Below are positions 1-50,814 of a stretch of DNA of 50,814 nucleotides, piece by piece. Origin of the DNA: Clostridia bacterium (lineage in GTDB: Bacteria > Bacillota > Clostridia > Christensenellales > Aristaeellaceae); NCBI GenBank assembly GCA_017470095.1, contig JAFUFC010000124.1:1-50814 (forward strand), in the 5' to 3' direction. The position numbers were made by a program, and so were the translations under genes. The notes under the pieces are model-generated. The model saw nothing but the letters and a program-made list of their open reading frames with translations. It did not search any database and was not told where the DNA came from. Position 1 is the first letter of the stretch; every line of letters begins with the position of its first letter.

Positions 1-79
1 CTCATTTCAGAATTAACTGTCGTTTCTTTCCTCATTTACTCTGTATCGTTTTCAAGATTCTTGCGCTCTCTCAAAGCGC
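1..79 (-). other. Putative leader of a stable-RNA operon running off the left edge
   Basis: Read on the minus strand, the sequence after the promoter at 86-114 starts with a small hairpin (GCGCT at 63-67 pairs with AGCGC at 75-79). It continues with a CTTGAAAACGATACAGAG-type stretch that resembles the leader found before 16S rRNA or tRNA genes in Firmicutes. No open frame starts here on that strand. The RNA gene body lies outside the window, so its identity is an inference from the promoter strength and leader pattern. A strongly expressed protein gene with a long leader is the alternative. Confidence 0.4.
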
Positions 80-85
80 TCAGCT

Positions 86-114
86 ATAATAACACACCTT
101 CTCCGCCTTGTCAA
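86..114 (-). promoter_or_regulatory. Strong sigma-A promoter, likely rrn/tRNA operon
   Basis: On the minus strand a perfect -35 TTGACA (109-114) and a -10 TATTAT (86-91) are separated by 17 bp. Upstream of the -35, roughly 115-150, the minus strand is almost entirely A-tracts, which resembles an UP element. This combination is typical of stable-RNA promoters. Transcription would leave the window to the left. Confidence 0.7.
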
Positions 115-240
115 CACCTTTTTTTAACTTTTTTTCACTTTGTTTTGATCTTTTTCCCGCTCGCGAACGATCGAAAATGGCGCTTTTTGAATTGTTCGGA
201 TATAATTAAATGTTTGCAGTTTGCCATTAAAAAATCGTTC

Positions 241-286
241 GGAAAACAGAAAGCGCCCCTTCGCAAATATCGCCGCGAAGGAGCGC
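241..286 (-). terminator. Rho-independent terminator of the sigma/anti-sigma/SIMPL operon
   Basis: On the minus strand a 12 bp stem (275-286 with 253-264, one G-T pair) is followed by TTTCTGTTTT. It begins about 20 bp after the stop of the SIMPL gene. Past the terminator there is about 120 bp of A/T-rich DNA up to the left-pointing promoter. Confidence 0.8.
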
Positions 287-305
287 AAGGATGCAATTCT
301 TCCTA

Positions 306-1007
306 TTACTTAAATTCATATTCCAGCACCACATTGGCGGTGACGGACACATCACCGGAAATGATGGCCGTTTCATCGGAAGCCGCCTTGGCGCTGTATA
401 CATTGCTGACGCCGTAGGAATAATTGCCCTGGCTGGCGTCGACGGTGATCAGCTCGCCCAGTTCCTTCCCGGCGGCATCTGAGAGCACCTGGGCCTTCAT
501 GGCCGCGTCCTGGACGGCCCGAGTCAGGGCCTTTTGATAAGCCTCGTTGGCCTGGGTGGAATCAAAAGTGATGCCGTAGGTGGTGTTGGCCCCAGCGTTC
601 ATGGCGGCATCCAGCACCGCGCCCACCCGGCTCAGATCCCGGACAGTGACAGACAGCATATTTTCCACCTGGTAGTAATTGGTCCGCACTTCCCGGCCCT
701 GGTCATCCACGCTGTAATCATAATTGCTGTACACGTTGAACTGGCTGGTAATAACATCTTTTTCGCCGACGCCGGCCTGCTGGATGGCGGCAATGACCGC
801 TTGCATCAATCGGGCATTTTCTGCCTGAGCCTCACCGATGGAAGCGTTCCGGGTGTTGACGCCGATCTGCAAAGTGGCAAAATCAGCAGCCAGGGACACA
901 GTGGCATTGCCGGAAACGCGGATGACTCGGTTTTCCTCCGCCGACGCAGACACACACAGCAAACCAACCAACGCAACAATCAAAACCAGAGACAGGAACT
1001 TTTTCAT
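306..1007 (-). CDS. SIMPL (DUF541) domain exported protein
   Basis: This 233-residue protein has a lysine-rich start, a hydrophobic core and a SASA-EE cleavage site near residues 20-24, a clear signal peptide without a lipobox. The rest matches the SIMPL/DUF541 family: the opening VIRVSGNATVSLAADFATLQ, the central block around YYQVENMLSVTVRDLSRVG and the closing VSVTANVVLEYEF. Family members are periplasmic or cell-surface proteins linked to stress tolerance, without a settled biochemical activity. The start is supported by GGGAGTG seven bases upstream, inside the end of the anti-sigma gene. It is the last gene of a three-gene operon with the ECF sigma factor and its probable anti-sigma, so it is likely a target or partner of that stress response. 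Confidence 0.85.
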   Translation of the reverse strand: MKKFLSLVLIVALVGLLCVSASAEENRVIRVSGNATVSLAADFATLQIGVNTRNASIGEAQAENARLMQAVIAAIQQAGVGEKDVITSQFNVYSNYDYSVDDQGREVRTNYYQVENMLSVTVRDLSRVGAVLDAAMNAGANTTYGITFDSTQANEAYQKALTRAVQDAAMKAQVLSDAAGKELGELITVDASQGNYSYGVSNVYSAKAASDETAIISGDVSVTANVVLEYEFK

Positions 1008-1013
1008 CGTTTT

Positions 1014-2222
1014 TCACTCCCTTTGTTTGTTCTTTTGATGACACTTTGCAATGCCGCGCACCGCCAGGACGATCACACTGATACCAGCGATCCAGGGCAG
1101 CGCTGAAACCAGGAAAATGAGCATATCCTGGAGAAACAGGGCCCCGTTTTCAACGGATGAGGACAGCCCGGCCAGGATGCGTTGCCCCAGAGAAGCCTCC
1201 TCCGTTTCCTCGATTTTGATTTCCCGGATGGTCACCCGCACGGTGCTGTAATCCACCCTGCCGTCATATCCTTTCAGCTGGGAGGTGTACCGATCGATAT
1301 AATACTGGGCATCGGCAATGGCGCTTTCGATCTCGATCAAATCGGACACTTTATCGGCGGTGGCCATCAGCGTTTGCAGCCGGGAAAGCTTTTCCTTCTG
1401 GGTGTCCAGACGGGTCTGAATATCATAGTAAGAATCGCTCACATCCTCCATTTCCTGGGTCAGGGCGGTAACATGGCCGATGGCCTGGGCCCCGGTGAGG
1501 AATTCATCCAGCCGCTGGGCCGGGATACGCAGGGTCAGATTGGCGATGCGGGTTTGGCCGCTGGCCGCGTCGCCATTGGCGGACAGATACTCGATCCGGC
1601 CGCCCAATTGCTCCGTCAGGTTTTGAACGGTTTCCAGATCGGCGTCATAGGCGGCGGTACGCAGGGTGAAGCTGGCGGAGCGAATGATTTTTTCCTGTTT
1701 CGCGGCTGCGGTGGCTCCTCCGCCATCACTTCTGCTTCCATTGCCCATGGCCAGCATCATGGGGGCTTCCATGTCCGCCGCTTCTTCCAATTCGTATTCA
1801 CCGTACTCATAAGCATCCGACAGCGCGTAATCGGCGGCGGCCTTCCGGGCACTGGGGACTACTGCCGAAGAAACGGCTGTATTTTTTATTCTCTGCCGGG
1901 GCACGTCATCCCGGGTAAGCAGGGTGCCCCCCACCACGAACACCAGGGCTGCCGCTGCGGCCAGCCAGTTTTTCCATTGGGCTGCGTTCCGTTGTTTTTT
2001 CTCCATATATTTTTCCTCCTCTATGGCCTGCCGCCAGGCTGCGGAGAAGGAAGCGGGCGCCTCGGTTTCCTCATCCGCCAAGCGGCAATCCCTGCACAAT
2101 TGCAGCATCTGCGCGCAAGAAGCGCAGGACGACGCGTGGGCCCGCATGTGGGCCGTCGTCTCGTCAGGCAGCGTGCCGTCCATGAAGGCGTCGAGAAGAT
2201 CTGAAAATTCTTTGCAATTCAT
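1014..2222 (-). CDS. Anti-sigma factor: zinc finger plus DUF4349
   Basis: This protein of 402 residues starts at the ATG preceded by GAGAGGAG, not at an in-frame start 18 bases upstream. Residues 1-40 hold a zf-HC2 anti-sigma zinc finger (HASSCASC, the HxxxCxxC pattern, with an earlier Cys). A membrane segment (WLAAAAALVFVVGG) lies near residue 90. A DUF4349 domain follows from about residue 175 (IIRSASFTLRTAAYDADLET) to about 345 and contains heptad-rich helices. A second hydrophobic segment and a basic tail end the protein. The gene lies 22 bp after the ECF sigma gene. The cytoplasmic zinc finger probably binds the sigma factor and the outer domain may sense the envelope signal. That sensing role is inference; DUF4349 has no established function. 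Confidence 0.8.
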   Translation of the reverse strand: MNCKEFSDLLDAFMDGTLPDETTAHMRAHASSCASCAQMLQLCRDCRLADEETEAPASFSAAWRQAIEEEKYMEKKQRNAAQWKNWLAAAAALVFVVGGTLLTRDDVPRQRIKNTAVSSAVVPSARKAAADYALSDAYEYGEYELEEAADMEAPMMLAMGNGSRSDGGGATAAAKQEKIIRSASFTLRTAAYDADLETVQNLTEQLGGRIEYLSANGDAASGQTRIANLTLRIPAQRLDEFLTGAQAIGHVTALTQEMEDVSDSYYDIQTRLDTQKEKLSRLQTLMATADKVSDLIEIESAIADAQYYIDRYTSQLKGYDGRVDYSTVRVTIREIKIEETEEASLGQRILAGLSSSVENGALFLQDMLIFLVSALPWIAGISVIVLAVRGIAKCHQKNKQRE

Positions 2223-2244
2223 GTTTTCGTCTCCTCTCAATACG

Positions 2245-2793
2245 TTAGACGGATGGGGAAGAAAAAAGTTCCGAAGATTTTTTCAAAAGCTGCGATAATT
2301 TTTCCCGCGCCCGGCTGATGCGGCTCTTCACCGTGCCCAGGGGCGCGCCGGTGACGGCGGCAATCTCCTCGTAGGACATAGAACGGAAATCCCGCAGGAC
2401 GATCAACTGCCGGGCATCCTCAGGCAATTGAGCAAGGGCCTGGCGCAGCAAAAGCAGCCGCTCCTTTTCCTCCAATTGCACATAGGCGCTCTTGCCTTCG
2501 TCCGGCGGATCAAAGCCCTGCTCCTGGCGCAGCGCGTCCAGAGAAACCACGTTCCTTCGCTTTCGCAGCGCGTCGGTGCACACGTTCAGGGCGATGCGGG
2601 TGATCCAGGTGAAAAATTCCGCGTCCCGGCGGAAGGAGGGAAAGGCCCGGTACGCCCGGAGCATGGCCTCCTGGGCGCAGTCGGCGGCGTCCTCGGCGTT
2701 GCCCATCATGTGATAGCAGGTTTTGTACACCTGTCCTTCCGCCTGGGCAGCCAATGTTTCAAAGGACGGGGATGTTCGGAAAAACAAGCTCAT
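2245..2793 (-). CDS. ECF-type RNA polymerase sigma factor
   Basis: The product is 182 residues, a normal ECF sigma-70 length. Region 2 (about residues 15-85) includes DAADCAQEAMLRAYRAF and FFTWITRIALNVCTDALR. Region 4 (about 115-170) includes QLPEDARQLIVLRDFRSMSY and the helix-turn-helix GAPLGTVKSRISRAREKL. I chose the ATG preceded by AGGAAGGAGG with eight-base spacing; an in-frame ATG 30 bases upstream has no such site. It directs polymerase to a stress regulon and is paired with the zinc-finger anti-sigma encoded immediately downstream. I could not identify an autoregulatory ECF promoter with confidence in the 78 bp upstream. Confidence 0.9.
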   Translation of the reverse strand: MSLFFRTSPSFETLAAQAEGQVYKTCYHMMGNAEDAADCAQEAMLRAYRAFPSFRRDAEFFTWITRIALNVCTDALRKRRNVVSLDALRQEQGFDPPDEGKSAYVQLEEKERLLLLRQALAQLPEDARQLIVLRDFRSMSYEEIAAVTGAPLGTVKSRISRAREKLSQLLKKSSELFSSPSV

Positions 2794-2871
2794 CCGCCCG
2801 GCCTCCTTCCTGGTGGTTTTCAATCATCCAACGATCCGGCAAATGGCTTTCATGCCGAAAAAACAAAAAAA

Positions 2872-3600
2872 TTATTCCATCAAGGCAAATCGGCGCGCCG
2901 TCCGCCCGTCCGGCAGCACAATTTCCTCATTCCACATGCTTGCCGGCCGCACCCATCGTTCGCCCATGCCGTACAACGCCCGGTAGTTAACCATGGGCTC
3001 CAAGGTTTCCGAGTGAAGGGACAGGCCCTCCACCTGATACAAATTTCCTTTATAATGGCGGTACGTGCCCAGGGGGATGCGAACGCGCATGCTTTCCAGG
3101 CAGAGGTAGGGATACGCCTTTTCCCAGAAATACAACTGGGTCATCTGCTCCCACAGCGTCCGATCCCGCGCGATTTTTTCCGGCAGGATCCACATGCCGT
3201 CCTGCACTTCCTCTTCCTGCCAGCGCATGTGGGACAGGGGTACATCCTGGTGAAACAGCCATACATCCCGGAAGAAGCCGTTCCCCGGCCTGTCCCGTTT
3301 TTCAGAAAGGAACACCCTCCCCCGGCGCAAATTGGGCGTAAAGCCCATTTCCTCCTCCGTTTCCCTTTGGATGGCGGCGGCGCTGTCCTCGCCCAGCAGG
3401 GCCGATCCGCCCACCACCGACCAGATATCGGGCATGATTTCCTTGTCCTTGGTCCGACGCTGCAGCAAAGTTTCTCCTTTGCCGTTTAAAAACAGGCCGT
3501 TCACCACCAGGTGGTATCGCCCCGGCGGCACAGCCTCGCCCCGCGCCATGGTTTCCCCGGTCAACTGCCGGTTTTCATCATATAAATCCCAGCTTTCCAT
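2872..3600 (-). CDS. NUDIX hydrolase fused to a DUF1653 domain
   Basis: This is a 242-residue protein. Residues 1-165 are a NUDIX fold of the YfcD/isopentenyl-isomerase-like kind (ESWDLYDENRQLTGETMARG). A complete Nudix box spans residues 65-87: G, five residues, E, seven residues, then RETEEEMGF. The last 70 residues are a DUF1653 domain (GTYRHYKGNLYQVEGL, MVNYRALYGMGERWVRP). The start is the ATG preceded by GGAGG; longer in-frame starts lie upstream of the promoter and are unlikely. NUDIX enzymes cleave nucleoside diphosphate-linked substrates; the actual substrate here is unknown. The DUF1653 tail may contribute ligand binding, which is inference. Confidence 0.85.
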   Translation of the reverse strand: MESWDLYDENRQLTGETMARGEAVPPGRYHLVVNGLFLNGKGETLLQRRTKDKEIMPDIWSVVGGSALLGEDSAAAIQRETEEEMGFTPNLRRGRVFLSEKRDRPGNGFFRDVWLFHQDVPLSHMRWQEEEVQDGMWILPEKIARDRTLWEQMTQLYFWEKAYPYLCLESMRVRIPLGTYRHYKGNLYQVEGLSLHSETLEPMVNYRALYGMGERWVRPASMWNEEIVLPDGRTARRFALME

Positions 3601-3630
3601 GAAAAAAACCTCCGCTTGTTCTGTGCCCTC

Positions 3631-3659
3631 ATTGTACCAAGAAAAAGAACATTTCGCAA
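3631..3659 (-). promoter_or_regulatory. Promoter of the NUDIX-DUF1653 gene
   Basis: On the minus strand TTGCGA (3654-3659) and TACAAT (3631-3636) are separated by 17 bp. The -10 lies about 30 bp before the start codon. It is divergent from the ylmH promoter, and the two -35 boxes are only 12 bp apart. Confidence 0.75.
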
Positions 3660-3671
3660 GCAGGATACGCC

Positions 3672-3701
3672 TTGCGGCCCCGTGGGCGGAGATGCTATAA
3701 T
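3672..3701 (+). promoter_or_regulatory. Promoter of ylmH
   Basis: TTGCGG (3672-3677) and a perfect TATAAT (3696-3701) are separated by 18 bp. The start codon follows 22 bases after the -10, leaving a leader barely longer than the GGGAGGGAAGG ribosome site. Confidence 0.7.
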
Positions 3702-3723
3702 AGAAAATTGGGAGGGAAGGAAA

Positions 3724-4476
3724 ATGCCTGAAGACCTGGACAAGAAGCGGCTCATTGAACTGGCCAACCGAAGCTGGGGCCAGGGCGTGTATTGCTTCAC
3801 CCATTTTTTGGGATTGGCGGAGCTAAGCTTGTTCCAAGCCCTGATTCCGTCCCTGCCGCCCGTGCCCCACGCCCTGTTTGGGGGCGCGGAAGGATGTGAG
3901 CGCCAGATGCTGCGTTTTGGCAGCGAAGACCTGTGCGGCTATGACGCCCCCTTCCCCATCGTGTGCTTAAAAATCGCTCCGGCCAGCGCCAAATTTGCCG
4001 AAGCCCTCACCCACCGGGATTATCTGGGGGCCCTGATGGCCCTGGGCATCGAACGGGAAACGCTGGGCGACATTGTGGTAAAAAAGGACGCGGCGTACCT
4101 GTTCTGCGAGGAGCGCATCGCCCCTTACATCATGGATCATTTCGTCCAGGCCCGGCGCACCAGCTTGTCCTGTGAAATTATCGGCGCCCTGCCGGAAGGC
4201 GCCTTATTTGAAACGGAAAAGCGGGTGGTGCAGCTGTCCTCTCAGCGGCTGGATGCCCTGATCGCCCATGTGTACAAGCTGAGCCGGGGCGACGCGCAAA
4301 GCTTGTTTCCGGCGGGGAAGGTGTATGTGTCCGGCCGGCTGTGCGAAAGCCCGGGCCACACCCCCAAGCCGGGGGACGTGATTTCCACCCGGGGCTTTGG
4401 CCGGATGCGGTACATGGGGATCGAAAGCCTGAGCAAAAAAGGCAAGGAAAACACCGCCGTGGAAATATACATATAA
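3724..4476 (+). CDS. ylmH: YlmH-family RNA-binding protein with S4 domain
   Basis: The 250-residue product matches the YlmH family. An N-terminal half of unknown fold contains the conserved stretch LGDIVVKKDAAYLFCEERIA. A C-terminal S4 RNA-binding domain spans about residues 180-250 (LSSQRLDALIAHVYKLSR, then LFPAGKVYVSGRLCESPGHT and PGDVISTRGFGRMRY). The ATG at 3724 has a strong GGGAGGGAAGG site and sits just behind the promoter. YlmH relatives bind ribosomal or tRNA-like RNA and are linked to ribosome quality control in Firmicutes; the gene is often near division genes but is not here. The next gene starts 24 bases later and is probably co-transcribed. Confidence 0.85.
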   Translation: MPEDLDKKRLIELANRSWGQGVYCFTHFLGLAELSLFQALIPSLPPVPHALFGGAEGCERQMLRFGSEDLCGYDAPFPIVCLKIAPASAKFAEALTHRDYLGALMALGIERETLGDIVVKKDAAYLFCEERIAPYIMDHFVQARRTSLSCEIIGALPEGALFETEKRVVQLSSQRLDALIAHVYKLSRGDAQSLFPAGKVYVSGRLCESPGHTPKPGDVISTRGFGRMRYMGIESLSKKGKENTAVEIYI

Positions 4477-4499
4477 ATGGATGTCAGAATGGAGCGCCT

Positions 4500-5291
4500 A
4501 TGGAATATACCATCATCGATTGCCATACCCACATTTACCCCGAAAAAATCGCCGCCAAAGCGGTGAAAAGCATCGGAAATTTTTATGAGATCGACATGGG
4601 CCTGGATGGCACCGTCGGCACCCTGATCCAAAACAGCCGCTCCGCCGGTGTCAGCAAATGCCTGGCCCTGGCCGTGGCAGTGGACGCCGCCCACGTGCAG
4701 CATATCAACGATTTCCTCATCGCATCCGTCCATGCCCACCAGAATTTCCTCTACGGCTTTGCCACCTTGCACCCGGATATGAACGACCCGGGCCGAGAAG
4801 TGGAGCGCATCCTAAAAGCCGGCATGAAGGGCATCAAGCTGCACCCGGATATGCAGCATTTCAGTCTGAGCGAGCCAAGGGCACAAAAGCTGTTCGCCGC
4901 CTGCGAAGGCGTTTGCCCCATGCTGTACCACACCGGGGACAAGCGTTACCACAATTCCAACCCCTCCCTGATCCCGCCGATCCTGAAAAAATACCCCCGG
5001 CTACAATTGATCTGCGCCCACTTTGGCGGGTACAGCGAATGGGACGAAGCTGCCCGCTGCCTGGCGGACACCCATGTGTATGTGGACACGTCCTCCTCCT
5101 TCTTCGCGTTATCGAAGGAGCGGGCCCGGGAATTAATTGATGTATATGGCGAGGACCGGGTCTTGTTTGGCACCGATTTTCCCATGTGGGAAGCCAAGCC
5201 GGAGATCGACTATCTCCTGTCCCTGGGGCTGGGCGATCGAGCGCTGAAAAAGATTTTCAGCGGCAATTTTCTGCGCCTGCTGGGCGAATGA
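4500..5291 (+). CDS. Amidohydrolase family metal-dependent hydrolase
   Basis: This 263-residue protein has the amidohydrolase-2 layout. The metal-binding HxH occurs right at the N terminus (IIDCHTHIYPEK). GIKLHPDMQHF follows in the middle, then a histidine in LYHTGDKRYHN, the conserved LICAHFGGYSEWDEA and the C-terminal catalytic aspartate in RVLFGTDFPMWE. The start ATG at 4500 has a GGAG eight bases upstream. The substrate cannot be told from sequence; relatives act as decarboxylases, lactonases or deacylases. It lies 23 bases after ylmH with no terminator between, so it probably shares that promoter. Confidence 0.85.
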   Translation: MEYTIIDCHTHIYPEKIAAKAVKSIGNFYEIDMGLDGTVGTLIQNSRSAGVSKCLALAVAVDAAHVQHINDFLIASVHAHQNFLYGFATLHPDMNDPGREVERILKAGMKGIKLHPDMQHFSLSEPRAQKLFAACEGVCPMLYHTGDKRYHNSNPSLIPPILKKYPRLQLICAHFGGYSEWDEAARCLADTHVYVDTSSSFFALSKERARELIDVYGEDRVLFGTDFPMWEAKPEIDYLLSLGLGDRALKKIFSGNFLRLLGE

Positions 5292-5300
5292 CACCGAAGC

Positions 5301-5329
5301 TTGCCATTCCATCCCGTTTCTGGTAAGAT
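5301..5329 (+). promoter_or_regulatory. Promoter of the DUF4428 gene
   Basis: TTGCCA (5301-5306) and TAAGAT (5324-5329) are separated by 17 bp, beginning nine bases after the amidohydrolase stop. The start codon of the DUF4428 gene lies 50 bases further on. Confidence 0.65.
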
Positions 5330-5379
5330 ACAGGAAAGAACGCGTTTTCACCCACCGATCCACCAAAGGAGGAACCGAT

Positions 5380-6195
5380 ATGGGACTGTTCGATAAAAAA
5401 TACTGCGATGTCTGCGGCGAGCGCATCCGCTTCCTGGGGAACCGGAAGCTGGAAGACGGCAATTTGTGCAAGGAATGCGAAGGCAAGCTGTCCCCCTGGT
5501 TCTCCGACCGCCGCCGCTCCACCGTGCAGGATATCAAGGATCAATTGGCCTACCGGGAGAAAAACAAGGAAAAGGTCAGCGCGTTTCAGGCCAGCCGTAC
5601 CCTGGGCGAAGGCAACCTGCTGCTGATTGACGATGAAAAGAAGCAGTTCATCATCCGCCGCAGCGGCCAGGGCATGGGCGACAATCCCGATGTGCTGAGC
5701 CTGGACCAGGTGCAAAGCTGCGAAATTGAAATCGACCACAGCAAGATCGAGGAAAAGACCAAGAATGACGAGGGAAAAATGGTCAGCTACGATCCGCCCC
5801 GGCATACCCATAGCTATCGGTTTTACCTGAACGTGCTGGTCAATCATCCGTTCTTTGACGATATGCGCTTCCGGGTGAACAAAAACAATGTGGAAATCAA
5901 AACCGGCGTGCCCCTGAAAACCAGCGGGCTGCTGGCCAACGTGAAGCTGTATACCGCCCAGGAGCCGGATACCACTCACTGCGAAGATTACCAAAAATAC
6001 CAGGCCCTGAGCGAAGAATTGCGCCGCGCCCTGCTGCAAGTGCCGGAAGAAGAGGAAGAAACAGAAAACGAAGGCGTGATGGAAGCCCCCGCGCCCCAGG
6101 CGATCGTCGGAAAAGTGGCCTGCCCCTTCTGCACCGCCGTTTCCGAGCCTGACGCTAACGGCTGCTGCCCCTACTGCGGGGAAAAAGTGATCTAA
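5380..6195 (+). CDS. DUF4428 domain protein with two zinc ribbons
   Basis: The 271-residue protein begins with a DUF4428-type zinc finger (YCDVCGERI and LCKECEGKL, two CxxC pairs, residues about 8-36). A central region about 170 residues long binds no recognised cofactor. It contains a short beta-rich stretch followed by an acidic linker (EEEEETENEG). The protein ends with another zinc ribbon (CPFC and CPYCGEKVI). The start has an AAAGGAGG site. There is no signal peptide or membrane segment, so it is cytoplasmic. Function is unknown. It has its own promoter and terminator and is therefore monocistronic. Confidence 0.75.
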   Translation: MGLFDKKYCDVCGERIRFLGNRKLEDGNLCKECEGKLSPWFSDRRRSTVQDIKDQLAYREKNKEKVSAFQASRTLGEGNLLLIDDEKKQFIIRRSGQGMGDNPDVLSLDQVQSCEIEIDHSKIEEKTKNDEGKMVSYDPPRHTHSYRFYLNVLVNHPFFDDMRFRVNKNNVEIKTGVPLKTSGLLANVKLYTAQEPDTTHCEDYQKYQALSEELRRALLQVPEEEEETENEGVMEAPAPQAIVGKVACPFCTAVSEPDANGCCPYCGEKVI

Positions 6196-6216
6196 AGAAA
6201 CTCCATACAAAATCAT

Positions 6217-6252
6217 GGAGCAGTTCATTCACTGAACTGCTCCGTTTTTTTC
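6217..6252 (+). terminator. Terminator after the DUF4428 gene
   Basis: A perfect 11 bp stem (GGAGCAGTTCA at 6217-6227 with TGAACTGCTCC at 6233-6243) and a 5-base loop are followed by GTTTTTTTC. It starts 21 bases after the stop codon. The minus-strand side lacks a T-tract, so it acts mainly on plus-strand transcripts. Confidence 0.9.
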
Positions 6253-6305
6253 TATTGCTATAACAACAGAGGTCTCCGCCGGCCCTATAACTCCGCGGCA
6301 AGTGG

Positions 6306-6354
6306 CCAGAGGGATCATCCCCCCTGGTTCGGGGGCTGGAGCTGAAGCAGCCCC
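6306..6354 (-). other. Paired GC-rich hairpins after the OppDF gene
   Basis: Two inverted repeats follow the stop of the fused ATPase gene on the minus strand: GGGGCTG (6332-6338) with CAGCCCC (6348-6354), and CCAG-GGG (6306-6313) with CCCC-CTGG (6320-6327). Neither is followed by a T-tract. They may protect the 3' end of the transport operon mRNA or assist termination together with the plus-strand terminator at 6217-6252. Confidence 0.4.
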
Positions 6355-6376
6355 AACCTATCCCTTTCTTTCAAGA

Positions 6377-8431
6377 TTACAGCCCTAATTCTTTCCGGTA
6401 GCCGTCCAGCTCCCGTTCATTTCCGTAGACGAAGTGGTCGGGGAGGATTTCATTCCAGATGGGCTTATCTACGCTGTAATCGTGCACGTCGGGGTCATAC
6501 ACCATCAATTGCTTGCTGCGTTCCACGTAGGGGTTGGGATTGGGCACGGCGGACAGCAGGGCCCGGGTGTAGGGATGGAGCGGATGGAAGAACAATTCTT
6601 CCGCTTCGGCCAGTTCCACGATCCGGCCCTTATGAATAACGGCGATACGGTCGGAAATGAAGCGCACCACGCTCAGGTCATGGGCGATGAACATATAGGT
6701 CAACCCGCGCTTCTTTTTCAAGTCGTTGAGCAAATTCAGCACCTGAGCGCGGATGGACACGTCCAGGGCGGAGATGGGCTCATCCGCCACGATGAACTGG
6801 GGTTCCATGATCAGGGCCCGGGCGATGCCGATGCGCTGGCGCTGGCCGCCGGAGAATTCGTGAGGGAAGCGGCTGGAGAATTCGGGCAGCAAGCCCACTT
6901 CCTCCAGGGCCTTTTGCACCTTTTCCTCCCGCTCGGCTTCATTCTTGTACAAGTGATGGTTGATCAAGCCCTCGGAAACGATGTAATCCACCTTGGCGCG
7001 CTCATTCAGGGAAGCCATGGGATCCTGGAAGATCATCTGGCAGCTGCGGATGACCTTTAAATCCTGCTCCTTGCTGATTTTACCGTTGATCTTCTGGCCG
7101 TTTAAGTATACCTCGCCCCCGGTAATAGGGTTGATGCGCACCAGGGCCCGGCCGATGGTGGTTTTGCCGGAGCCGCTCTCCCCCACCAAGGCAAAGGTTT
7201 CACCCTTGTAGATTTCAAAGTTCACATCGTCCACCGCCACAAATTTCTTGCGGCCAGTGCCGAAGGTGACCTGCATATTCTTCACCTGGATCAGCGTTTC
7301 CCGGTTGGGGTCCAGGTGGGGATGATAGGCGTTGGGATCGGTGCCCGTCTCGGTCTTGGATTCGGCCAGGCGGGCGATGGACTGGGGTTGATCCACTTTG
7401 GGCGCCCGGGGGTCCCGCAGCCAGGCCTTCACCTGGTGGGTGGCCGTGACCTCGTACATGGGCGGCTCTTCCAAGAAGTCGATGTTCAAGGCATGCTTAT
7501 TCCGGGGAGCAAAGGCGTCGCCTTGGATTTTGTTGAACAAGTTGGGCGGCGTGCCGTCAATGGCGGGCAGCTTTTCGCCCTTCACGCCCAGTTGGGGCAG
7601 GGCGGACAGCAGCGCCCAGGTGTAGGGGTGCCAGGGGTCGAAGAAAATTTCATTGGCCATGCCGATTTCAATCACCTGGCCGGCATACATCACTGCCACT
7701 CGGTCGGCCACATTGGCAACCACGCCCAGGTCGTGGGTGATGTAGATGATGGTCATGTTCTGCTCTTTTTGCAGCCGCCGAATCAAATCCAGGATCTGGG
7801 CCTGAATGGTCACGTCCAGGGCGGTGGTGGGTTCATCGCAGATCAGGATTTGGGGCCGGCAGGCCACGGCAATGGCGATGACCACCCGCTGGCGCATGCC
7901 GCCGGAAAATTCATGGGGATACTGCTTATACCGCCGGGCGGCATCGGAAATACCCACGGCTTCCAGGATGCGCAGGGTTTCTTCCTTGGCAGCCCTGCCC
8001 CGCAGGCCCTGGTGCAGTTCGACTGCTTCCTGAATCTGGTAGCCCACTGTTTTCAGCGGGTTCAGGCTGGTCATGGGGTCCTGGGTCACCATGGCGATCT
8101 TCTTGCCCCGGATCTTCAGCCATTCCTTTTCGCTCAGCTGGGTCAATTCCTGGCCGTCATACTGAATGCTGCCGTGGGTAATGCTGCCATTTTTGTCCAG
8201 CATGCCCACAAAGCACTTGGTAAACACACTCTTGCCGCTGCCGGATTCGCCCACGATGGCCAAGGTTTCGCCCTCGTACAGATCCAGGGACGCTCGACGG
8301 ATAGCGGTCAATTTATTGCCCCGGAGAGAAAAGGTGACCTCCACATCCCGGGCCGACAAAAGCGGCACCTGGGACAGCACTTGACGGGCGCGGGCATCAA
8401 AATCAACGGTTTGCTTCATGGCTTCGCTCAT
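6377..8431 (-). CDS. Peptide ABC transporter ATPase, OppD-OppF fusion
   Basis: This single chain of 684 residues contains two complete ABC ATPase domains, each followed by the oligopeptide-type C-terminal extension. Domain 1 has Walker [10 protein letters not shown]-loop [10 protein letters not shown], signature FSGGMRQR and Walker [13 protein letters not shown]. Domain 2 has [26 protein letters not shown] and [12 protein letters not shown]. Most Opp systems use two polypeptides, whereas fused versions are also known (YejF, GsiA). AAGGAGG lies upstream of the chosen ATG. It is the last gene of the oppA-B-C-DF operon and would power uptake of di- or oligopeptides; nickel or other solutes of the same family are less likely given the binding protein. 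Confidence 0.93.
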
Positions 8432-8446
8432 TGCTTTGTGCCCTCC

Positions 8447-9499
8447 TTACACGTGGTTGCGGGGGTCGCAGGCGTCGGAAAACGCGTTGCCCACCAGGTA
8501 GAACGTAATGGTAATGATGGAAACGATGCCCGCCGGGAACACCAAAAGATAAGGATAATCCAGGAAGAAGGAGCGGGCGTTGCGAAGCAGGATGCCCAGG
8601 GACGGCCGGGACACATCCATGAGGCCCAGGTAGGTCAATGTGGTTTCATAGGCGATGGTGCCCGGGATGGCCAGGGCCAGGCGCAGGATAATCACACTGA
8701 TCAGATAAGGCAGAATGTTGCGCGCCAGAATGCTGCCCACGCTGGTGCCCAAGCAGCGGGAGGCCAGGTTATATTCCCGGTCTCGGTACATGAGCACCAG
8801 GTTACGCACGTTCCGGGCTGTGGCCAGCCAGTTGAAGAAAATCATGGCCAGGGCCATAATCAGGAAGGATTTGCCCACCATCAGGGCGATCAGGGTCATG
8901 TAAATGATCGTGGGCACGTTGTTGACAAAATTATACAGTTCGGTAAAGAACCGGTCCAGCTTCCGCACATAGCCCCACAAAAGGCCGATCACCGTGCCCA
9001 GGATAATTTCTCCCACGGCCACCAGCACCGCCAGCAAAATGGACGTTCGGGTGGCGAACCACACCTGGCACCAGTAATCCCGGCCCATGTTGTCCGTGCC
9101 GAACCAGAATTCCGAATTGGGGCTGGTGAACATCCGGTCGTAATCGATGCGGATGCTCTCAACGGTGTATTTGCTGATGAGTGGTGACACAAATGTGAAA
9201 ATAAAAAGCAGGATGAACACCACCGACATGATCACCGCCGGCTTGTTCCTTAGGAAATTCTGCCACACGCTTTTCCAGTAGGAATAGTTCGAGTAACCGG
9301 TGCGTTCAGCGTCGGACGCTTTATACTCCGCGAATTCAAACAGCTGTTTTTCCGGCATCCGGCTGCGGGACTGGGGATATTCCCGGCCCCTGGGCCGCTC
9401 CTTCTTGGGTTCCTGATCCACCGTATTGTAGTCGATGCTCAGGTCCACCACCGGCTGTTCCAGCTCCTGAACGGATTTGATCTTGTTTTGCTTGCTCAT
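8447..9499 (-). CDS. oppC: Peptide ABC transporter permease, OppC-like
   Basis: The 350-residue protein has a cytoplasmic N-terminal segment of about 80 residues and the OppC_N membrane helix (AVIMSVVFILLFIFTFVSPL). A periplasmic-type loop follows, with the typical FWFGTDNMGRD motif, and then five membrane helices. The EAA-type motif is REYNLASRCLGTSVGSILAR. Its ATG overlaps the TGA of oppB by one base (TGATG), so translation is coupled. The ATPase gene follows 15 bases later. The long charged N-terminal tail (QEPKKERPRGREYPQSRSRM) is unusual compared with the OppC core. Confidence 0.9.
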   Translation of the reverse strand: MSKQNKIKSVQELEQPVVDLSIDYNTVDQEPKKERPRGREYPQSRSRMPEKQLFEFAEYKASDAERTGYSNYSYWKSVWQNFLRNKPAVIMSVVFILLFIFTFVSPLISKYTVESIRIDYDRMFTSPNSEFWFGTDNMGRDYWCQVWFATRTSILLAVLVAVGEIILGTVIGLLWGYVRKLDRFFTELYNFVNNVPTIIYMTLIALMVGKSFLIMALAMIFFNWLATARNVRNLVLMYRDREYNLASRCLGTSVGSILARNILPYLISVIILRLALAIPGTIAYETTLTYLGLMDVSRPSLGILLRNARSFFLDYPYLLVFPAGIVSIITITFYLVGNAFSDACDPRNHV

Positions 9500-10449
9500 C
9501 AGCGCACCTCCCCCTTTCCGGACAGACTGATGCGGGGATCGACCAGCACCATCAGCAGATCGCCCAGCAGCACGCCCACCACGCCCAGCGTGGCGTACAG
9601 CAGCACGCAGCCCTGTACCACGTTGGTATCATAGCGGGAAATAGCGTCCGTCAGCAGCGGGCCCATGCCCGGCACGGAAAAGAACTTTTCTACCAGCAGG
9701 GAGCCGCCCACCGTCATCAGCACGGAATAAGGCAGATACTGGGCCAGGGGCACAAAGGCGTTTTTCAGCACGTGGCGGAACATCACCTGCCGGTCATTCA
9801 ATCCCTTCAGCTTGGCCAGGCGGATGTAATCCTTATTCAATTCATCCACCATGTACCGGCGAGTCCAGAGCATGTAACCGGCAATCGACGTCAGCGTCAG
9901 GCAGGCGATGGGCAGAATCGAGGACTGCTGCACCTTGCGCACCGAATACAGCGAGGGCAGCCCCAGCACCCGGGCGCCGAAAATGAGCACCAGGGAGTAG
10001 GACACCAGCGTGGGCACAGCGTTGATGAACACCGTGTAGCCCGTGCCGACGTGATCGATGGCATGCCCCTTAAACCGTGCTTGCAGCACGCCCAGCACCA
10101 CGCCGATCACCAGCGCGATGCCCAGGGCGGTCAGCCCAATCCGCATGGACACCCCAAACCGGCTGCCGATTACATCCACCACCGGTTTATTGGTCTGGAT
10201 GCGGCGGGACGTGCCCAGGTCAAAGCGCGACAGGCGAACCAGGAAATTGCCCAGCTGAACCAGCGGTGGATCCAGCAGCCCTTCCGCTTCCAGGCGGGAT
10301 TGCTTCTGATCCTCCGTCAGCTTCATCAGTTCATCTTCGCTGAAATAGTAATCCGTGGGCATCAACCGCATCAGCAGGAACACCACCGATACGATCAGCA
10401 AAATCGTGACCACGGATTGCAGCAGGCGTTTTAAGAGATATTTTGCCAC
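9499..10449 (-). CDS. oppB: Peptide ABC transporter permease, OppB-like
   Basis: The 316-residue protein has the standard OppB form: an N-terminal helix (LLQSVVTILLIVSVVFLLMR), an outside loop of normal size and five further membrane helices. The EAA-type loop is DYIRLAKLKGLNDRQVMFRH. This contrasts with the second OppB in the window, which has a huge extra loop. It is separated from oppA by 128 bp containing two hairpins and no promoter that I can see, and is followed by oppC with overlapping stop and start. Confidence 0.9.
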   Translation of the reverse strand: MAKYLLKRLLQSVVTILLIVSVVFLLMRLMPTDYYFSEDELMKLTEDQKQSRLEAEGLLDPPLVQLGNFLVRLSRFDLGTSRRIQTNKPVVDVIGSRFGVSMRIGLTALGIALVIGVVLGVLQARFKGHAIDHVGTGYTVFINAVPTLVSYSLVLIFGARVLGLPSLYSVRKVQQSSILPIACLTLTSIAGYMLWTRRYMVDELNKDYIRLAKLKGLNDRQVMFRHVLKNAFVPLAQYLPYSVLMTVGGSLLVEKFFSVPGMGPLLTDAISRYDTNVVQGCVLLYATLGVVGVLLGDLLMVLVDPRISLSGKGEVR

Positions 10450-10478
10450 GTTTGTTCTCTCCCATACAATAGGTAAAT

Positions 10479-10548
10479 GGGGAGACTCCGTTGTAGGGAG
10501 CCTCCCCCCGTTTCCCGCGCCGGGTGCCTCGCTGGACGCCGGCGCGGG
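10479..10548 (-). other. Two hairpins between oppA and oppB (system 1)
   Basis: Read on the minus strand, the mRNA would form CCCGCGCCGG (10514-10523) with CCGGCGCGGG (10539-10548), then an 11-base stem with one mismatch (10497-10507 with 10479-10489). No T-run follows either one. Such stems after a binding-protein gene commonly stabilise its mRNA or dampen read-through, giving more binding protein than permease. That role is inferred from position and symmetry. Confidence 0.55.
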
Positions 10549-10577
10549 GATGATTCAGTTGATCTTTCTCAGGAAAA

Positions 10578-12482
10578 TTATTGAGCGGCGGCGAAAGCGG
10601 CGTAATCTTCGCTGGTGTAGATCTGATCATTGGTTTCCCAGTTCACGTAGCGGTAGGTCTGGGAACCATAGGGGCTGTACACCCGGGTGTAGTCGTTGAT
10701 GCAGGTCAGCTCCCACTGCACATCGTAGTAGATGGGCACGCACAGCGCATGCTCCAGGAAGTATGCTTCAGCCTTGGCGAAGGCGTCGTAACGAGCGTCG
10801 TCGTCATCGGTGATGGCGTGGGCCGCGTTGGTCAGATCGGTGAATTCCTTGTACACAGCGATCAGGTTTTCATCGGTGGCATTGTTGGCGAAGGAGTAGG
10901 TCACGGTGTAGTACGCGCTGTCCTCGCCGTAGGTTTCCTGGCTCAGGAAGTTGATGGGATCGCCGAAGTCAGCGCCCCAGCCGTTGATGTAGATGGAAGC
11001 CTTGTGCAGGGCAGCCACTTCCTTGGCAATGCTGGAAACATAGGTGTTGATGTTCAGCACAGCGAAGTCATCCCCGAAGTAATCGGAAATGGTCTGCTTG
11101 AGGGCGTTGGCCCGATCCAGCTGGGTCTGGTCGCCGCCGGCGATGTAGTAATCGATGCTGACGGGGAAGGTGACGCCCGCGGCCGTCAGTTCTTCCTTGG
11201 CCTGGGCTTTCAGGGCAGCAGCCTTGTCAGCGTCATAGCGCATGTAGGTGTCGGAAGCATAGGACAGGCCCTGAGCGGCCACGACCATGGCGGCATAATC
11301 GGTGCCGTCAGACTTACCGGCCACGTTGTTGGCGGAATAAGCGTAGTTCACACAGGCCAGGGGGTTGATGGCGTTGATGGTGCGCAGATACTGGGTCAGA
11401 TCCAGGCCATAATAGAACAGCTGACGGAAAGCTTCGTTGGCCACAGCCTTGTTCCAGTTTTCATCGGCGGTACCATCTTCAAACAGCTTGTCAAAGTTGA
11501 AGTGAATCTGATAGGAATACTTGGTGGGACGAGCTTCCACCAGGTTCTTATAGAACTCGTTGGAGGGATTGTTGCTGATAATGTTCAGGTTGGAGGGGGA
11601 CAGGGTGGCGTGATCCAGTTCGCCAGTCTGGAAGAGCTGGTAAGCGGCGTCCTGGGATTCGATCATCTTGATGATGACGCGCTCGAACCGCTTATGGCCC
11701 TCGGTATCGTTGGCATAGAAGTATTCGGGGTTCTGCTTGAACACCTTTTCATTGCCGGCGGTGAAGGATTCGATGATGTAGGGGCCGGTGTACCAGATGG
11801 TGGCGGGCTCAGCAGCTTTGTAGCCATCCACGCCGATTTCGGCGATCAGCTCGGGGGACAGGGGATAGAAGCTGGTGTAGGTGCACACGGTGGGGAAGTA
11901 GCTCATGGGATAGGTGGCGGTGTATACCAAAGTCAGATCATCCTCTGCTTTGACACCCACCATTTCCGCGAATTTGCCGTCGGCGGTCAGGGCCTTGGCG
12001 GCTTCTTCGCCTTCCGCGGCGGCCAGTTCCTTGGTGTACTCATAGTATTCCTTGGCGCCCTTGACCATCTGGAAGGGCATCGAAGTGTTGGTGCCGTTGT
12101 TCTTGGAGAAGTTCACGACCCATTCCATGGCGGTGACCCAGTCGGAGGCCTTCACATCGGCCTTCACAGTGCCATTCTGGTCCACCCACTTCATGCCCTC
12201 GTTGAGCTTGAAGGTCCAGGTGGCGCCGCCGTCTTCGCTGTACCATTCCTTGGCGGCCGCGGGGATCAGTTCGCCCTTGTTGTTGTTGGTGAGCAAGCCG
12301 TCCACCAGGTTGACCATAACGTTGTTATCCACAGCCTTCTGGGACATCAATACGTTCCAGGTCTCGATTTCACGGCTCTGGGTTTCATAGGTATGCAGTT
12401 CCTTAATTTCATCCGCGCTTGCGAACGAGGCAACGGACAGGATCATGACCATCGCCAACACGAAGGAAAGCAGCTTTTTCAT
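10578..12482 (-). CDS. oppA: Peptide ABC transporter substrate-binding protein, OppA-like
   Basis: The 634-residue protein belongs to the SBP_bac_5 family (oligopeptide/dipeptide-binding type). Residues 1-23 are a signal peptide ending FASA-DE; there is no cysteine lipobox. The mature part shows typical stretches such as NVMVNLVDGLLTNNNKGELI, ETWNVLMSQKAVDNN near the start and ADFGDPINFLSQ near the end. The start has GAGGAGG spaced nine bases away. It is the first gene of a four-gene operon with its own strong promoter. It should capture peptides outside the membrane and hand them to OppB/OppC. How it is retained at the surface without a lipid anchor is not evident. Confidence 0.92.
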   Translation of the reverse strand: MKKLLSFVLAMVMILSVASFASADEIKELHTYETQSREIETWNVLMSQKAVDNNVMVNLVDGLLTNNNKGELIPAAAKEWYSEDGGATWTFKLNEGMKWVDQNGTVKADVKASDWVTAMEWVVNFSKNNGTNTSMPFQMVKGAKEYYEYTKELAAAEGEEAAKALTADGKFAEMVGVKAEDDLTLVYTATYPMSYFPTVCTYTSFYPLSPELIAEIGVDGYKAAEPATIWYTGPYIIESFTAGNEKVFKQNPEYFYANDTEGHKRFERVIIKMIESQDAAYQLFQTGELDHATLSPSNLNIISNNPSNEFYKNLVEARPTKYSYQIHFNFDKLFEDGTADENWNKAVANEAFRQLFYYGLDLTQYLRTINAINPLACVNYAYSANNVAGKSDGTDYAAMVVAAQGLSYASDTYMRYDADKAAALKAQAKEELTAAGVTFPVSIDYYIAGGDQTQLDRANALKQTISDYFGDDFAVLNINTYVSSIAKEVAALHKASIYINGWGADFGDPINFLSQETYGEDSAYYTVTYSFANNATDENLIAVYKEFTDLTNAAHAITDDDDARYDAFAKAEAYFLEHALCVPIYYDVQWELTCINDYTRVYSPYGSQTYRYVNWETNDQIYTSEDYAAFAAAQ

Positions 12483-12511
12483 GTTCAGTTCCTCCTCAAT
12501 TGTATTACACC

Positions 12512-12559
12512 TTCAACGATGTATGTTGAATTATAACCTGCCCTTCCTCCTACCGTCAA
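12512..12559 (-). promoter_or_regulatory. Promoter of oppA (system 1) with inverted repeat at +1
   Basis: On the minus strand TTGACG (12554-12559) and TATAAT (12530-12535) are separated by 18 bp. The inverted repeat TTCAAC (12512-12517) - seven bases - GTTGAA (12525-12530) lies directly at the expected transcription start. It could be an operator or a 5'-terminal RNA stem-loop. Confidence 0.75.
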
Positions 12560-12666
12560 GCAAAAAACACTTTAAAAACAATTATTATGCAATTTTCTCC
12601 CGTTTTTTTCTCTAGATTCCATCAATTTGAATTTTTTTATGCTTAAAAATGCATTTTTCGCAGTGC

Positions 12667-12695
12667 TTGCTTTTTCCCGCCGATATGTGTATCAT
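12667..12695 (+). promoter_or_regulatory. Promoter of the small membrane protein gene
   Basis: TTGCTT (12667-12672) and TATCAT (12690-12695) are separated by 17 bp, 22 bases before the start codon at 12718. It is divergent from the oppA promoter at about 110 bp distance; the DNA between is A/T-rich and otherwise featureless. Confidence 0.6.
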
Positions 12696-12717
12696 AAAGC
12701 GGAAGGGAGATGAACGA

Positions 12718-13131
12718 ATGAAAAAATGGCGGAGCATATGGCAGCGTTACATGCTGCGTCCCTTCCTATATATGGCCTTTTCCCGGTTGATGGTGAGCCT
12801 GGCCGCAGTGCTGCTGGCAAACTTTTTCCTCTCCCCCGCCGCCGGGAGGAGCTTAAAATCCACCCTGTTTTTGCTGTGCGGCGTGCTCTTTGCCGCCCTG
12901 GCATGGATTGCTTTTTTGCGGCTGGACGGCGCCCATTTGCCCCAGGCCCTGATGCTGCGGTTCAATCCGGGCAAAAAGCCCAAAAAGCAAACCGGCGACA
13001 TCATTGATTTCATTGATGAAGAACCGCGGATCGCATTTGAAGATCTGGATGATGAAGAAAAGGACGCGTGCATCCTGGGGGCAAATCTGATCTGCTGCGG
13101 GATCTACTTGGTGGTTTCCCTGGTGGTATGA
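12718..13131 (+). CDS. Small hypothetical membrane protein
   Basis: I do not recognise this 137-residue protein. It has a basic start, two hydrophobic segments near residues 18-36 (AFSRLMVSLAAVLLANFF) and 46-64 (LFLLCGVLFAALAWIAFLRL), a cytoplasmic-type stretch with GKKPKKQTGD and a very acidic run (FEDLDDEEKDA). It ends in a third hydrophobic helix that stops right at the C terminus. The ATG is preceded by GGAAGGGAG. It is monocistronic, with a promoter upstream and a bidirectional terminator about 120 bp downstream. No function can be given. Confidence 0.6.
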   Translation: MKKWRSIWQRYMLRPFLYMAFSRLMVSLAAVLLANFFLSPAAGRSLKSTLFLLCGVLFAALAWIAFLRLDGAHLPQALMLRFNPGKKPKKQTGDIIDFIDEEPRIAFEDLDDEEKDACILGANLICCGIYLVVSLVV

Positions 13132-13139
13132 AGCGCCGC

Positions 13140-13220
13140 GGAGCCTCGTTGCTCCAGCAGGGCACGCCCATCGCGAATGAACGCCGCCTGGTATTACCAG
13201 GCGCGGATATCATTCGCCCC
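13140..13220 (+). repeat. Cluster of short inverted repeats
   Basis: This noncoding stretch after the small membrane gene holds GGAGC/GCTCC (13140-13144, 13151-13155) and CGCCTGG/CCAGGCG (13185-13191, 13197-13203). A GCGGATATCATTCG string follows, resembling the centre of the hairpin at 15922-15952. It may be a decayed member of a dispersed hairpin family. Confidence 0.35.
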
Positions 13221-13252
13221 AAATCATGCGCCATAATCGGCAATCTCCATAC

Positions 13253-13295
13253 AAAAACCACTTCGCCCCGTCATGGAAGCGAAGTGGTTTTTTTC
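13253..13295. terminator. Bidirectional terminator between converging genes
   Basis: A perfect 14 bp stem (13253-13266 with 13279-13292) has a 12-base loop. A-runs on the left arm and T-runs on the right arm give a U-tract in both directions. It separates the plus-strand membrane protein gene from the minus-strand glycogen phosphorylase gene, whose stop is at 13323. Confidence 0.92.
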
Positions 13296-13322
13296 ACAAT
13301 CAGGCCGTCAGGCCGTTGCTGT

Positions 13323-15749
13323 TTATTTCAGGTGCCAAATTTTCTCGTTGTATTCCCGGATGGTGCGATCAGAGGAGAAAATGCCGGAGCAGGCGGTATT
13401 GGTGATCGCCATGTGCAGCCATTTTTCCTTGTTCTGGTAATCGGCGTCGATACGGCGCTGGGCCATCGAGTAAGAGCCAAAATCCTTCAGCACAAAGTAG
13501 GGATCGGAGAAGAGCAAGTTATGGTAAATATCCTGCAGGGCGGCGGGGTTATCAGGGAACAGGGTGCCATCAATGATCTGCAGCAGGGCCCGGCGCAATT
13601 CGGCGTTGTTCTCATAGATATGCATAGGAGAATAATTGCCCTCCCGATACAGATCGCTGACGGTGTCCGCTCGCATGCCGAAGATATAGATATTGTCGTT
13701 GCCCACCTGCTCATACATTTCCACGTTGGCACCATCCATGGTGCCGATAGTGACCGCGCCGTTCATCATGAATTTCATGTTGCCGGTGCCGCTGGCTTCC
13801 TTGCCGGCGGTGGAAAGCTGCTCGCTCACATCCGTAGCGGGAATCAGCCGCTCGGCGGCGGACACGCAGTAGTTTTCCAAGAACACCACCCGCAGGTACT
13901 TCTTGGCCCGGGGGCTGGCGTCGATCAGCTTGCTGATGGCGATGATCATTTTGATGATCTGCTTGGCCATGTAGTAGCCGGGGCTGGCCTTGGCGCCGAA
14001 CACGAACACCCGGGGCGTCATGGTGAAGTTAGGATCGTCCATGATGCGGTTGTAGAGCACCATGATATGGAGGGCGTTGAGCAGCTGGCGCTTGTATTCA
14101 TGCAGCCGCTTGGCCTGCACATCCAGCATGAAATCAGGATCGATGCTCATTTTCTGGTTCTGCATCAGGAAATTGGAGAATAGCTCCTTATTCTGGCGCT
14201 TCACCTTGGCAAACGCGTCCTGGAAAGCCGGGTCATCCCGGTATTTGAGCAGTTCCTTCAGCTTTTCCGGCTCCCGCACCCAGCCGTCGCCAATGGTGTC
14301 GTTCAGCAGGGTACGCAGGCCGTCGTTGCAGCTCATCAGCCAGCGGCGATGGGTGATGCCGTTGGTGATGGCGGAAAATTTCTTGGGCGAGAATTCATAA
14401 TAATCCCGGAAGGTATCCTGCTTGAGGATTTCGCCGTGGAGCTGGCTCACGCCGTTGACCGAATAGCTCATGGCCACGCACAGGTTGGCCATGTGCACCT
14501 GGTTATAGGCGGTAACGGCCATGCGGGCAATGCGGGGATCGGCCCCGTTGTGGAAGTGATCGGCCAACCGGGCGCAGACCCGGCGATTGATCTCCTGGAG
14601 AATCATATAAATGCGGGGCAGCAGGCTGCGCATCATATCCTCAGGCCATTTTTCCAGCGCTTCACTCATAACGGTGTGGTTGGTGTAGGCCACGGTGTGC
14701 TGCACGATGTAGGAAGCTTCCTCCCAGCCCAGGCCCTCCTGGTCCATCAAGATGCGCATCAATTCGGGAATCGCCAGGCCCGGATGAGTGTCGTTGATGT
14801 GGATGGTAATCTTCTCCGGCAGCTTCATGAAATCATTGCCGAAGCGGCGTTTGAAATCCTTGATGGCATACTGCAAAGTGGCGCTGGTAAAGAAATAGTG
14901 CTGCTTGAGGCGAAGTTCCTTGCCTTCCCGGTGATTATCCTCCGGATAGAGCACCTTGCTGATCACGGCAGCCAGCTCCTGCTCCTGCATAGCCTTGGAA
15001 TAATTGCCGCTGTTGAAGGTGGACAAATCCATCTGCTTGGGGCTGCGGGCACGCCACATACGCAGGGTATTCACCGTTTCGCAGTCATAACCGCACACGG
15101 GCATATCGTAGGGCACGGCTTCCACCGTGCGGTAATCTTTGTGGATAAACTGCATTTTGCCGTTGGCCTGGGTTTCTTCCACATAGCCGCCAAAATGCAC
15201 CTGGCAGGTATCTTCCATATCCGGCACTTCCCACACGTTGCCGTTTTCCAGCCAAGCATCGGGCACTTCCACCTGCTGGCCGTCAATAATCTTCTGGCGG
15301 AACAAGCCGTATTCATACCTTATGGTGCAGCCCATGGCGGGCAGGGACAGGGAAGCCAGGCTGTCCATAAAGCAGGCGGCCAAACGACCCAGACCGCCGT
15401 TGCCCAGGCCCGGTTCCGGCTCTTCCTTGAGGATCTCACGCCAGTTGATGCCCAGTTCATCCAGGGCCTGGCGGTAGGTATCGTTGGAACACAGGTTCAA
15501 AATATTGCAGTGCAGGCTGCGGCCTGTCAAGAATTCCACAGACAGGTAATACAGCCGCTTGCCGGTGGATTTTTTGTCCTTCTCCCGGTAGGCCACCCAC
15601 TTTTGCATGATCTGGTCCCGCACGGTGGACGCCACGGCATAGTACACCTGCTGCTCCGTGGCGTCGGCCAGGGTGCGGCCGTTGTACCGCTGCAATTTGC
15701 CCAGAATGGATTGCTTGATGGATTCTTTATCGAATTGCGTAGTCGGCAT
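13323..15749 (-). CDS. glgP: Glycogen/starch phosphorylase, copy 1
   Basis: This is an 808-residue GT35 phosphorylase of normal family length. It cleaves alpha-1,4-glucan with phosphate to give glucose-1-phosphate in the cytoplasm. Visible family blocks include LGNGGLGRLAACFMDSLASL and the C-terminal pyridoxal-phosphate region EASGTGNMKFMMNGAVTIGT with the binding lysine. VQAKRLHEYKRQLLNALHI and YNVSWAEK-like ENYCVSAAERLIPATDVSEQ are also present. The start is the ATG with AGAGGAGG upstream; longer in-frame starts precede the promoter. It has its own promoter and is separated from the LacI-controlled operon by a terminator, so it is probably regulated independently of copy 2. Confidence 0.95.
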   Translation of the reverse strand: MPTTQFDKESIKQSILGKLQRYNGRTLADATEQQVYYAVASTVRDQIMQKWVAYREKDKKSTGKRLYYLSVEFLTGRSLHCNILNLCSNDTYRQALDELGINWREILKEEPEPGLGNGGLGRLAACFMDSLASLSLPAMGCTIRYEYGLFRQKIIDGQQVEVPDAWLENGNVWEVPDMEDTCQVHFGGYVEETQANGKMQFIHKDYRTVEAVPYDMPVCGYDCETVNTLRMWRARSPKQMDLSTFNSGNYSKAMQEQELAAVISKVLYPEDNHREGKELRLKQHYFFTSATLQYAIKDFKRRFGNDFMKLPEKITIHINDTHPGLAIPELMRILMDQEGLGWEEASYIVQHTVAYTNHTVMSEALEKWPEDMMRSLLPRIYMILQEINRRVCARLADHFHNGADPRIARMAVTAYNQVHMANLCVAMSYSVNGVSQLHGEILKQDTFRDYYEFSPKKFSAITNGITHRRWLMSCNDGLRTLLNDTIGDGWVREPEKLKELLKYRDDPAFQDAFAKVKRQNKELFSNFLMQNQKMSIDPDFMLDVQAKRLHEYKRQLLNALHIMVLYNRIMDDPNFTMTPRVFVFGAKASPGYYMAKQIIKMIIAISKLIDASPRAKKYLRVVFLENYCVSAAERLIPATDVSEQLSTAGKEASGTGNMKFMMNGAVTIGTMDGANVEMYEQVGNDNIYIFGMRADTVSDLYREGNYSPMHIYENNAELRRALLQIIDGTLFPDNPAALQDIYHNLLFSDPYFVLKDFGSYSMAQRRIDADYQNKEKWLHMAITNTACSGIFSSDRTIREYNEKIWHLK

Positions 15750-15807
15750 AAAACGCTGCCTCCTCTTTCTGAATTGCGAAAAATCGTGAAAAACACACGA
15801 ACAATTT

Positions 15808-15836
15808 ATTTTATCACGTTTCTTTTTATTCGTCCA
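15808..15836 (-). promoter_or_regulatory. Promoter of glycogen phosphorylase copy 1
   Basis: On the minus strand TGGACG (15831-15836, four of six consensus bases) and TAAAAT (15808-15813) are separated by 17 bp. The leader then holds a short inverted repeat TCGTG/CACGA (15784-15788, 15796-15800). The -35 is weak, suggesting activation or modest expression. Confidence 0.5.
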
Positions 15837-15849
15837 TAGGGAAATTGGT

Positions 15850-15879
15850 GAAAAAATCATGGAGCCCCGCAGGGGCTCC
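15850..15879 (-). terminator. Terminator after the lacI-malQ-glgP operon
   Basis: GGAGCCCC (minus strand, 15872-15879) pairs perfectly with GGGGCTCC (15861-15868) over a three-base loop. ATGATTTTTTC follows. It lies about 150 bp after the stop of phosphorylase copy 2 and just before the promoter of copy 1. Confidence 0.75.
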
Positions 15880-15921
15880 GCGCCCATCCTGCGGATGATG
15901 ATTGGCAAAGCATACAAGCAA

Positions 15922-15952
15922 TGCAGGGGGCGGATATCATCCGTCCCCTGCA
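15922..15952. repeat. Near-perfect 31 bp palindrome
   Basis: Two 14-base arms starting TGCAGGGG are joined by a three-base centre, with a single G-T pair. It lies in the noncoding gap between the two phosphorylase genes. The GCGGATATCAT core also occurs at 13202-13213. It has no T-run and so is unlikely to terminate transcription; a dispersed hairpin repeat is my reading. Confidence 0.5.
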
Positions 15953-16028
15953 ATTCCTTGATTTTTCTGAGGTTCCAGGTATGTGCCGGTTTGCTGCTTT
16001 TCGGTCCGATGCTGACAGCCCCTATGCA

Positions 16029-18371
16029 TCACACGTTCCAAATTTCCCTGGCGTACTGCTGGATGGTGCGGTCAGAGGAGAATTTGCCGGCGGAGGCCAC
16101 ATTGACCAGGCACTTGCGGGCAAAGCCGGCGGGGTCGGCAGCGTAGTCCCGGTTGGCTTGCAGCTTGGCGGCCAAATAAGAGGGAAAATCTTTGAAAATG
16201 AAGTAGTGATCGGGCTGATGCCAAGAAGCGCCCTTGAGCAGCGCGTCGTGCAATTCCCGGAACGCCCCGTCCTCATCGGGGAAAGTGCCGTCGATCAGGG
16301 CGTCGACCGCCTTGCGGATCACGGGGTCGCTGTCGTAAATGGCCCGGGGGTTGTAGGTGGGCTTCAAGGCGTTGATTTCTTCCACCGTGGCCCCGAAAAT
16401 ATAGTTATTCTCCCGGCCGGCCTGCTCCACAATTTCCACGTTAGCCCCATCGAAGGTGCCCAGGGTGACGGCCCCGTTGAGCATCAGCTTCATATTGCCA
16501 GTGCCGCTGGCCTCGGTGCCCGCGGGAGAAATCTGTTCGCTCACGTCGGCAGCGGGGATGATCTTCTCCGCCCAGGACACATTGTAATTCTGAACGAACA
16601 CCACTTTCAGCCGGTCGCTGGTTTCGGGGTCATTATTCACCTTTTCCGCGATTCGGTTGATGAAACGGATAATGGCCTTGGCCCGGACATAGCCCGCGGC
16701 GGCCTTGGCCCCGAAAATAAAGGCCGTGGGGGCAAAACCGGTGATGGCGCCATCCTTGAGGCCGTTATAAATGGCCAGGATTGAGAAAGCGTTCATCAGC
16801 TGCCGCTTGTATTCATGGAGCCGCTTCACCTGCACATCAAAGAGCATATCGGGATTCAGGCGCACCCCTTCCCGCTTCTCAATTTCGGCACAGAGCTGCG
16901 CTTTCTTTTCCCGCTTCACCTGCCGGAACGCATCGCAGAATGCCGCATCGATCATGGGCTTGAGCCGCTCCAGCTCATCCAGATTGGTCAGGAACCCTTC
17001 GCCAATCTTGCCGGCGATCAGGCCGCTCAGCTCCGGATTGCACAGGCCCAGCCACCGGCGCTGGGTGATGCCGTTGGTCTTATTCTGGAACCGCTCCGGG
17101 TACACCTGGTACCAGGCGGAAAACACATCCTTTTTCAGGATCTGGCTGTGCAGTTCGGCCACGCCGTTGGTGGCATGGGTGGCATACACGGCCAGCTGGG
17201 CCATGTGCACCCGCTTGCCCTCGATGACGCAGCGATCGGCCTGGACGGGATAGCCCAGGCGCTTCATGTCCGCCTTGAAGTGGGCATCGATCATTTTAAT
17301 CACGTTCACCACCGCCGGACACACGGAGGACAGCAGGGCCAGATCCCATTTTTCCAGCGCCTCCTGCATGACGGTGTGGTTGGTGTAGGCAAAGGTTTCC
17401 CGGGCGGTTTCAAACGCCGTATCGAAGGGAACGCCCTCCAGCATCAACAGGCGGATCAATTCAGGAATGGCCATGACGGGATGGGTGTCGTTGAGCTGCA
17501 CGGCGTATTCCTTGGCAAAGCAGGAATAATCGTTGCCGTGGCGGGCCTTGTACGCGCGCAGAATATCCTGCATGGTAGCGCTGACCAGCACATACTGCTG
17601 CTTCACCCGCAATTGCTTGCCTTCCCGCATAGAATCGTTGGGATAGAGGAATTTCACAATGTCCTCCGCCTTGTTTTTATCGGCGGAGGCGGCGGCGTAT
17701 TTCTGCGCGTTAAACAGCGGAAAATCAATTTCGTGCAGGCTTTCGGTCTGCCACAGGCGCAGGGTGCCCACGTTCCTTGCCCCGTAGCCCACCACGGGCA
17801 TATCGTAGGGCACGGCCAGCACATTGCCCGTTTTCATTTCCACCACCACTGCCTGATCCAGCCGGCGGATGGACCAGGGATCGCCGTACTTGGACCAGTC
17901 GTCCGGCTCCTCATGTTGGCAGCAATCGACAAAGGACTGTTTGAACAAGCCGTAGCGGTAGCGCAGGCCGTAGCCGGTCAAGGGAATATCGTGGGTGACC
18001 GCGCTGTCCAGGAAGCAGGCGGCCAGACGGCCCAAGCCGCCGTTGCCGAAGGCATCGTCCTCGATATCCTCCAGCATGGCCAAATCGACGCCCTTGGCCC
18101 GGAGCAAATCTCGGGCATCGCTCAACAAATTCATACAAAACAAATTGTTGTACACCAGCCTGCCCACCAGAAATTCAGCGGAAATATAGGCGGCCTGGCG
18201 CTTTCCGGCACGCTCCTGTTCTTTTTGGGCCCACACGGGGGCCAGCTCCTCCATAGCAGCGGCGGACAGGGCCTCATGCAGCTGGATGGCGTCTGCCTCC
18301 GGCAAAGCCTTGTGTTCCCGGGTCAGGAGCAGTTCCTCCGCCCGGGCAATCAAATGTTCCGCGGTCATCAT
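16029..18371 (-). CDS. glgP: Glycogen/starch phosphorylase, copy 2
   Basis: The product is a 780-residue GT35 phosphorylase paralogous to copy 1. It has FGNGGLGRLAACFLDSAVTH in the N-terminal third, DVQVKRLHEYKRQLMNAFSI, and the pyridoxal-phosphate block EASGTGNMKLMLNGAVTLGT. A GTG at 18383 overlaps the malQ stop, but the AGGGGGTG site has correct nine-base spacing to the ATG at 18371, which I prefer. It follows malQ directly and shares its transcript, so MalQ and this enzyme probably act together on maltodextrin or debranched glycogen. It is shorter than copy 1 at the N terminus and clearly diverged, so this is not a recent duplication. Confidence 0.95.
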   Translation of the reverse strand: MMTAEHLIARAEELLLTREHKALPEADAIQLHEALSAAAMEELAPVWAQKEQERAGKRQAAYISAEFLVGRLVYNNLFCMNLLSDARDLLRAKGVDLAMLEDIEDDAFGNGGLGRLAACFLDSAVTHDIPLTGYGLRYRYGLFKQSFVDCCQHEEPDDWSKYGDPWSIRRLDQAVVVEMKTGNVLAVPYDMPVVGYGARNVGTLRLWQTESLHEIDFPLFNAQKYAAASADKNKAEDIVKFLYPNDSMREGKQLRVKQQYVLVSATMQDILRAYKARHGNDYSCFAKEYAVQLNDTHPVMAIPELIRLLMLEGVPFDTAFETARETFAYTNHTVMQEALEKWDLALLSSVCPAVVNVIKMIDAHFKADMKRLGYPVQADRCVIEGKRVHMAQLAVYATHATNGVAELHSQILKKDVFSAWYQVYPERFQNKTNGITQRRWLGLCNPELSGLIAGKIGEGFLTNLDELERLKPMIDAAFCDAFRQVKREKKAQLCAEIEKREGVRLNPDMLFDVQVKRLHEYKRQLMNAFSILAIYNGLKDGAITGFAPTAFIFGAKAAAGYVRAKAIIRFINRIAEKVNNDPETSDRLKVVFVQNYNVSWAEKIIPAADVSEQISPAGTEASGTGNMKLMLNGAVTLGTFDGANVEIVEQAGRENNYIFGATVEEINALKPTYNPRAIYDSDPVIRKAVDALIDGTFPDEDGAFRELHDALLKGASWHQPDHYFIFKDFPSYLAAKLQANRDYAADPAGFARKCLVNVASAGKFSSDRTIQQYAREIWNV

Positions 18372-18379
18372 CCAATGAT

Positions 18380-19858
18380 TCACCCCCTGTTGGTTTCTTC
18401 ATTCAGTTGTTTCAGTTTCCGGGCCAATTCCTTCGTGGCGGCGCCGGGCTTCATGCGCCACAGCCAATTGCCGCCCACGGTGCCGGGCCGGTTCATGGTG
18501 GCCCAATCGCCCAGGGAAAGCACATCCTGCATGGGAGCCACAGCGATGCGGGCCCGGCTGGCAAACACCGTGCGGATCATGGCCCAGGGTGCGTCATCTT
18601 TGTTTTCAAAGCCGGCGATTCGTTTGGCGGCATCCAGCTCCACGTCGGAGCAGGTTTCAATCCGGGCCAAGGCCGTCACGTTGTCGTGGGTGCCAGTGTA
18701 GTAAGCGGTATTTTCCGGAATATTCTCCGGCAGATGAATGTTGGCGTCGTCTGCCCCAAAGGCGAAGGACAGCACCTTCATCCCCGGATAGCCGGTAAAG
18801 GCGATCAGGCTGCGCACCCGGTCGTTCACCGCGCCCAGATCCTCCGCCACCACATCCAACCCCGGCAGCTCCTTTTGCAGCCGCTTGAACAGCTTTTTGC
18901 CCGGGCCGATCACCCATTTGCCGCCCCGAGCGTTGGGCGCGCCATGGGGAATTGAATAATAATTGGCAAAGCCAATGAAGTGGTCGATGCGGATGATATC
19001 GTACATCTTCGCCATCTGGCCCATGCGCCGCACCCACCAATCATACCGGCGGAACCACAGGTACGTCCACCGGTAGAGGGGATTGCCCCACAATTGCCCA
19101 TCGGCGGAGAAATAATCCGGCGGCACGCCTGCCACCCGCCGGGGCACCCGGTCCTTATCCAGCTGGAACACCTTGGGTTCCATCCAGGTGTCGGCGCTAT
19201 CCTCGGCTACGTAGATGGGCATATCGCCAAAGAGGGAAATGCCCAGGCTATTGCAGTATTTTTTCAATTCCTGCCATTGCAGGGCAAACACGCACTGGCA
19301 CCACAGATGGAAGCGAATTTCCTCCTCCAATTCCTGGCGATACTTGGCCAAAGCGTCCTTTTGGTGCATCTTCGCCCCCTGATCGGGCCACTGGGTCCAC
19401 ATCTTGCCGCCGAAATGGTTTTTCAGCGCAGTAAACAGGGCAAAATCCTGCACCCAGCGGTTCTCCTTGATGAATGCGGCCATTTCCCGCTGCATCTTCA
19501 TTTCGCACTGGGCGAAGGCGGCGCGGAGCAGCGCCATCTTATGGGCACGCACCGCTTCGTAGTCGATCCGCTCCAGATGATCCGGCATATATTCTTGCCC
19601 AGACTCCCGAATAAATAATCCTGCTTCTTCCAATTTTTCCACCGAAATCAGCAAAGGATTGCCTGCGTATACGCTGGTGGACTGGTAGGGCGATTCGCCG
19701 TAGCCCGTGGGCCCCATAGGCAGCACCTGCCAAATCACCATGCCCGCTTCATGCAAAAAATCGGCAAATTCATAGGCTTCCCTGCCCAGGCTGCCAATGC
19801 CTCCTGGCCCCGGCAGAGAGGAAATGTGCATCAGAATCCCGCTTTGGCGCATGTTCAT
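18380..19858 (-). CDS. malQ: 4-alpha-glucanotransferase (amylomaltase)
   Basis: The 492-residue GH77 protein transfers alpha-1,4-glucan segments between maltodextrins, releasing glucose and lengthening acceptors for the phosphorylase. Diagnostic stretches are RQSGILMHISSLPGPGGIGS at the start, GDMPIYVAEDSADTW, IIRIDHFIGFANYYSIP with the catalytic aspartate, VVAEDLGAVNDRVR with the acid, and YYTGTHDNVTAL. I place the start at 19858 after GGAAAGGAT; an ATG six bases further in is equally possible. It lies 49 bp after lacI, and the next gene begins within nine bases of its stop, so the three genes form one operon. Confidence 0.95.
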   Translation of the reverse strand: MNMRQSGILMHISSLPGPGGIGSLGREAYEFADFLHEAGMVIWQVLPMGPTGYGESPYQSTSVYAGNPLLISVEKLEEAGLFIRESGQEYMPDHLERIDYEAVRAHKMALLRAAFAQCEMKMQREMAAFIKENRWVQDFALFTALKNHFGGKMWTQWPDQGAKMHQKDALAKYRQELEEEIRFHLWCQCVFALQWQELKKYCNSLGISLFGDMPIYVAEDSADTWMEPKVFQLDKDRVPRRVAGVPPDYFSADGQLWGNPLYRWTYLWFRRYDWWVRRMGQMAKMYDIIRIDHFIGFANYYSIPHGAPNARGGKWVIGPGKKLFKRLQKELPGLDVVAEDLGAVNDRVRSLIAFTGYPGMKVLSFAFGADDANIHLPENIPENTAYYTGTHDNVTALARIETCSDVELDAAKRIAGFENKDDAPWAMIRTVFASRARIAVAPMQDVLSLGDWATMNRPGTVGGNWLWRMKPGAATKELARKLKQLNEETNRG

Positions 19859-19907
19859 CCTATCCTTTCCATATATCAGTATAATCAGGTGTTTGAACGG
19901 CTCTTCT

Positions 19908-20918
19908 TCACGCTTCACGCACCGATTCCCGCAGGACCAGGGAGGCGGGCACCGTCACATGCCGGGCGTGCGCGCCCGATTCCATCATTTCGGTCAGCAC
20001 CGCCACGCTTTCCCGGGCAATTTTGCCGATAGGCTGGGCCACGGTGGACAGCCGGGGCAAAGAATAGCGGCCCATTTCGATGCCGTCAATGCCCAGCACG
20101 CTCACATCCTGGGGCACCCGGCGGCCCAAATCGACCAGGGCCCTGATCACCCCCAGCGCCACCGTGTCGCTCATGCAGAAGGCGGCGTCGGTATCCGGGC
20201 AGCGGCGGAAGAAGGAAAGGGCCGCCTCATAAGCATCCGAAAGGGTGAAGCGGGTCTCCACATAACGACCTTCTTCCAATTGCATGCCGCGGTGGTGGAA
20301 GGCGTCTTCCACCCCCAATGCCCGAAGGGCCAGGCTGTCCGTGCCCTGCCGATCGCCGCCGAATACGGCGATTTTTTCATGCCCCCGCTGCAAAAGCGCT
20401 TCGATGGCCTGGCAGGCCATGGCCCGATCGTCCATCGAAACGGAGGAGGCTCGCGCCATGGGCGTGCCCTGGGTCGTAACGGTAGCAAACACCATGGGGA
20501 GATTCACCCCATCGATGGCGTGGCACCGGTCGTCAATGCGGCTGCCCAGGAAAATCAGCCCGGACGCTCGGCGGCTGTGGGTCAGCATTAGCGCATGATG
20601 GAATTCGTCCGCCTGCTCATCGATGTACTCCAGGGCAAAGGGCGCCTTGCCCGGGGCGGCGCACTGCAGCATTTCCTCCGCCAGGGCGCTGAGGAAAGGG
20701 TTCTGCCTCCCCCGGACGATCACCGCTACCATCTCCTGATCCGCCCTCTTCAGCCCCCGGGCATTGGCATTGCCCACAAAATGGCTCTCCTTCATCACCC
20801 GCCGCACCTTCTCCTGGGTGGCGCGGCTCACATCCGGCCGGTTGTTCAGCACCCGGGATACGGTGGTCACGCTGACGCCGGCACGCTCCGCAATATCCCG
20901 GATGGTATCGATTTTCAT
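19908..20918 (-). CDS. LacI-family transcriptional regulator of glucan utilisation
   Basis: The 336-residue protein has an N-terminal helix-turn-helix (IRDIAERAGVSVTTVSRVLN, residues 6-25) and the hinge NARGLKR. A periplasmic-binding-protein-like sensor domain follows (VAVIVRGRQNPFLSALAEEM, AAFCMSDTVALGVIRALVDL, SVLGIDGIEMGRY). The start has GGAAAGGAG at seven-base spacing. It heads the operon with malQ and a glycogen phosphorylase, and two LacI-type operators sit between its promoter and its start. It should therefore repress its own operon and release it when a maltodextrin-type ligand binds. The ligand is inferred from the neighbours. Confidence 0.92.
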   Translation of the reverse strand: MKIDTIRDIAERAGVSVTTVSRVLNNRPDVSRATQEKVRRVMKESHFVGNANARGLKRADQEMVAVIVRGRQNPFLSALAEEMLQCAAPGKAPFALEYIDEQADEFHHALMLTHSRRASGLIFLGSRIDDRCHAIDGVNLPMVFATVTTQGTPMARASSVSMDDRAMACQAIEALLQRGHEKIAVFGGDRQGTDSLALRALGVEDAFHHRGMQLEEGRYVETRFTLSDAYEAALSFFRRCPDTDAAFCMSDTVALGVIRALVDLGRRVPQDVSVLGIDGIEMGRYSLPRLSTVAQPIGKIARESVAVLTEMMESGAHARHVTVPASLVLRESVREA

Positions 20919-20934
20919 GGCGGCGTCTCCTTTC

Positions 20935-20960
20935 CGGTAACGTTATCGGTAACGTTTTCA
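20935..20960. promoter_or_regulatory. Tandem LacI-type operators
   Basis: Two overlapping copies of CGGTAACGTTNTC(G/A) start 12 bp apart, at 20935 and 20947. Each has the TAACGTT core of LacI-family sites. They lie just downstream of the -10 at 20970-20975, covering the expected start of transcription and early leader, a position where a bound repressor blocks polymerase. Confidence 0.8.
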
Positions 20961-20969
20961 GTCCCGCCT

Positions 20970-20998
20970 ATCATACCATGCATCAGGGGCCTTGTCAA
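20970..20998 (-). promoter_or_regulatory. Promoter of the lacI-malQ-glgP operon
   Basis: On the minus strand a perfect TTGACA (20993-20998) and TATGAT (20970-20975) are separated by 17 bp. The strength suits a promoter that depends on repression for control. Confidence 0.85.
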
Positions 20999-21100
20999 CG
21001 GGAAAAGGCACGAATCCCGTTCATTTCAAAACCACCGGGCGCATCAAAAAACGACCATGCCCGAACACGCCGGGATGGCCGATGATTGGCTGTAATAAAA

Positions 21101-22387
21101 TTATTCCTCCGCCCCTCCGGTGATGGTAACGCCAGGCAAACGAGTGATATGGGGAATCAGGTACTGGTCATACTGCCGGGTGGCGGTGGAAAAGCGCAGC
21201 ACGCCCGAAAGCTTACGCATGTTGCCGGACACCGATCCGCCGGACACGATCTGCACCTGTTCGCCATCGTGCCAGTAACCCAGCCGGATCTCCCCGGCGA
21301 TATCGCCGGTCAGCGCGTCCACCTGAAAATCGGAAAAATCCAGCACTTCCAGGTACTTGCCCGTCCGGAGCGCTTCTTCCGCTTCTCCTTCCCCGCTTAC
21401 ATCAAAATTGCCGGCAATGAAAGCGTCCTCAATCTTCAAATACTGAGTAAACTGGCGGCTGCCCCACCAGTTTTTCGCCACGCCGTGGTCAATCAGGGTC
21501 AGATCCCGAATGGGCGCGCCCTCCGCATCGTAAGCGGCGTTCCGAGAGGAATTCTTCAAATGCTTGACAGCCCGGATGGTTAACTTGCTTCCGCCTTCCC
21601 CTTCGCACACGGACTGGCCGATTTCCCAATCGCTCAAGCCTTGATACTTCATGGCCGCGCTCATGCGGCTGATGAACCAATCATACACGTCCACCGCAGC
21701 GGCGTTGCTCAGCACCAGGTCCGCTTTCCCCAGGGCCGGGGTGGGCACGGTGTGCAGCCGGTCACGGCTGATGCGCAGGGTTTCGGCCAGGTTTTCCTTC
21801 AGCATTTGCCTGTCGCAAGTGCCGGAGGTGTAATTGCGGTACAGTTCAATTTCGTGCCCTTCCTTCCGGGCGTTGACCACCACCTCGATCATGGAAGAAG
21901 GATACACGCTGGTCACGTCGATGCCGGTGGAGCTGATGAAACGTTGGTTCACGAAGCTGGCAAAAATCTCGTAGGAGTTAATATCCTCCGTCTCCGTTTC
22001 AGGCAGTTCCTGCATGACCTGGATGAAATCCCGGGCCACCTGGGCCACATCCACCTGTTCCCCCGCATCAGCCGGGGCCTGAGCAGGGGCGCGGAGAGTA
22101 TAAGCCGGGTTTTTCACCAGGGCGGCCTGCTCCAGAAGACGGGTCACCGTCTGTTCCGCTTCCGCCCTTGTGGCGGTGGGGGCAATTTCCCCTGTGGCGC
22201 TGCCCAGGAACTGCTGATCTTCGCTGAGCCGGTATACCTTAACTTTTGTTTTCTGCACTTGGGACGCCCGGTTCTGGTCCAGCCGGTGGCGGATAAAATA
22301 AAATTCCCATTTTTCAGTGGCCGTATCGGTCACTTCCCAACCATCTGCGCCGCTTGCGCGCAGAATATCCAACAACGCATCCATCAT
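21101..22387 (-). CDS. pmbA: PmbA/TldE-type metallopeptidase partner
   Basis: The 428-residue protein belongs to the TldD/PmbA family and lacks the HExxxH of the partner, as expected for the TldE/PmbA subunit. Family features are VKVYRLSEDQQFLGSATGEI at the N-terminal side, STGIDVTSVYPSSMIEVVVN in the middle, and SGGSVSGNMRKLSGVLRFST near the end. The ATG is preceded by AAGGAGG. It follows tldD with an 18 bp gap. TldD and TldE form a heterodimeric protease that trims unfolded or ribosomally made peptides. It ends the long peptide-transport operon; I see no clear terminator in the 100 bp after it. Confidence 0.88.
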   Translation of the reverse strand: MMDALLDILRASGADGWEVTDTATEKWEFYFIRHRLDQNRASQVQKTKVKVYRLSEDQQFLGSATGEIAPTATRAEAEQTVTRLLEQAALVKNPAYTLRAPAQAPADAGEQVDVAQVARDFIQVMQELPETETEDINSYEIFASFVNQRFISSTGIDVTSVYPSSMIEVVVNARKEGHEIELYRNYTSGTCDRQMLKENLAETLRISRDRLHTVPTPALGKADLVLSNAAAVDVYDWFISRMSAAMKYQGLSDWEIGQSVCEGEGGSKLTIRAVKHLKNSSRNAAYDAEGAPIRDLTLIDHGVAKNWWGSRQFTQYLKIEDAFIAGNFDVSGEGEAEEALRTGKYLEVLDFSDFQVDALTGDIAGEIRLGYWHDGEQVQIVSGGSVSGNMRKLSGVLRFSTATRQYDQYLIPHITRLPGVTITGGAEE

Positions 22388-22405
22388 GGCTTTGATCCTC
22401 CTTCC

Positions 22406-23839
22406 TCAGCCCAAGTGCGCCCGGGCCTTCAAATACGGGCCGCCGTCGGACACTTTGACCCATTCCTTATAGCCCTTGCCGCAGCCGCCGGAGCCAAACA
22501 CTTCCCGGTCGCCGCTGGCCATTGACACGGAGCCCAGCAGGTCGGGCACATAGCCGGTCATCACGATGGGCGATACCACTTTGCCGGTCAACTTGCCGTC
22601 CACAATCTCATAGCCCCGCTCGATAATGCACTGGATGCCCCAGTGCTTGGGATCCTCCATGCCGGACTGCATGCCCCGGAGCAGGTAGCCGTGCTGAACG
22701 GAAGCGATCATTTCTTCTAAGGTGGCATGGCCGGAATCAAAAATGGTGTTGGTCATGCGGGTGTACACCTTATGGGCGTAATTTTCCCGCTTGCCGTTCC
22801 CAGTGGCCGCAGTGCCCAGCCGCAGGGCGGACAAAGCGTCGCAGATGCCGGTGCGCAGGATGCCATTTTCAATTTCGATCACGTCCCCGGCCAGGGTGCC
22901 TTCGTCGTCAAAGGCATAGCTGGTCACATCCACCGCGCAGGTGGCCCCTTCGTGCATGGTCACCAGGTCGCTTCCCACGCGCTTGCCGATGTAATCGGCT
23001 CCCAAGGCCCGGCCCTTGACGAACATATCCATTTCAACCCCATGACCGAACGCTTCATGGGCGATCAGGCCGGATACTTCCGGAGAGGTAATGATATCGT
23101 ATTCCCCGGGCTCGATGTGATCAGCCCGCAGGCAGTCTTCAACGGCCGTCAGGGCGCTGTCAAGTTTTCCTTCCAATTCATCCAGCAGCTCTATGCCCTT
23201 GCGGCCAGACGCGCTTTCGTAGGATAGGGCATTCTTCCCTTCCCGCATGGCAATGGGCAGAATGGCGCCTTCGGAGTACACATAGCTTTGCCGCATATGC
23301 CGGTTGGCGGTAAGAAACAGCTTTGAAATGTGGGTGGATTGAAAACTGACCCGGCAGTCCAGCATGTCCTTACCCCGCGCCATCCCAGCGTTGGACAGGG
23401 CGGTCAGCCGCTCAATCAGCTGCTTCTGATCGCAATTCTCCGGCAAAATCTCACAGTCAAATTCCGCCGTCAATTCGCAGGGTTCATCGGGCAGCGCCGC
23501 CGTATCGTACACCTGGCTGCCGGTGGCTTTCAGCACCATGAGCTGCGCGTCCAGCGCTTTGAGGATTTCCGCCGCCTTCTCCTCCGATTTTTCCGGCTCG
23601 AAAGCGTTGAAGGCGTATTCGCTGTACAGGCCATTCCGGTGCACCCGCACCACCTGGCCCCGCTCGGTGGTCATGGTTTCGTTTTTCACGGCCTTGGCCC
23701 GCTGGCCTATGCCCATGCTGAATCCCACGGAATCAGTGGCCAGGATGCTGACGTAATCGTAATGGCTGCCCAGCAGCTCCACCAGCCGCCTGAGCCCCGG
23801 TTCAATCCCGGTCAGGTAAGCTGAAAACGGTGCTTTCAA
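22406..23839 (-). CDS. tldD: TldD-family zinc metallopeptidase
   Basis: The product is about 477 residues. The TldD zinc motif HEAFGH lies near residue 261, in GLIAHEAFGHGVEMD, and a later cysteine/glycine-rich CIIERGYEIVDGKLTGKV block supports the assignment. GGAGGAGGG ends eight bases before a TTG codon at 23839, so I take that TTG as the start. An upstream frame reading through the ribosome site itself is not credible. The initiation codon is therefore noncanonical. The gene lies 94 bp after the ApbE-like gene and 18 bp before pmbA. Together the pair would degrade peptides, which fits a transporter operon. Confidence 0.88.
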   Translation of the reverse strand: MKAPFSAYLTGIEPGLRRLVELLGSHYDYVSILATDSVGFSMGIGQRAKAVKNETMTTERGQVVRVHRNGLYSEYAFNAFEPEKSEEKAAEILKALDAQLMVLKATGSQVYDTAALPDEPCELTAEFDCEILPENCDQKQLIERLTALSNAGMARGKDMLDCRVSFQSTHISKLFLTANRHMRQSYVYSEGAILPIAMREGKNALSYESASGRKGIELLDELEGKLDSALTAVEDCLRADHIEPGEYDIITSPEVSGLIAHEAFGHGVEMDMFVKGRALGADYIGKRVGSDLVTMHEGATCAVDVTSYAFDDEGTLAGDVIEIENGILRTGICDALSALRLGTAATGNGKRENYAHKVYTRMTNTIFDSGHATLEEMIASVQHGYLLRGMQSGMEDPKHWGIQCIIERGYEIVDGKLTGKVVSPIVMTGYVPDLLGSVSMASGDREVFGSGGCGKGYKEWVKVSDGGPYLKARAHLG

Positions 23840-23933
23840 CAAAATTCCCTCCTCCAATTGCCAGCTTTTTCGGGCGGATCATCTTCGCCCTTGCATTTTT
23901 GTATCGCCTGTATGGGTTCCTTCCCTGCCCCTC

Positions 23934-25160
23934 TTATTCCGCCGGGGAAAACCGGGCCAGGCTCGTATTGGTGACGATGGTTCCGTTTTCTACCCGAACG
24001 ATGCCCAGATCGTCATTTTGGATGGCCTCCAGCGCCGTTTCATCCGGCTGGTCGGCAATATACGCAGGCAGCAGGGACAGCAGCACATCGGCGCATCCCT
24101 GGTGGCGAGACAGCGCGCACAGGAACGGAAACGCCGCCTTGCACAGGCCGTCTTGCGGGTCGATGGCAGCGGTGCGGATATCACCGATGCCATATACGTA
24201 ATAGTGGGTTTCGTGCGCTGGGTCGATCGGGAAGGCCCGGAGCGTTACCAGCGTCATGGGGCCGGTGTATTCCAGCCGGCCCACCGGCACGCCTCGGCCG
24301 TCCTGAAGCTCATACAGGTTCTGGGCGTACAGGGTATTCCGTTCATCCAGGCACCGAGTGAAGCCGTCCAAGCTGGACAGGGTACCGTGGGTGTAGCCCT
24401 TCTCGATCAACGCTTCAGCAATACAGTCGGCGGCAAAAGCATTGCGCATCCAGGAAAAATCCAGATAAGCGGTAGTTTCGCTGTCCCGGCAGAAGGCGGC
24501 ATAGCGGTCGGACACCGTTAAACATACCGTATCGTTTCCCAGGAAACGCAGGGAGATATCCGCCGGGTTCATGGCATATGCCGCCGCTTCCGCTACCCAG
24601 GCCCGGGTTTCCTCATCCAAGAAGGGATCGAAAGCCGCCGCTTCCGCGTCGGATGCGCTATTGAACAGGCTTTGGTAAGATTCCCAAATGGGCCCCAGAT
24701 ACAGCCACCGGCCGGCGCTTTCCATTTTTTCCAAGGCCCGGTACAATTCGGGCTCCACCCGCACCTCCTGGTTGGGGTGGCTGTTCACCTGCCACAGGTT
24801 TTGAATTCCCATATGCGTCTGTCGGGCGTCCAGCACCTGGTACGCTCGCACCGACGCGGTGGTGTACAGCATGGTCAGCGCCTTCCGGGCAATCGCAGGC
24901 GATTCGCCGTCCGCGCCCAGTTCGTAATTGAACACAAATTCCGCGCCGGCCCCCAGGCCCGCGCCGCTATCCGCCTCGATGGCGGTCCAGCCATTTTCCA
25001 CCCGCAGCAGCGTCAGCACAGAATAAATCAGGACCCCGGCCAAAATGACCAAGGCCCCGATGAACGCTGCCGTCTTCAGGGTGAAATGCTTATCGCTCAG
25101 CTCAATGCGCTGAACCGGTTTGGGTCGGTTCGCTGTGCGGTCTAACGCTTCACGCTTCAT
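23934..25160 (-). CDS. ApbE-like membrane-anchored protein lacking catalytic motifs
   Basis: This 408-residue protein has a 35-residue basic/polar start and one membrane helix (AAFIGALVILAGVLIYSVLTLL), so most of it lies outside. The outside part resembles the ApbE flavin-transferase fold along its whole length. It contains QEVRVEPELYRALEKM followed by GPIWESYQSLF (compare the VSPEL...L and VGPL...W blocks), YLDFSWMRNAFAADCIAEAL where ApbE has DLGGIAKGYAADR, TAAIDPQDG for HIIDPKTG, and a final ADVLLSLLPAYIA. The DLGGIAKG glycines and the TSG motif are absent, so FMN transfer is doubtful. The relationship is my inference from alignment by eye. It lies 10 bp after oppF and starts with AGGG upstream. 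Confidence 0.55.
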   Translation of the reverse strand: MKREALDRTANRPKPVQRIELSDKHFTLKTAAFIGALVILAGVLIYSVLTLLRVENGWTAIEADSGAGLGAGAEFVFNYELGADGESPAIARKALTMLYTTASVRAYQVLDARQTHMGIQNLWQVNSHPNQEVRVEPELYRALEKMESAGRWLYLGPIWESYQSLFNSASDAEAAAFDPFLDEETRAWVAEAAAYAMNPADISLRFLGNDTVCLTVSDRYAAFCRDSETTAYLDFSWMRNAFAADCIAEALIEKGYTHGTLSSLDGFTRCLDERNTLYAQNLYELQDGRGVPVGRLEYTGPMTLVTLRAFPIDPAHETHYYVYGIGDIRTAAIDPQDGLCKAAFPFLCALSRHQGCADVLLSLLPAYIADQPDETALEAIQNDDLGIVRVENGTIVTNTSLARFSPAE

Positions 25161-25170
25161 GTTTTCCCTA

Positions 25171-26475
25171 TCAAACGATGCTCAGCAGTAGGAAAATGCC
25201 AAACAGCACCAGCACCGCGGCAATCAAAATCAGCCCGGCGATCGCGCCTTTTTTGCACATTTTCTGGTTGCGGAAATGATGGAAATGCTTGAAGATCGCC
25301 GCGGCGATCAGGCCCAGGATGGGCAGGAAGAAGGACAGGATCGTGTACCATATGCTGCCCGTATCGTGCACAGGGGTCTGAAGGAATTCATCCTCCGCTT
25401 CTTCCTGCGCCTGCTCCTGGGGCGCCTCCTCGTTTTCGTCCAGCAAAGTGATGGATTTGAGGGGCACGTTCTTTTCCCGCAGGGCCTTGTACTCCTCGAT
25501 CTCCTTGGAATTGCCAAACACATAATGGCCATGGCCGATATCGGTCAGCTTGGGCTCCTCCTGGCTGTAATCATGCACAGAGGGGTCGTAAGTGAACAGC
25601 GCCTTGTGCTTTTCCAGCTTGGGATCGGGAATGGGAATGGCAGAAATCAGGGACCGGGTGTAGGGATGGAGCGGGAAATTGAACAGTTCATCGGTGGTGG
25701 CCACTTCCACAATATCGCCCTTATAGATAACGGCGATGCGGTCGGAAATGAACCGGACGATGGACAGATCGTGGGCAATGAACAGGTAGGTCACGTTCCG
25801 CTCCCGCTGGAACTTTTTGAGCAGGTTCAGCACCTGGGCGCGAATCGACACGTCCAGGGCGGAGATGGGCTCGTCGGCAATGACCAATTCCGGCTCCATA
25901 ACCATGGCCCGGGCCAAACCAATGCGCTGGCGCTGGCCGCCGGAAAATTCATGGGGATAGCGGGTCAAATGCTCGGGAAGCAGGCCCACTTCATTGATCA
26001 TGGTTTCCACCTTTTGGACGCGCTCGGCCTCGCTGTTAAACAGGTGGAAGTTGTACAGGCCTTCGGAGATGATGTAGTCCACCGTAGCGCGCTCGTTCAG
26101 GGAGGCGGCGGGATCCTGGAACACCATCTGCACGTTGCGGATCACTTCCCGATCCAAAGACCGAGGAATTTTTCCGGAAATGCGCACGCCTTTATACTGG
26201 ATTTCACCCGCCGCGCAGGGATTGACCCGAATTACGGCCCGGCCGATGGTGGTTTTGCCGGAGCCGCTCTCGCCTACCAGGGAGAAGGTTTCGCCCTTGA
26301 AAATATCGAAGGACGCGTTTTTCACAGCACGGACGGCGTTATCGTCCTTGCCGAAGGTGATATCCACATTTTTCAGGGACAGGAGGATTTCGCGGCCATC
26401 CTCGTTAACCGGCCCTTTTTCCGGCAGATGCGCCGCGCTGGCGCTCCGCTTGGCCTCTTTCGCGTTATCAGGCAC
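25171..26475 (-). CDS. oppF: Peptide ABC transporter ATPase OppF with C-terminal membrane extension
   Basis: The 434-residue protein begins at GTG (26475), supported by GAGGAGGAG upstream. Residues 25-330 are an OppF-type ATPase: Walker [10 protein letters not shown]-loop [10 protein letters not shown], signature FSGGQRQR, Walker [13 protein letters not shown], then the oligopeptide C-terminal region. After an acidic linker ([18 protein letters not shown]) come about 65 extra residues with two hydrophobic helices ([17 protein letters not shown] and [18 protein letters not shown]) joined by a basic loop. OppF proteins normally end near residue 320. The extension looks like the small 2-TM modules seen in DUF4190-type proteins and may tether the ATPase to the membrane; that is inference. 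Confidence 0.88.
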
Positions 26476-26493
26476 TTTGCTGTCTCCTCCTCG

Positions 26494-28242
26494 TTAAATA
26501 TTGAATGCTTCCAGCAGTTTTTCGTGGATGTTTTCGATGATCTCGGGCTTCTTCACCTTGGGGGAGCGGGGGTCCTCCAGCCAGGTCTTGGCGTAGTGGG
26601 TATCCGTCACCCGGAACATGGGCGGCTCCTTCAAGGTGTCGATCTTCATGCAGTAGGGATTCCGGGGGGCGAAGGGATCGCCCACGATCTTGTTGTACAA
26701 AGATGGCGGCGTGCCCGTGATGGAGTACAGGGGCTTATCCTTCTGCGCCAGCTGGGGCAGGGAGGACAAAAGCGCCCAGGTGTAGGGATGGCGGGGATCG
26801 TAGAACACTTCCTCCACCTGCCCCACTTCCACAATCTGTCCGGCATACATGACGGCCACCCGGTCAGCCACGTTGGCCACCACGCCCAAGTCGTGGGTGA
26901 TGAACACGATGGTGTAATCAAACTCCCGCTGCAAATCCTTAAGCAGTTTCAGGATCTGGGCCTGGATGGTCACGTCCAAAGCGGTAGTGGGCTCGTCGCA
27001 GATCAAAATCTTGGGCTGGCAGGACAGGGCGATGGCAATGACGATGCGCTGCCGCATGCCGCCGGAATACTGGAAGGGGTAATCGTCGAACCGCTTTTCC
27101 GCATTGGGAATGCCCACCTTCTTCATCAGGATCACGGCGCGCTCCCGTGCCTCCACCTCGGAGCAGTGCTGATGCTTGATGATGATGGAGGTGATCTGCT
27201 TGCCGATGGTGATGATGGGGTTCAGGCTCGTCATGGGGTCCTGGAACACGGTGGCAATGCGGCGGCCGCGGATCTGCGTCCAGTCTCCATTGTCCCGGAT
27301 CTTGGCCAGGTTCACGGCGCACACGCCATGGAGCTTTTCGTTGCTTTCGTCCAGCAGCTTCACCCGGAAGGTGACCGGGTCAAAGGCGTTGTTCAGGGCG
27401 GTATCGTCGCTCAAGTCAATGCCTTTGGTCATGGCCTTTTTCATTTCTTCCTGCAATTGGCGCAGAGCGCGCACCCGCTTGGTAGCCCGATAGCGGCCCA
27501 CAGACAGGTACATTTCCCGGGCAACCCGGGCGCACTGCTTTTCCGTTTCAGGAGAAACAGACTGGGCAATATCCTTTTCATACTGGGCCTTCAGCACCGC
27601 CATACGCTGATTCCAGTCGTTCTGCCAGGCGGTATCCGCCTGGGCAGCGGCCTTCAGTTCCTTCACCCGGGCGGCCCGGGCGGCCTGACGCTCCTTCACC
27701 TTGGCGTCCAGGGCGGAAATTTCCGCCGCCGCAGCCTTAATCTTATCCTTTTCTTTGGAGGTATCGAAGGTCTGCTTCAGGTTGAACAGTTCGGTGCGCT
27801 TGAACACCAGATCGCCGATTTCGGTGTCCCACTTGTCCGCTTCTTCCTCGGACATGGTGGTACGGCTCCGCTTTTCGGCCTGGAGCGCCTCCATCTGATG
27901 GTAGACGTCTGCACCTTTGAGCAAGCGCGCGTTCTGGATCAGCTTTTCCTGGGCCCGGCGAATGGACGCCCGGGCGCCGTTATCCAGCATGACGGTGGTA
28001 TCGGCCAGTTCATCGTCGGTGAAGAAAATATCGCCCTGATCGATGAAGCCGTTGCCATCCAGCATACCGGCAAAGGTTTTCGTGAATACGGATTTACCAG
28101 AGCCGGATTCGCCCACGATGGCGATGGACTCGTTTTCGTAAATATCCAGGGAAATATCCCGGATGGCCGTCAGGATGCGGCCGCGCACCCGGAATTTGAC
28201 CACCAGGTCCTGCACGCTCAGCAATACTTTTTTCTCTTCCAT
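26494..28242 (-). CDS. oppD: Peptide ABC transporter ATPase OppD with large helical insertion
   Basis: The 582-residue protein is an OppD-type ATPase interrupted by a long insertion. Walker A GESGSGKS is at residues 44-51. In the other OppD of this window the Q-loop follows about 50 residues later; here [11 protein letters not shown] comes about 285 residues later. The extra block (about residues 75-318) is highly charged and helical, for example [20 protein letters not shown] and [19 protein letters not shown], and looks coiled-coil. After it the core resumes normally ([22 protein letters not shown]). The reading frame is intact throughout, so this is not an assembly scar. The start ATG has AGAGGTG upstream. 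It lies between oppC and oppF in the operon. Confidence 0.9.
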
Positions 28243-28252
28243 GCCGCACCTC

Positions 28253-29242
28253 TTACATATGTGTCCGGGGGTCGGACGCGTCGCCCAGGTTCTGACCCAC
28301 CACATACAGCACCACGGTGATAATGGAGGCCACAGCCACCGGGGACCAGAACTCAAACTGCCAGCCGGGCGTGAGCATGGCGTTTTCCGCCTGATAGATC
28401 AGCCGGCCCAGGGACATATCCGACATGCCCATGCCGATATAGGAAAGGAACACTTCATAAGAAATATAAGAAGGAATTTCCGTGGCCATCAGCGTCACGA
28501 TGACGGAGGTCATGAAGGGCAGGATGTTCTTCATGGCGATACGCAGGATGGGCGTGCCCAGGCAGCGGGAAGCCAGATTGTACTCCCTGTCGCGGATGAT
28601 GATAACTTGGGTGCGGATGAAGTAGGCAATGCCCAGCCACCCGGTGATCGTCAGGGCGAACACCATGGTCCAGAACCCGGCGGAGAAAATGAGCACCAGC
28701 ACGGAAATGAACAGGATGTAGGGCACATTGCCGATGATGTTGTACACCTCGGTCATGAAAATATCGAATTTCTTGGAAAAGCCCCACACCGAGCCCACCA
28801 GGATGCCCACCGTCATGTTGATGGCCGCGCAGATAAAAGCCATGGTGATGGAAATGCGGCTGCCAAACCATACGGCGTCAAAGGTGGATTGTCCAGACGC
28901 GCCGGAGCCCAAAATCCAGTGGATACTGTGGCCCAATTTATTCAAGGCCGCGCCAGGAAGCAAATGCTTGGCGGAAGAATCCATCAGGTTCTGGAAAGGA
29001 TCATAATCCACCATGAGGGGATAAATGTAGGTGAAAGCCAAAATGATGGCAAACAACGTGAGAATCACAATGTTGATCCGCTTGCGGAAGAACACCCGAA
29101 ACACGCTTTTCCAGTAGGAATACCGGGGCGCGGTGATTTTTTCGGATTCAAGATCGTTATGGTCCACATGAGCGAAGAGCTCGGCCTCGGACATGCTCAG
29201 GTCCGACAAATCAACCAGTTCGTTATAATTATTGACTTTCAT
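28253..29242 (-). CDS. oppC: Peptide ABC transporter permease, OppC-like (system 2)
   Basis: The 329-residue permease has an N-terminal cytoplasmic tail, the first helix NIVILTLFAIILAFTYIYPL, a loop with the HWILGSGASGQSTFDAVWFG segment and five further membrane helices. The coupling motif is REYNLASRCLGTPILRIAMK. The loop motif GSGASGQSTF differs from the FGTDxxGRD found in system 1 and in most OppC proteins and is closer to the AmiD type. It starts six bases after the oppB stop and is followed within 10 bases by oppD. Confidence 0.9.
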   Translation of the reverse strand: MKVNNYNELVDLSDLSMSEAELFAHVDHNDLESEKITAPRYSYWKSVFRVFFRKRINIVILTLFAIILAFTYIYPLMVDYDPFQNLMDSSAKHLLPGAALNKLGHSIHWILGSGASGQSTFDAVWFGSRISITMAFICAAINMTVGILVGSVWGFSKKFDIFMTEVYNIIGNVPYILFISVLVLIFSAGFWTMVFALTITGWLGIAYFIRTQVIIIRDREYNLASRCLGTPILRIAMKNILPFMTSVIVTLMATEIPSYISYEVFLSYIGMGMSDMSLGRLIYQAENAMLTPGWQFEFWSPVAVASIITVVLYVVGQNLGDASDPRTHM

Positions 29243-29248
29243 GCCCGA

Positions 29249-30817
29249 TCACCGCCCTTTCTCCGTGAAGGAAATTCTGGGGTCAACCAGCGACATCAGC
29301 ACGTCGCCCAGGATGATGGAAACCACCGACAGCAGCGCGTAGAACAAGGTCACGCCCACGATGACGCCGTTGTCATAAGTATTGATGGCCTTCGTGAGCA
29401 AATTACCTGCGCCAGGCACCACATACACACGCTCGGTGATGATGGCGCCAACCAGGCTGCCCAGCACGCTGGCCGGAATGCCGTGCACCAGGGGGATGAC
29501 GGCGTTCTTCAAAATATGCTTGGAGAAGATTTCCCGCTCGGTCAAACCGCCGCTGCGGGCGAACTTCACGTAATCCGCGTTCATTTGGTCGATCATGTAG
29601 CGGCGCAGCCACTTCATCAGGTTGGCAACCGACGGCAGCGCCAGGGAAATGATCGGCAGCGCATACATGCGCCAGTCAACAGAATCCATATTGAAAGTGG
29701 TCGGCAAGCCCATGCTGTAACCAATGGCTTTAAACAGGAAAATGTACGCCAGAGAAGGAACAGCGATGATGAATACGATGTAGACCGTGCCGATCTTATC
29801 AATGGTCTTATCCTTCTTGCGCGCCATCACGATGCCCAGCGGCACGCCAATCAAATAGGCAAGGAACACAGCGATAATGCCAATCACGAAGGAGTAGCCC
29901 ACTTTGCTTAATCCGCTCTTGATGGTCACCACGCTGGTGTAATCGTCGGTGAAGCGATCCCGGTTCACCAGGCTGGCATCCCGAGAGCCGGCCGAATACG
30001 TAGCGCTATGCAAGTCATCGGCGCTGTTCTCCGTCAGACCGGTGGGATAAGTGAGAACACGGGTCACATAAGAGCCTTGCGGTGCGTTCATACTCTGGAA
30101 CACATCCACGCCCGAATTGACCGTATAGGATTTGCCCAGATTAATGGTCACCAGATTTTGGTGAACGAAGGGGAAATGATGATCGGTGTACAGCAGATAC
30201 TTATGCAGTGTGCCGTTGCCGATAATGGCTGGGGCAAACGTGTCCCCGCCATAGACAGGATCATGCAGGGTAAAGGTCAGCCCTCTTTGGCCAACATCCT
30301 CCTGCACATAATGGATATTGTCCACGCTGACCAGGCTGGTCAGGTAATTCCACAGCCGGCCCATCAGGGGCTTATCCTTATAGGCGAACAATTGCTGCTG
30401 GCCGCCGGGCGCCACCTTTTTCTTGGACAGCTTGGCATCCAAGCGGGTGACGGCGTAGCCCTGCCCTTCGTAATAAGCGGTAAAGCGGGCGACGTATTCC
30501 GCCACTTCCTCCGAATCATTCGACGCCTTTTGGCCAAACGCGGATAATTCAGCGGCTCTTTCCGCCGTCAATTCGCCGGAAGCCACCAGCGTTTGCAGCC
30601 ATTCCGCGTAAGGAACGTAATCGATGTAGCCGAAGTCTTCCCACTTGCGGTACTGATACACCGTTTTCTGGTTGTTGCCCAATTGCACATATACTGGATC
30701 TTGGGCGAAAATCAGCTGCCGATCCAGGCAGGAATATATCAGCACCATCACGATGGCGACCACGATGATCACCGATACGAGGCCGTGCAGAATGCGCCGG
30801 AGCAAATATTTCGTCAT
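29249..30817 (-). CDS. oppB: Peptide ABC transporter permease, AmiC/OppB type with large external loop
   Basis: The 522-residue permease has a first helix (ILHGLVSVIIVVAIVMVLIY) and then about 280 residues outside the membrane before the remaining five helices (VGYSFVIGIIAVFLAYLIGV onward). The coupling loop is DYVKFARSGGLTEREIFSKH. The extra domain is also known from streptococcal AmiC (about 500 residues), so this marks the system as Ami-type. The external domain probably contacts the binding protein. The ribosome site is weak (GAGAGTG), and a 149 bp gap with a hairpin separates it from oppA, suggesting lower expression than the binding protein. Confidence 0.9.
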   Translation of the reverse strand: MTKYLLRRILHGLVSVIIVVAIVMVLIYSCLDRQLIFAQDPVYVQLGNNQKTVYQYRKWEDFGYIDYVPYAEWLQTLVASGELTAERAAELSAFGQKASNDSEEVAEYVARFTAYYEGQGYAVTRLDAKLSKKKVAPGGQQQLFAYKDKPLMGRLWNYLTSLVSVDNIHYVQEDVGQRGLTFTLHDPVYGGDTFAPAIIGNGTLHKYLLYTDHHFPFVHQNLVTINLGKSYTVNSGVDVFQSMNAPQGSYVTRVLTYPTGLTENSADDLHSATYSAGSRDASLVNRDRFTDDYTSVVTIKSGLSKVGYSFVIGIIAVFLAYLIGVPLGIVMARKKDKTIDKIGTVYIVFIIAVPSLAYIFLFKAIGYSMGLPTTFNMDSVDWRMYALPIISLALPSVANLMKWLRRYMIDQMNADYVKFARSGGLTEREIFSKHILKNAVIPLVHGIPASVLGSLVGAIITERVYVVPGAGNLLTKAINTYDNGVIVGVTLFYALLSVVSIILGDVLMSLVDPRISFTEKGR

Positions 30818-30886
30818 ACAATCACTCTCATTTATTGATCTTTTCCGCCATCACGCGTCAAGCAGGATAATGGGGGATTTTCCAGA

Positions 30887-30937
30887 TTGACAGCGGCGAA
30901 GGGGATGACGGAAACCGTCATCCCCCGCCATTGTCAA
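30887..30937 (-). other. Long hairpin between oppA and oppB (system 2)
   Basis: GGGGATGACGG (30901-30911) pairs perfectly with CCGTCATCCCC (30915-30925) around AAA. Outer complementarity (TTGACA at 30887-30892, TGTCAA at 30932-30937) extends the stem. No T-tract follows on either strand, so it is more likely an mRNA 3'-end stabiliser or partial block than a full terminator. Confidence 0.6.
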
Positions 30938-30966
30938 ACTATATAGGCGAAGCCTGATTTTATGAA

Positions 30967-33105
30967 TCAGAACACACCCAGAGCCTTCACCATGTAGCCA
31001 GCATAATCGGGCAGCATGGTATCCAGGTAAGTCTGCGGATCGCCGTAGTCGGGGCCCCAACCAGACAGGTCGCACAGGTCAAAGTTGGCCTCGTGGCCCA
31101 GGTTGTAGTAGTAGCCCGCATAGTACCAATCGGCGCTGGTGGGGCAATCCACCTTGTTCACCACGATGCAGCCATCGGTGGCGGCAGCCACGGACTGCTT
31201 CAGCGCTTCTTCACGGTTGTTGTAGATTTCGCTGCCGGTGAAGGTGGGCACGTCGATGTAGATGGGCTTGTCAGCGCTGATTTCAACGCCTTCAGCAGCC
31301 AGTTCTTCGATGGCCTTGGCCAGGTAAGCCTTAGCGTTTTCAACGTTGTACCAGCCGTCGAAGCCGGAGCTCATCTGGGTGTCAGCGTCCCACACCTTGG
31401 CGGTCACGTCGTCAGCATCCAGCTGGGCCTGCATGATTTCGCCATAGTAGGTGCCAGCGGGGAAGGTGGTGGCAGTGCCGTTGATGTCGATGGTCACGTC
31501 TTCTTCCAGGGAGACGAAGTTGCCGGGCACGTAGGAGTTGATCAGAGCAGCGTACTTCAGGTCTTCGCCCACGGTCTGAGCTTCATAAGCGCCGCGGTCC
31601 AGGCTCATCAGCAGGGCACGACGGAAGTTGATGTTGCTCATGGCGGCGTTGGTGCGAGCGGCGTCTTCCACAGTCTGGGCAGACACGGCCTTGGTGGCGT
31701 CATTGAAGTTGGAGAACGCATGACGGTTCACGTTGAAGAAGCCCATGAAGGAGGTAGCGTCGGTCTGGGAGACGTAGCTGTGCTTGTCGAACAGGCCGTC
31801 CACCTTGCTCTGCTCCAGGCTGGAAGCGGTCAGGCCGCAGCCAGAGAGGATGCCAGCTTTGAAGTCGTTGTAGGCCTTCAGAGCGTCGGTGCCATCATTG
31901 AAGTACCAGTTCACGGTGTGGATGTTGATGTGTTCCTTGTTCCAGTAGTTTTCATTGGCCTGGAACACGATGGTGTTTTCCTTGGTGGCGTTGGTCACCA
32001 GGTAGGGACCATTGTAGGCAATGTGGTCGGGATCCTTGCCGTAGAGGTAGGTTTCCGCTTCAGCGTTGTAATCAGCGCCGAACTGGCCGCCCTGGGAGGT
32101 GTAATAGTCACGGCTCAGGGGAGCGAACACGCCGTAGCCCAGCATGGTGGTGAAGAAGGGGCAGGGAGCAGCCAGGGTGTACTGCAGGGTCAGGTCGTCC
32201 AGCGCCTTCACGCCCACGTCTTCAAAGCTGCCGTTAGCGTTCATGTAAGCATCAGCGCCAGCGATGTTGCAGCCTTCGGGGCCAACCAGGTATTCCAGGC
32301 CTTCGGCGGCGTCCATCATGTGCTGCATACCGGCAACCCAGTCGTCAGCCTTCACGTCGGCCACTTTACGGCCCTGGCTGTCCACCCACACAGCGCCTTC
32401 GCGGATGGTGAAGGTGTAGGTCAGGCCATCGTCGCTCACAGTGTAGCCGGTGGCCAGAGCGGGCTGCTGAATGTTTTCTTCGTCATATTCGTAGAGGCCG
32501 TCATAAGTGTTGATGATGGCACGGGAGTCGGCCTGCTTGGAAGTAGCCAGCACGTCCCAGGTGTTGGGGTCGCTGCTGTAAGCATAGTTGTAAACGTCGG
32601 TCAGTTCATAGCCCTTGTCAGCCAGGTAAGCCTTGGCCTTGGCGTCATATTCGCCGGTGCCATGCACTTCGTTCCACAGGGCGCGCAGAGCTTCCACGTC
32701 TTCGGTGGTCAGGATGGCGTCCTTGACGACGATGAGCTGATGCACGCGGTCAGAGTCGTTGCCCCACAGAGTGGTGTTGCCGGACCGGGGCGCAACGCGG
32801 GTGATGGCATAGTTGCCGCCGCGGCTTTCGATGGGGATCATCACGGCGGAGCCCAGGATCTTTGCTTCAGCAACGGCCATCAGCGCATAGCGCTCAGACA
32901 CGTTTTCAGCTTCCTTGGCAGCCAGATAGCTGGTGTAGAAGTCGCCCAGCACGGCATTGTAAACTTCGGTGGAAGCCGCTTCATAAGCTTCGGTATCCAC
33001 TTCAGTCTGCGCGTCGGCAGCCAGCTGCACGCTTTCGCCCAGCGCTACGCTGCACAGCATGCACAGCGCCAGCACCAGAGACAGAATCTTGGAAAATTTC
33101 TTCAT
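30967..33105 (-). CDS. oppA: Peptide ABC transporter substrate-binding protein, Ami/OppA type (system 2)
   Basis: The 712-residue protein starts at the ATG after GGAAGG; an in-frame start seven codons earlier overlaps that site. Residues 1-23 are a signal peptide (FSKILSLVLALCMLCSVALG, then ES). The cysteines inside it do not fit a lipobox because the preceding residue is leucine. The mature part is SBP_bac_5 type, with LATSKQADSRAIINTYDGLY, TYTFTIREGAVWVDSQGRKV and FDLCDLSGWGPDYGDPQTYL. It is the first gene of an operon that probably extends through oppB, C, D, F, the ApbE-like gene, tldD and pmbA. It delivers oligopeptides to the AmiC-type permease. Confidence 0.92.
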   Translation of the reverse strand: MKKFSKILSLVLALCMLCSVALGESVQLAADAQTEVDTEAYEAASTEVYNAVLGDFYTSYLAAKEAENVSERYALMAVAEAKILGSAVMIPIESRGGNYAITRVAPRSGNTTLWGNDSDRVHQLIVVKDAILTTEDVEALRALWNEVHGTGEYDAKAKAYLADKGYELTDVYNYAYSSDPNTWDVLATSKQADSRAIINTYDGLYEYDEENIQQPALATGYTVSDDGLTYTFTIREGAVWVDSQGRKVADVKADDWVAGMQHMMDAAEGLEYLVGPEGCNIAGADAYMNANGSFEDVGVKALDDLTLQYTLAAPCPFFTTMLGYGVFAPLSRDYYTSQGGQFGADYNAEAETYLYGKDPDHIAYNGPYLVTNATKENTIVFQANENYWNKEHINIHTVNWYFNDGTDALKAYNDFKAGILSGCGLTASSLEQSKVDGLFDKHSYVSQTDATSFMGFFNVNRHAFSNFNDATKAVSAQTVEDAARTNAAMSNINFRRALLMSLDRGAYEAQTVGEDLKYAALINSYVPGNFVSLEEDVTIDINGTATTFPAGTYYGEIMQAQLDADDVTAKVWDADTQMSSGFDGWYNVENAKAYLAKAIEELAAEGVEISADKPIYIDVPTFTGSEIYNNREEALKQSVAAATDGCIVVNKVDCPTSADWYYAGYYYNLGHEANFDLCDLSGWGPDYGDPQTYLDTMLPDYAGYMVKALGVF

Positions 33106-33241
33106 TGAATTTTCCTTCCTTTCCAAAAATTTTTATTTCACCGCGTTTAGCCGCGGAAAATAAACCCGCTCCCTGCCGCCGCGCGTCTTCCTTCGCGTGG
33201 GATGAACCATCCCCCTCCGTCGAAAAACTTCACGGCTTTAG

Positions 33242-33297
33242 TGTGTTACAGTAATTTGCAACACATCTATTATACAAAACTAAATCCGAAAAATCAA
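33242..33297 (-). promoter_or_regulatory. Promoter of the oppA-F/tldD/pmbA operon with inverted repeat at +1
   Basis: On the minus strand TTGATT (33292-33297) and TATAAT (33269-33274) are separated by 17 bp. A-rich DNA (about 33300-33370) lies upstream like an UP element. TGTGTT (33260-33265 on the minus strand) and AACACA (33242-33247) form an inverted repeat at the expected start of the mRNA. The remaining leader to the oppA start, about 130 bases, shows no riboswitch that I recognise. Confidence 0.8.
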
Positions 33298-33407
33298 TAG
33301 GATTCAGTAGATTCCATTGTGCTGATTCGGTTTTTTTCGTCCGTTTTTTCCGCTTTTTGCCTTTTTCATCCCGTTTCTTTCCTTCAGGGCGGGAGCCAGC
33401 CGTTCTG

Positions 33408-33456
33408 TTGCATAATGGCAGGAAGTATGATAAAATATAGGCTGTGTTTATCACAG
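33408..33456 (+). promoter_or_regulatory. Promoter of the FAD-synthetase-like gene with hairpin at +1
   Basis: TTGCAT (33408-33413) and TAAAAT (33431-33436) are separated by 17 bp. The inverted repeat CTGTG-TTTAT-CACAG (33442-33456) sits directly at the expected start site. The start codon is 30 bases further on. Confidence 0.65.
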
Positions 33457-33485
33457 AATTGGAAAGTTGAAGGAGATAGCGGCCC

Positions 33486-34043
33486 ATGGGACAGCAGTGC
33501 GCGCCCTCGGTGGTCTGCCTGGGTTTTTTTGACGGAGTGCACAAAGGGCACCTGGCCCTGATCGAAGCAGCAAAAAAAGCGGCAAAGGAAGAAAACCTGC
33601 GCGTATGCGTACACACCTTCGATCACGCGCCGGGCAGCAAGGGGATTGAATTAACCACGCTGGCCCAGCGGGAGCGGTTGCTCCGTTCCGCGGGGGTAGA
33701 CGAGGTGGCCGTCAGCGCGTTCGACGACGATATGCGCCACATGAGCGGGGATGATTTTTTTCGGCAAATCGTATTAAACAGGCTGAACGCCCGTCACGTG
33801 GTCTGCGGGGACGATCACCGATTCGGCTACAAAGGCGCCTGGGGGATTGAAGCGTTGCGGCAAATGTGCAGCCAAGCGGGAATTGGCTTAACGGTGGTGC
33901 CGGCGGTAACGCTGCCGGACGGCACGCGCATCTCTTCCACCGCCATTCGCCACGCCATCGAGACGGGCAATTGGCCCTTGGCGGAGCAAATGCTGGGGCG
34001 AAGCATCCCCGAAGAAGAAAAAAATCCTTTCCATAATAAATAA
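33486..34043 (+). CDS. FAD synthetase domain protein (RibF N-terminal half only)
   Basis: The 185-residue protein matches the adenylyltransferase half of RibF: LGFFDGVHKGHLALIEAAK at residues 12-30, the central GDDFFRQIVLNRLNARHVVC with DHRFGYKG, and ISSTAIRHAIETGNW near residue 155. The C-terminal riboflavin kinase domain of bifunctional RibF (total about 310 residues) is missing. The frame ends cleanly at a stop and nothing resembling the kinase follows before frr. It may convert FMN to FAD with kinase supplied elsewhere, or act on another nucleotide substrate. AAGGAG lies before the start. The gene has its own promoter and precedes the frr operon. Confidence 0.8.
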   Translation: MGQQCAPSVVCLGFFDGVHKGHLALIEAAKKAAKEENLRVCVHTFDHAPGSKGIELTTLAQRERLLRSAGVDEVAVSAFDDDMRHMSGDDFFRQIVLNRLNARHVVCGDDHRFGYKGAWGIEALRQMCSQAGIGLTVVPAVTLPDGTRISSTAIRHAIETGNWPLAEQMLGRSIPEEEKNPFHNK

Positions 34044-34056
34044 GGGTAAATTTCTC

Positions 34057-34085
34057 TTGCGCAATCACCGGAAACAGGGTAAAAT
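34057..34085 (+). promoter_or_regulatory. Promoter of the frr-uppS-cdsA-dxr operon
   Basis: TTGCGC (34057-34062) and TAAAAT (34080-34085) are separated by 17 bp, starting 14 bases after the previous stop. Start of frr lies 45 bases downstream of the -10. Confidence 0.7.
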
Positions 34086-34130
34086 AGCATCAACAATTTC
34101 GATACTGATAACGAAAGGAAGGAATCAAAC

Positions 34131-34688
34131 ATGTACCGTGCAGTGATTACCGAATCCAAATCAAAAATGGAAAAGACCCGGGAATTTTATCAAAAGGACA
34201 TGCTGGCCCTGCGAGCAGGCCGCGCCAACCCGCAGATCCTGGATCGGATCGTGGTGGACTATTACGGTACCCAAACGCCCCTGAAGCAGATGGGCAACAT
34301 CAACAGCCCCGAACCGCGGCTGCTTACCATCGCTCTGTGGGATCCCAAGGCCATTCCCCTGGTGGAAAAGGCCATCCAGAAGAGCGACCTGGGCATGAAC
34401 CCCTCCAACGACGGCAAATTGATCCGCCTGGTGGTGCCCGAATTGAATGAAGAACGCCGCAAGGAATTGACCAAACTGGTGCGCAAGGGCGCAGAGGAAG
34501 CCAAGGTGGCCATCCGCGGCGTGCGCCGGGACGCCATGGAGCAGTTCAAAAAGCTCAAGAAGGATTCCCAGATCACTGAAGACGATCAGCGCAAAGCGGA
34601 AGAGGAGCTGCAAAAGCTGACCGACAACCAGATCAAGGAAATCGACAAGATCGCCGCTGAAAAAGAAAAGGAGATCATGGAAGTCTGA
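34131..34688 (+). CDS. frr: Ribosome recycling factor
   Basis: The 185-residue protein is full length for RRF, which with EF-G splits the post-termination ribosome. Diagnostic stretches are LRAGRANPQILDRIVVDYYG with the tip-of-domain sequence GTQTPLKQMGNI and SDLGMNPSNDGKLIRLVVPE. ELNEERRKELTKLVRKGAEE and AIRGVRRDAMEQFKKLKKD follow. It has a GGAAGGA site before the start. Its stop overlaps the start of the next small gene (TGATG). It is the first gene of the envelope/isoprenoid operon. Confidence 0.97.
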   Translation: MYRAVITESKSKMEKTREFYQKDMLALRAGRANPQILDRIVVDYYGTQTPLKQMGNINSPEPRLLTIALWDPKAIPLVEKAIQKSDLGMNPSNDGKLIRLVVPELNEERRKELTKLVRKGAEEAKVAIRGVRRDAMEQFKKLKKDSQITEDDQRKAEEELQKLTDNQIKEIDKIAAEKEKEIMEV

Positions 34689-34900
34689 TGCAGAATGTGC
34701 TGGGCCGTCCTGTGAAGGAGGCCCTTTCTTCCCTCCCGGCAGGGCAAACGCCGCCGCGCATCATCGAAACCGCCGCGCCCCGGAAGGACGGGCAGGTTCG
34801 GTCGACAGGCACGCTGCGGGTGGTGGCCTGCCGGGAAGGGGTATGGATCGCGGCCCGGTTTTATGATCAAACCCCGCCGCAGGAAAACGAGGACGCATGA
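34688..34900 (+). CDS. Small conserved-looking protein coupled to frr and uppS
   Basis: This 70-residue gene overlaps the frr stop by one base and the uppS start by four bases (ATGA), so translation of all three is coupled. The overlaps and ordinary codon use argue that it is real. The product contains LPAGQTPPRIIETAAPRKDG and TGTLRVVACREGVWIAARF. Its pattern of alternating hydrophobic residues suggests a small beta-rich fold. I do not recognise the family with certainty and assign no function; the position suggests a link to ribosome recycling or cell-wall precursor synthesis. Confidence 0.65.
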   Translation: MQNVLGRPVKEALSSLPAGQTPPRIIETAAPRKDGQVRSTGTLRVVACREGVWIAARFYDQTPPQENEDA

Positions 34901-35613
34901 CGGAAGTTACTCCCCTGCCCCGCCACGTGGCCATCATCATGGACGGCAACGGCCGCTGGGCCAAGAAAAACAAAATCAAAATTGCCCTGGGCCACCGCAC
35001 TGGTGTGGAGGCTTTGCGGGCTATCATCCGGGAAAGCAGCGATATAGGAATCGAAGCGCTTTCCCTTTACGCTTTTTCCACCGAAAATTGGAAGCGGGAT
35101 CCCAGCGAGGTGGAGGCCCTGATGGGGCTGCTGCTGGAATTTTTCACATCGGAAATTGATGAATTGGATGAAAAAAACGTGTGCATCCGTATATTGGGCG
35201 ATAAGGACGGCATGCCGCAAAAACAGCGCCTGGCCCTGATCAACGCGGAAGAACGCACGAAGAATAATACCGGCTTAAAGCTCAACATCGCCATCAATTA
35301 CGGCGGCCGGGCCGAATTGGTCCGGGCAGCCCGGAGCTTGGCGGCCAAGGCCGCCGCCGGGAAAATTAAGCCCGAGGATATTACCGAAAAAACCCTTTCG
35401 GACGAGTTGTATACCCGCGGCCTGCCGGACGTCGACCTTTTGATCCGCACCAGCGGGGAAATGCGGCTGAGCAATTTTCTTTTGTATCAGTGCGCCTATG
35501 CCGAATTTTTGTTCCCCACCGTTCTGTGGCCGGATTTTTCCTTGGAAGATTATCATCAGGCGCTGGAAGCGTTTGCCCATCGCGACCGGCGATATGGAGG
35601 ACGGAATTCATGA
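34897..35613 (+). CDS. uppS: Isoprenyl transferase (undecaprenyl diphosphate synthase)
   Basis: The 238-residue cis-prenyltransferase builds undecaprenyl diphosphate, the lipid carrier for peptidoglycan. The N-terminal signature HVAIIMDGNGRWAKKNKIKI contains the catalytic Asp16, followed by GHRTGVEALRAIIRESSDIG. The C-terminal motifs PDVDLLIRTSGEMRLSNFLL and YAEFLFPTVLWPDFS complete the active site. It overlaps the gene upstream and its own stop overlaps the cdsA start by four bases. Confidence 0.96.
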   Translation: MTEVTPLPRHVAIIMDGNGRWAKKNKIKIALGHRTGVEALRAIIRESSDIGIEALSLYAFSTENWKRDPSEVEALMGLLLEFFTSEIDELDEKNVCIRILGDKDGMPQKQRLALINAEERTKNNTGLKLNIAINYGGRAELVRAARSLAAKAAAGKIKPEDITEKTLSDELYTRGLPDVDLLIRTSGEMRLSNFLLYQCAYAEFLFPTVLWPDFSLEDYHQALEAFAHRDRRYGGRNS

Positions 35614-36425
35614 TCACCCGGATTATTACGGGCGTATGCCTGGTGACGCTGCTGGTCACGGCCCTGGCCATTGGGGGCTGGGTGTTTTCCGTGCTGTATA
35701 TGCTCACTATCTGCCTGGCTATGTATGAGGTCTACCGGGCGCTGCGGGAAGCGGGGCACCGGCCCGTGCAGTGGCCCAACTGGCTGTGCCTGGCCTTGTC
35801 GATCCCCTTGTTTAATTTAATGGGCAGCGTGACGCTGCTTTTGCCCCTGGTGGCCGGGGCCGCCATGCTGGTGGCCACGGTGGTGATGTTTCGGCCCGAG
35901 CCCCGGCTGGAAGATATTCTGGTGTCGGTGATGCCCCTGGGCTGCGTGCTGCTGCCCGGCATGTGCATGCTGGGACTGCAAAACGCCCCAGACCGGGCCG
36001 ATCAGCTCATGCTGACAGTGATGGCCTTTGGTGTTCCCCTCTTTGGGGATACGCTGGCTTATTTCTTTGGCAGCCGGTTCGGCAAGCATCCCTTCTGCCC
36101 GGCGGTGAGCCCTCACAAATCTGTGGAGGGCGCTGTGGCCGGCATGGCAGGCAGCATGATTTTCGCCATGGCGGTGTGGGGTGGCTTTTCCCCGTTTGCG
36201 CCCATGCCCCCCTGGTGGCATTTCCTGATTCTGGGTTTCCTGGGCGGCTTTGCCGGGGAAATGGGCGATTTGTTCGCCTCCTTGATCAAGCGCCACTGCG
36301 GGCTGAAGGATTTCGGCACCATCTTCCCCGGCCACGGCGGCATGATGGACCGGCTGGACAGCGTATACTGGTCCACGGTGATCATGTATGTGTACTTGAA
36401 CCTGTCATCTTTGATGATTCCCTAA
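35610..36425 (+). CDS. cdsA: Phosphatidate cytidylyltransferase
   Basis: The 271-residue membrane enzyme makes CDP-diacylglycerol from phosphatidate and CTP. It has about seven hydrophobic helices, and the C-terminal CDP signature is HCGLKDFGTIFPGHGGMMDR followed by LDS. SPHKSVEGAVAGM precedes it. The ATG at 35610 overlaps the uppS stop (ATGA), so I reject longer starts inside uppS. It is followed 13 bases later by dxr. Confidence 0.95.
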   Translation: MITRIITGVCLVTLLVTALAIGGWVFSVLYMLTICLAMYEVYRALREAGHRPVQWPNWLCLALSIPLFNLMGSVTLLLPLVAGAAMLVATVVMFRPEPRLEDILVSVMPLGCVLLPGMCMLGLQNAPDRADQLMLTVMAFGVPLFGDTLAYFFGSRFGKHPFCPAVSPHKSVEGAVAGMAGSMIFAMAVWGGFSPFAPMPPWWHFLILGFLGGFAGEMGDLFASLIKRHCGLKDFGTIFPGHGGMMDRLDSVYWSTVIMYVYLNLSSLMIP

Positions 36426-36438
36426 AAGGAGAAAATGC

Positions 36439-37572
36439 ATGAAGCGCGGCATCGCCATTCTGGGCAGCACCGGTTCTATTGGCCGTCAGGCCATTGAGGT
36501 GCTGCAATTGCATCCCGACCGCTTTTTTGTGACGGCCCTGACCGCCCACAGGAACGCGGCGCTTTTATTTGAGCAGGTGCGCGCCCTGCGTCCCCGGCTG
36601 GCCGCGTTGACCGGCGAGGAAGCGCAGGTGCCCGCTGATCTCTCCTTCTGCGAATTCCGCTTCGGGCCCCACGCGCTGGAAGAAGTAGCCGCCCAGGCGG
36701 AAGGAGAAGACGTGCTGGCCGCCGTGGTGGGCGTGGCCGGGCTCAAGGCCGTGATGGCCGCCCGGAAAGCGGGCAAGCGGGTGCTGCTGGCCAATAAGGA
36801 AACGTTGGTGGCCGGGGGCCAAATGGTGATGAACGCCTGCCCTCCGGGATCGCTTTTTCCGGTCGACAGCGAACACAGCGCCATTTTCCAATGTTTGCAG
36901 GGCGCCGGGCCCAATCCATATGAAAAAATCCTGCTGACAGCTTCCGGCGGTCCTTTCCGCACCTGGGACAAAGCCGCCATTCAAACCGCCACCGTGGCCC
37001 AGGCCCTGGGCCATCCCACCTGGAATATGGGCGCCAAAATCACAGTGGATTCCGCCAGCATGTTCAATAAGGCCCTGGAAATCATTGAGGCGAAATGGCT
37101 CTTTGACGCCCGGCCCGAGCAGATTCAAGTCGTGGTGCACCCCCAATCCATCGTCCATTCCGCCGTGCAGTTCCGGGATGGGGCGGTAATCGCCCAGCTG
37201 GGCAGCCCGGACATGAAGGTGCCCATCCTGTACGCCATGAGCTACCCGGAGCGGCTGGAAACCGGCGCGAAGGAGCTAAATTTGTTCGCCCTGGGGCAAT
37301 TGACCTTTGAAAAACCGGACACGGATAAATTCCCAGCCATTCGCATGGCCTATGAAGCTTTGAAGGCCGGCGGCGCGGCGGCCTGCGTGCTCAACGCCGC
37401 CAATGAGGAAGCATCCTATGCCTTCCTGCAAGAAAAAATCCCTTTTGGCCGCATCCCGGAGATTGTGGCGGAAGCCTTGCAGCGGCACGGCCACCTGCCG
37501 GCTGACGCCTTGGCAGATATTGACCGGGCCGACGCCCTGGCCCGGGAAACGGCACGGGCCATGCTGGATTAA
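36439..37572 (+). CDS. dxr: 1-deoxy-D-xylulose-5-phosphate reductoisomerase
   Basis: The 377-residue enzyme commits carbon to the MEP pathway of isoprenoid synthesis, using NADPH and a divalent metal. The N-terminal nucleotide motif is ILGSTGSIGRQAIEVLQ. The active-site segments are VLLANKETLVAGGQMVM, FPVDSEHSAIFQCLQG, TASGGPFRTW and WNMGAKITVDSASMFNKALE. The start has AAAAGGAGA upstream. The pathway also includes ispG further downstream in the same block. Confidence 0.97.
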   Translation: MKRGIAILGSTGSIGRQAIEVLQLHPDRFFVTALTAHRNAALLFEQVRALRPRLAALTGEEAQVPADLSFCEFRFGPHALEEVAAQAEGEDVLAAVVGVAGLKAVMAARKAGKRVLLANKETLVAGGQMVMNACPPGSLFPVDSEHSAIFQCLQGAGPNPYEKILLTASGGPFRTWDKAAIQTATVAQALGHPTWNMGAKITVDSASMFNKALEIIEAKWLFDARPEQIQVVVHPQSIVHSAVQFRDGAVIAQLGSPDMKVPILYAMSYPERLETGAKELNLFALGQLTFEKPDTDKFPAIRMAYEALKAGGAAACVLNAANEEASYAFLQEKIPFGRIPEIVAEALQRHGHLPADALADIDRADALARETARAMLD

Positions 37573-37603
37573 GATCAGAAAATTGTCATACAATAAACCG
37601 GTT

Positions 37604-37623
37604 CCTCCCGTTTCTATGGGAGG
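37604..37623 (+). other. Short hairpin between dxr and rseP
   Basis: CCTCCC (37604-37609) pairs with GGGAGG (37618-37623) over an eight-base loop. AUAAAG follows, not a T-run. The 181 bp gap also has two purine-rich GGGAGGGAGG-like tracts. I see no convincing promoter or terminator, so rseP may be reached by read-through. Confidence 0.35.
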
Positions 37624-37753
37624 ATAAAGTTGATCGTGTTACCACCGTCCATCCCGGGGAGATTTTCGGGAGGGAGGTTCAGGAGGGAATTCACTGTGGG
37701 TTTTAAAAGCGGGTTCCCTCCCGCTATCCGCTTCGCAACCCCAAGGAGGTTCT

Positions 37754-38872
37754 ATGACGTTTCTCTACATCCTGGCCGCCATCCTGATGCTGGGCATCAT
37801 GGTGACGGTGCACGAAAGCGGCCATTTCTTCGCCGCCCGGATGACGGGCATCCCGGTGAAGGAATTTGCCATTGGGTTCGGCCCGAAAATCTTTTCCTGG
37901 AAAGGCAAAAAGCACGACACCCAGTTTTTCCTGCGGTTGATTCCCGCAGGGGGCTACTGCATGTTCTACGGCGAGGACGACACCGAGGGTACGGAGGCGA
38001 AAAATGATCCCCGGGCCATGGGCAATTACGCCGTGTGGCGGCGGATCTTCACGGTGCTGATGGGCCCCATGATGAATTTCCTCCTGGCGCTCATCGTGGC
38101 CATGTGCATTTTTGGCGCCGTGGGCGAGGACACAAACGGCGTGTACGGCTACACGGTGGTCCAGTCCGTCGCGCCCGGCAGCCCGGCGGAAGAAGCGGGA
38201 TTACAGCCACAGGACGTGCTTTTATCCATTAACGGTGAGGACGCAAAGGGCCTTTCCGACGATGGAAACGCATACAAAATATCTCAGCTCATCGATCAGT
38301 ACCAGGCCGAGGGCGACATGCTGGCCATCGGCGTGCAGCGTGGAAGCGAAAACCTCATCCTGCGCGCCGCGCCCCGGTATGACGAAACGGAAAAGCGCTT
38401 CCTGCTGGGCATCACTTTGCTGGTGCAGTACACCCCGGGTTACACCCCCGTCGCGCTCCCCCGAGCGGCGCAATTGGCCGCTGATTACTGTGTGCGGGCC
38501 GGCGGCGCGATTTTAACCAGCCTGCGGGATCTGGTTACCACCGGCAAGGGCTTTGAGGAATCCTCCGGCCCGGTGGGCATCATTCAATTGATCGCGGAAG
38601 AAACCCAAACTGCCGCCCAGACCTCCCGGGCCGAAGCCTGGCTGACCTATGCCCAACTGCTGGTGCTGATCTCCGTAAACCTGGGGCTTTTCAACCTGAT
38701 TCCCATCCCCGGCCTGGACGGCAGCCGCATCATTTTCCTGATCATCGAGGGCATTCGCCGCAAGCCGGTGCCCCAAAAGGTGGAAGCGTATGTGCACACG
38801 GCGGGCTACCTGCTGCTGTTTAGCTTCATGATCGTGATGACCTTGAAAGACGTACTGAAAATATTCCGATAA
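37754..38872 (+). CDS. rseP: RIP metalloprotease (site-2 protease) RseP/RasP
   Basis: The 372-residue intramembrane zinc protease cleaves membrane-anchored regulators such as anti-sigma factors after a first cut. HESGH at residues 20-24 in the first helix is the zinc site. A PDZ domain spans about residues 130-215 (VVQSVAPGSPAEEAGLQPQD). The third metal ligand is in LFNLIPIPGLDGSRIIF near residue 320. AAGGAGG precedes the start. It could process the ECF anti-sigma encoded at 1014-2222, which also has membrane segments; that link is speculation. Confidence 0.95.
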   Translation: MTFLYILAAILMLGIMVTVHESGHFFAARMTGIPVKEFAIGFGPKIFSWKGKKHDTQFFLRLIPAGGYCMFYGEDDTEGTEAKNDPRAMGNYAVWRRIFTVLMGPMMNFLLALIVAMCIFGAVGEDTNGVYGYTVVQSVAPGSPAEEAGLQPQDVLLSINGEDAKGLSDDGNAYKISQLIDQYQAEGDMLAIGVQRGSENLILRAAPRYDETEKRFLLGITLLVQYTPGYTPVALPRAAQLAADYCVRAGGAILTSLRDLVTTGKGFEESSGPVGIIQLIAEETQTAAQTSRAEAWLTYAQLLVLISVNLGLFNLIPIPGLDGSRIIFLIIEGIRRKPVPQKVEAYVHTAGYLLLFSFMIVMTLKDVLKIFR

Positions 38873-38900
38873 AACCCTGAAAAACGGAGGATGAATTTCC

Positions 38901-39959
38901 ATGGGCGCGAAGAAGCAAGTGCTGGCCGGAAACGTGGCCATCGGCGGCGGCAGCCCCGTTTCCATTCAATCCATGACCAATACGGACACCCGGGACGTGG
39001 GGGCCACGCTGGACCAGATCAAGACCCTGGCCGCCTCCGGGTGCGACTTAGTGCGGGTGTCGGTGTACGACCGGGCCTGCGCCGGGGCTGTGCGGGCGCT
39101 GGTGGACCAAAGCCCGGTGCCCTTGGTGGCCGATATTCACTTCGACCACACCCTGGCCATCGCCGCCATGGAAAACGGCATCCACAAAATGCGCATCAAT
39201 CCCGGCAACATTGGCAGCGAGGACAAGGTGCGGAAAGTGGTGGACTGCGCCAAAGCCCATCACGTGCCCATCCGCATTGGCGTCAACTCCGGCTCCCTGG
39301 AAAAGGATATTCTGGAGCGGGAAGGCGGCGTGACGGCCAAGGGCATGGTGGAAAGCGCCCTGCGCCACATCCGCATTTTGGAGGGCGCGCATTTTGACGA
39401 TATCGTTATTTCCCTGAAATCCAGCAGCGTGCCCCTGACGGTGGAGGCCTACCGGCTCATGCACGACACCTGCGATTATCCCCTGCATCTGGGCGTTACC
39501 GAGGCGGGGCTGCCCGGCCAGGGCACCATCAAATCCGCCATCGGAATTGGCTCCCTTCTGCTGGATGGCATCGGCGATACCGTGCGCGTCTCCCTCACCG
39601 GCGATCCCGTCAACGAGCCCCGCGCCGCTCTCGACATCCTGCGGGCCCTGGGGCTTCGCAAGGGCATCCGCTTCGTTTCCTGCCCCACCTGCGGCCGCAC
39701 CCAGATCGACGTGGCGGCCATCGCCAAGCGGGTGACGGAGGAATTTGCCGATATCGACCAGCCGGTCACCGTGGCGGTGATGGGCTGCGTGGTCAACGGC
39801 CCCGGCGAAGCCCGGGACGCTGATATCGCCCTGTGCGGCGGCAAGGACTGCGGCGCGCTCTACATCAAGGGCAAGCCGGTGAAAAAGCTGACCGGCGATT
39901 TGGCCGAGGGCATGACCCGGGCCGTGCGGGAATATTTGCAGTCCGTTCCCGTTTTATAA
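38901..39959 (+). CDS. ispG: Flavodoxin/ferredoxin-dependent (E)-4-hydroxy-3-methylbut-2-enyl-diphosphate synthase
   Basis: The 352-residue enzyme performs the penultimate MEP-pathway step with a [4Fe-4S] cluster. The cluster cysteines lie in SCPTCGRTQID (about residues 260 and 263) and MGCVVNGPGEARDADI (about 296), the latter holding the essential glutamate. The start reads VAIGGGSPVSIQSMTNTDTR, the family signature. CGGAGG precedes the ATG. Dxr, RseP and IspG in a row is a common Firmicutes order. Confidence 0.96.
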   Translation: MGAKKQVLAGNVAIGGGSPVSIQSMTNTDTRDVGATLDQIKTLAASGCDLVRVSVYDRACAGAVRALVDQSPVPLVADIHFDHTLAIAAMENGIHKMRINPGNIGSEDKVRKVVDCAKAHHVPIRIGVNSGSLEKDILEREGGVTAKGMVESALRHIRILEGAHFDDIVISLKSSSVPLTVEAYRLMHDTCDYPLHLGVTEAGLPGQGTIKSAIGIGSLLLDGIGDTVRVSLTGDPVNEPRAALDILRALGLRKGIRFVSCPTCGRTQIDVAAIAKRVTEEFADIDQPVTVAVMGCVVNGPGEARDADIALCGGKDCGALYIKGKPVKKLTGDLAEGMTRAVREYLQSVPVL

Positions 39960-39987
39960 ATCGGGATTTGCGGGAGGATTCAAACAT

Positions 39988-40488
39988 ATGGTTTTAAGGG
40001 CATATATCGGCGAGGATTCCGCAATCCTTAGCAAATGGCTCAGAACAGAAACAGAATTATATCAATGGTCCGCCGACAGATTGAATAAGTTTCCCCTGAC
40101 GGAAAAGGATATTGACGATCATTATGCGCCTCAGCTCAAAACAGGAAGATTCATTCCGCTTACCGCGGTTGATGAAAAAGATCATGTCATGGGTCATTTT
40201 ATCATCCGCTATCCAAAGGAAAATGACGATCGCACGGTTCGGTTTGGGTTTGTTATCGTGAATCCTGCTTTAAGAGGCAAAGGCTACGGAAAAGAAATGC
40301 TTCTCCTGGGAATTGAATATGTGAAAGAAAATTTAATGGCAAAAAGAATTGATCTTGGTGTATTTGCGAACAACGATAGCGCATTGCACTGTTATGAGTC
40401 CATTGGTTTTAAAGAATATAACAGGCGAAAATGTGAAATGCCAATCGGCGTCTGGGCGTGCGTCGATATGGAAATATTGGTTGAATGA
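39988..40488 (+). CDS. GNAT-family N-acetyltransferase
   Basis: The 166-residue protein is a single GNAT domain, with the acetyl-CoA loop ALRGKGYGKEMLLLGIEYVK and the C-terminal block VFANNDSALHCYESIGFKEY. The substrate is unknown; relatives modify ribosomal proteins, small amines or antibiotics. GGGAGGA lies before the start. The gene separates ispG from polC, which are often neighbours. Its base composition is visibly more A/T-rich than both (frequent AGA, ATA, TTA and AAT codons), so recent acquisition is likely. Confidence 0.88.
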   Translation: MVLRAYIGEDSAILSKWLRTETELYQWSADRLNKFPLTEKDIDDHYAPQLKTGRFIPLTAVDEKDHVMGHFIIRYPKENDDRTVRFGFVIVNPALRGKGYGKEMLLLGIEYVKENLMAKRIDLGVFANNDSALHCYESIGFKEYNRRKCEMPIGVWACVDMEILVE

Positions 40489-40566
40489 CGGAACATAAGA
40501 CGACTTAATTTCCATTGATCGATAGAATCAGCACGCTCATCAAAGCACATGTAAAGGATACGATCC

Positions 40567-43500
40567 ATGACATACGACGAATTGCTACAGGCCGTGCACA
40601 AGGCGCTGCCCGAAACGGAGGGCAAGATCGCCATTGAACGGGTGCGGTACGTAAAAAGCGAAAACAAAGCCTATTTTTCCTTCCTCTCCGACGTGCTCAT
40701 CGGGGAGAAAGGTTTTTTCGTGATCAAAACGGCGCTGGAAAAAGCATTTCCAGGGCTGCGGTTTTCGCTGCGGGTAGCCAGCCCGTCCCTGGCGAAGGAA
40801 TTTTTGCAAAACCCGGATAAGTATGCCGCGCCCCTCAACCATTTTCTCATCCGCCATTATCCCGCGGCAGTGTCCTGGGAATTTGACCTGCGCTGGACCC
40901 CGGGCAACGGCCGGGTGACGCTGGAATTGCCCGATGAATTTTCCTACCACTACATGGAAAAGCAGGGCGTGCAGGAGCAACTGGCCCAGGTGATCAAGGA
41001 TATTTTCCGGCTGGACACCGAAGTGGCCCTGCGCATCTGCGGCGACGAAGAAAAGCGTCTGCGGGCCTTGCAGCAGGAGCGGGAGGAGCAGGACCGGGTG
41101 GCCGCCGAGCGGGCCCAGCGGTATGTAGAATTGGCCGCCCAGGCCCAGGCGGAAGAAAAGCCCGCGGTAAAAGACCCACGTATCCGGGGAAAGGCCATCG
41201 GCGACCCGCCCGTCAGCATCAGCGAGATCCGGGACGACAGCGGCCTGGTGGTCATCCGGGGCAAGGTGCTTTCCGCCGAAAGCAAGGAAGTGGCCGGCGG
41301 CGAAATGGTGCTTTTGTCCTTCCTGGTCACCGACTATACCAGCACCATCCGGTGCAAGATTTTCCTGCGCTACCGGCCCAAGCCCCGGAAGGACGAGGAT
41401 CCCCCGCCCATCACCGACGAGCAGCGGGAAAACGTGCAGAAAGTGGTTGCCGCCATCAAGCCCGGCATGGGCATCCTGGTGCGGGGCGACGCCCAGTATG
41501 ATAATTTCTCCCACGAAACAGGCATCATGGCCCGGGATATCTCCAGCTGTGAATTGCCCATGCGTATGGACAACGCCCCGGAAAAGCGCATCGAGCTGCA
41601 TTTGCACACCCAAATGAGCAACATGGACGCCGTCTCCAGCGCCACCGCCCTCATTGAGCGGGCGGCCAAATGGGGCCACGAAGCCATCGCCGTCACCGAT
41701 CACGGGGTGGTGCAGGCCTTCCCCGAAGCCTTTGGCGCGGCGAAAAAGTACGGCATCAAGCTGATTCCCGGCGTGGAAGGATATTTGACCGACGACGACG
41801 CGGTGGTTAGTGGAAAGGATGATGAACTGCCCATCGACACCCCCGTCATCGTGCTGGACTTTGAAACCACCGGCCTGAACACCGCCAAGGACCGCATCAT
41901 CGAAATCGGCGCGGTGAAGCTGGCCCACGGCCAGGTGGTGGATTCCTACGGCCAATTGGTGAACCCCGAAGTGCTTTTGTCCCCCAAGATTACGGAAATC
42001 ACCCACATTTCCGATCAAATGCTGCGGGATATGCCCACCGCCGCTGAGGCGCTGCCCAAGCTGCTGGAATTCATGGACGGCTGTCCCATCGCCGCCCACA
42101 ACGCGAAATTTGACTGCGCTGTGCTGGAGAGCGAATTAAAGCGCCTGGGGATCACCTATGAGGTGCCCCAGGTGGACACCCTGACCCTGGCCCGGAAGCT
42201 GTATCCCGAGCTGAAATCCCACCGGCTGGGCTCCGTGTGCAAGCGCCTGGGCGTGTCCCTCAAGGACGCCCACCGGGCCGTCAACGACGCCGCCGCCACC
42301 GCCCAGTGCCTGGCCCGGATGATCGAGGACGCCAAGAAAAAAGGCGCTGTCACCTTAAAAGATTTAAACGACGTATCCAAGGGCTACACCCTGGGCAATT
42401 CCTGGCACATCATTCTCCTGGCTGCGGATCAGGACGGCATGACCAACCTGAACCACATGGTGTCCGAAGCCCATTTGCATTATTTCCGCCGCAAGCCCCA
42501 TATTCCCCGGGCCATATTGCAAAAGTACCGCAAAGGCATTATCGTAGGCTCCGCCTGCGAAGCGGGCGAATTGTTCAGCGCCATGGTGGATGGGGCCAGC
42601 GATGAAAAGCTGGCGAAAATCGCAAGATTTTACGATTATCTGGAAATCCAGCCCATCGGCAACAACGAATTCCTGCTGCGGGAAGGCCGGGTGGCCAACG
42701 AAGAAGCCCTGCGGGAATTCAACCGCCGCATCGTCAGGCTTGGCGAAAAGCTGGGGCTGCCCGTGTGCGCCACCGGCGATGTGCATTTTCTGGACCCTCA
42801 GGACGCCATTTTCCGCTCCATTATTCAGGCGGGCCAGGGGTTTAGCGATGCCGACCACCAGCCGCCCCTGTATTTCAAGACCACCGAGGAAATGTTGGAG
42901 GAATTTTCCTACTTGGGAAAAGAAAAAACCTACGAGGTAGTGGTCACCAACCCCAAGAAGATCGCCGACCGGGTGGGCAAGCCCGCCCTGTTCCCGCCGC
43001 ACCCGGAAGGAAAAACCACCTTCTCTCCCTTCTGGCCTGAAGCGGAAAACGATATAAAAACCCTCACCTATGGCACCGCCCACAGGCTCTACGGCGACGA
43101 GCTGCCCGACATCGTGCAAAAGCGCATTGATAAGGAACTGAACGCCATCGTGGGCTACGGCTACTGCACGCTGTATTCGATCGCCCAGAAGCTGGTGAAA
43201 AAATCCCTGGCGGATGGCTATGTGGTGGGCAGCCGGGGCAGCGTGGGCTCTTCCTTCGTGGCGTTTTTGACCGGCATCACGGAGATCAACTCCCTGCCGC
43301 CCCACTACCGCTGCGAAACCTGCCGCAAGGCCGATTTCGATATCCCGCCCCAGTACACCATCGGCGTCGATTTGCCGGACAAGATCTGCCCCGTCTGCGG
43401 CAACCCCCTGGTGAAGGACGGCTTTGACATTCCCTTCGAGGCCTTCCTGGGCTTCAAGGGCGACAAGGTGCCCGATATCGACCTGAACTTCTCCGGCGAA

Positions 43501-44904
43501 TACCAGCCCCGGGCCCACAATTACGTAAAAGAATTGTTCGGCGAGGAATTCGTGTTCCGGGCCGGCACCATCGGCACCCTGGCGGACAAGACGGCCTACG
43601 GCTACGTGCTCAAATACCTGGAGGAGCGCAATTTGACCGTGCCCGACGCGGAAAAGGAGCGCCTGGCTGCCGGGTGCGTGGGCGTAAAGCGCACCACGGG
43701 CCAGCACCCCGCGGGCATGGTGGTGCTGCCTCAGGAATATGATATCTGCCAGTTCACCGCCGTGCAGCACCCTGCCGATGATACGGAGTCGGCCACCATC
43801 ACTACCCACTACGATTTCAACTCCATGCACGATATCCTGGTCAAGCTGGATATTCTGGGCCACGACGATCCCACCATGCTGCACATGATGGAAGAATTGA
43901 CGGGGGTCAACTTCAAAAAAATCCCCCTGGGGGACAAACAGGTGATGAGCCTGTTCTCCTCCCCCGCCGCCCTGGGGGTGACCAAGGAAGAAATCGGCTG
44001 CAATACCGGCACCTTCGGCGTGCCCGAATTCGGCACCGCTTTCGTGCGCCAGATGCTGGAAGACACCCACCCCTCCACCATGCAGGAATTGATCCGCATT
44101 TCCGGCCTGAGTCACGGCACCGACGTGTGGCTGGGCAACGCCAAGGACCTGATCGACAAGGGCATCGTGCCCCTGAGCCAGTGCCTGTGCACCCGCGAAG
44201 ATATCATGAACCAGCTGATGCAAATGGGCGTGCCGGCCAAAATGGCCTTTGACACCATGGAATTCGTGCGCAAGGGCAAGGGCCTCAAGCCCGAAATGGC
44301 CGAAGCCATGCACGAGCACAACGTGCCCGCCTGGTTTGAGGAAAGCTGCCGCAAAATCAAGTACATGTTCCCCAAGGGCCACGCCGCCGCCTACGTCACC
44401 ATGGCCCTGCGGGTGGCCTGGTATAAGGTCTATTACCCCCAGGCCTACTATGCCGCCTACTTTACCATTCGCGGCGACGGCTTCAACGCCGCCACCATGA
44501 TCTTGCCCATCGACCAGGTGCGGGAAAAATTAAAGGAAATGTACGCCCTGGACCAGGAAAAGAAAACCACCGCCAAGGACAAGGATTCCATCACCGCCCT
44601 GGAAATGGTGCTGGAAATGATGGCCCGGGGCTTTCATTTCCTGCCCGCCGATTTGTACAAGAGCGATGTGAGCCGCTTCATCCCCGAGGGAGACAAGGGC
44701 CTGCGGGTCCCCTTCACCGCCCTGGGCGGCCTGGGCGAATCGGTGGCCCAGAGCATCGTGGAAGCAAGGGAAATTCCCTTCATTTCGGTGGAAGATTTGA
44801 AAAACCGGGGCAAGGTATCCAGCGCCGTACTGGACCTGCTGCGGGAGCACGGCTGCTTAAAGGACCTGGCCGAAACCAACCAGGTGACCCTGTTCCAATT
44901 GTAA
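40567..44904 (+). CDS. polC: DNA polymerase III alpha subunit, PolC type
   Basis: The 1445-residue protein is the replicative polymerase of low-GC-type Gram-positives. Its domains in order are: an N-terminal PolC region; an OB fold near residue 215 (SISEIRDDSGLVVIRGKVL); a PHP domain starting at RIELHLHTQMSNMDAV (about 340); an embedded DEDDh proofreading exonuclease (VIVLDFETTGLNTAKDRIIE near 430, AAHNAKFDCAVLE, HRAVNDAAATAQ); the rest of PHP; and the polymerase core. The core has GSRGSVGSSFVAFLTGITEI near 890, a four-cysteine zinc motif (CETC, CPVC near 914-942) and the catalytic aspartates in PDIDLNFSGEY near 967. AAAGGAT lies before the start. The gene order rseP-ispG-polC is usual for Clostridia. 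Confidence 0.97.
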   Translation: MTYDELLQAVHKALPETEGKIAIERVRYVKSENKAYFSFLSDVLIGEKGFFVIKTALEKAFPGLRFSLRVASPSLAKEFLQNPDKYAAPLNHFLIRHYPAAVSWEFDLRWTPGNGRVTLELPDEFSYHYMEKQGVQEQLAQVIKDIFRLDTEVALRICGDEEKRLRALQQEREEQDRVAAERAQRYVELAAQAQAEEKPAVKDPRIRGKAIGDPPVSISEIRDDSGLVVIRGKVLSAESKEVAGGEMVLLSFLVTDYTSTIRCKIFLRYRPKPRKDEDPPPITDEQRENVQKVVAAIKPGMGILVRGDAQYDNFSHETGIMARDISSCELPMRMDNAPEKRIELHLHTQMSNMDAVSSATALIERAAKWGHEAIAVTDHGVVQAFPEAFGAAKKYGIKLIPGVEGYLTDDDAVVSGKDDELPIDTPVIVLDFETTGLNTAKDRIIEIGAVKLAHGQVVDSYGQLVNPEVLLSPKITEITHISDQMLRDMPTAAEALPKLLEFMDGCPIAAHNAKFDCAVLESELKRLGITYEVPQVDTLTLARKLYPELKSHRLGSVCKRLGVSLKDAHRAVNDAAATAQCLARMIEDAKKKGAVTLKDLNDVSKGYTLGNSWHIILLAADQDGMTNLNHMVSEAHLHYFRRKPHIPRAILQKYRKGIIVGSACEAGELFSAMVDGASDEKLAKIARFYDYLEIQPIGNNEFLLREGRVANEEALREFNRRIVRLGEKLGLPVCATGDVHFLDPQDAIFRSIIQAGQGFSDADHQPPLYFKTTEEMLEEFSYLGKEKTYEVVVTNPKKIADRVGKPALFPPHPEGKTTFSPFWPEAENDIKTLTYGTAHRLYGDELPDIVQKRIDKELNAIVGYGYCTLYSIAQKLVKKSLADGYVVGSRGSVGSSFVAFLTGITEINSLPPHYRCETCRKADFDIPPQYTIGVDLPDKICPVCGNPLVKDGFDIPFEAFLGFKGDKVPDIDLNFSGEYQPRAHNYVKELFGEEFVFRAGTIGTLADKTAYGYVLKYLEERNLTVPDAEKERLAAGCVGVKRTTGQHPAGMVVLPQEYDICQFTAVQHPADDTESATITTHYDFNSMHDILVKLDILGHDDPTMLHMMEELTGVNFKKIPLGDKQVMSLFSSPAALGVTKEEIGCNTGTFGVPEFGTAFVRQMLEDTHPSTMQELIRISGLSHGTDVWLGNAKDLIDKGIVPLSQCLCTREDIMNQLMQMGVPAKMAFDTMEFVRKGKGLKPEMAEAMHEHNVPAWFEESCRKIKYMFPKGHAAAYVTMALRVAWYKVYYPQAYYAAYFTIRGDGFNAATMILPIDQVREKLKEMYALDQEKKTTAKDKDSITALEMVLEMMARGFHFLPADLYKSDVSRFIPEGDKGLRVPFTALGGLGESVAQSIVEAREIPFISVEDLKNRGKVSSAVLDLLREHGCLKDLAETNQVTLFQL

Positions 44905-45038
44905 TTCTACCATGGTGTGTTTCTTAAATGAGGAATGTGCTGTTTCCAGCGTCTCAGGCCGCCATTCCAGGCGCTTTGACGATGGTTGACTGGAAGTTAA
45001 CCGAGGAAAAGCAACGCCAAAGCGCAGCCCGAGGTGCC

Positions 45039-45073
45039 GAAAATGCATCTTTCCGAATGGAGAAACAGGCTCT
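45039..45073 (-). repeat. Inverted-repeat sequence upstream of nagA
   Basis: Read on the minus strand this 35-base stretch begins AGAGCCTGTTTCT and ends with a GATGCATTTTC segment. It matches 47312-47346 on the plus strand at about 27 of 35 positions, so nagA-nagB is flanked by inverted copies. The noncoding region 44905-45116 otherwise shows no promoter that I trust. Its left end (TGTGTTTCTTAAATGAGGAA, 44921-44940) is weakly similar to the same repeat. Confidence 0.5.
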
Positions 45074-45116
45074 AATAATGAAAACAACGCAGAAAGAAGA
45101 ACGAAGGTAAAGCAGC

Positions 45117-46304
45117 ATGGACAAAAAGCTTCTCTTCACCGACGCCTCCCTTTTGCAGGGAGACCGGGTGCTGCCAGATGGCTATGTGGCCATTCGGGGG
45201 GAAACCATCGCGGCGGTGGGCCAGGGTCCGGCGCCGGAAGCCTATCACAATTTTGAACGGGTGGATCTGGCTGGCGCGTATTTATCGCCCGGCTTCATAG
45301 ACGCCCATTGCCATGGCGGCGGCGGCGCGGATTTTATGGACGGCACCCTGGAAGCGATTTTGACAGCCGCCCGGGCGCACATGCGTCACGGCACCACATC
45401 CATTGCGCCCACCACCGTCACTTGTCCGGACGCGGAATTATTCCGCTTCTTTGATCTGTATGACCAGGCGCTGGCCATCCGGGACGCCATGCCCAACCTG
45501 ATGGGCATTCACTTGGAGGGGCCGGTGATCGCCCTTTCCCAGGCGGGAGCGCAGCCGCCGGAATACATCCGCGCCCCCTCGGCAGGCTATGCCCGGGAAG
45601 TGATGGAAAAAGGAAGGGGACACATCATCCGCTGGTCCCTGGCGCCGGAGCTGCCCGGCGCGCTGGAGATGGCAGATTTCCTCCAATCCCAGGGAATTCT
45701 GTTGTCCATTGCCCATACCGAGGCCATGTATCCCGATGTGCTGCGGGCCTTGGACCATGGCTTCACCCACATGACTCACTTCTATTCCTCCATGCCCCTG
45801 CTACAGCGCGTTCATGCCCAGCGGGTGCTGGGCGCGGTTGAAGCGGGGTATCTGCTGGATGAGATGCACCTGGAATTGATCGCTGACGGCAAACATTTGC
45901 CGCCCGAATTGCTGCGGCTGATTTTGAAATGCAAGGCCCACGACCACCTCTCTCTCATTACCGACAGCATGCGCGGGGCCACCCTGCCGGAAGGCCCTTC
46001 CTGGCTGGGCAGCAAGGACCATGGCATTCCAGTCATCCTGGAGGACGGAGTGGCCAAGCTGCTCGACCATTCCGCCTTTGCCGGAAGCATCGCCACTACG
46101 GACCGGCTGGTGCGGGTGATGGTGCAGCAAGCGGGCATGCCGGTGGCGGAAGCGGTGCAGCTGATAACAGAAAACCCCGCCAAGCTGTACGGTCTTTTTG
46201 AAAAGGTGGGCAGCATCGCCCCTGGGAAGCAGGCGGATCTTGTGGTCTTTGACCAGGATATCCGCATTCAGCAGGTCTATGTGCGCGGAACGCGCGTTCA
46301 ATAA
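45117..46304 (+). CDS. nagA: N-acetylglucosamine-6-phosphate deacetylase
   Basis: The 395-residue amidohydrolase removes acetate from GlcNAc-6-phosphate. The metal HxH is His64 and His66 in IDAHCHGGGGADFMDGT. Further family blocks are IHLEGPVIALSQAGAQPPEY, IAHTEAMYPDVLRALDHGFT and LITDSMRGATLPEG with the catalytic Asp. HMTHFYSSM replaces the common HATHLFNAM, and VIALSQAGAQ diverges from PFISPxxxGAH, so this is a diverged member. A GAAGG site 9 bases upstream supports the ATG at 45117. NagB follows 23 bases later. Confidence 0.88.
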   Translation: MDKKLLFTDASLLQGDRVLPDGYVAIRGETIAAVGQGPAPEAYHNFERVDLAGAYLSPGFIDAHCHGGGGADFMDGTLEAILTAARAHMRHGTTSIAPTTVTCPDAELFRFFDLYDQALAIRDAMPNLMGIHLEGPVIALSQAGAQPPEYIRAPSAGYAREVMEKGRGHIIRWSLAPELPGALEMADFLQSQGILLSIAHTEAMYPDVLRALDHGFTHMTHFYSSMPLLQRVHAQRVLGAVEAGYLLDEMHLELIADGKHLPPELLRLILKCKAHDHLSLITDSMRGATLPEGPSWLGSKDHGIPVILEDGVAKLLDHSAFAGSIATTDRLVRVMVQQAGMPVAEAVQLITENPAKLYGLFEKVGSIAPGKQADLVVFDQDIRIQQVYVRGTRVQ

Positions 46305-46327
46305 AAAAACATCAAGGAGGAACTGCT

Positions 46328-47065
46328 ATGCGCATCAATGTGTTTGCGAAAACGGAAGACATGGGAAAGGATGCCGCGGCCTTTATCGCCGGCAAGTTGC
46401 AGGGAGCCATTGCCGCTCAAGGAGAAGCCCGGCTGCTGCTGTCCACAGGGGCGTCCCAATTGGATATGTTCGCATACCTGGTTCAGCTGCCGGTGGATTG
46501 GAAAAAGGTGACCATGTTTCACCTGGATGAATACGTGGGGCTGCCGGAAAGCCACATTGCCAGCTTCCGGAAGTACCTGAAGGAACGGTTTGTGGACAAA
46601 GTGGGCGGCGTGAAGGAAGCGATTTTCGTCAACGGCGAGGGAAATATAGAAGAAAACATCGCGTACATCACCCGGCGGCTGCGGGAAAAGCCCATCGACG
46701 TGGGCGTGATCGGCATCGGTGAAAACGGCCATATTGCTTTCAACGATCCCCCCGCAGATTTTAACACACAGGAAAGCTACATCGTAGTGAACCTGGATGA
46801 CCGCTGCAAGGCCCAGCAAGTGGGAGAAGGCTGGTTTGCCACGACGGACGATGTGCCCAAGCAGGCCATTTCCATGTCCGTGCCGCAAATCATGCAAAGC
46901 AAGTGCATTGTTTCCATCGTGCCCCACACCGTAAAGGCAGAAGCCATTGAAAACACTTTCCGCCAGCCCTGCACCAATCAAGTGCCCGCCACCATCCTGA
47001 AAACCCACCCTGATTGGAACCTGTGGCTGGACGGCGATTCCGCTGCCCGGATCATGACGCTGTAA
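46328..47065 (+). CDS. nagB: Glucosamine-6-phosphate deaminase
   Basis: The 245-residue protein converts glucosamine-6-phosphate to fructose-6-phosphate and ammonia, delivering amino sugar to glycolysis. Signature elements are LLLSTGASQLDMFAYL, MFHLDEYVGLP with the catalytic Asp, IGIGENGHIAFNDPPADF and VPHTVKAEAIENTF. CAAGGAGG lies before the start. It forms an operon with nagA, closed by the terminator at 47081-47111. The phosphate-binding loop reads STGASQ rather than PTGSTP, a substitution that also occurs in NagB-like enzymes. Confidence 0.9.
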   Translation: MRINVFAKTEDMGKDAAAFIAGKLQGAIAAQGEARLLLSTGASQLDMFAYLVQLPVDWKKVTMFHLDEYVGLPESHIASFRKYLKERFVDKVGGVKEAIFVNGEGNIEENIAYITRRLREKPIDVGVIGIGENGHIAFNDPPADFNTQESYIVVNLDDRCKAQQVGEGWFATTDDVPKQAISMSVPQIMQSKCIVSIVPHTVKAEAIENTFRQPCTNQVPATILKTHPDWNLWLDGDSAARIMTL

Positions 47066-47080
47066 ATGCCATTCTTCAAC

Positions 47081-47111
47081 AAAAAAGCCGTCGGCGCCGA
47101 CGGCTTTTTTC
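47081..47111. terminator. Bidirectional terminator after nagB
   Basis: A palindrome of GC-rich core GCCGTCGGCGCCGACGGC is flanked by A6 on the left and T6 on the right. It lies 15 bases after the nagB stop. Both strands would end in a U-run, so it also blocks transcription from the converging cotH gene. Confidence 0.9.
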
Positions 47112-47148
47112 ATTTGCAGAACCACGGAAGTTACACCGCTTGAATATT

Positions 47149-47310
47149 ATACTATATGACGTCTAAAAGATTGAACGATTCGGTGGTGAATTTTTCGCTC
47201 TGGTTCAGCTGAATGAAGGGAGGCGTAGCTGCGCTACGTTGACCGGAATGATGCAAAGCCAGTGCGGAAAAGGCAAGCCGAGATTCATTGTTTTAGACGG
47301 AGAATAGTAT
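47149..47310. mobile_element. MITE-like element, 162 bp, noncoding
   Basis: The ends are ATACTATATGACGTCTAAAA (47149-47168) and, inverted, ATACTATTCTCCGTCTAAAA (47291-47310), which agree at 16 of 20 positions. The interior has no open frame but holds a GCGTAGCTGCGCTACG palindrome (47223-47238). The size, inverted ends and lack of coding capacity are those of a miniature inverted-repeat transposable element. I cannot see a convincing target-site duplication, and no transposase is in the window. Confidence 0.6.
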
Positions 47311-47311
47311 G

Positions 47312-47368
47312 AGAGCCTGTTTCTAAATTTGGAAGAATGCATCTTTAAATTTGGAAGGATGCATCTTT
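47312..47368 (+). repeat. Tandem 22 bp repeat and inverted-repeat partner
   Basis: Two 22-base units (47325-47346 and 47347-47368) are identical except for one base; each reads AAATTTGGAAG then A or G, then ATGCATCTTT. The preceding AGAGCCTGTTTCT plus the first unit is the inverted counterpart of 45039-45073. Only two units exist, with no spacers, so this is not a CRISPR. The gap 47066-47396 contains this, the MITE-like element and the terminator, and no gene. Confidence 0.65.
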
Positions 47369-47396
47369 CGAAATGAAAAACCAGCTTTTGCCTTTA

Positions 47397-49718
47397 TTAC
47401 TTAAATTTAATACTGCCGAAATATTCCTTCATTTGCGCATCGGTGAGTTTGAAGAATTTCTGGGTTTCCTTCAGCAGCAGTGTGCGCCGGTCCACCGTCT
47501 TGGTCTTAATAAAGGTTTTAATGCCCTTGACGGCATTGTTCCAAGCGGTCATACTGGAATGCCAGCGCTTCTGGCTGGCCGGCATATCGTGCTTCACTTC
47601 GGCATTCAGCTCATCCAGGATGCCGGTGACCCGTCCGGGCTCGAAGGTGTTGCGCATGTGATAGGACAGCCGCTCCAGGAATGCCTGGCGGAACCCTTTG
47701 TTTTTCAGCAGGGAGAAGATGACCACGTTGTTGTGCTTGGCCTCATCGTACTTTTTATAGGTGTACTTATCCATGCCAATATCTTTTTTCTGGAAGGCCC
47801 AGTCCATATCATAAATCACGATGTGCCAGCGGGGATCACTGCCGTTGCGGGAGCGGACGTAGCGGATGTTGGGGTGATCAGTATCCCCGGTATAGGGCCG
47901 CCAGATAAAGTAATCCATGAAACTCTGCACGTTGATACGCTGGGCCACGTAATCGTAACATTCTTGCTTAGCCAGGTTGTGGGTGCGGCAGTATTCCACC
48001 AGCGCCACCCAATCCCGGTTGCTGCCCAGTTTGGTTTCATCCACGCAGTAGACCATGTCCACATGGTCTTTATCACCGCCCAGGTGATTGGCGATAAAAT
48101 TGGCGTTAACGTGCTCCCGCATGTAATAAATGCCGTAATAAGTACCGGCAATAAACAGGTTCACCGGCCGGTAATTCTGGTACAGCACATCCTCCATCGC
48201 CCCGACGCCCACGGCGGTGCCCAGGATATCATGGATGGGGTTGCCGGTGGTGCCCAGGCGGAAAACGAAGGAGTCGAAGGTGGTAATGGGCGAATCGTCA
48301 AACGTCTGGCAATTCAGCATATTTTTGCCATACTTGCTGCGGAAAGACACCTTCCAGCCCCGGTTATCCCGGACGCGGGAGGTCTGCCCCGCCACGCTGA
48401 ATCCGCAATCCTGGGAGAACCTGACGCTGCCGTCGGGGTCTATAAACGTTGCCGTGGCCGGCACCTCCAGATCCCGGTCCTCCGGGTGGCGGTACAGGCC
48501 GTATTTAGTGCTGGTCATATAATCCCGGTCCACAGAAATGACCACGCAGGGCAGGGTGTACTTGGCGGTATCAAACCGGTATTCCGCCGTGGCCACCGGC
48601 GAGCGGGCGGCATCCCCGGGGATTGCCCGGGCCCGGAGGGTGGTGGTTTTTTGGATGGTGATGGGGCCCTTGTACACAGTGCTGGAAGAATTGGGCACGC
48701 TGCCGTCGGTGGTATAATAAATGGGTTCTTCCCCCATGATTTCCACGGTAAAAGCCTCGGTGCAGCCGCCGGTGGAGGCCACGCTGAACTGGGGCTGAGC
48801 CGCGATCCGGGCATACTGGGTAGAGATGTTGCCGCTGCCCAGGGTAGGCTTATCAAAGTACCCCGGCACGCCGCCCTTCCGGCCGTAGGAATCATCCAGC
48901 GGCAGGGTCGGAATATTCAGCGCGTCCACAATGGTGTTCTTCCCCCGGGACAGGTACACCACCTCGCCCTTGGAGGAAAGCTTGAACCCAGTGTTTCGCT
49001 CATCGCTCTTATTGTCGGTGCAATACAGGGTGTAATACTCCCCGGACTTGAGCGTCACATTCGGCAAGCGATACTGGGCCGGGCGATCCCGATCATCAGA
49101 CAAGTAATAATTGGATAGCTTAATGCTGTTTTTGCCCGTGTTGCGCAGCTCGACCACATCCACGCCCCGTTGCTTGCTTTGGGACCCCTTGAAATTGGCG
49201 CTAATCGCTTCGCTGATGACCAGGTCGTTCTTGACGCTGTTATACCAGGCCGCGGCGCCCTCCCGCGTGTTAGGGTAACCAGGGGAAGGAATGTAGGATA
49301 AGCCTTCCTCCCGCAGCCACACCTGCTTCTTGCACGAAGGCAGGATGACAGAGTCTACCATATGCCCATCCGCATTCAAAATGGACACGGCGCAGCCGGA
49401 TTTGGACAGTGTGGGGATCTGCTTTCCATCGCAGGGCAGCACATAGTAAGCCCCGGGTTCCAAACAGGCGTCCGGTAAGGAAACGGTCTTTTTTTTCACC
49501 TGCAATTGGTAATCGCCCAGGTTCAGCGCCGATGTGCCGGCATTATGGAATTCAATGTAATCCAAAAAATCCAGCGTCCACACAAAATCGTTGTCGGCGC
49601 AAGCTTCGGTGATCTGCAAAACAGGGCCCGCTTCCACTGCCGCCGTTTCTTCCTCCGCACCGGCGGAAAGGGAAAGCAGCAGCATCACGGCCAGGGCCAA
49701 CCAGGCGCATTTTTTCAT
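47397..49718 (-). CDS. Secreted CotH-kinase family protein with lamin-tail domains
   Basis: The 773-residue protein starts at the ATG after GAGGAG and has a signal peptide (LALAVMLLLSLSAGA, then EE). Domains in order are: a lamin-tail domain at about residues 35-130 (LDFLDYIEFHNAGTSALNLG); a second at about 170-285 (GVDVVELRNTGKNSIKLSNY); a chitobiase/hexosaminidase-type beta-sandwich at about 310-385 (GEEPIYYTTDGSVPNSSSTV); and a CotH kinase domain from about 400 to the end (NLFIAGTYYGIYYMREHVNA, WHIVIYDMDWAF with catalytic Asp). CotH kinases phosphorylate secreted proteins, first seen in spore coat. No membrane or cell-wall anchor is visible, so it is probably released or bound through the extra domains. 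Confidence 0.88.
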   Translation of the reverse strand: MKKCAWLALAVMLLLSLSAGAEEETAAVEAGPVLQITEACADNDFVWTLDFLDYIEFHNAGTSALNLGDYQLQVKKKTVSLPDACLEPGAYYVLPCDGKQIPTLSKSGCAVSILNADGHMVDSVILPSCKKQVWLREEGLSYIPSPGYPNTREGAAAWYNSVKNDLVISEAISANFKGSQSKQRGVDVVELRNTGKNSIKLSNYYLSDDRDRPAQYRLPNVTLKSGEYYTLYCTDNKSDERNTGFKLSSKGEVVYLSRGKNTIVDALNIPTLPLDDSYGRKGGVPGYFDKPTLGSGNISTQYARIAAQPQFSVASTGGCTEAFTVEIMGEEPIYYTTDGSVPNSSSTVYKGPITIQKTTTLRARAIPGDAARSPVATAEYRFDTAKYTLPCVVISVDRDYMTSTKYGLYRHPEDRDLEVPATATFIDPDGSVRFSQDCGFSVAGQTSRVRDNRGWKVSFRSKYGKNMLNCQTFDDSPITTFDSFVFRLGTTGNPIHDILGTAVGVGAMEDVLYQNYRPVNLFIAGTYYGIYYMREHVNANFIANHLGGDKDHVDMVYCVDETKLGSNRDWVALVEYCRTHNLAKQECYDYVAQRINVQSFMDYFIWRPYTGDTDHPNIRYVRSRNGSDPRWHIVIYDMDWAFQKKDIGMDKYTYKKYDEAKHNNVVIFSLLKNKGFRQAFLERLSYHMRNTFEPGRVTGILDELNAEVKHDMPASQKRWHSSMTAWNNAVKGIKTFIKTKTVDRRTLLLKETQKFFKLTDAQMKEYFGSIKFK

Positions 49719-49756
49719 GGTGTTCTCCTCAAACAAAGATAAAAAGTACCGCATTG

Positions 49757-49785
49757 AATATAGCATATCATAGGAAGAAAGGCAA
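49757..49785 (-). promoter_or_regulatory. Promoter of the CotH-kinase gene
   Basis: On the minus strand TTGCCT (49780-49785) and TATATT (49757-49762) are separated by 17 bp, about 40 bp before the start codon. It is divergent from the gap promoter 90 bp away. Confidence 0.65.
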
Positions 49786-49873
49786 GGCAAAATTGACTCG
49801 CCGCCCTCCTTTTTCCGCATTTGTATCCGGGCAAAGAGCGCTCCAGCGGGCGGAAATTGCCCCGGATGGGGGC

Positions 49874-49902
49874 TTGTCAAATTCCAACGGATTGGTTATA
49901 AT
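49874..49902 (+). promoter_or_regulatory. Promoter of gap
   Basis: TTGTCA (49874-49879) and a perfect TATAAT (49897-49902) are separated by 17 bp. The start codon of gap is 51 bases downstream of the -10. Confidence 0.85.
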
Positions 49903-49909
49903 AGGGAAT

Positions 49910-49939
49910 GGTAAATGTTTACCTGTCAATGTACATTGA
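49910..49939. promoter_or_regulatory. Two palindromes in the gap leader
   Basis: GGTAAATGTTTACC (49910-49923, six-base arms) and the perfect palindrome TCAATGTACATTGA (49926-49939) lie between the promoter and the ribosome site. They may be operators for a glycolytic regulator or RNA stems. I do not recognise either as a named site. Confidence 0.6.
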
Positions 49940-49953
49940 AGGAGGAGTTTCCC

Positions 49954-50814
49954 ATGGTGAAAGTTGCTATTAACGGTTTTGGCCGCATTGGCCGTCTGGC
50001 TTTCCGTCAGATGTTCGGCGCTGAGGGCTACGACGTGGTCGCCATCAACGACCTGACCAGCCCCGCGATGCTGGCCCACCTGCTCAAGTATGACACCGCC
50101 CAGAAGGGCTACTGCGGCGTGATCGGCGAAAACAAGCACACCGTCGAAGCCACCGAAAATTCCATCATCGTGGATGGCAAGGAAATCCGCATCTACGCTG
50201 AAAAGGACGCCAACAACTGCCCCTGGAAGGAACTGGACGTGGACGTGGTGCTGGAGTGCACCGGTTTCTATACCAGCAAGGAAAAGAGCCAGGCCCACAT
50301 CAACGCCGGCGCCAAGAAGGTTGTTATCTCCGCCCCCGCCGGCAACGACCTGCCCACCATCGTTTACAACGTCAACCACGATAAGCTGACCAAGGAAGAC
50401 ACCATCATCTCCGCCGCTTCCTGCACCACCAACTGCCTGGACCCCATGACCAAGGCCCTGAATGATGCTTATCCCATCGTGAGCGGCATCATGACCACCG
50501 TGCATGCTTACACCGGCGACCAGATGATCCTGGACGGCCCCCATCGGAAGGGCGACCTGCAGCGTGCCCGTGCCGGCGCGGCCAACATCGTGCCCAATTC
50601 CACCGGCGCTGCCAAGGCCATCGGCCTGGTCATCCCCGAACTGAACGGCAAGCTGATCGGCTCCGCTCAGCGCGTGCCCGTGCCCACTGGCTCCACCACC
50701 ATCCTGGTGGCCGTCGTCAAGGGCAAGGACATCACCAAGGATTCAATCAATGCCGCTATGAAGGCTCAGTCCTCTGAATCATTCGGCTACACCACCGAAA
50801 AGCTGGTCTCCAGC
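49954..50814 (+). CDS. gap: Glyceraldehyde-3-phosphate dehydrogenase (truncated by window end)
   Basis: The first 287 residues of a protein normally about 335 long are present; the frame is still open at the last base. It oxidises glyceraldehyde-3-phosphate with NAD and phosphate in glycolysis. Motifs are [18 protein letters not shown] for nucleotide binding, [20 protein letters not shown] with the Asp that favours NAD, and [17 protein letters not shown] with the catalytic cysteine near residue 157. [20 protein letters not shown] follows. GAAGGAGGAG precedes the start. The protein is strongly conserved, and its codon use looks optimised. Confidence 0.96.

Follow-up and report, generated by a model that had tools for sequence, protein, structure and literature searches.

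A conserved, putatively helical arm domain ahead of the Q-loop in a subfamily of OppD ATPases

Opp-type importers bring in peptides on which many gut bacteria live. The DNA analysed here (the window, a stretch of 50,814 nucleotides from a Clostridia bacterium) encodes two oligopeptide systems, and the OppD ATPase of the second (582 residues; 26494–28242, minus strand) carries a large insert inside its nucleotide-binding core. This locus raises the question of whether that insert is a genuine and selected part of the protein, what shape it may take, and what it might reach in the cell.

Position, family and selection of the insert

The protein, which the open-reading-frame listing starts further upstream at a TTG, is an OppD-type ABC ATPase: PF00005 and PF08352 (oligo_HPY) both match above cut-off, and the motifs are mostly invariant over 75 rows, with Walker A (GESGSGKS) at residues 44–51, the Q-loop glutamine at Q334, the signature SGGMRQR at 393–399 and H450. 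Between Walker A and Q334 lie 282 residues, close to the roughly 285 reported by the first-pass annotation. Counted from the glycine of Walker A, the QDP motif lies 290 residues away here and 56 in the OppD half of the ATPase at 6377–8431, a protein for which the annotation gave about 50 residues between Walker A and the Q-loop. In this other Opp system of the window OppD and OppF are fused into one protein of 684 residues (minus strand), whose OppD half has no insert. Alignment with it sets the stretch DDELADTT...GDWTQIRG of arm-OppD against a short loop and bounds the insert at residues 84–318 (27289–27993, minus strand), about 235 residues in all; the block of about 230 residues originally placed at 27295–28020, equivalent to residues 75–316, thus exists, but its limits have shifted. 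Its composition (34% D, E, K or R, and 3% P plus G) and open reading frame agree with the initial description of a charged, in-frame insertion between Walker A and the Q-loop, and the covariation presented below supports the helical character also proposed, making helices probable. A sequencing artefact had been named beforehand as one finding that would overturn the observation, but relatives in many assemblies carry the insert in an open frame as well, and its length is nearly fixed, the distance from GML to the QDP of the Q-loop being 275 residues in 70 of 76 parsed relative loci and 271–274 in the other six. The insert is neither chance nor artefact.

The initial view that the known family has no such insertion was wrong as a general statement, since the NCBIfam model NF043079 contains the arm and 386 stretches of genome_contigs encode arm-OppD relatives. 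This model of Mycoplasma OppD (MMSYN1_0167, a name that refers to the minimal Mycoplasma cell; 561 positions) matches arm-OppD in a single stretch, residues 7–578 against positions 1–557, with 712.6 bits. That score lies under the curated cut-off of 740, which L015 and L016 exceed with 756 bits; in a class sample 2 of 196 genomes pass it, and 0 of 14 controls do. The second-best model, PRK09473 (OppD), reaches 309 bits, split over two stretches. With no flanks, the insert by itself matches NF043079 in 75 of 75 members at E ≤0.01 (best 2.3e-10, window 1.6e-5), and the insert with short flanks in 8 of 8, whereas shuffled versions of the window insert match it in 0 of 5, one shuffle hitting an unrelated model at E 0.018. 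The insert is therefore homologous to that in NF043079, the HMM through which the link to Mycoplasma is made. Unrelated helical models drew weak matches from a few bare inserts, never more than 2 of 75 for any one model. Pfam returned no family for the window insert, and the seven families that it gave for six inserts, one member each (best 8.7e-5), were judged to be chance matches of helical sequence. A PDB profile search with the insert gave nothing significant (best E 0.15); with full-length arm-OppD, the closest relatives in the PDB match the ABC core (best 60 of 540). In the accessible text of a literature search conducted mostly outside subscription journals, the arm was not found described, neither as a domain nor as part of a six-gene module, and the available portions of a Mycoplasma paper mention OppD and OppF without an arm domain (PMC5797395). 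The arm is thus already part of a public NCBI Mycoplasma model, and its description as a domain and module is new with respect to the literature searched.

Conservation was assessed in a protein alignment of 75 rows, comprising the window and 74 of 80 relative loci (L047, L052, L058, L061, L093 and L120 were left out). Mean identity in this alignment is 48% for the insert (minimum 34%) and 85% for the core, with gaps in 11 of 17625 insert cells. Across 46 usable of 62 close pairs, median omega is 0.22 for the insert and 0.07 for the core, and insert omega stays at or below 0.41 among the 20 pairs listed. The insert is under purifying selection. Its lower identity relative to the core could be taken to favour neutral linker expansion or an assembly artefact, but the low omega, the fixed length and the recurrence in many assemblies and an isolate genome reduce the probability of either to practically nothing. 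The insert is almost certainly a selected domain of a shared OppD subfamily, and we refer to it as the arm.

Inferred shape, spread and origin of the arm

Conservation within the arm is uneven: the sides vary, tip and base are conserved, and the conserved islands fall at residues 154–168, 236–251, 270–277 and 290–313. Covariation over 114 sequences (effective number 85) ranks the pair 288–311 first, followed by 113–224, 149–179, 142–215 and 117–214, and a smaller run with 79 sequences placed 113–224, 109–227 and 138–189 among its top pairs. Within residues 85–285, the antiparallel band i+j=330±8 takes in 9 of the top 20 pairs, where 1.4 are expected, and 10 of the top 40, against an expectation of 2.8 and a range of 1–6 over ten column shuffles. 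If the band centre is allowed to vary, the best band holds 9 of the top 40 pairs versus 4–8 in ten column shuffles, which do not preserve sequence relatedness; this free-centre test is weak, and the hairpin signal therefore draws partly on block tests. In these tests, whose z values are maxima over many offsets, antiparallel pairing scores 5.75 for residues 88–128 with 203–228 and 6.2 for 131–153 with 164–200, while control blocks (H1–H3, H2–H4) score 1.6–2.7; the block H1–H5 also scored 4.7 antiparallel and 4.1 parallel. For a folded-back bundle, which the pairs 142–215, 144–205 and 145–212 might indicate, neither orientation stood out (z 2.4 and 2.7).

Taken from sequence, these patterns suggest that two antiparallel helical stretches form a hairpin whose conserved tip is near residues 154–164. 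The putative outgoing arm (residues 88–153; 27784–27981, minus strand) covaries with a putative returning arm at residues 164–228 (27559–27753, minus strand), and the conserved residues between them (154–163; 27754–27783, minus strand), within the island 154–168, would form the tip. A conserved base follows at residues 235–313 (27304–27540, minus strand), ending in a probable beta hairpin at 287–313 that accommodates the top-ranked pair. If its helices are straight, at 1.5 Å per residue, the arm would be roughly 90–100 Å long.

The annotation had also said that presence in all Ami-type OppD proteins would refute the observation, but the arm is not so general: it is missing from the other OppD of the window, and of 308 genomes in the window's family 47 have it, spread over 15 of 50 genera. 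Samples of the class and of the phylum gave 4 of 391 and 2 of 398 genomes; all three counts take in the genome of the window. With the window insert as query the arm was recovered in 6 of 60 relative genomes, and it was found in 6 of 150 genomes of the family of genome G084, both counts including the centre genome. The best 80 of the 386 stretches come mostly from Clostridia (Oscillospiraceae, Lachnospiraceae, Clostridiales and other Clostridia or Bacillota); two of these 80 are labelled Bacteroidaceae and Bacteroides, and one belongs to a named strain, Fusicatenibacter saccharivorans (L049). Where an origin is stated for arm loci, it is often the mammal gut.

A tree of the ABC core with the insert removed was built from 89 rows, namely 66 of 134 insert rows kept by a 93% redundancy filter, 13 non-insert OppD and 10 others, with very long branches for L008 and L068. 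All 66 insert rows form one group (support 100/98; 100% of 200 bootstrap trees), and in this tree the arm has one origin. The nearest group consists of 8 non-insert OppD rows, the window's fused OppD among them. Inside the arm group lies a longer-arm branch of 11 rows with a Walker A–QDP distance of 296–302 residues, versus 286–290 in four other rows; over 138 insert-bearing loci, duplicates included, the commonest distance is 290 (98 loci), then 302 (20). The patchy scatter of the arm and the mixing of different families in the tree suggest that it has moved by gene transfer.

Loss of iron-sulphur ligands accompanies the arm and extends beyond it. In E. coli DppBCDF, each ATPase is reported to hold a [4Fe-4S] cluster through four cysteines, and the cluster to be needed for assembly (PMC12136057). 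When positions are matched by spacing to Cys284, 290, 297 and 315 of DppD (PMC12136057), the ligand cysteines are replaced in arm-OppD by D522, N528, D535 and T553 in 75 of 75 rows. The 14 distinct non-insert rows comprise 11 of the same GDxFxxRN type as arm-OppD, two that keep the cysteines and one unrelated at this point; the fused OppD half at 6377–8431 lacks the cysteines, as do all 8 non-insert rows of the sister group. Because these sister rows are cysteine-free as well, an OppD can do without the cluster even where it has no arm, and the cysteines were lost either before the arm arose or independently of it.

The six-gene module

The genes of the module run in the order OppA, OppB, OppC, arm-OppD, OppF and ApbE-like protein, all on the minus strand. 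Its neighbourhood was compared over the best 80 of the 386 relatives, which were found through the insert, so that the synteny is biased to close relatives. The OppA-type substrate-binding protein (PF00496; 30967–33108) has an uncertain start. OppB (522 residues; 29249–30817) has an enlarged external loop of about 283 residues (29903–30736) between its first two predicted membrane helices, about 207 residues longer than the loop of about 76 in the window's other OppB. Its length is 521–533 residues in 71 of 75 loci, the other four being pieces of 119 or 319 residues, and it is long (frames of 531–545 residues) in longer-arm loci where it was caught. OppC (329 residues; 28253–29242) completes the permease pair. 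Upstream and divergent from the operon stands a gene with an FAD-synthetase domain (185 residues; 33486–34043, plus strand); a flavin link through this gene was rejected, a match being found in 2 of 80 related loci. Elsewhere in the window, at 13323–18383 (minus strand), lies a pair of glycogen/carbohydrate phosphorylase genes, after which come a 4-alpha-glucanotransferase and a LacI-type regulator.

OppF (434 residues; 25171–26475) is best matched by the Mycoplasma OppF model NF043078 and has no insert, the distance from Walker A to the Q-loop being 52 residues in all 78 neighbouring OppF proteins parsed, with the window entered twice. It ends in a tail (25174–25509) with two predicted membrane helices (residues 377–395 and 416–434) and the conserved motifs HDTGS and RNYKxCKKG, and its Pfam matches are weak and scattered. 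Of 188 family genomes 17 have the tail, each carrying the arm; among the genomes listed, G031, G394 and G406 have the arm without the tail. In complete OppF proteins beside a short-arm OppD, at least one tail helix is predicted in 75 of 75 and two in 71, versus 0 of 9 beside a non-insert OppD, and a reading in which the arm works with this membrane hairpin at first appeared strong. The tail is, however, missing from OppF in 9 of 9 longer-arm loci (L193–L201), although present in the short-arm control L202; covariation between arm and tail is the lowest of those tested, and the match to the Mycoplasma OppF model stops before the tail. Such a partnership is accordingly very improbable, unless it was added later within a single subclade. 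As the longer-arm loci keep the ApbE-like gene and not the tail, the arm and the ApbE-like gene are paired in both branches, and the OppF hairpin goes with the short-arm branch. In locus L120 (6827–9874) a 1016-residue open frame joins arm-OppD to an OppF with membrane tail, either a true fusion or a stop lost in assembly.

The sixth gene (23934–25160, directly after OppF) encodes an ApbE-like protein of 408 residues with one N-terminal predicted membrane helix. It was matched in 71 of 80 arm loci, and among the 9 without it two had room for the gene (L052, L116). Within the family, 48 of 308 genomes carry it: all 47 arm genomes and 1 of the 261 others, G016, where the stretch concerned (L203) is cut inside OppF near the contig start and so has no OppD before it. 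The arm and the ApbE-like gene thus share presence and absence nearly perfectly, and in G295 both are doubled, with stops in one ApbE-like copy. The window protein scores 16.8 bits with the Pfam ApbE model, below the cut-off of 25.6. In an alignment of 37 of the 71 matches, selected by length (the 71 frames span 170–478 residues and 60 have at least 300), four members match the Pfam model at E ≤0.01, the best at 4.7e-6; PDB profile matches of the sixth-gene protein to ApbE are not significant (E 0.02–0.1). The catalytic motif of ApbE is of the DxGGxxKG type, and where its K and G would fall N stands in 34 of 37 members and A in 36 of 37. With K and G replaced, the ApbE-like protein is expected to be degenerate and inactive as an FMN transferase, and its N-terminal membrane helix would place it outside the cell. 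Arm-OppD identifies a separate type of importer that has a scattered distribution in gut bacteria.

Proposed role and comparison with known systems

Our preferred reading, held tentatively at a probability of about 0.42, is that the arm is a rigid strut that touches the transporter itself and not a dock for a peptidase. The hairpin would stand on its conserved base, beside the beta strands running towards the Q-loop, and its tip would make a fixed contact within the same transporter, with the partner ATPase, the membrane subunits or the membrane face. Such a contact might help to assemble the transporter or couple ATP hydrolysis to the membrane subunits, and the importer in question no longer has the four cysteines of the [4Fe-4S] cluster by which canonical Opp/Dpp complexes are stabilised. 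Constant length, variable sides and a conserved tip are what would be expected of a strut that reaches a fixed place, and the fact that no soluble partner gene is conserved among the neighbours tested favours a contact within the transporter.

The first-pass annotation had suggested that the insert could reach other subunits, which may be so, but inter-protein covariation showed no partner for the arm among the OppF tail, OppF core, OppC and OppB. The top scores were 7.8 with the OppF tail, 9.6 with the OppF core, 9.7 and 9.1 with OppC, and 10.3 and 10.5 with OppB, and a negative control, the external part of the ApbE-like protein, reached 9.7. Since the best score, 10.5, hardly exceeds this control, covariation does not separate a strut from a docking site. 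Ranked next is the possibility that a soluble protein of the cytosol, for instance a peptidase or a regulator, docks on the arm; the arm's charged surface, its conserved tip and the lack of a covarying partner inside the transporter are compatible with this, as is the presence, just downstream of the module, of two genes with PmbA/TldD C-terminal domains (21101–23857, minus strand). That pair is nevertheless matched in 1 of 80 related loci, for which reason a link to the module was dropped and the earlier suggestion of a docked peptidase has no support, although a peptidase encoded elsewhere might still dock, and the one conserved sixth gene among the neighbours tested encodes the ApbE-like protein, which would lie outside. 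We therefore consider docking rather unlikely. Less probable again is that transporters are linked to one another by their arms, whose long antiparallel helices would hold them in clusters, for variable sides with a conserved tip and base fit a tip contact better than side-by-side pairing.

More broadly, the degenerate ApbE-like protein, the large loop of OppB and arm-OppD could form one inherited unit, although we regard this wider proposal as doubtful. It would describe a class of importer without iron-sulphur clusters, held together and coupled by the cytosolic strut and equipped with one more subunit, anchored outside the cell, that assists in selecting substrate or passing it on; the class would move among gut Clostridia by gene transfer, and Mycoplasma would keep a version of it. 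A subfamily that combines a large domain within the ATPase, close linkage to a sixth gene and the lack of iron-sulphur ligands would represent an alternative means of assembling and powering an Opp importer, and would give meaning to a Mycoplasma OppD domain that NCBI has modelled and that was not found described in the accessible part of the literature searched.

The closest known counterpart is Mycoplasma OppD, whose model matches from end to end with the insert included, the window protein differing in its score below the 740 cut-off; the corresponding OppF model, of 649 positions, is longer than the window's OppF, which matches it in three pieces. Among other ABC ATPases, SMC and Rad50 have long antiparallel helices inserted after the Q-loop. 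They resemble the arm in their helices and differ in that the OppD insert precedes the Q-loop, and bare inserts match SMC and Rad50 models at chance level (2 of 75 and 1 of 75 members at E ≤0.01). The arm of EttA probably also sits after the Q-loop, whereas the OppD insert lies before it and is about five times longer. The EttA arm, an ABCF arm domain, is reported to comprise residues 94–136 of NBD1, to be helical and to make a fixed contact (PMC8782954); these residue numbers speak against an EttA-like insertion site for the OppD arm, and the likeness is that of a helical arm growing from an ABC ATPase domain towards a fixed contact. Canonical OppD and DppD of E. coli and M. tuberculosis, sequence relatives with solved structures, share the ABC core and the oligo_HPY C-terminal region with arm-OppD; the best solved relative that was aligned has no insert, and the [4Fe-4S] cysteines described for the canonical proteins (PMC12136057) are absent from arm-OppD.
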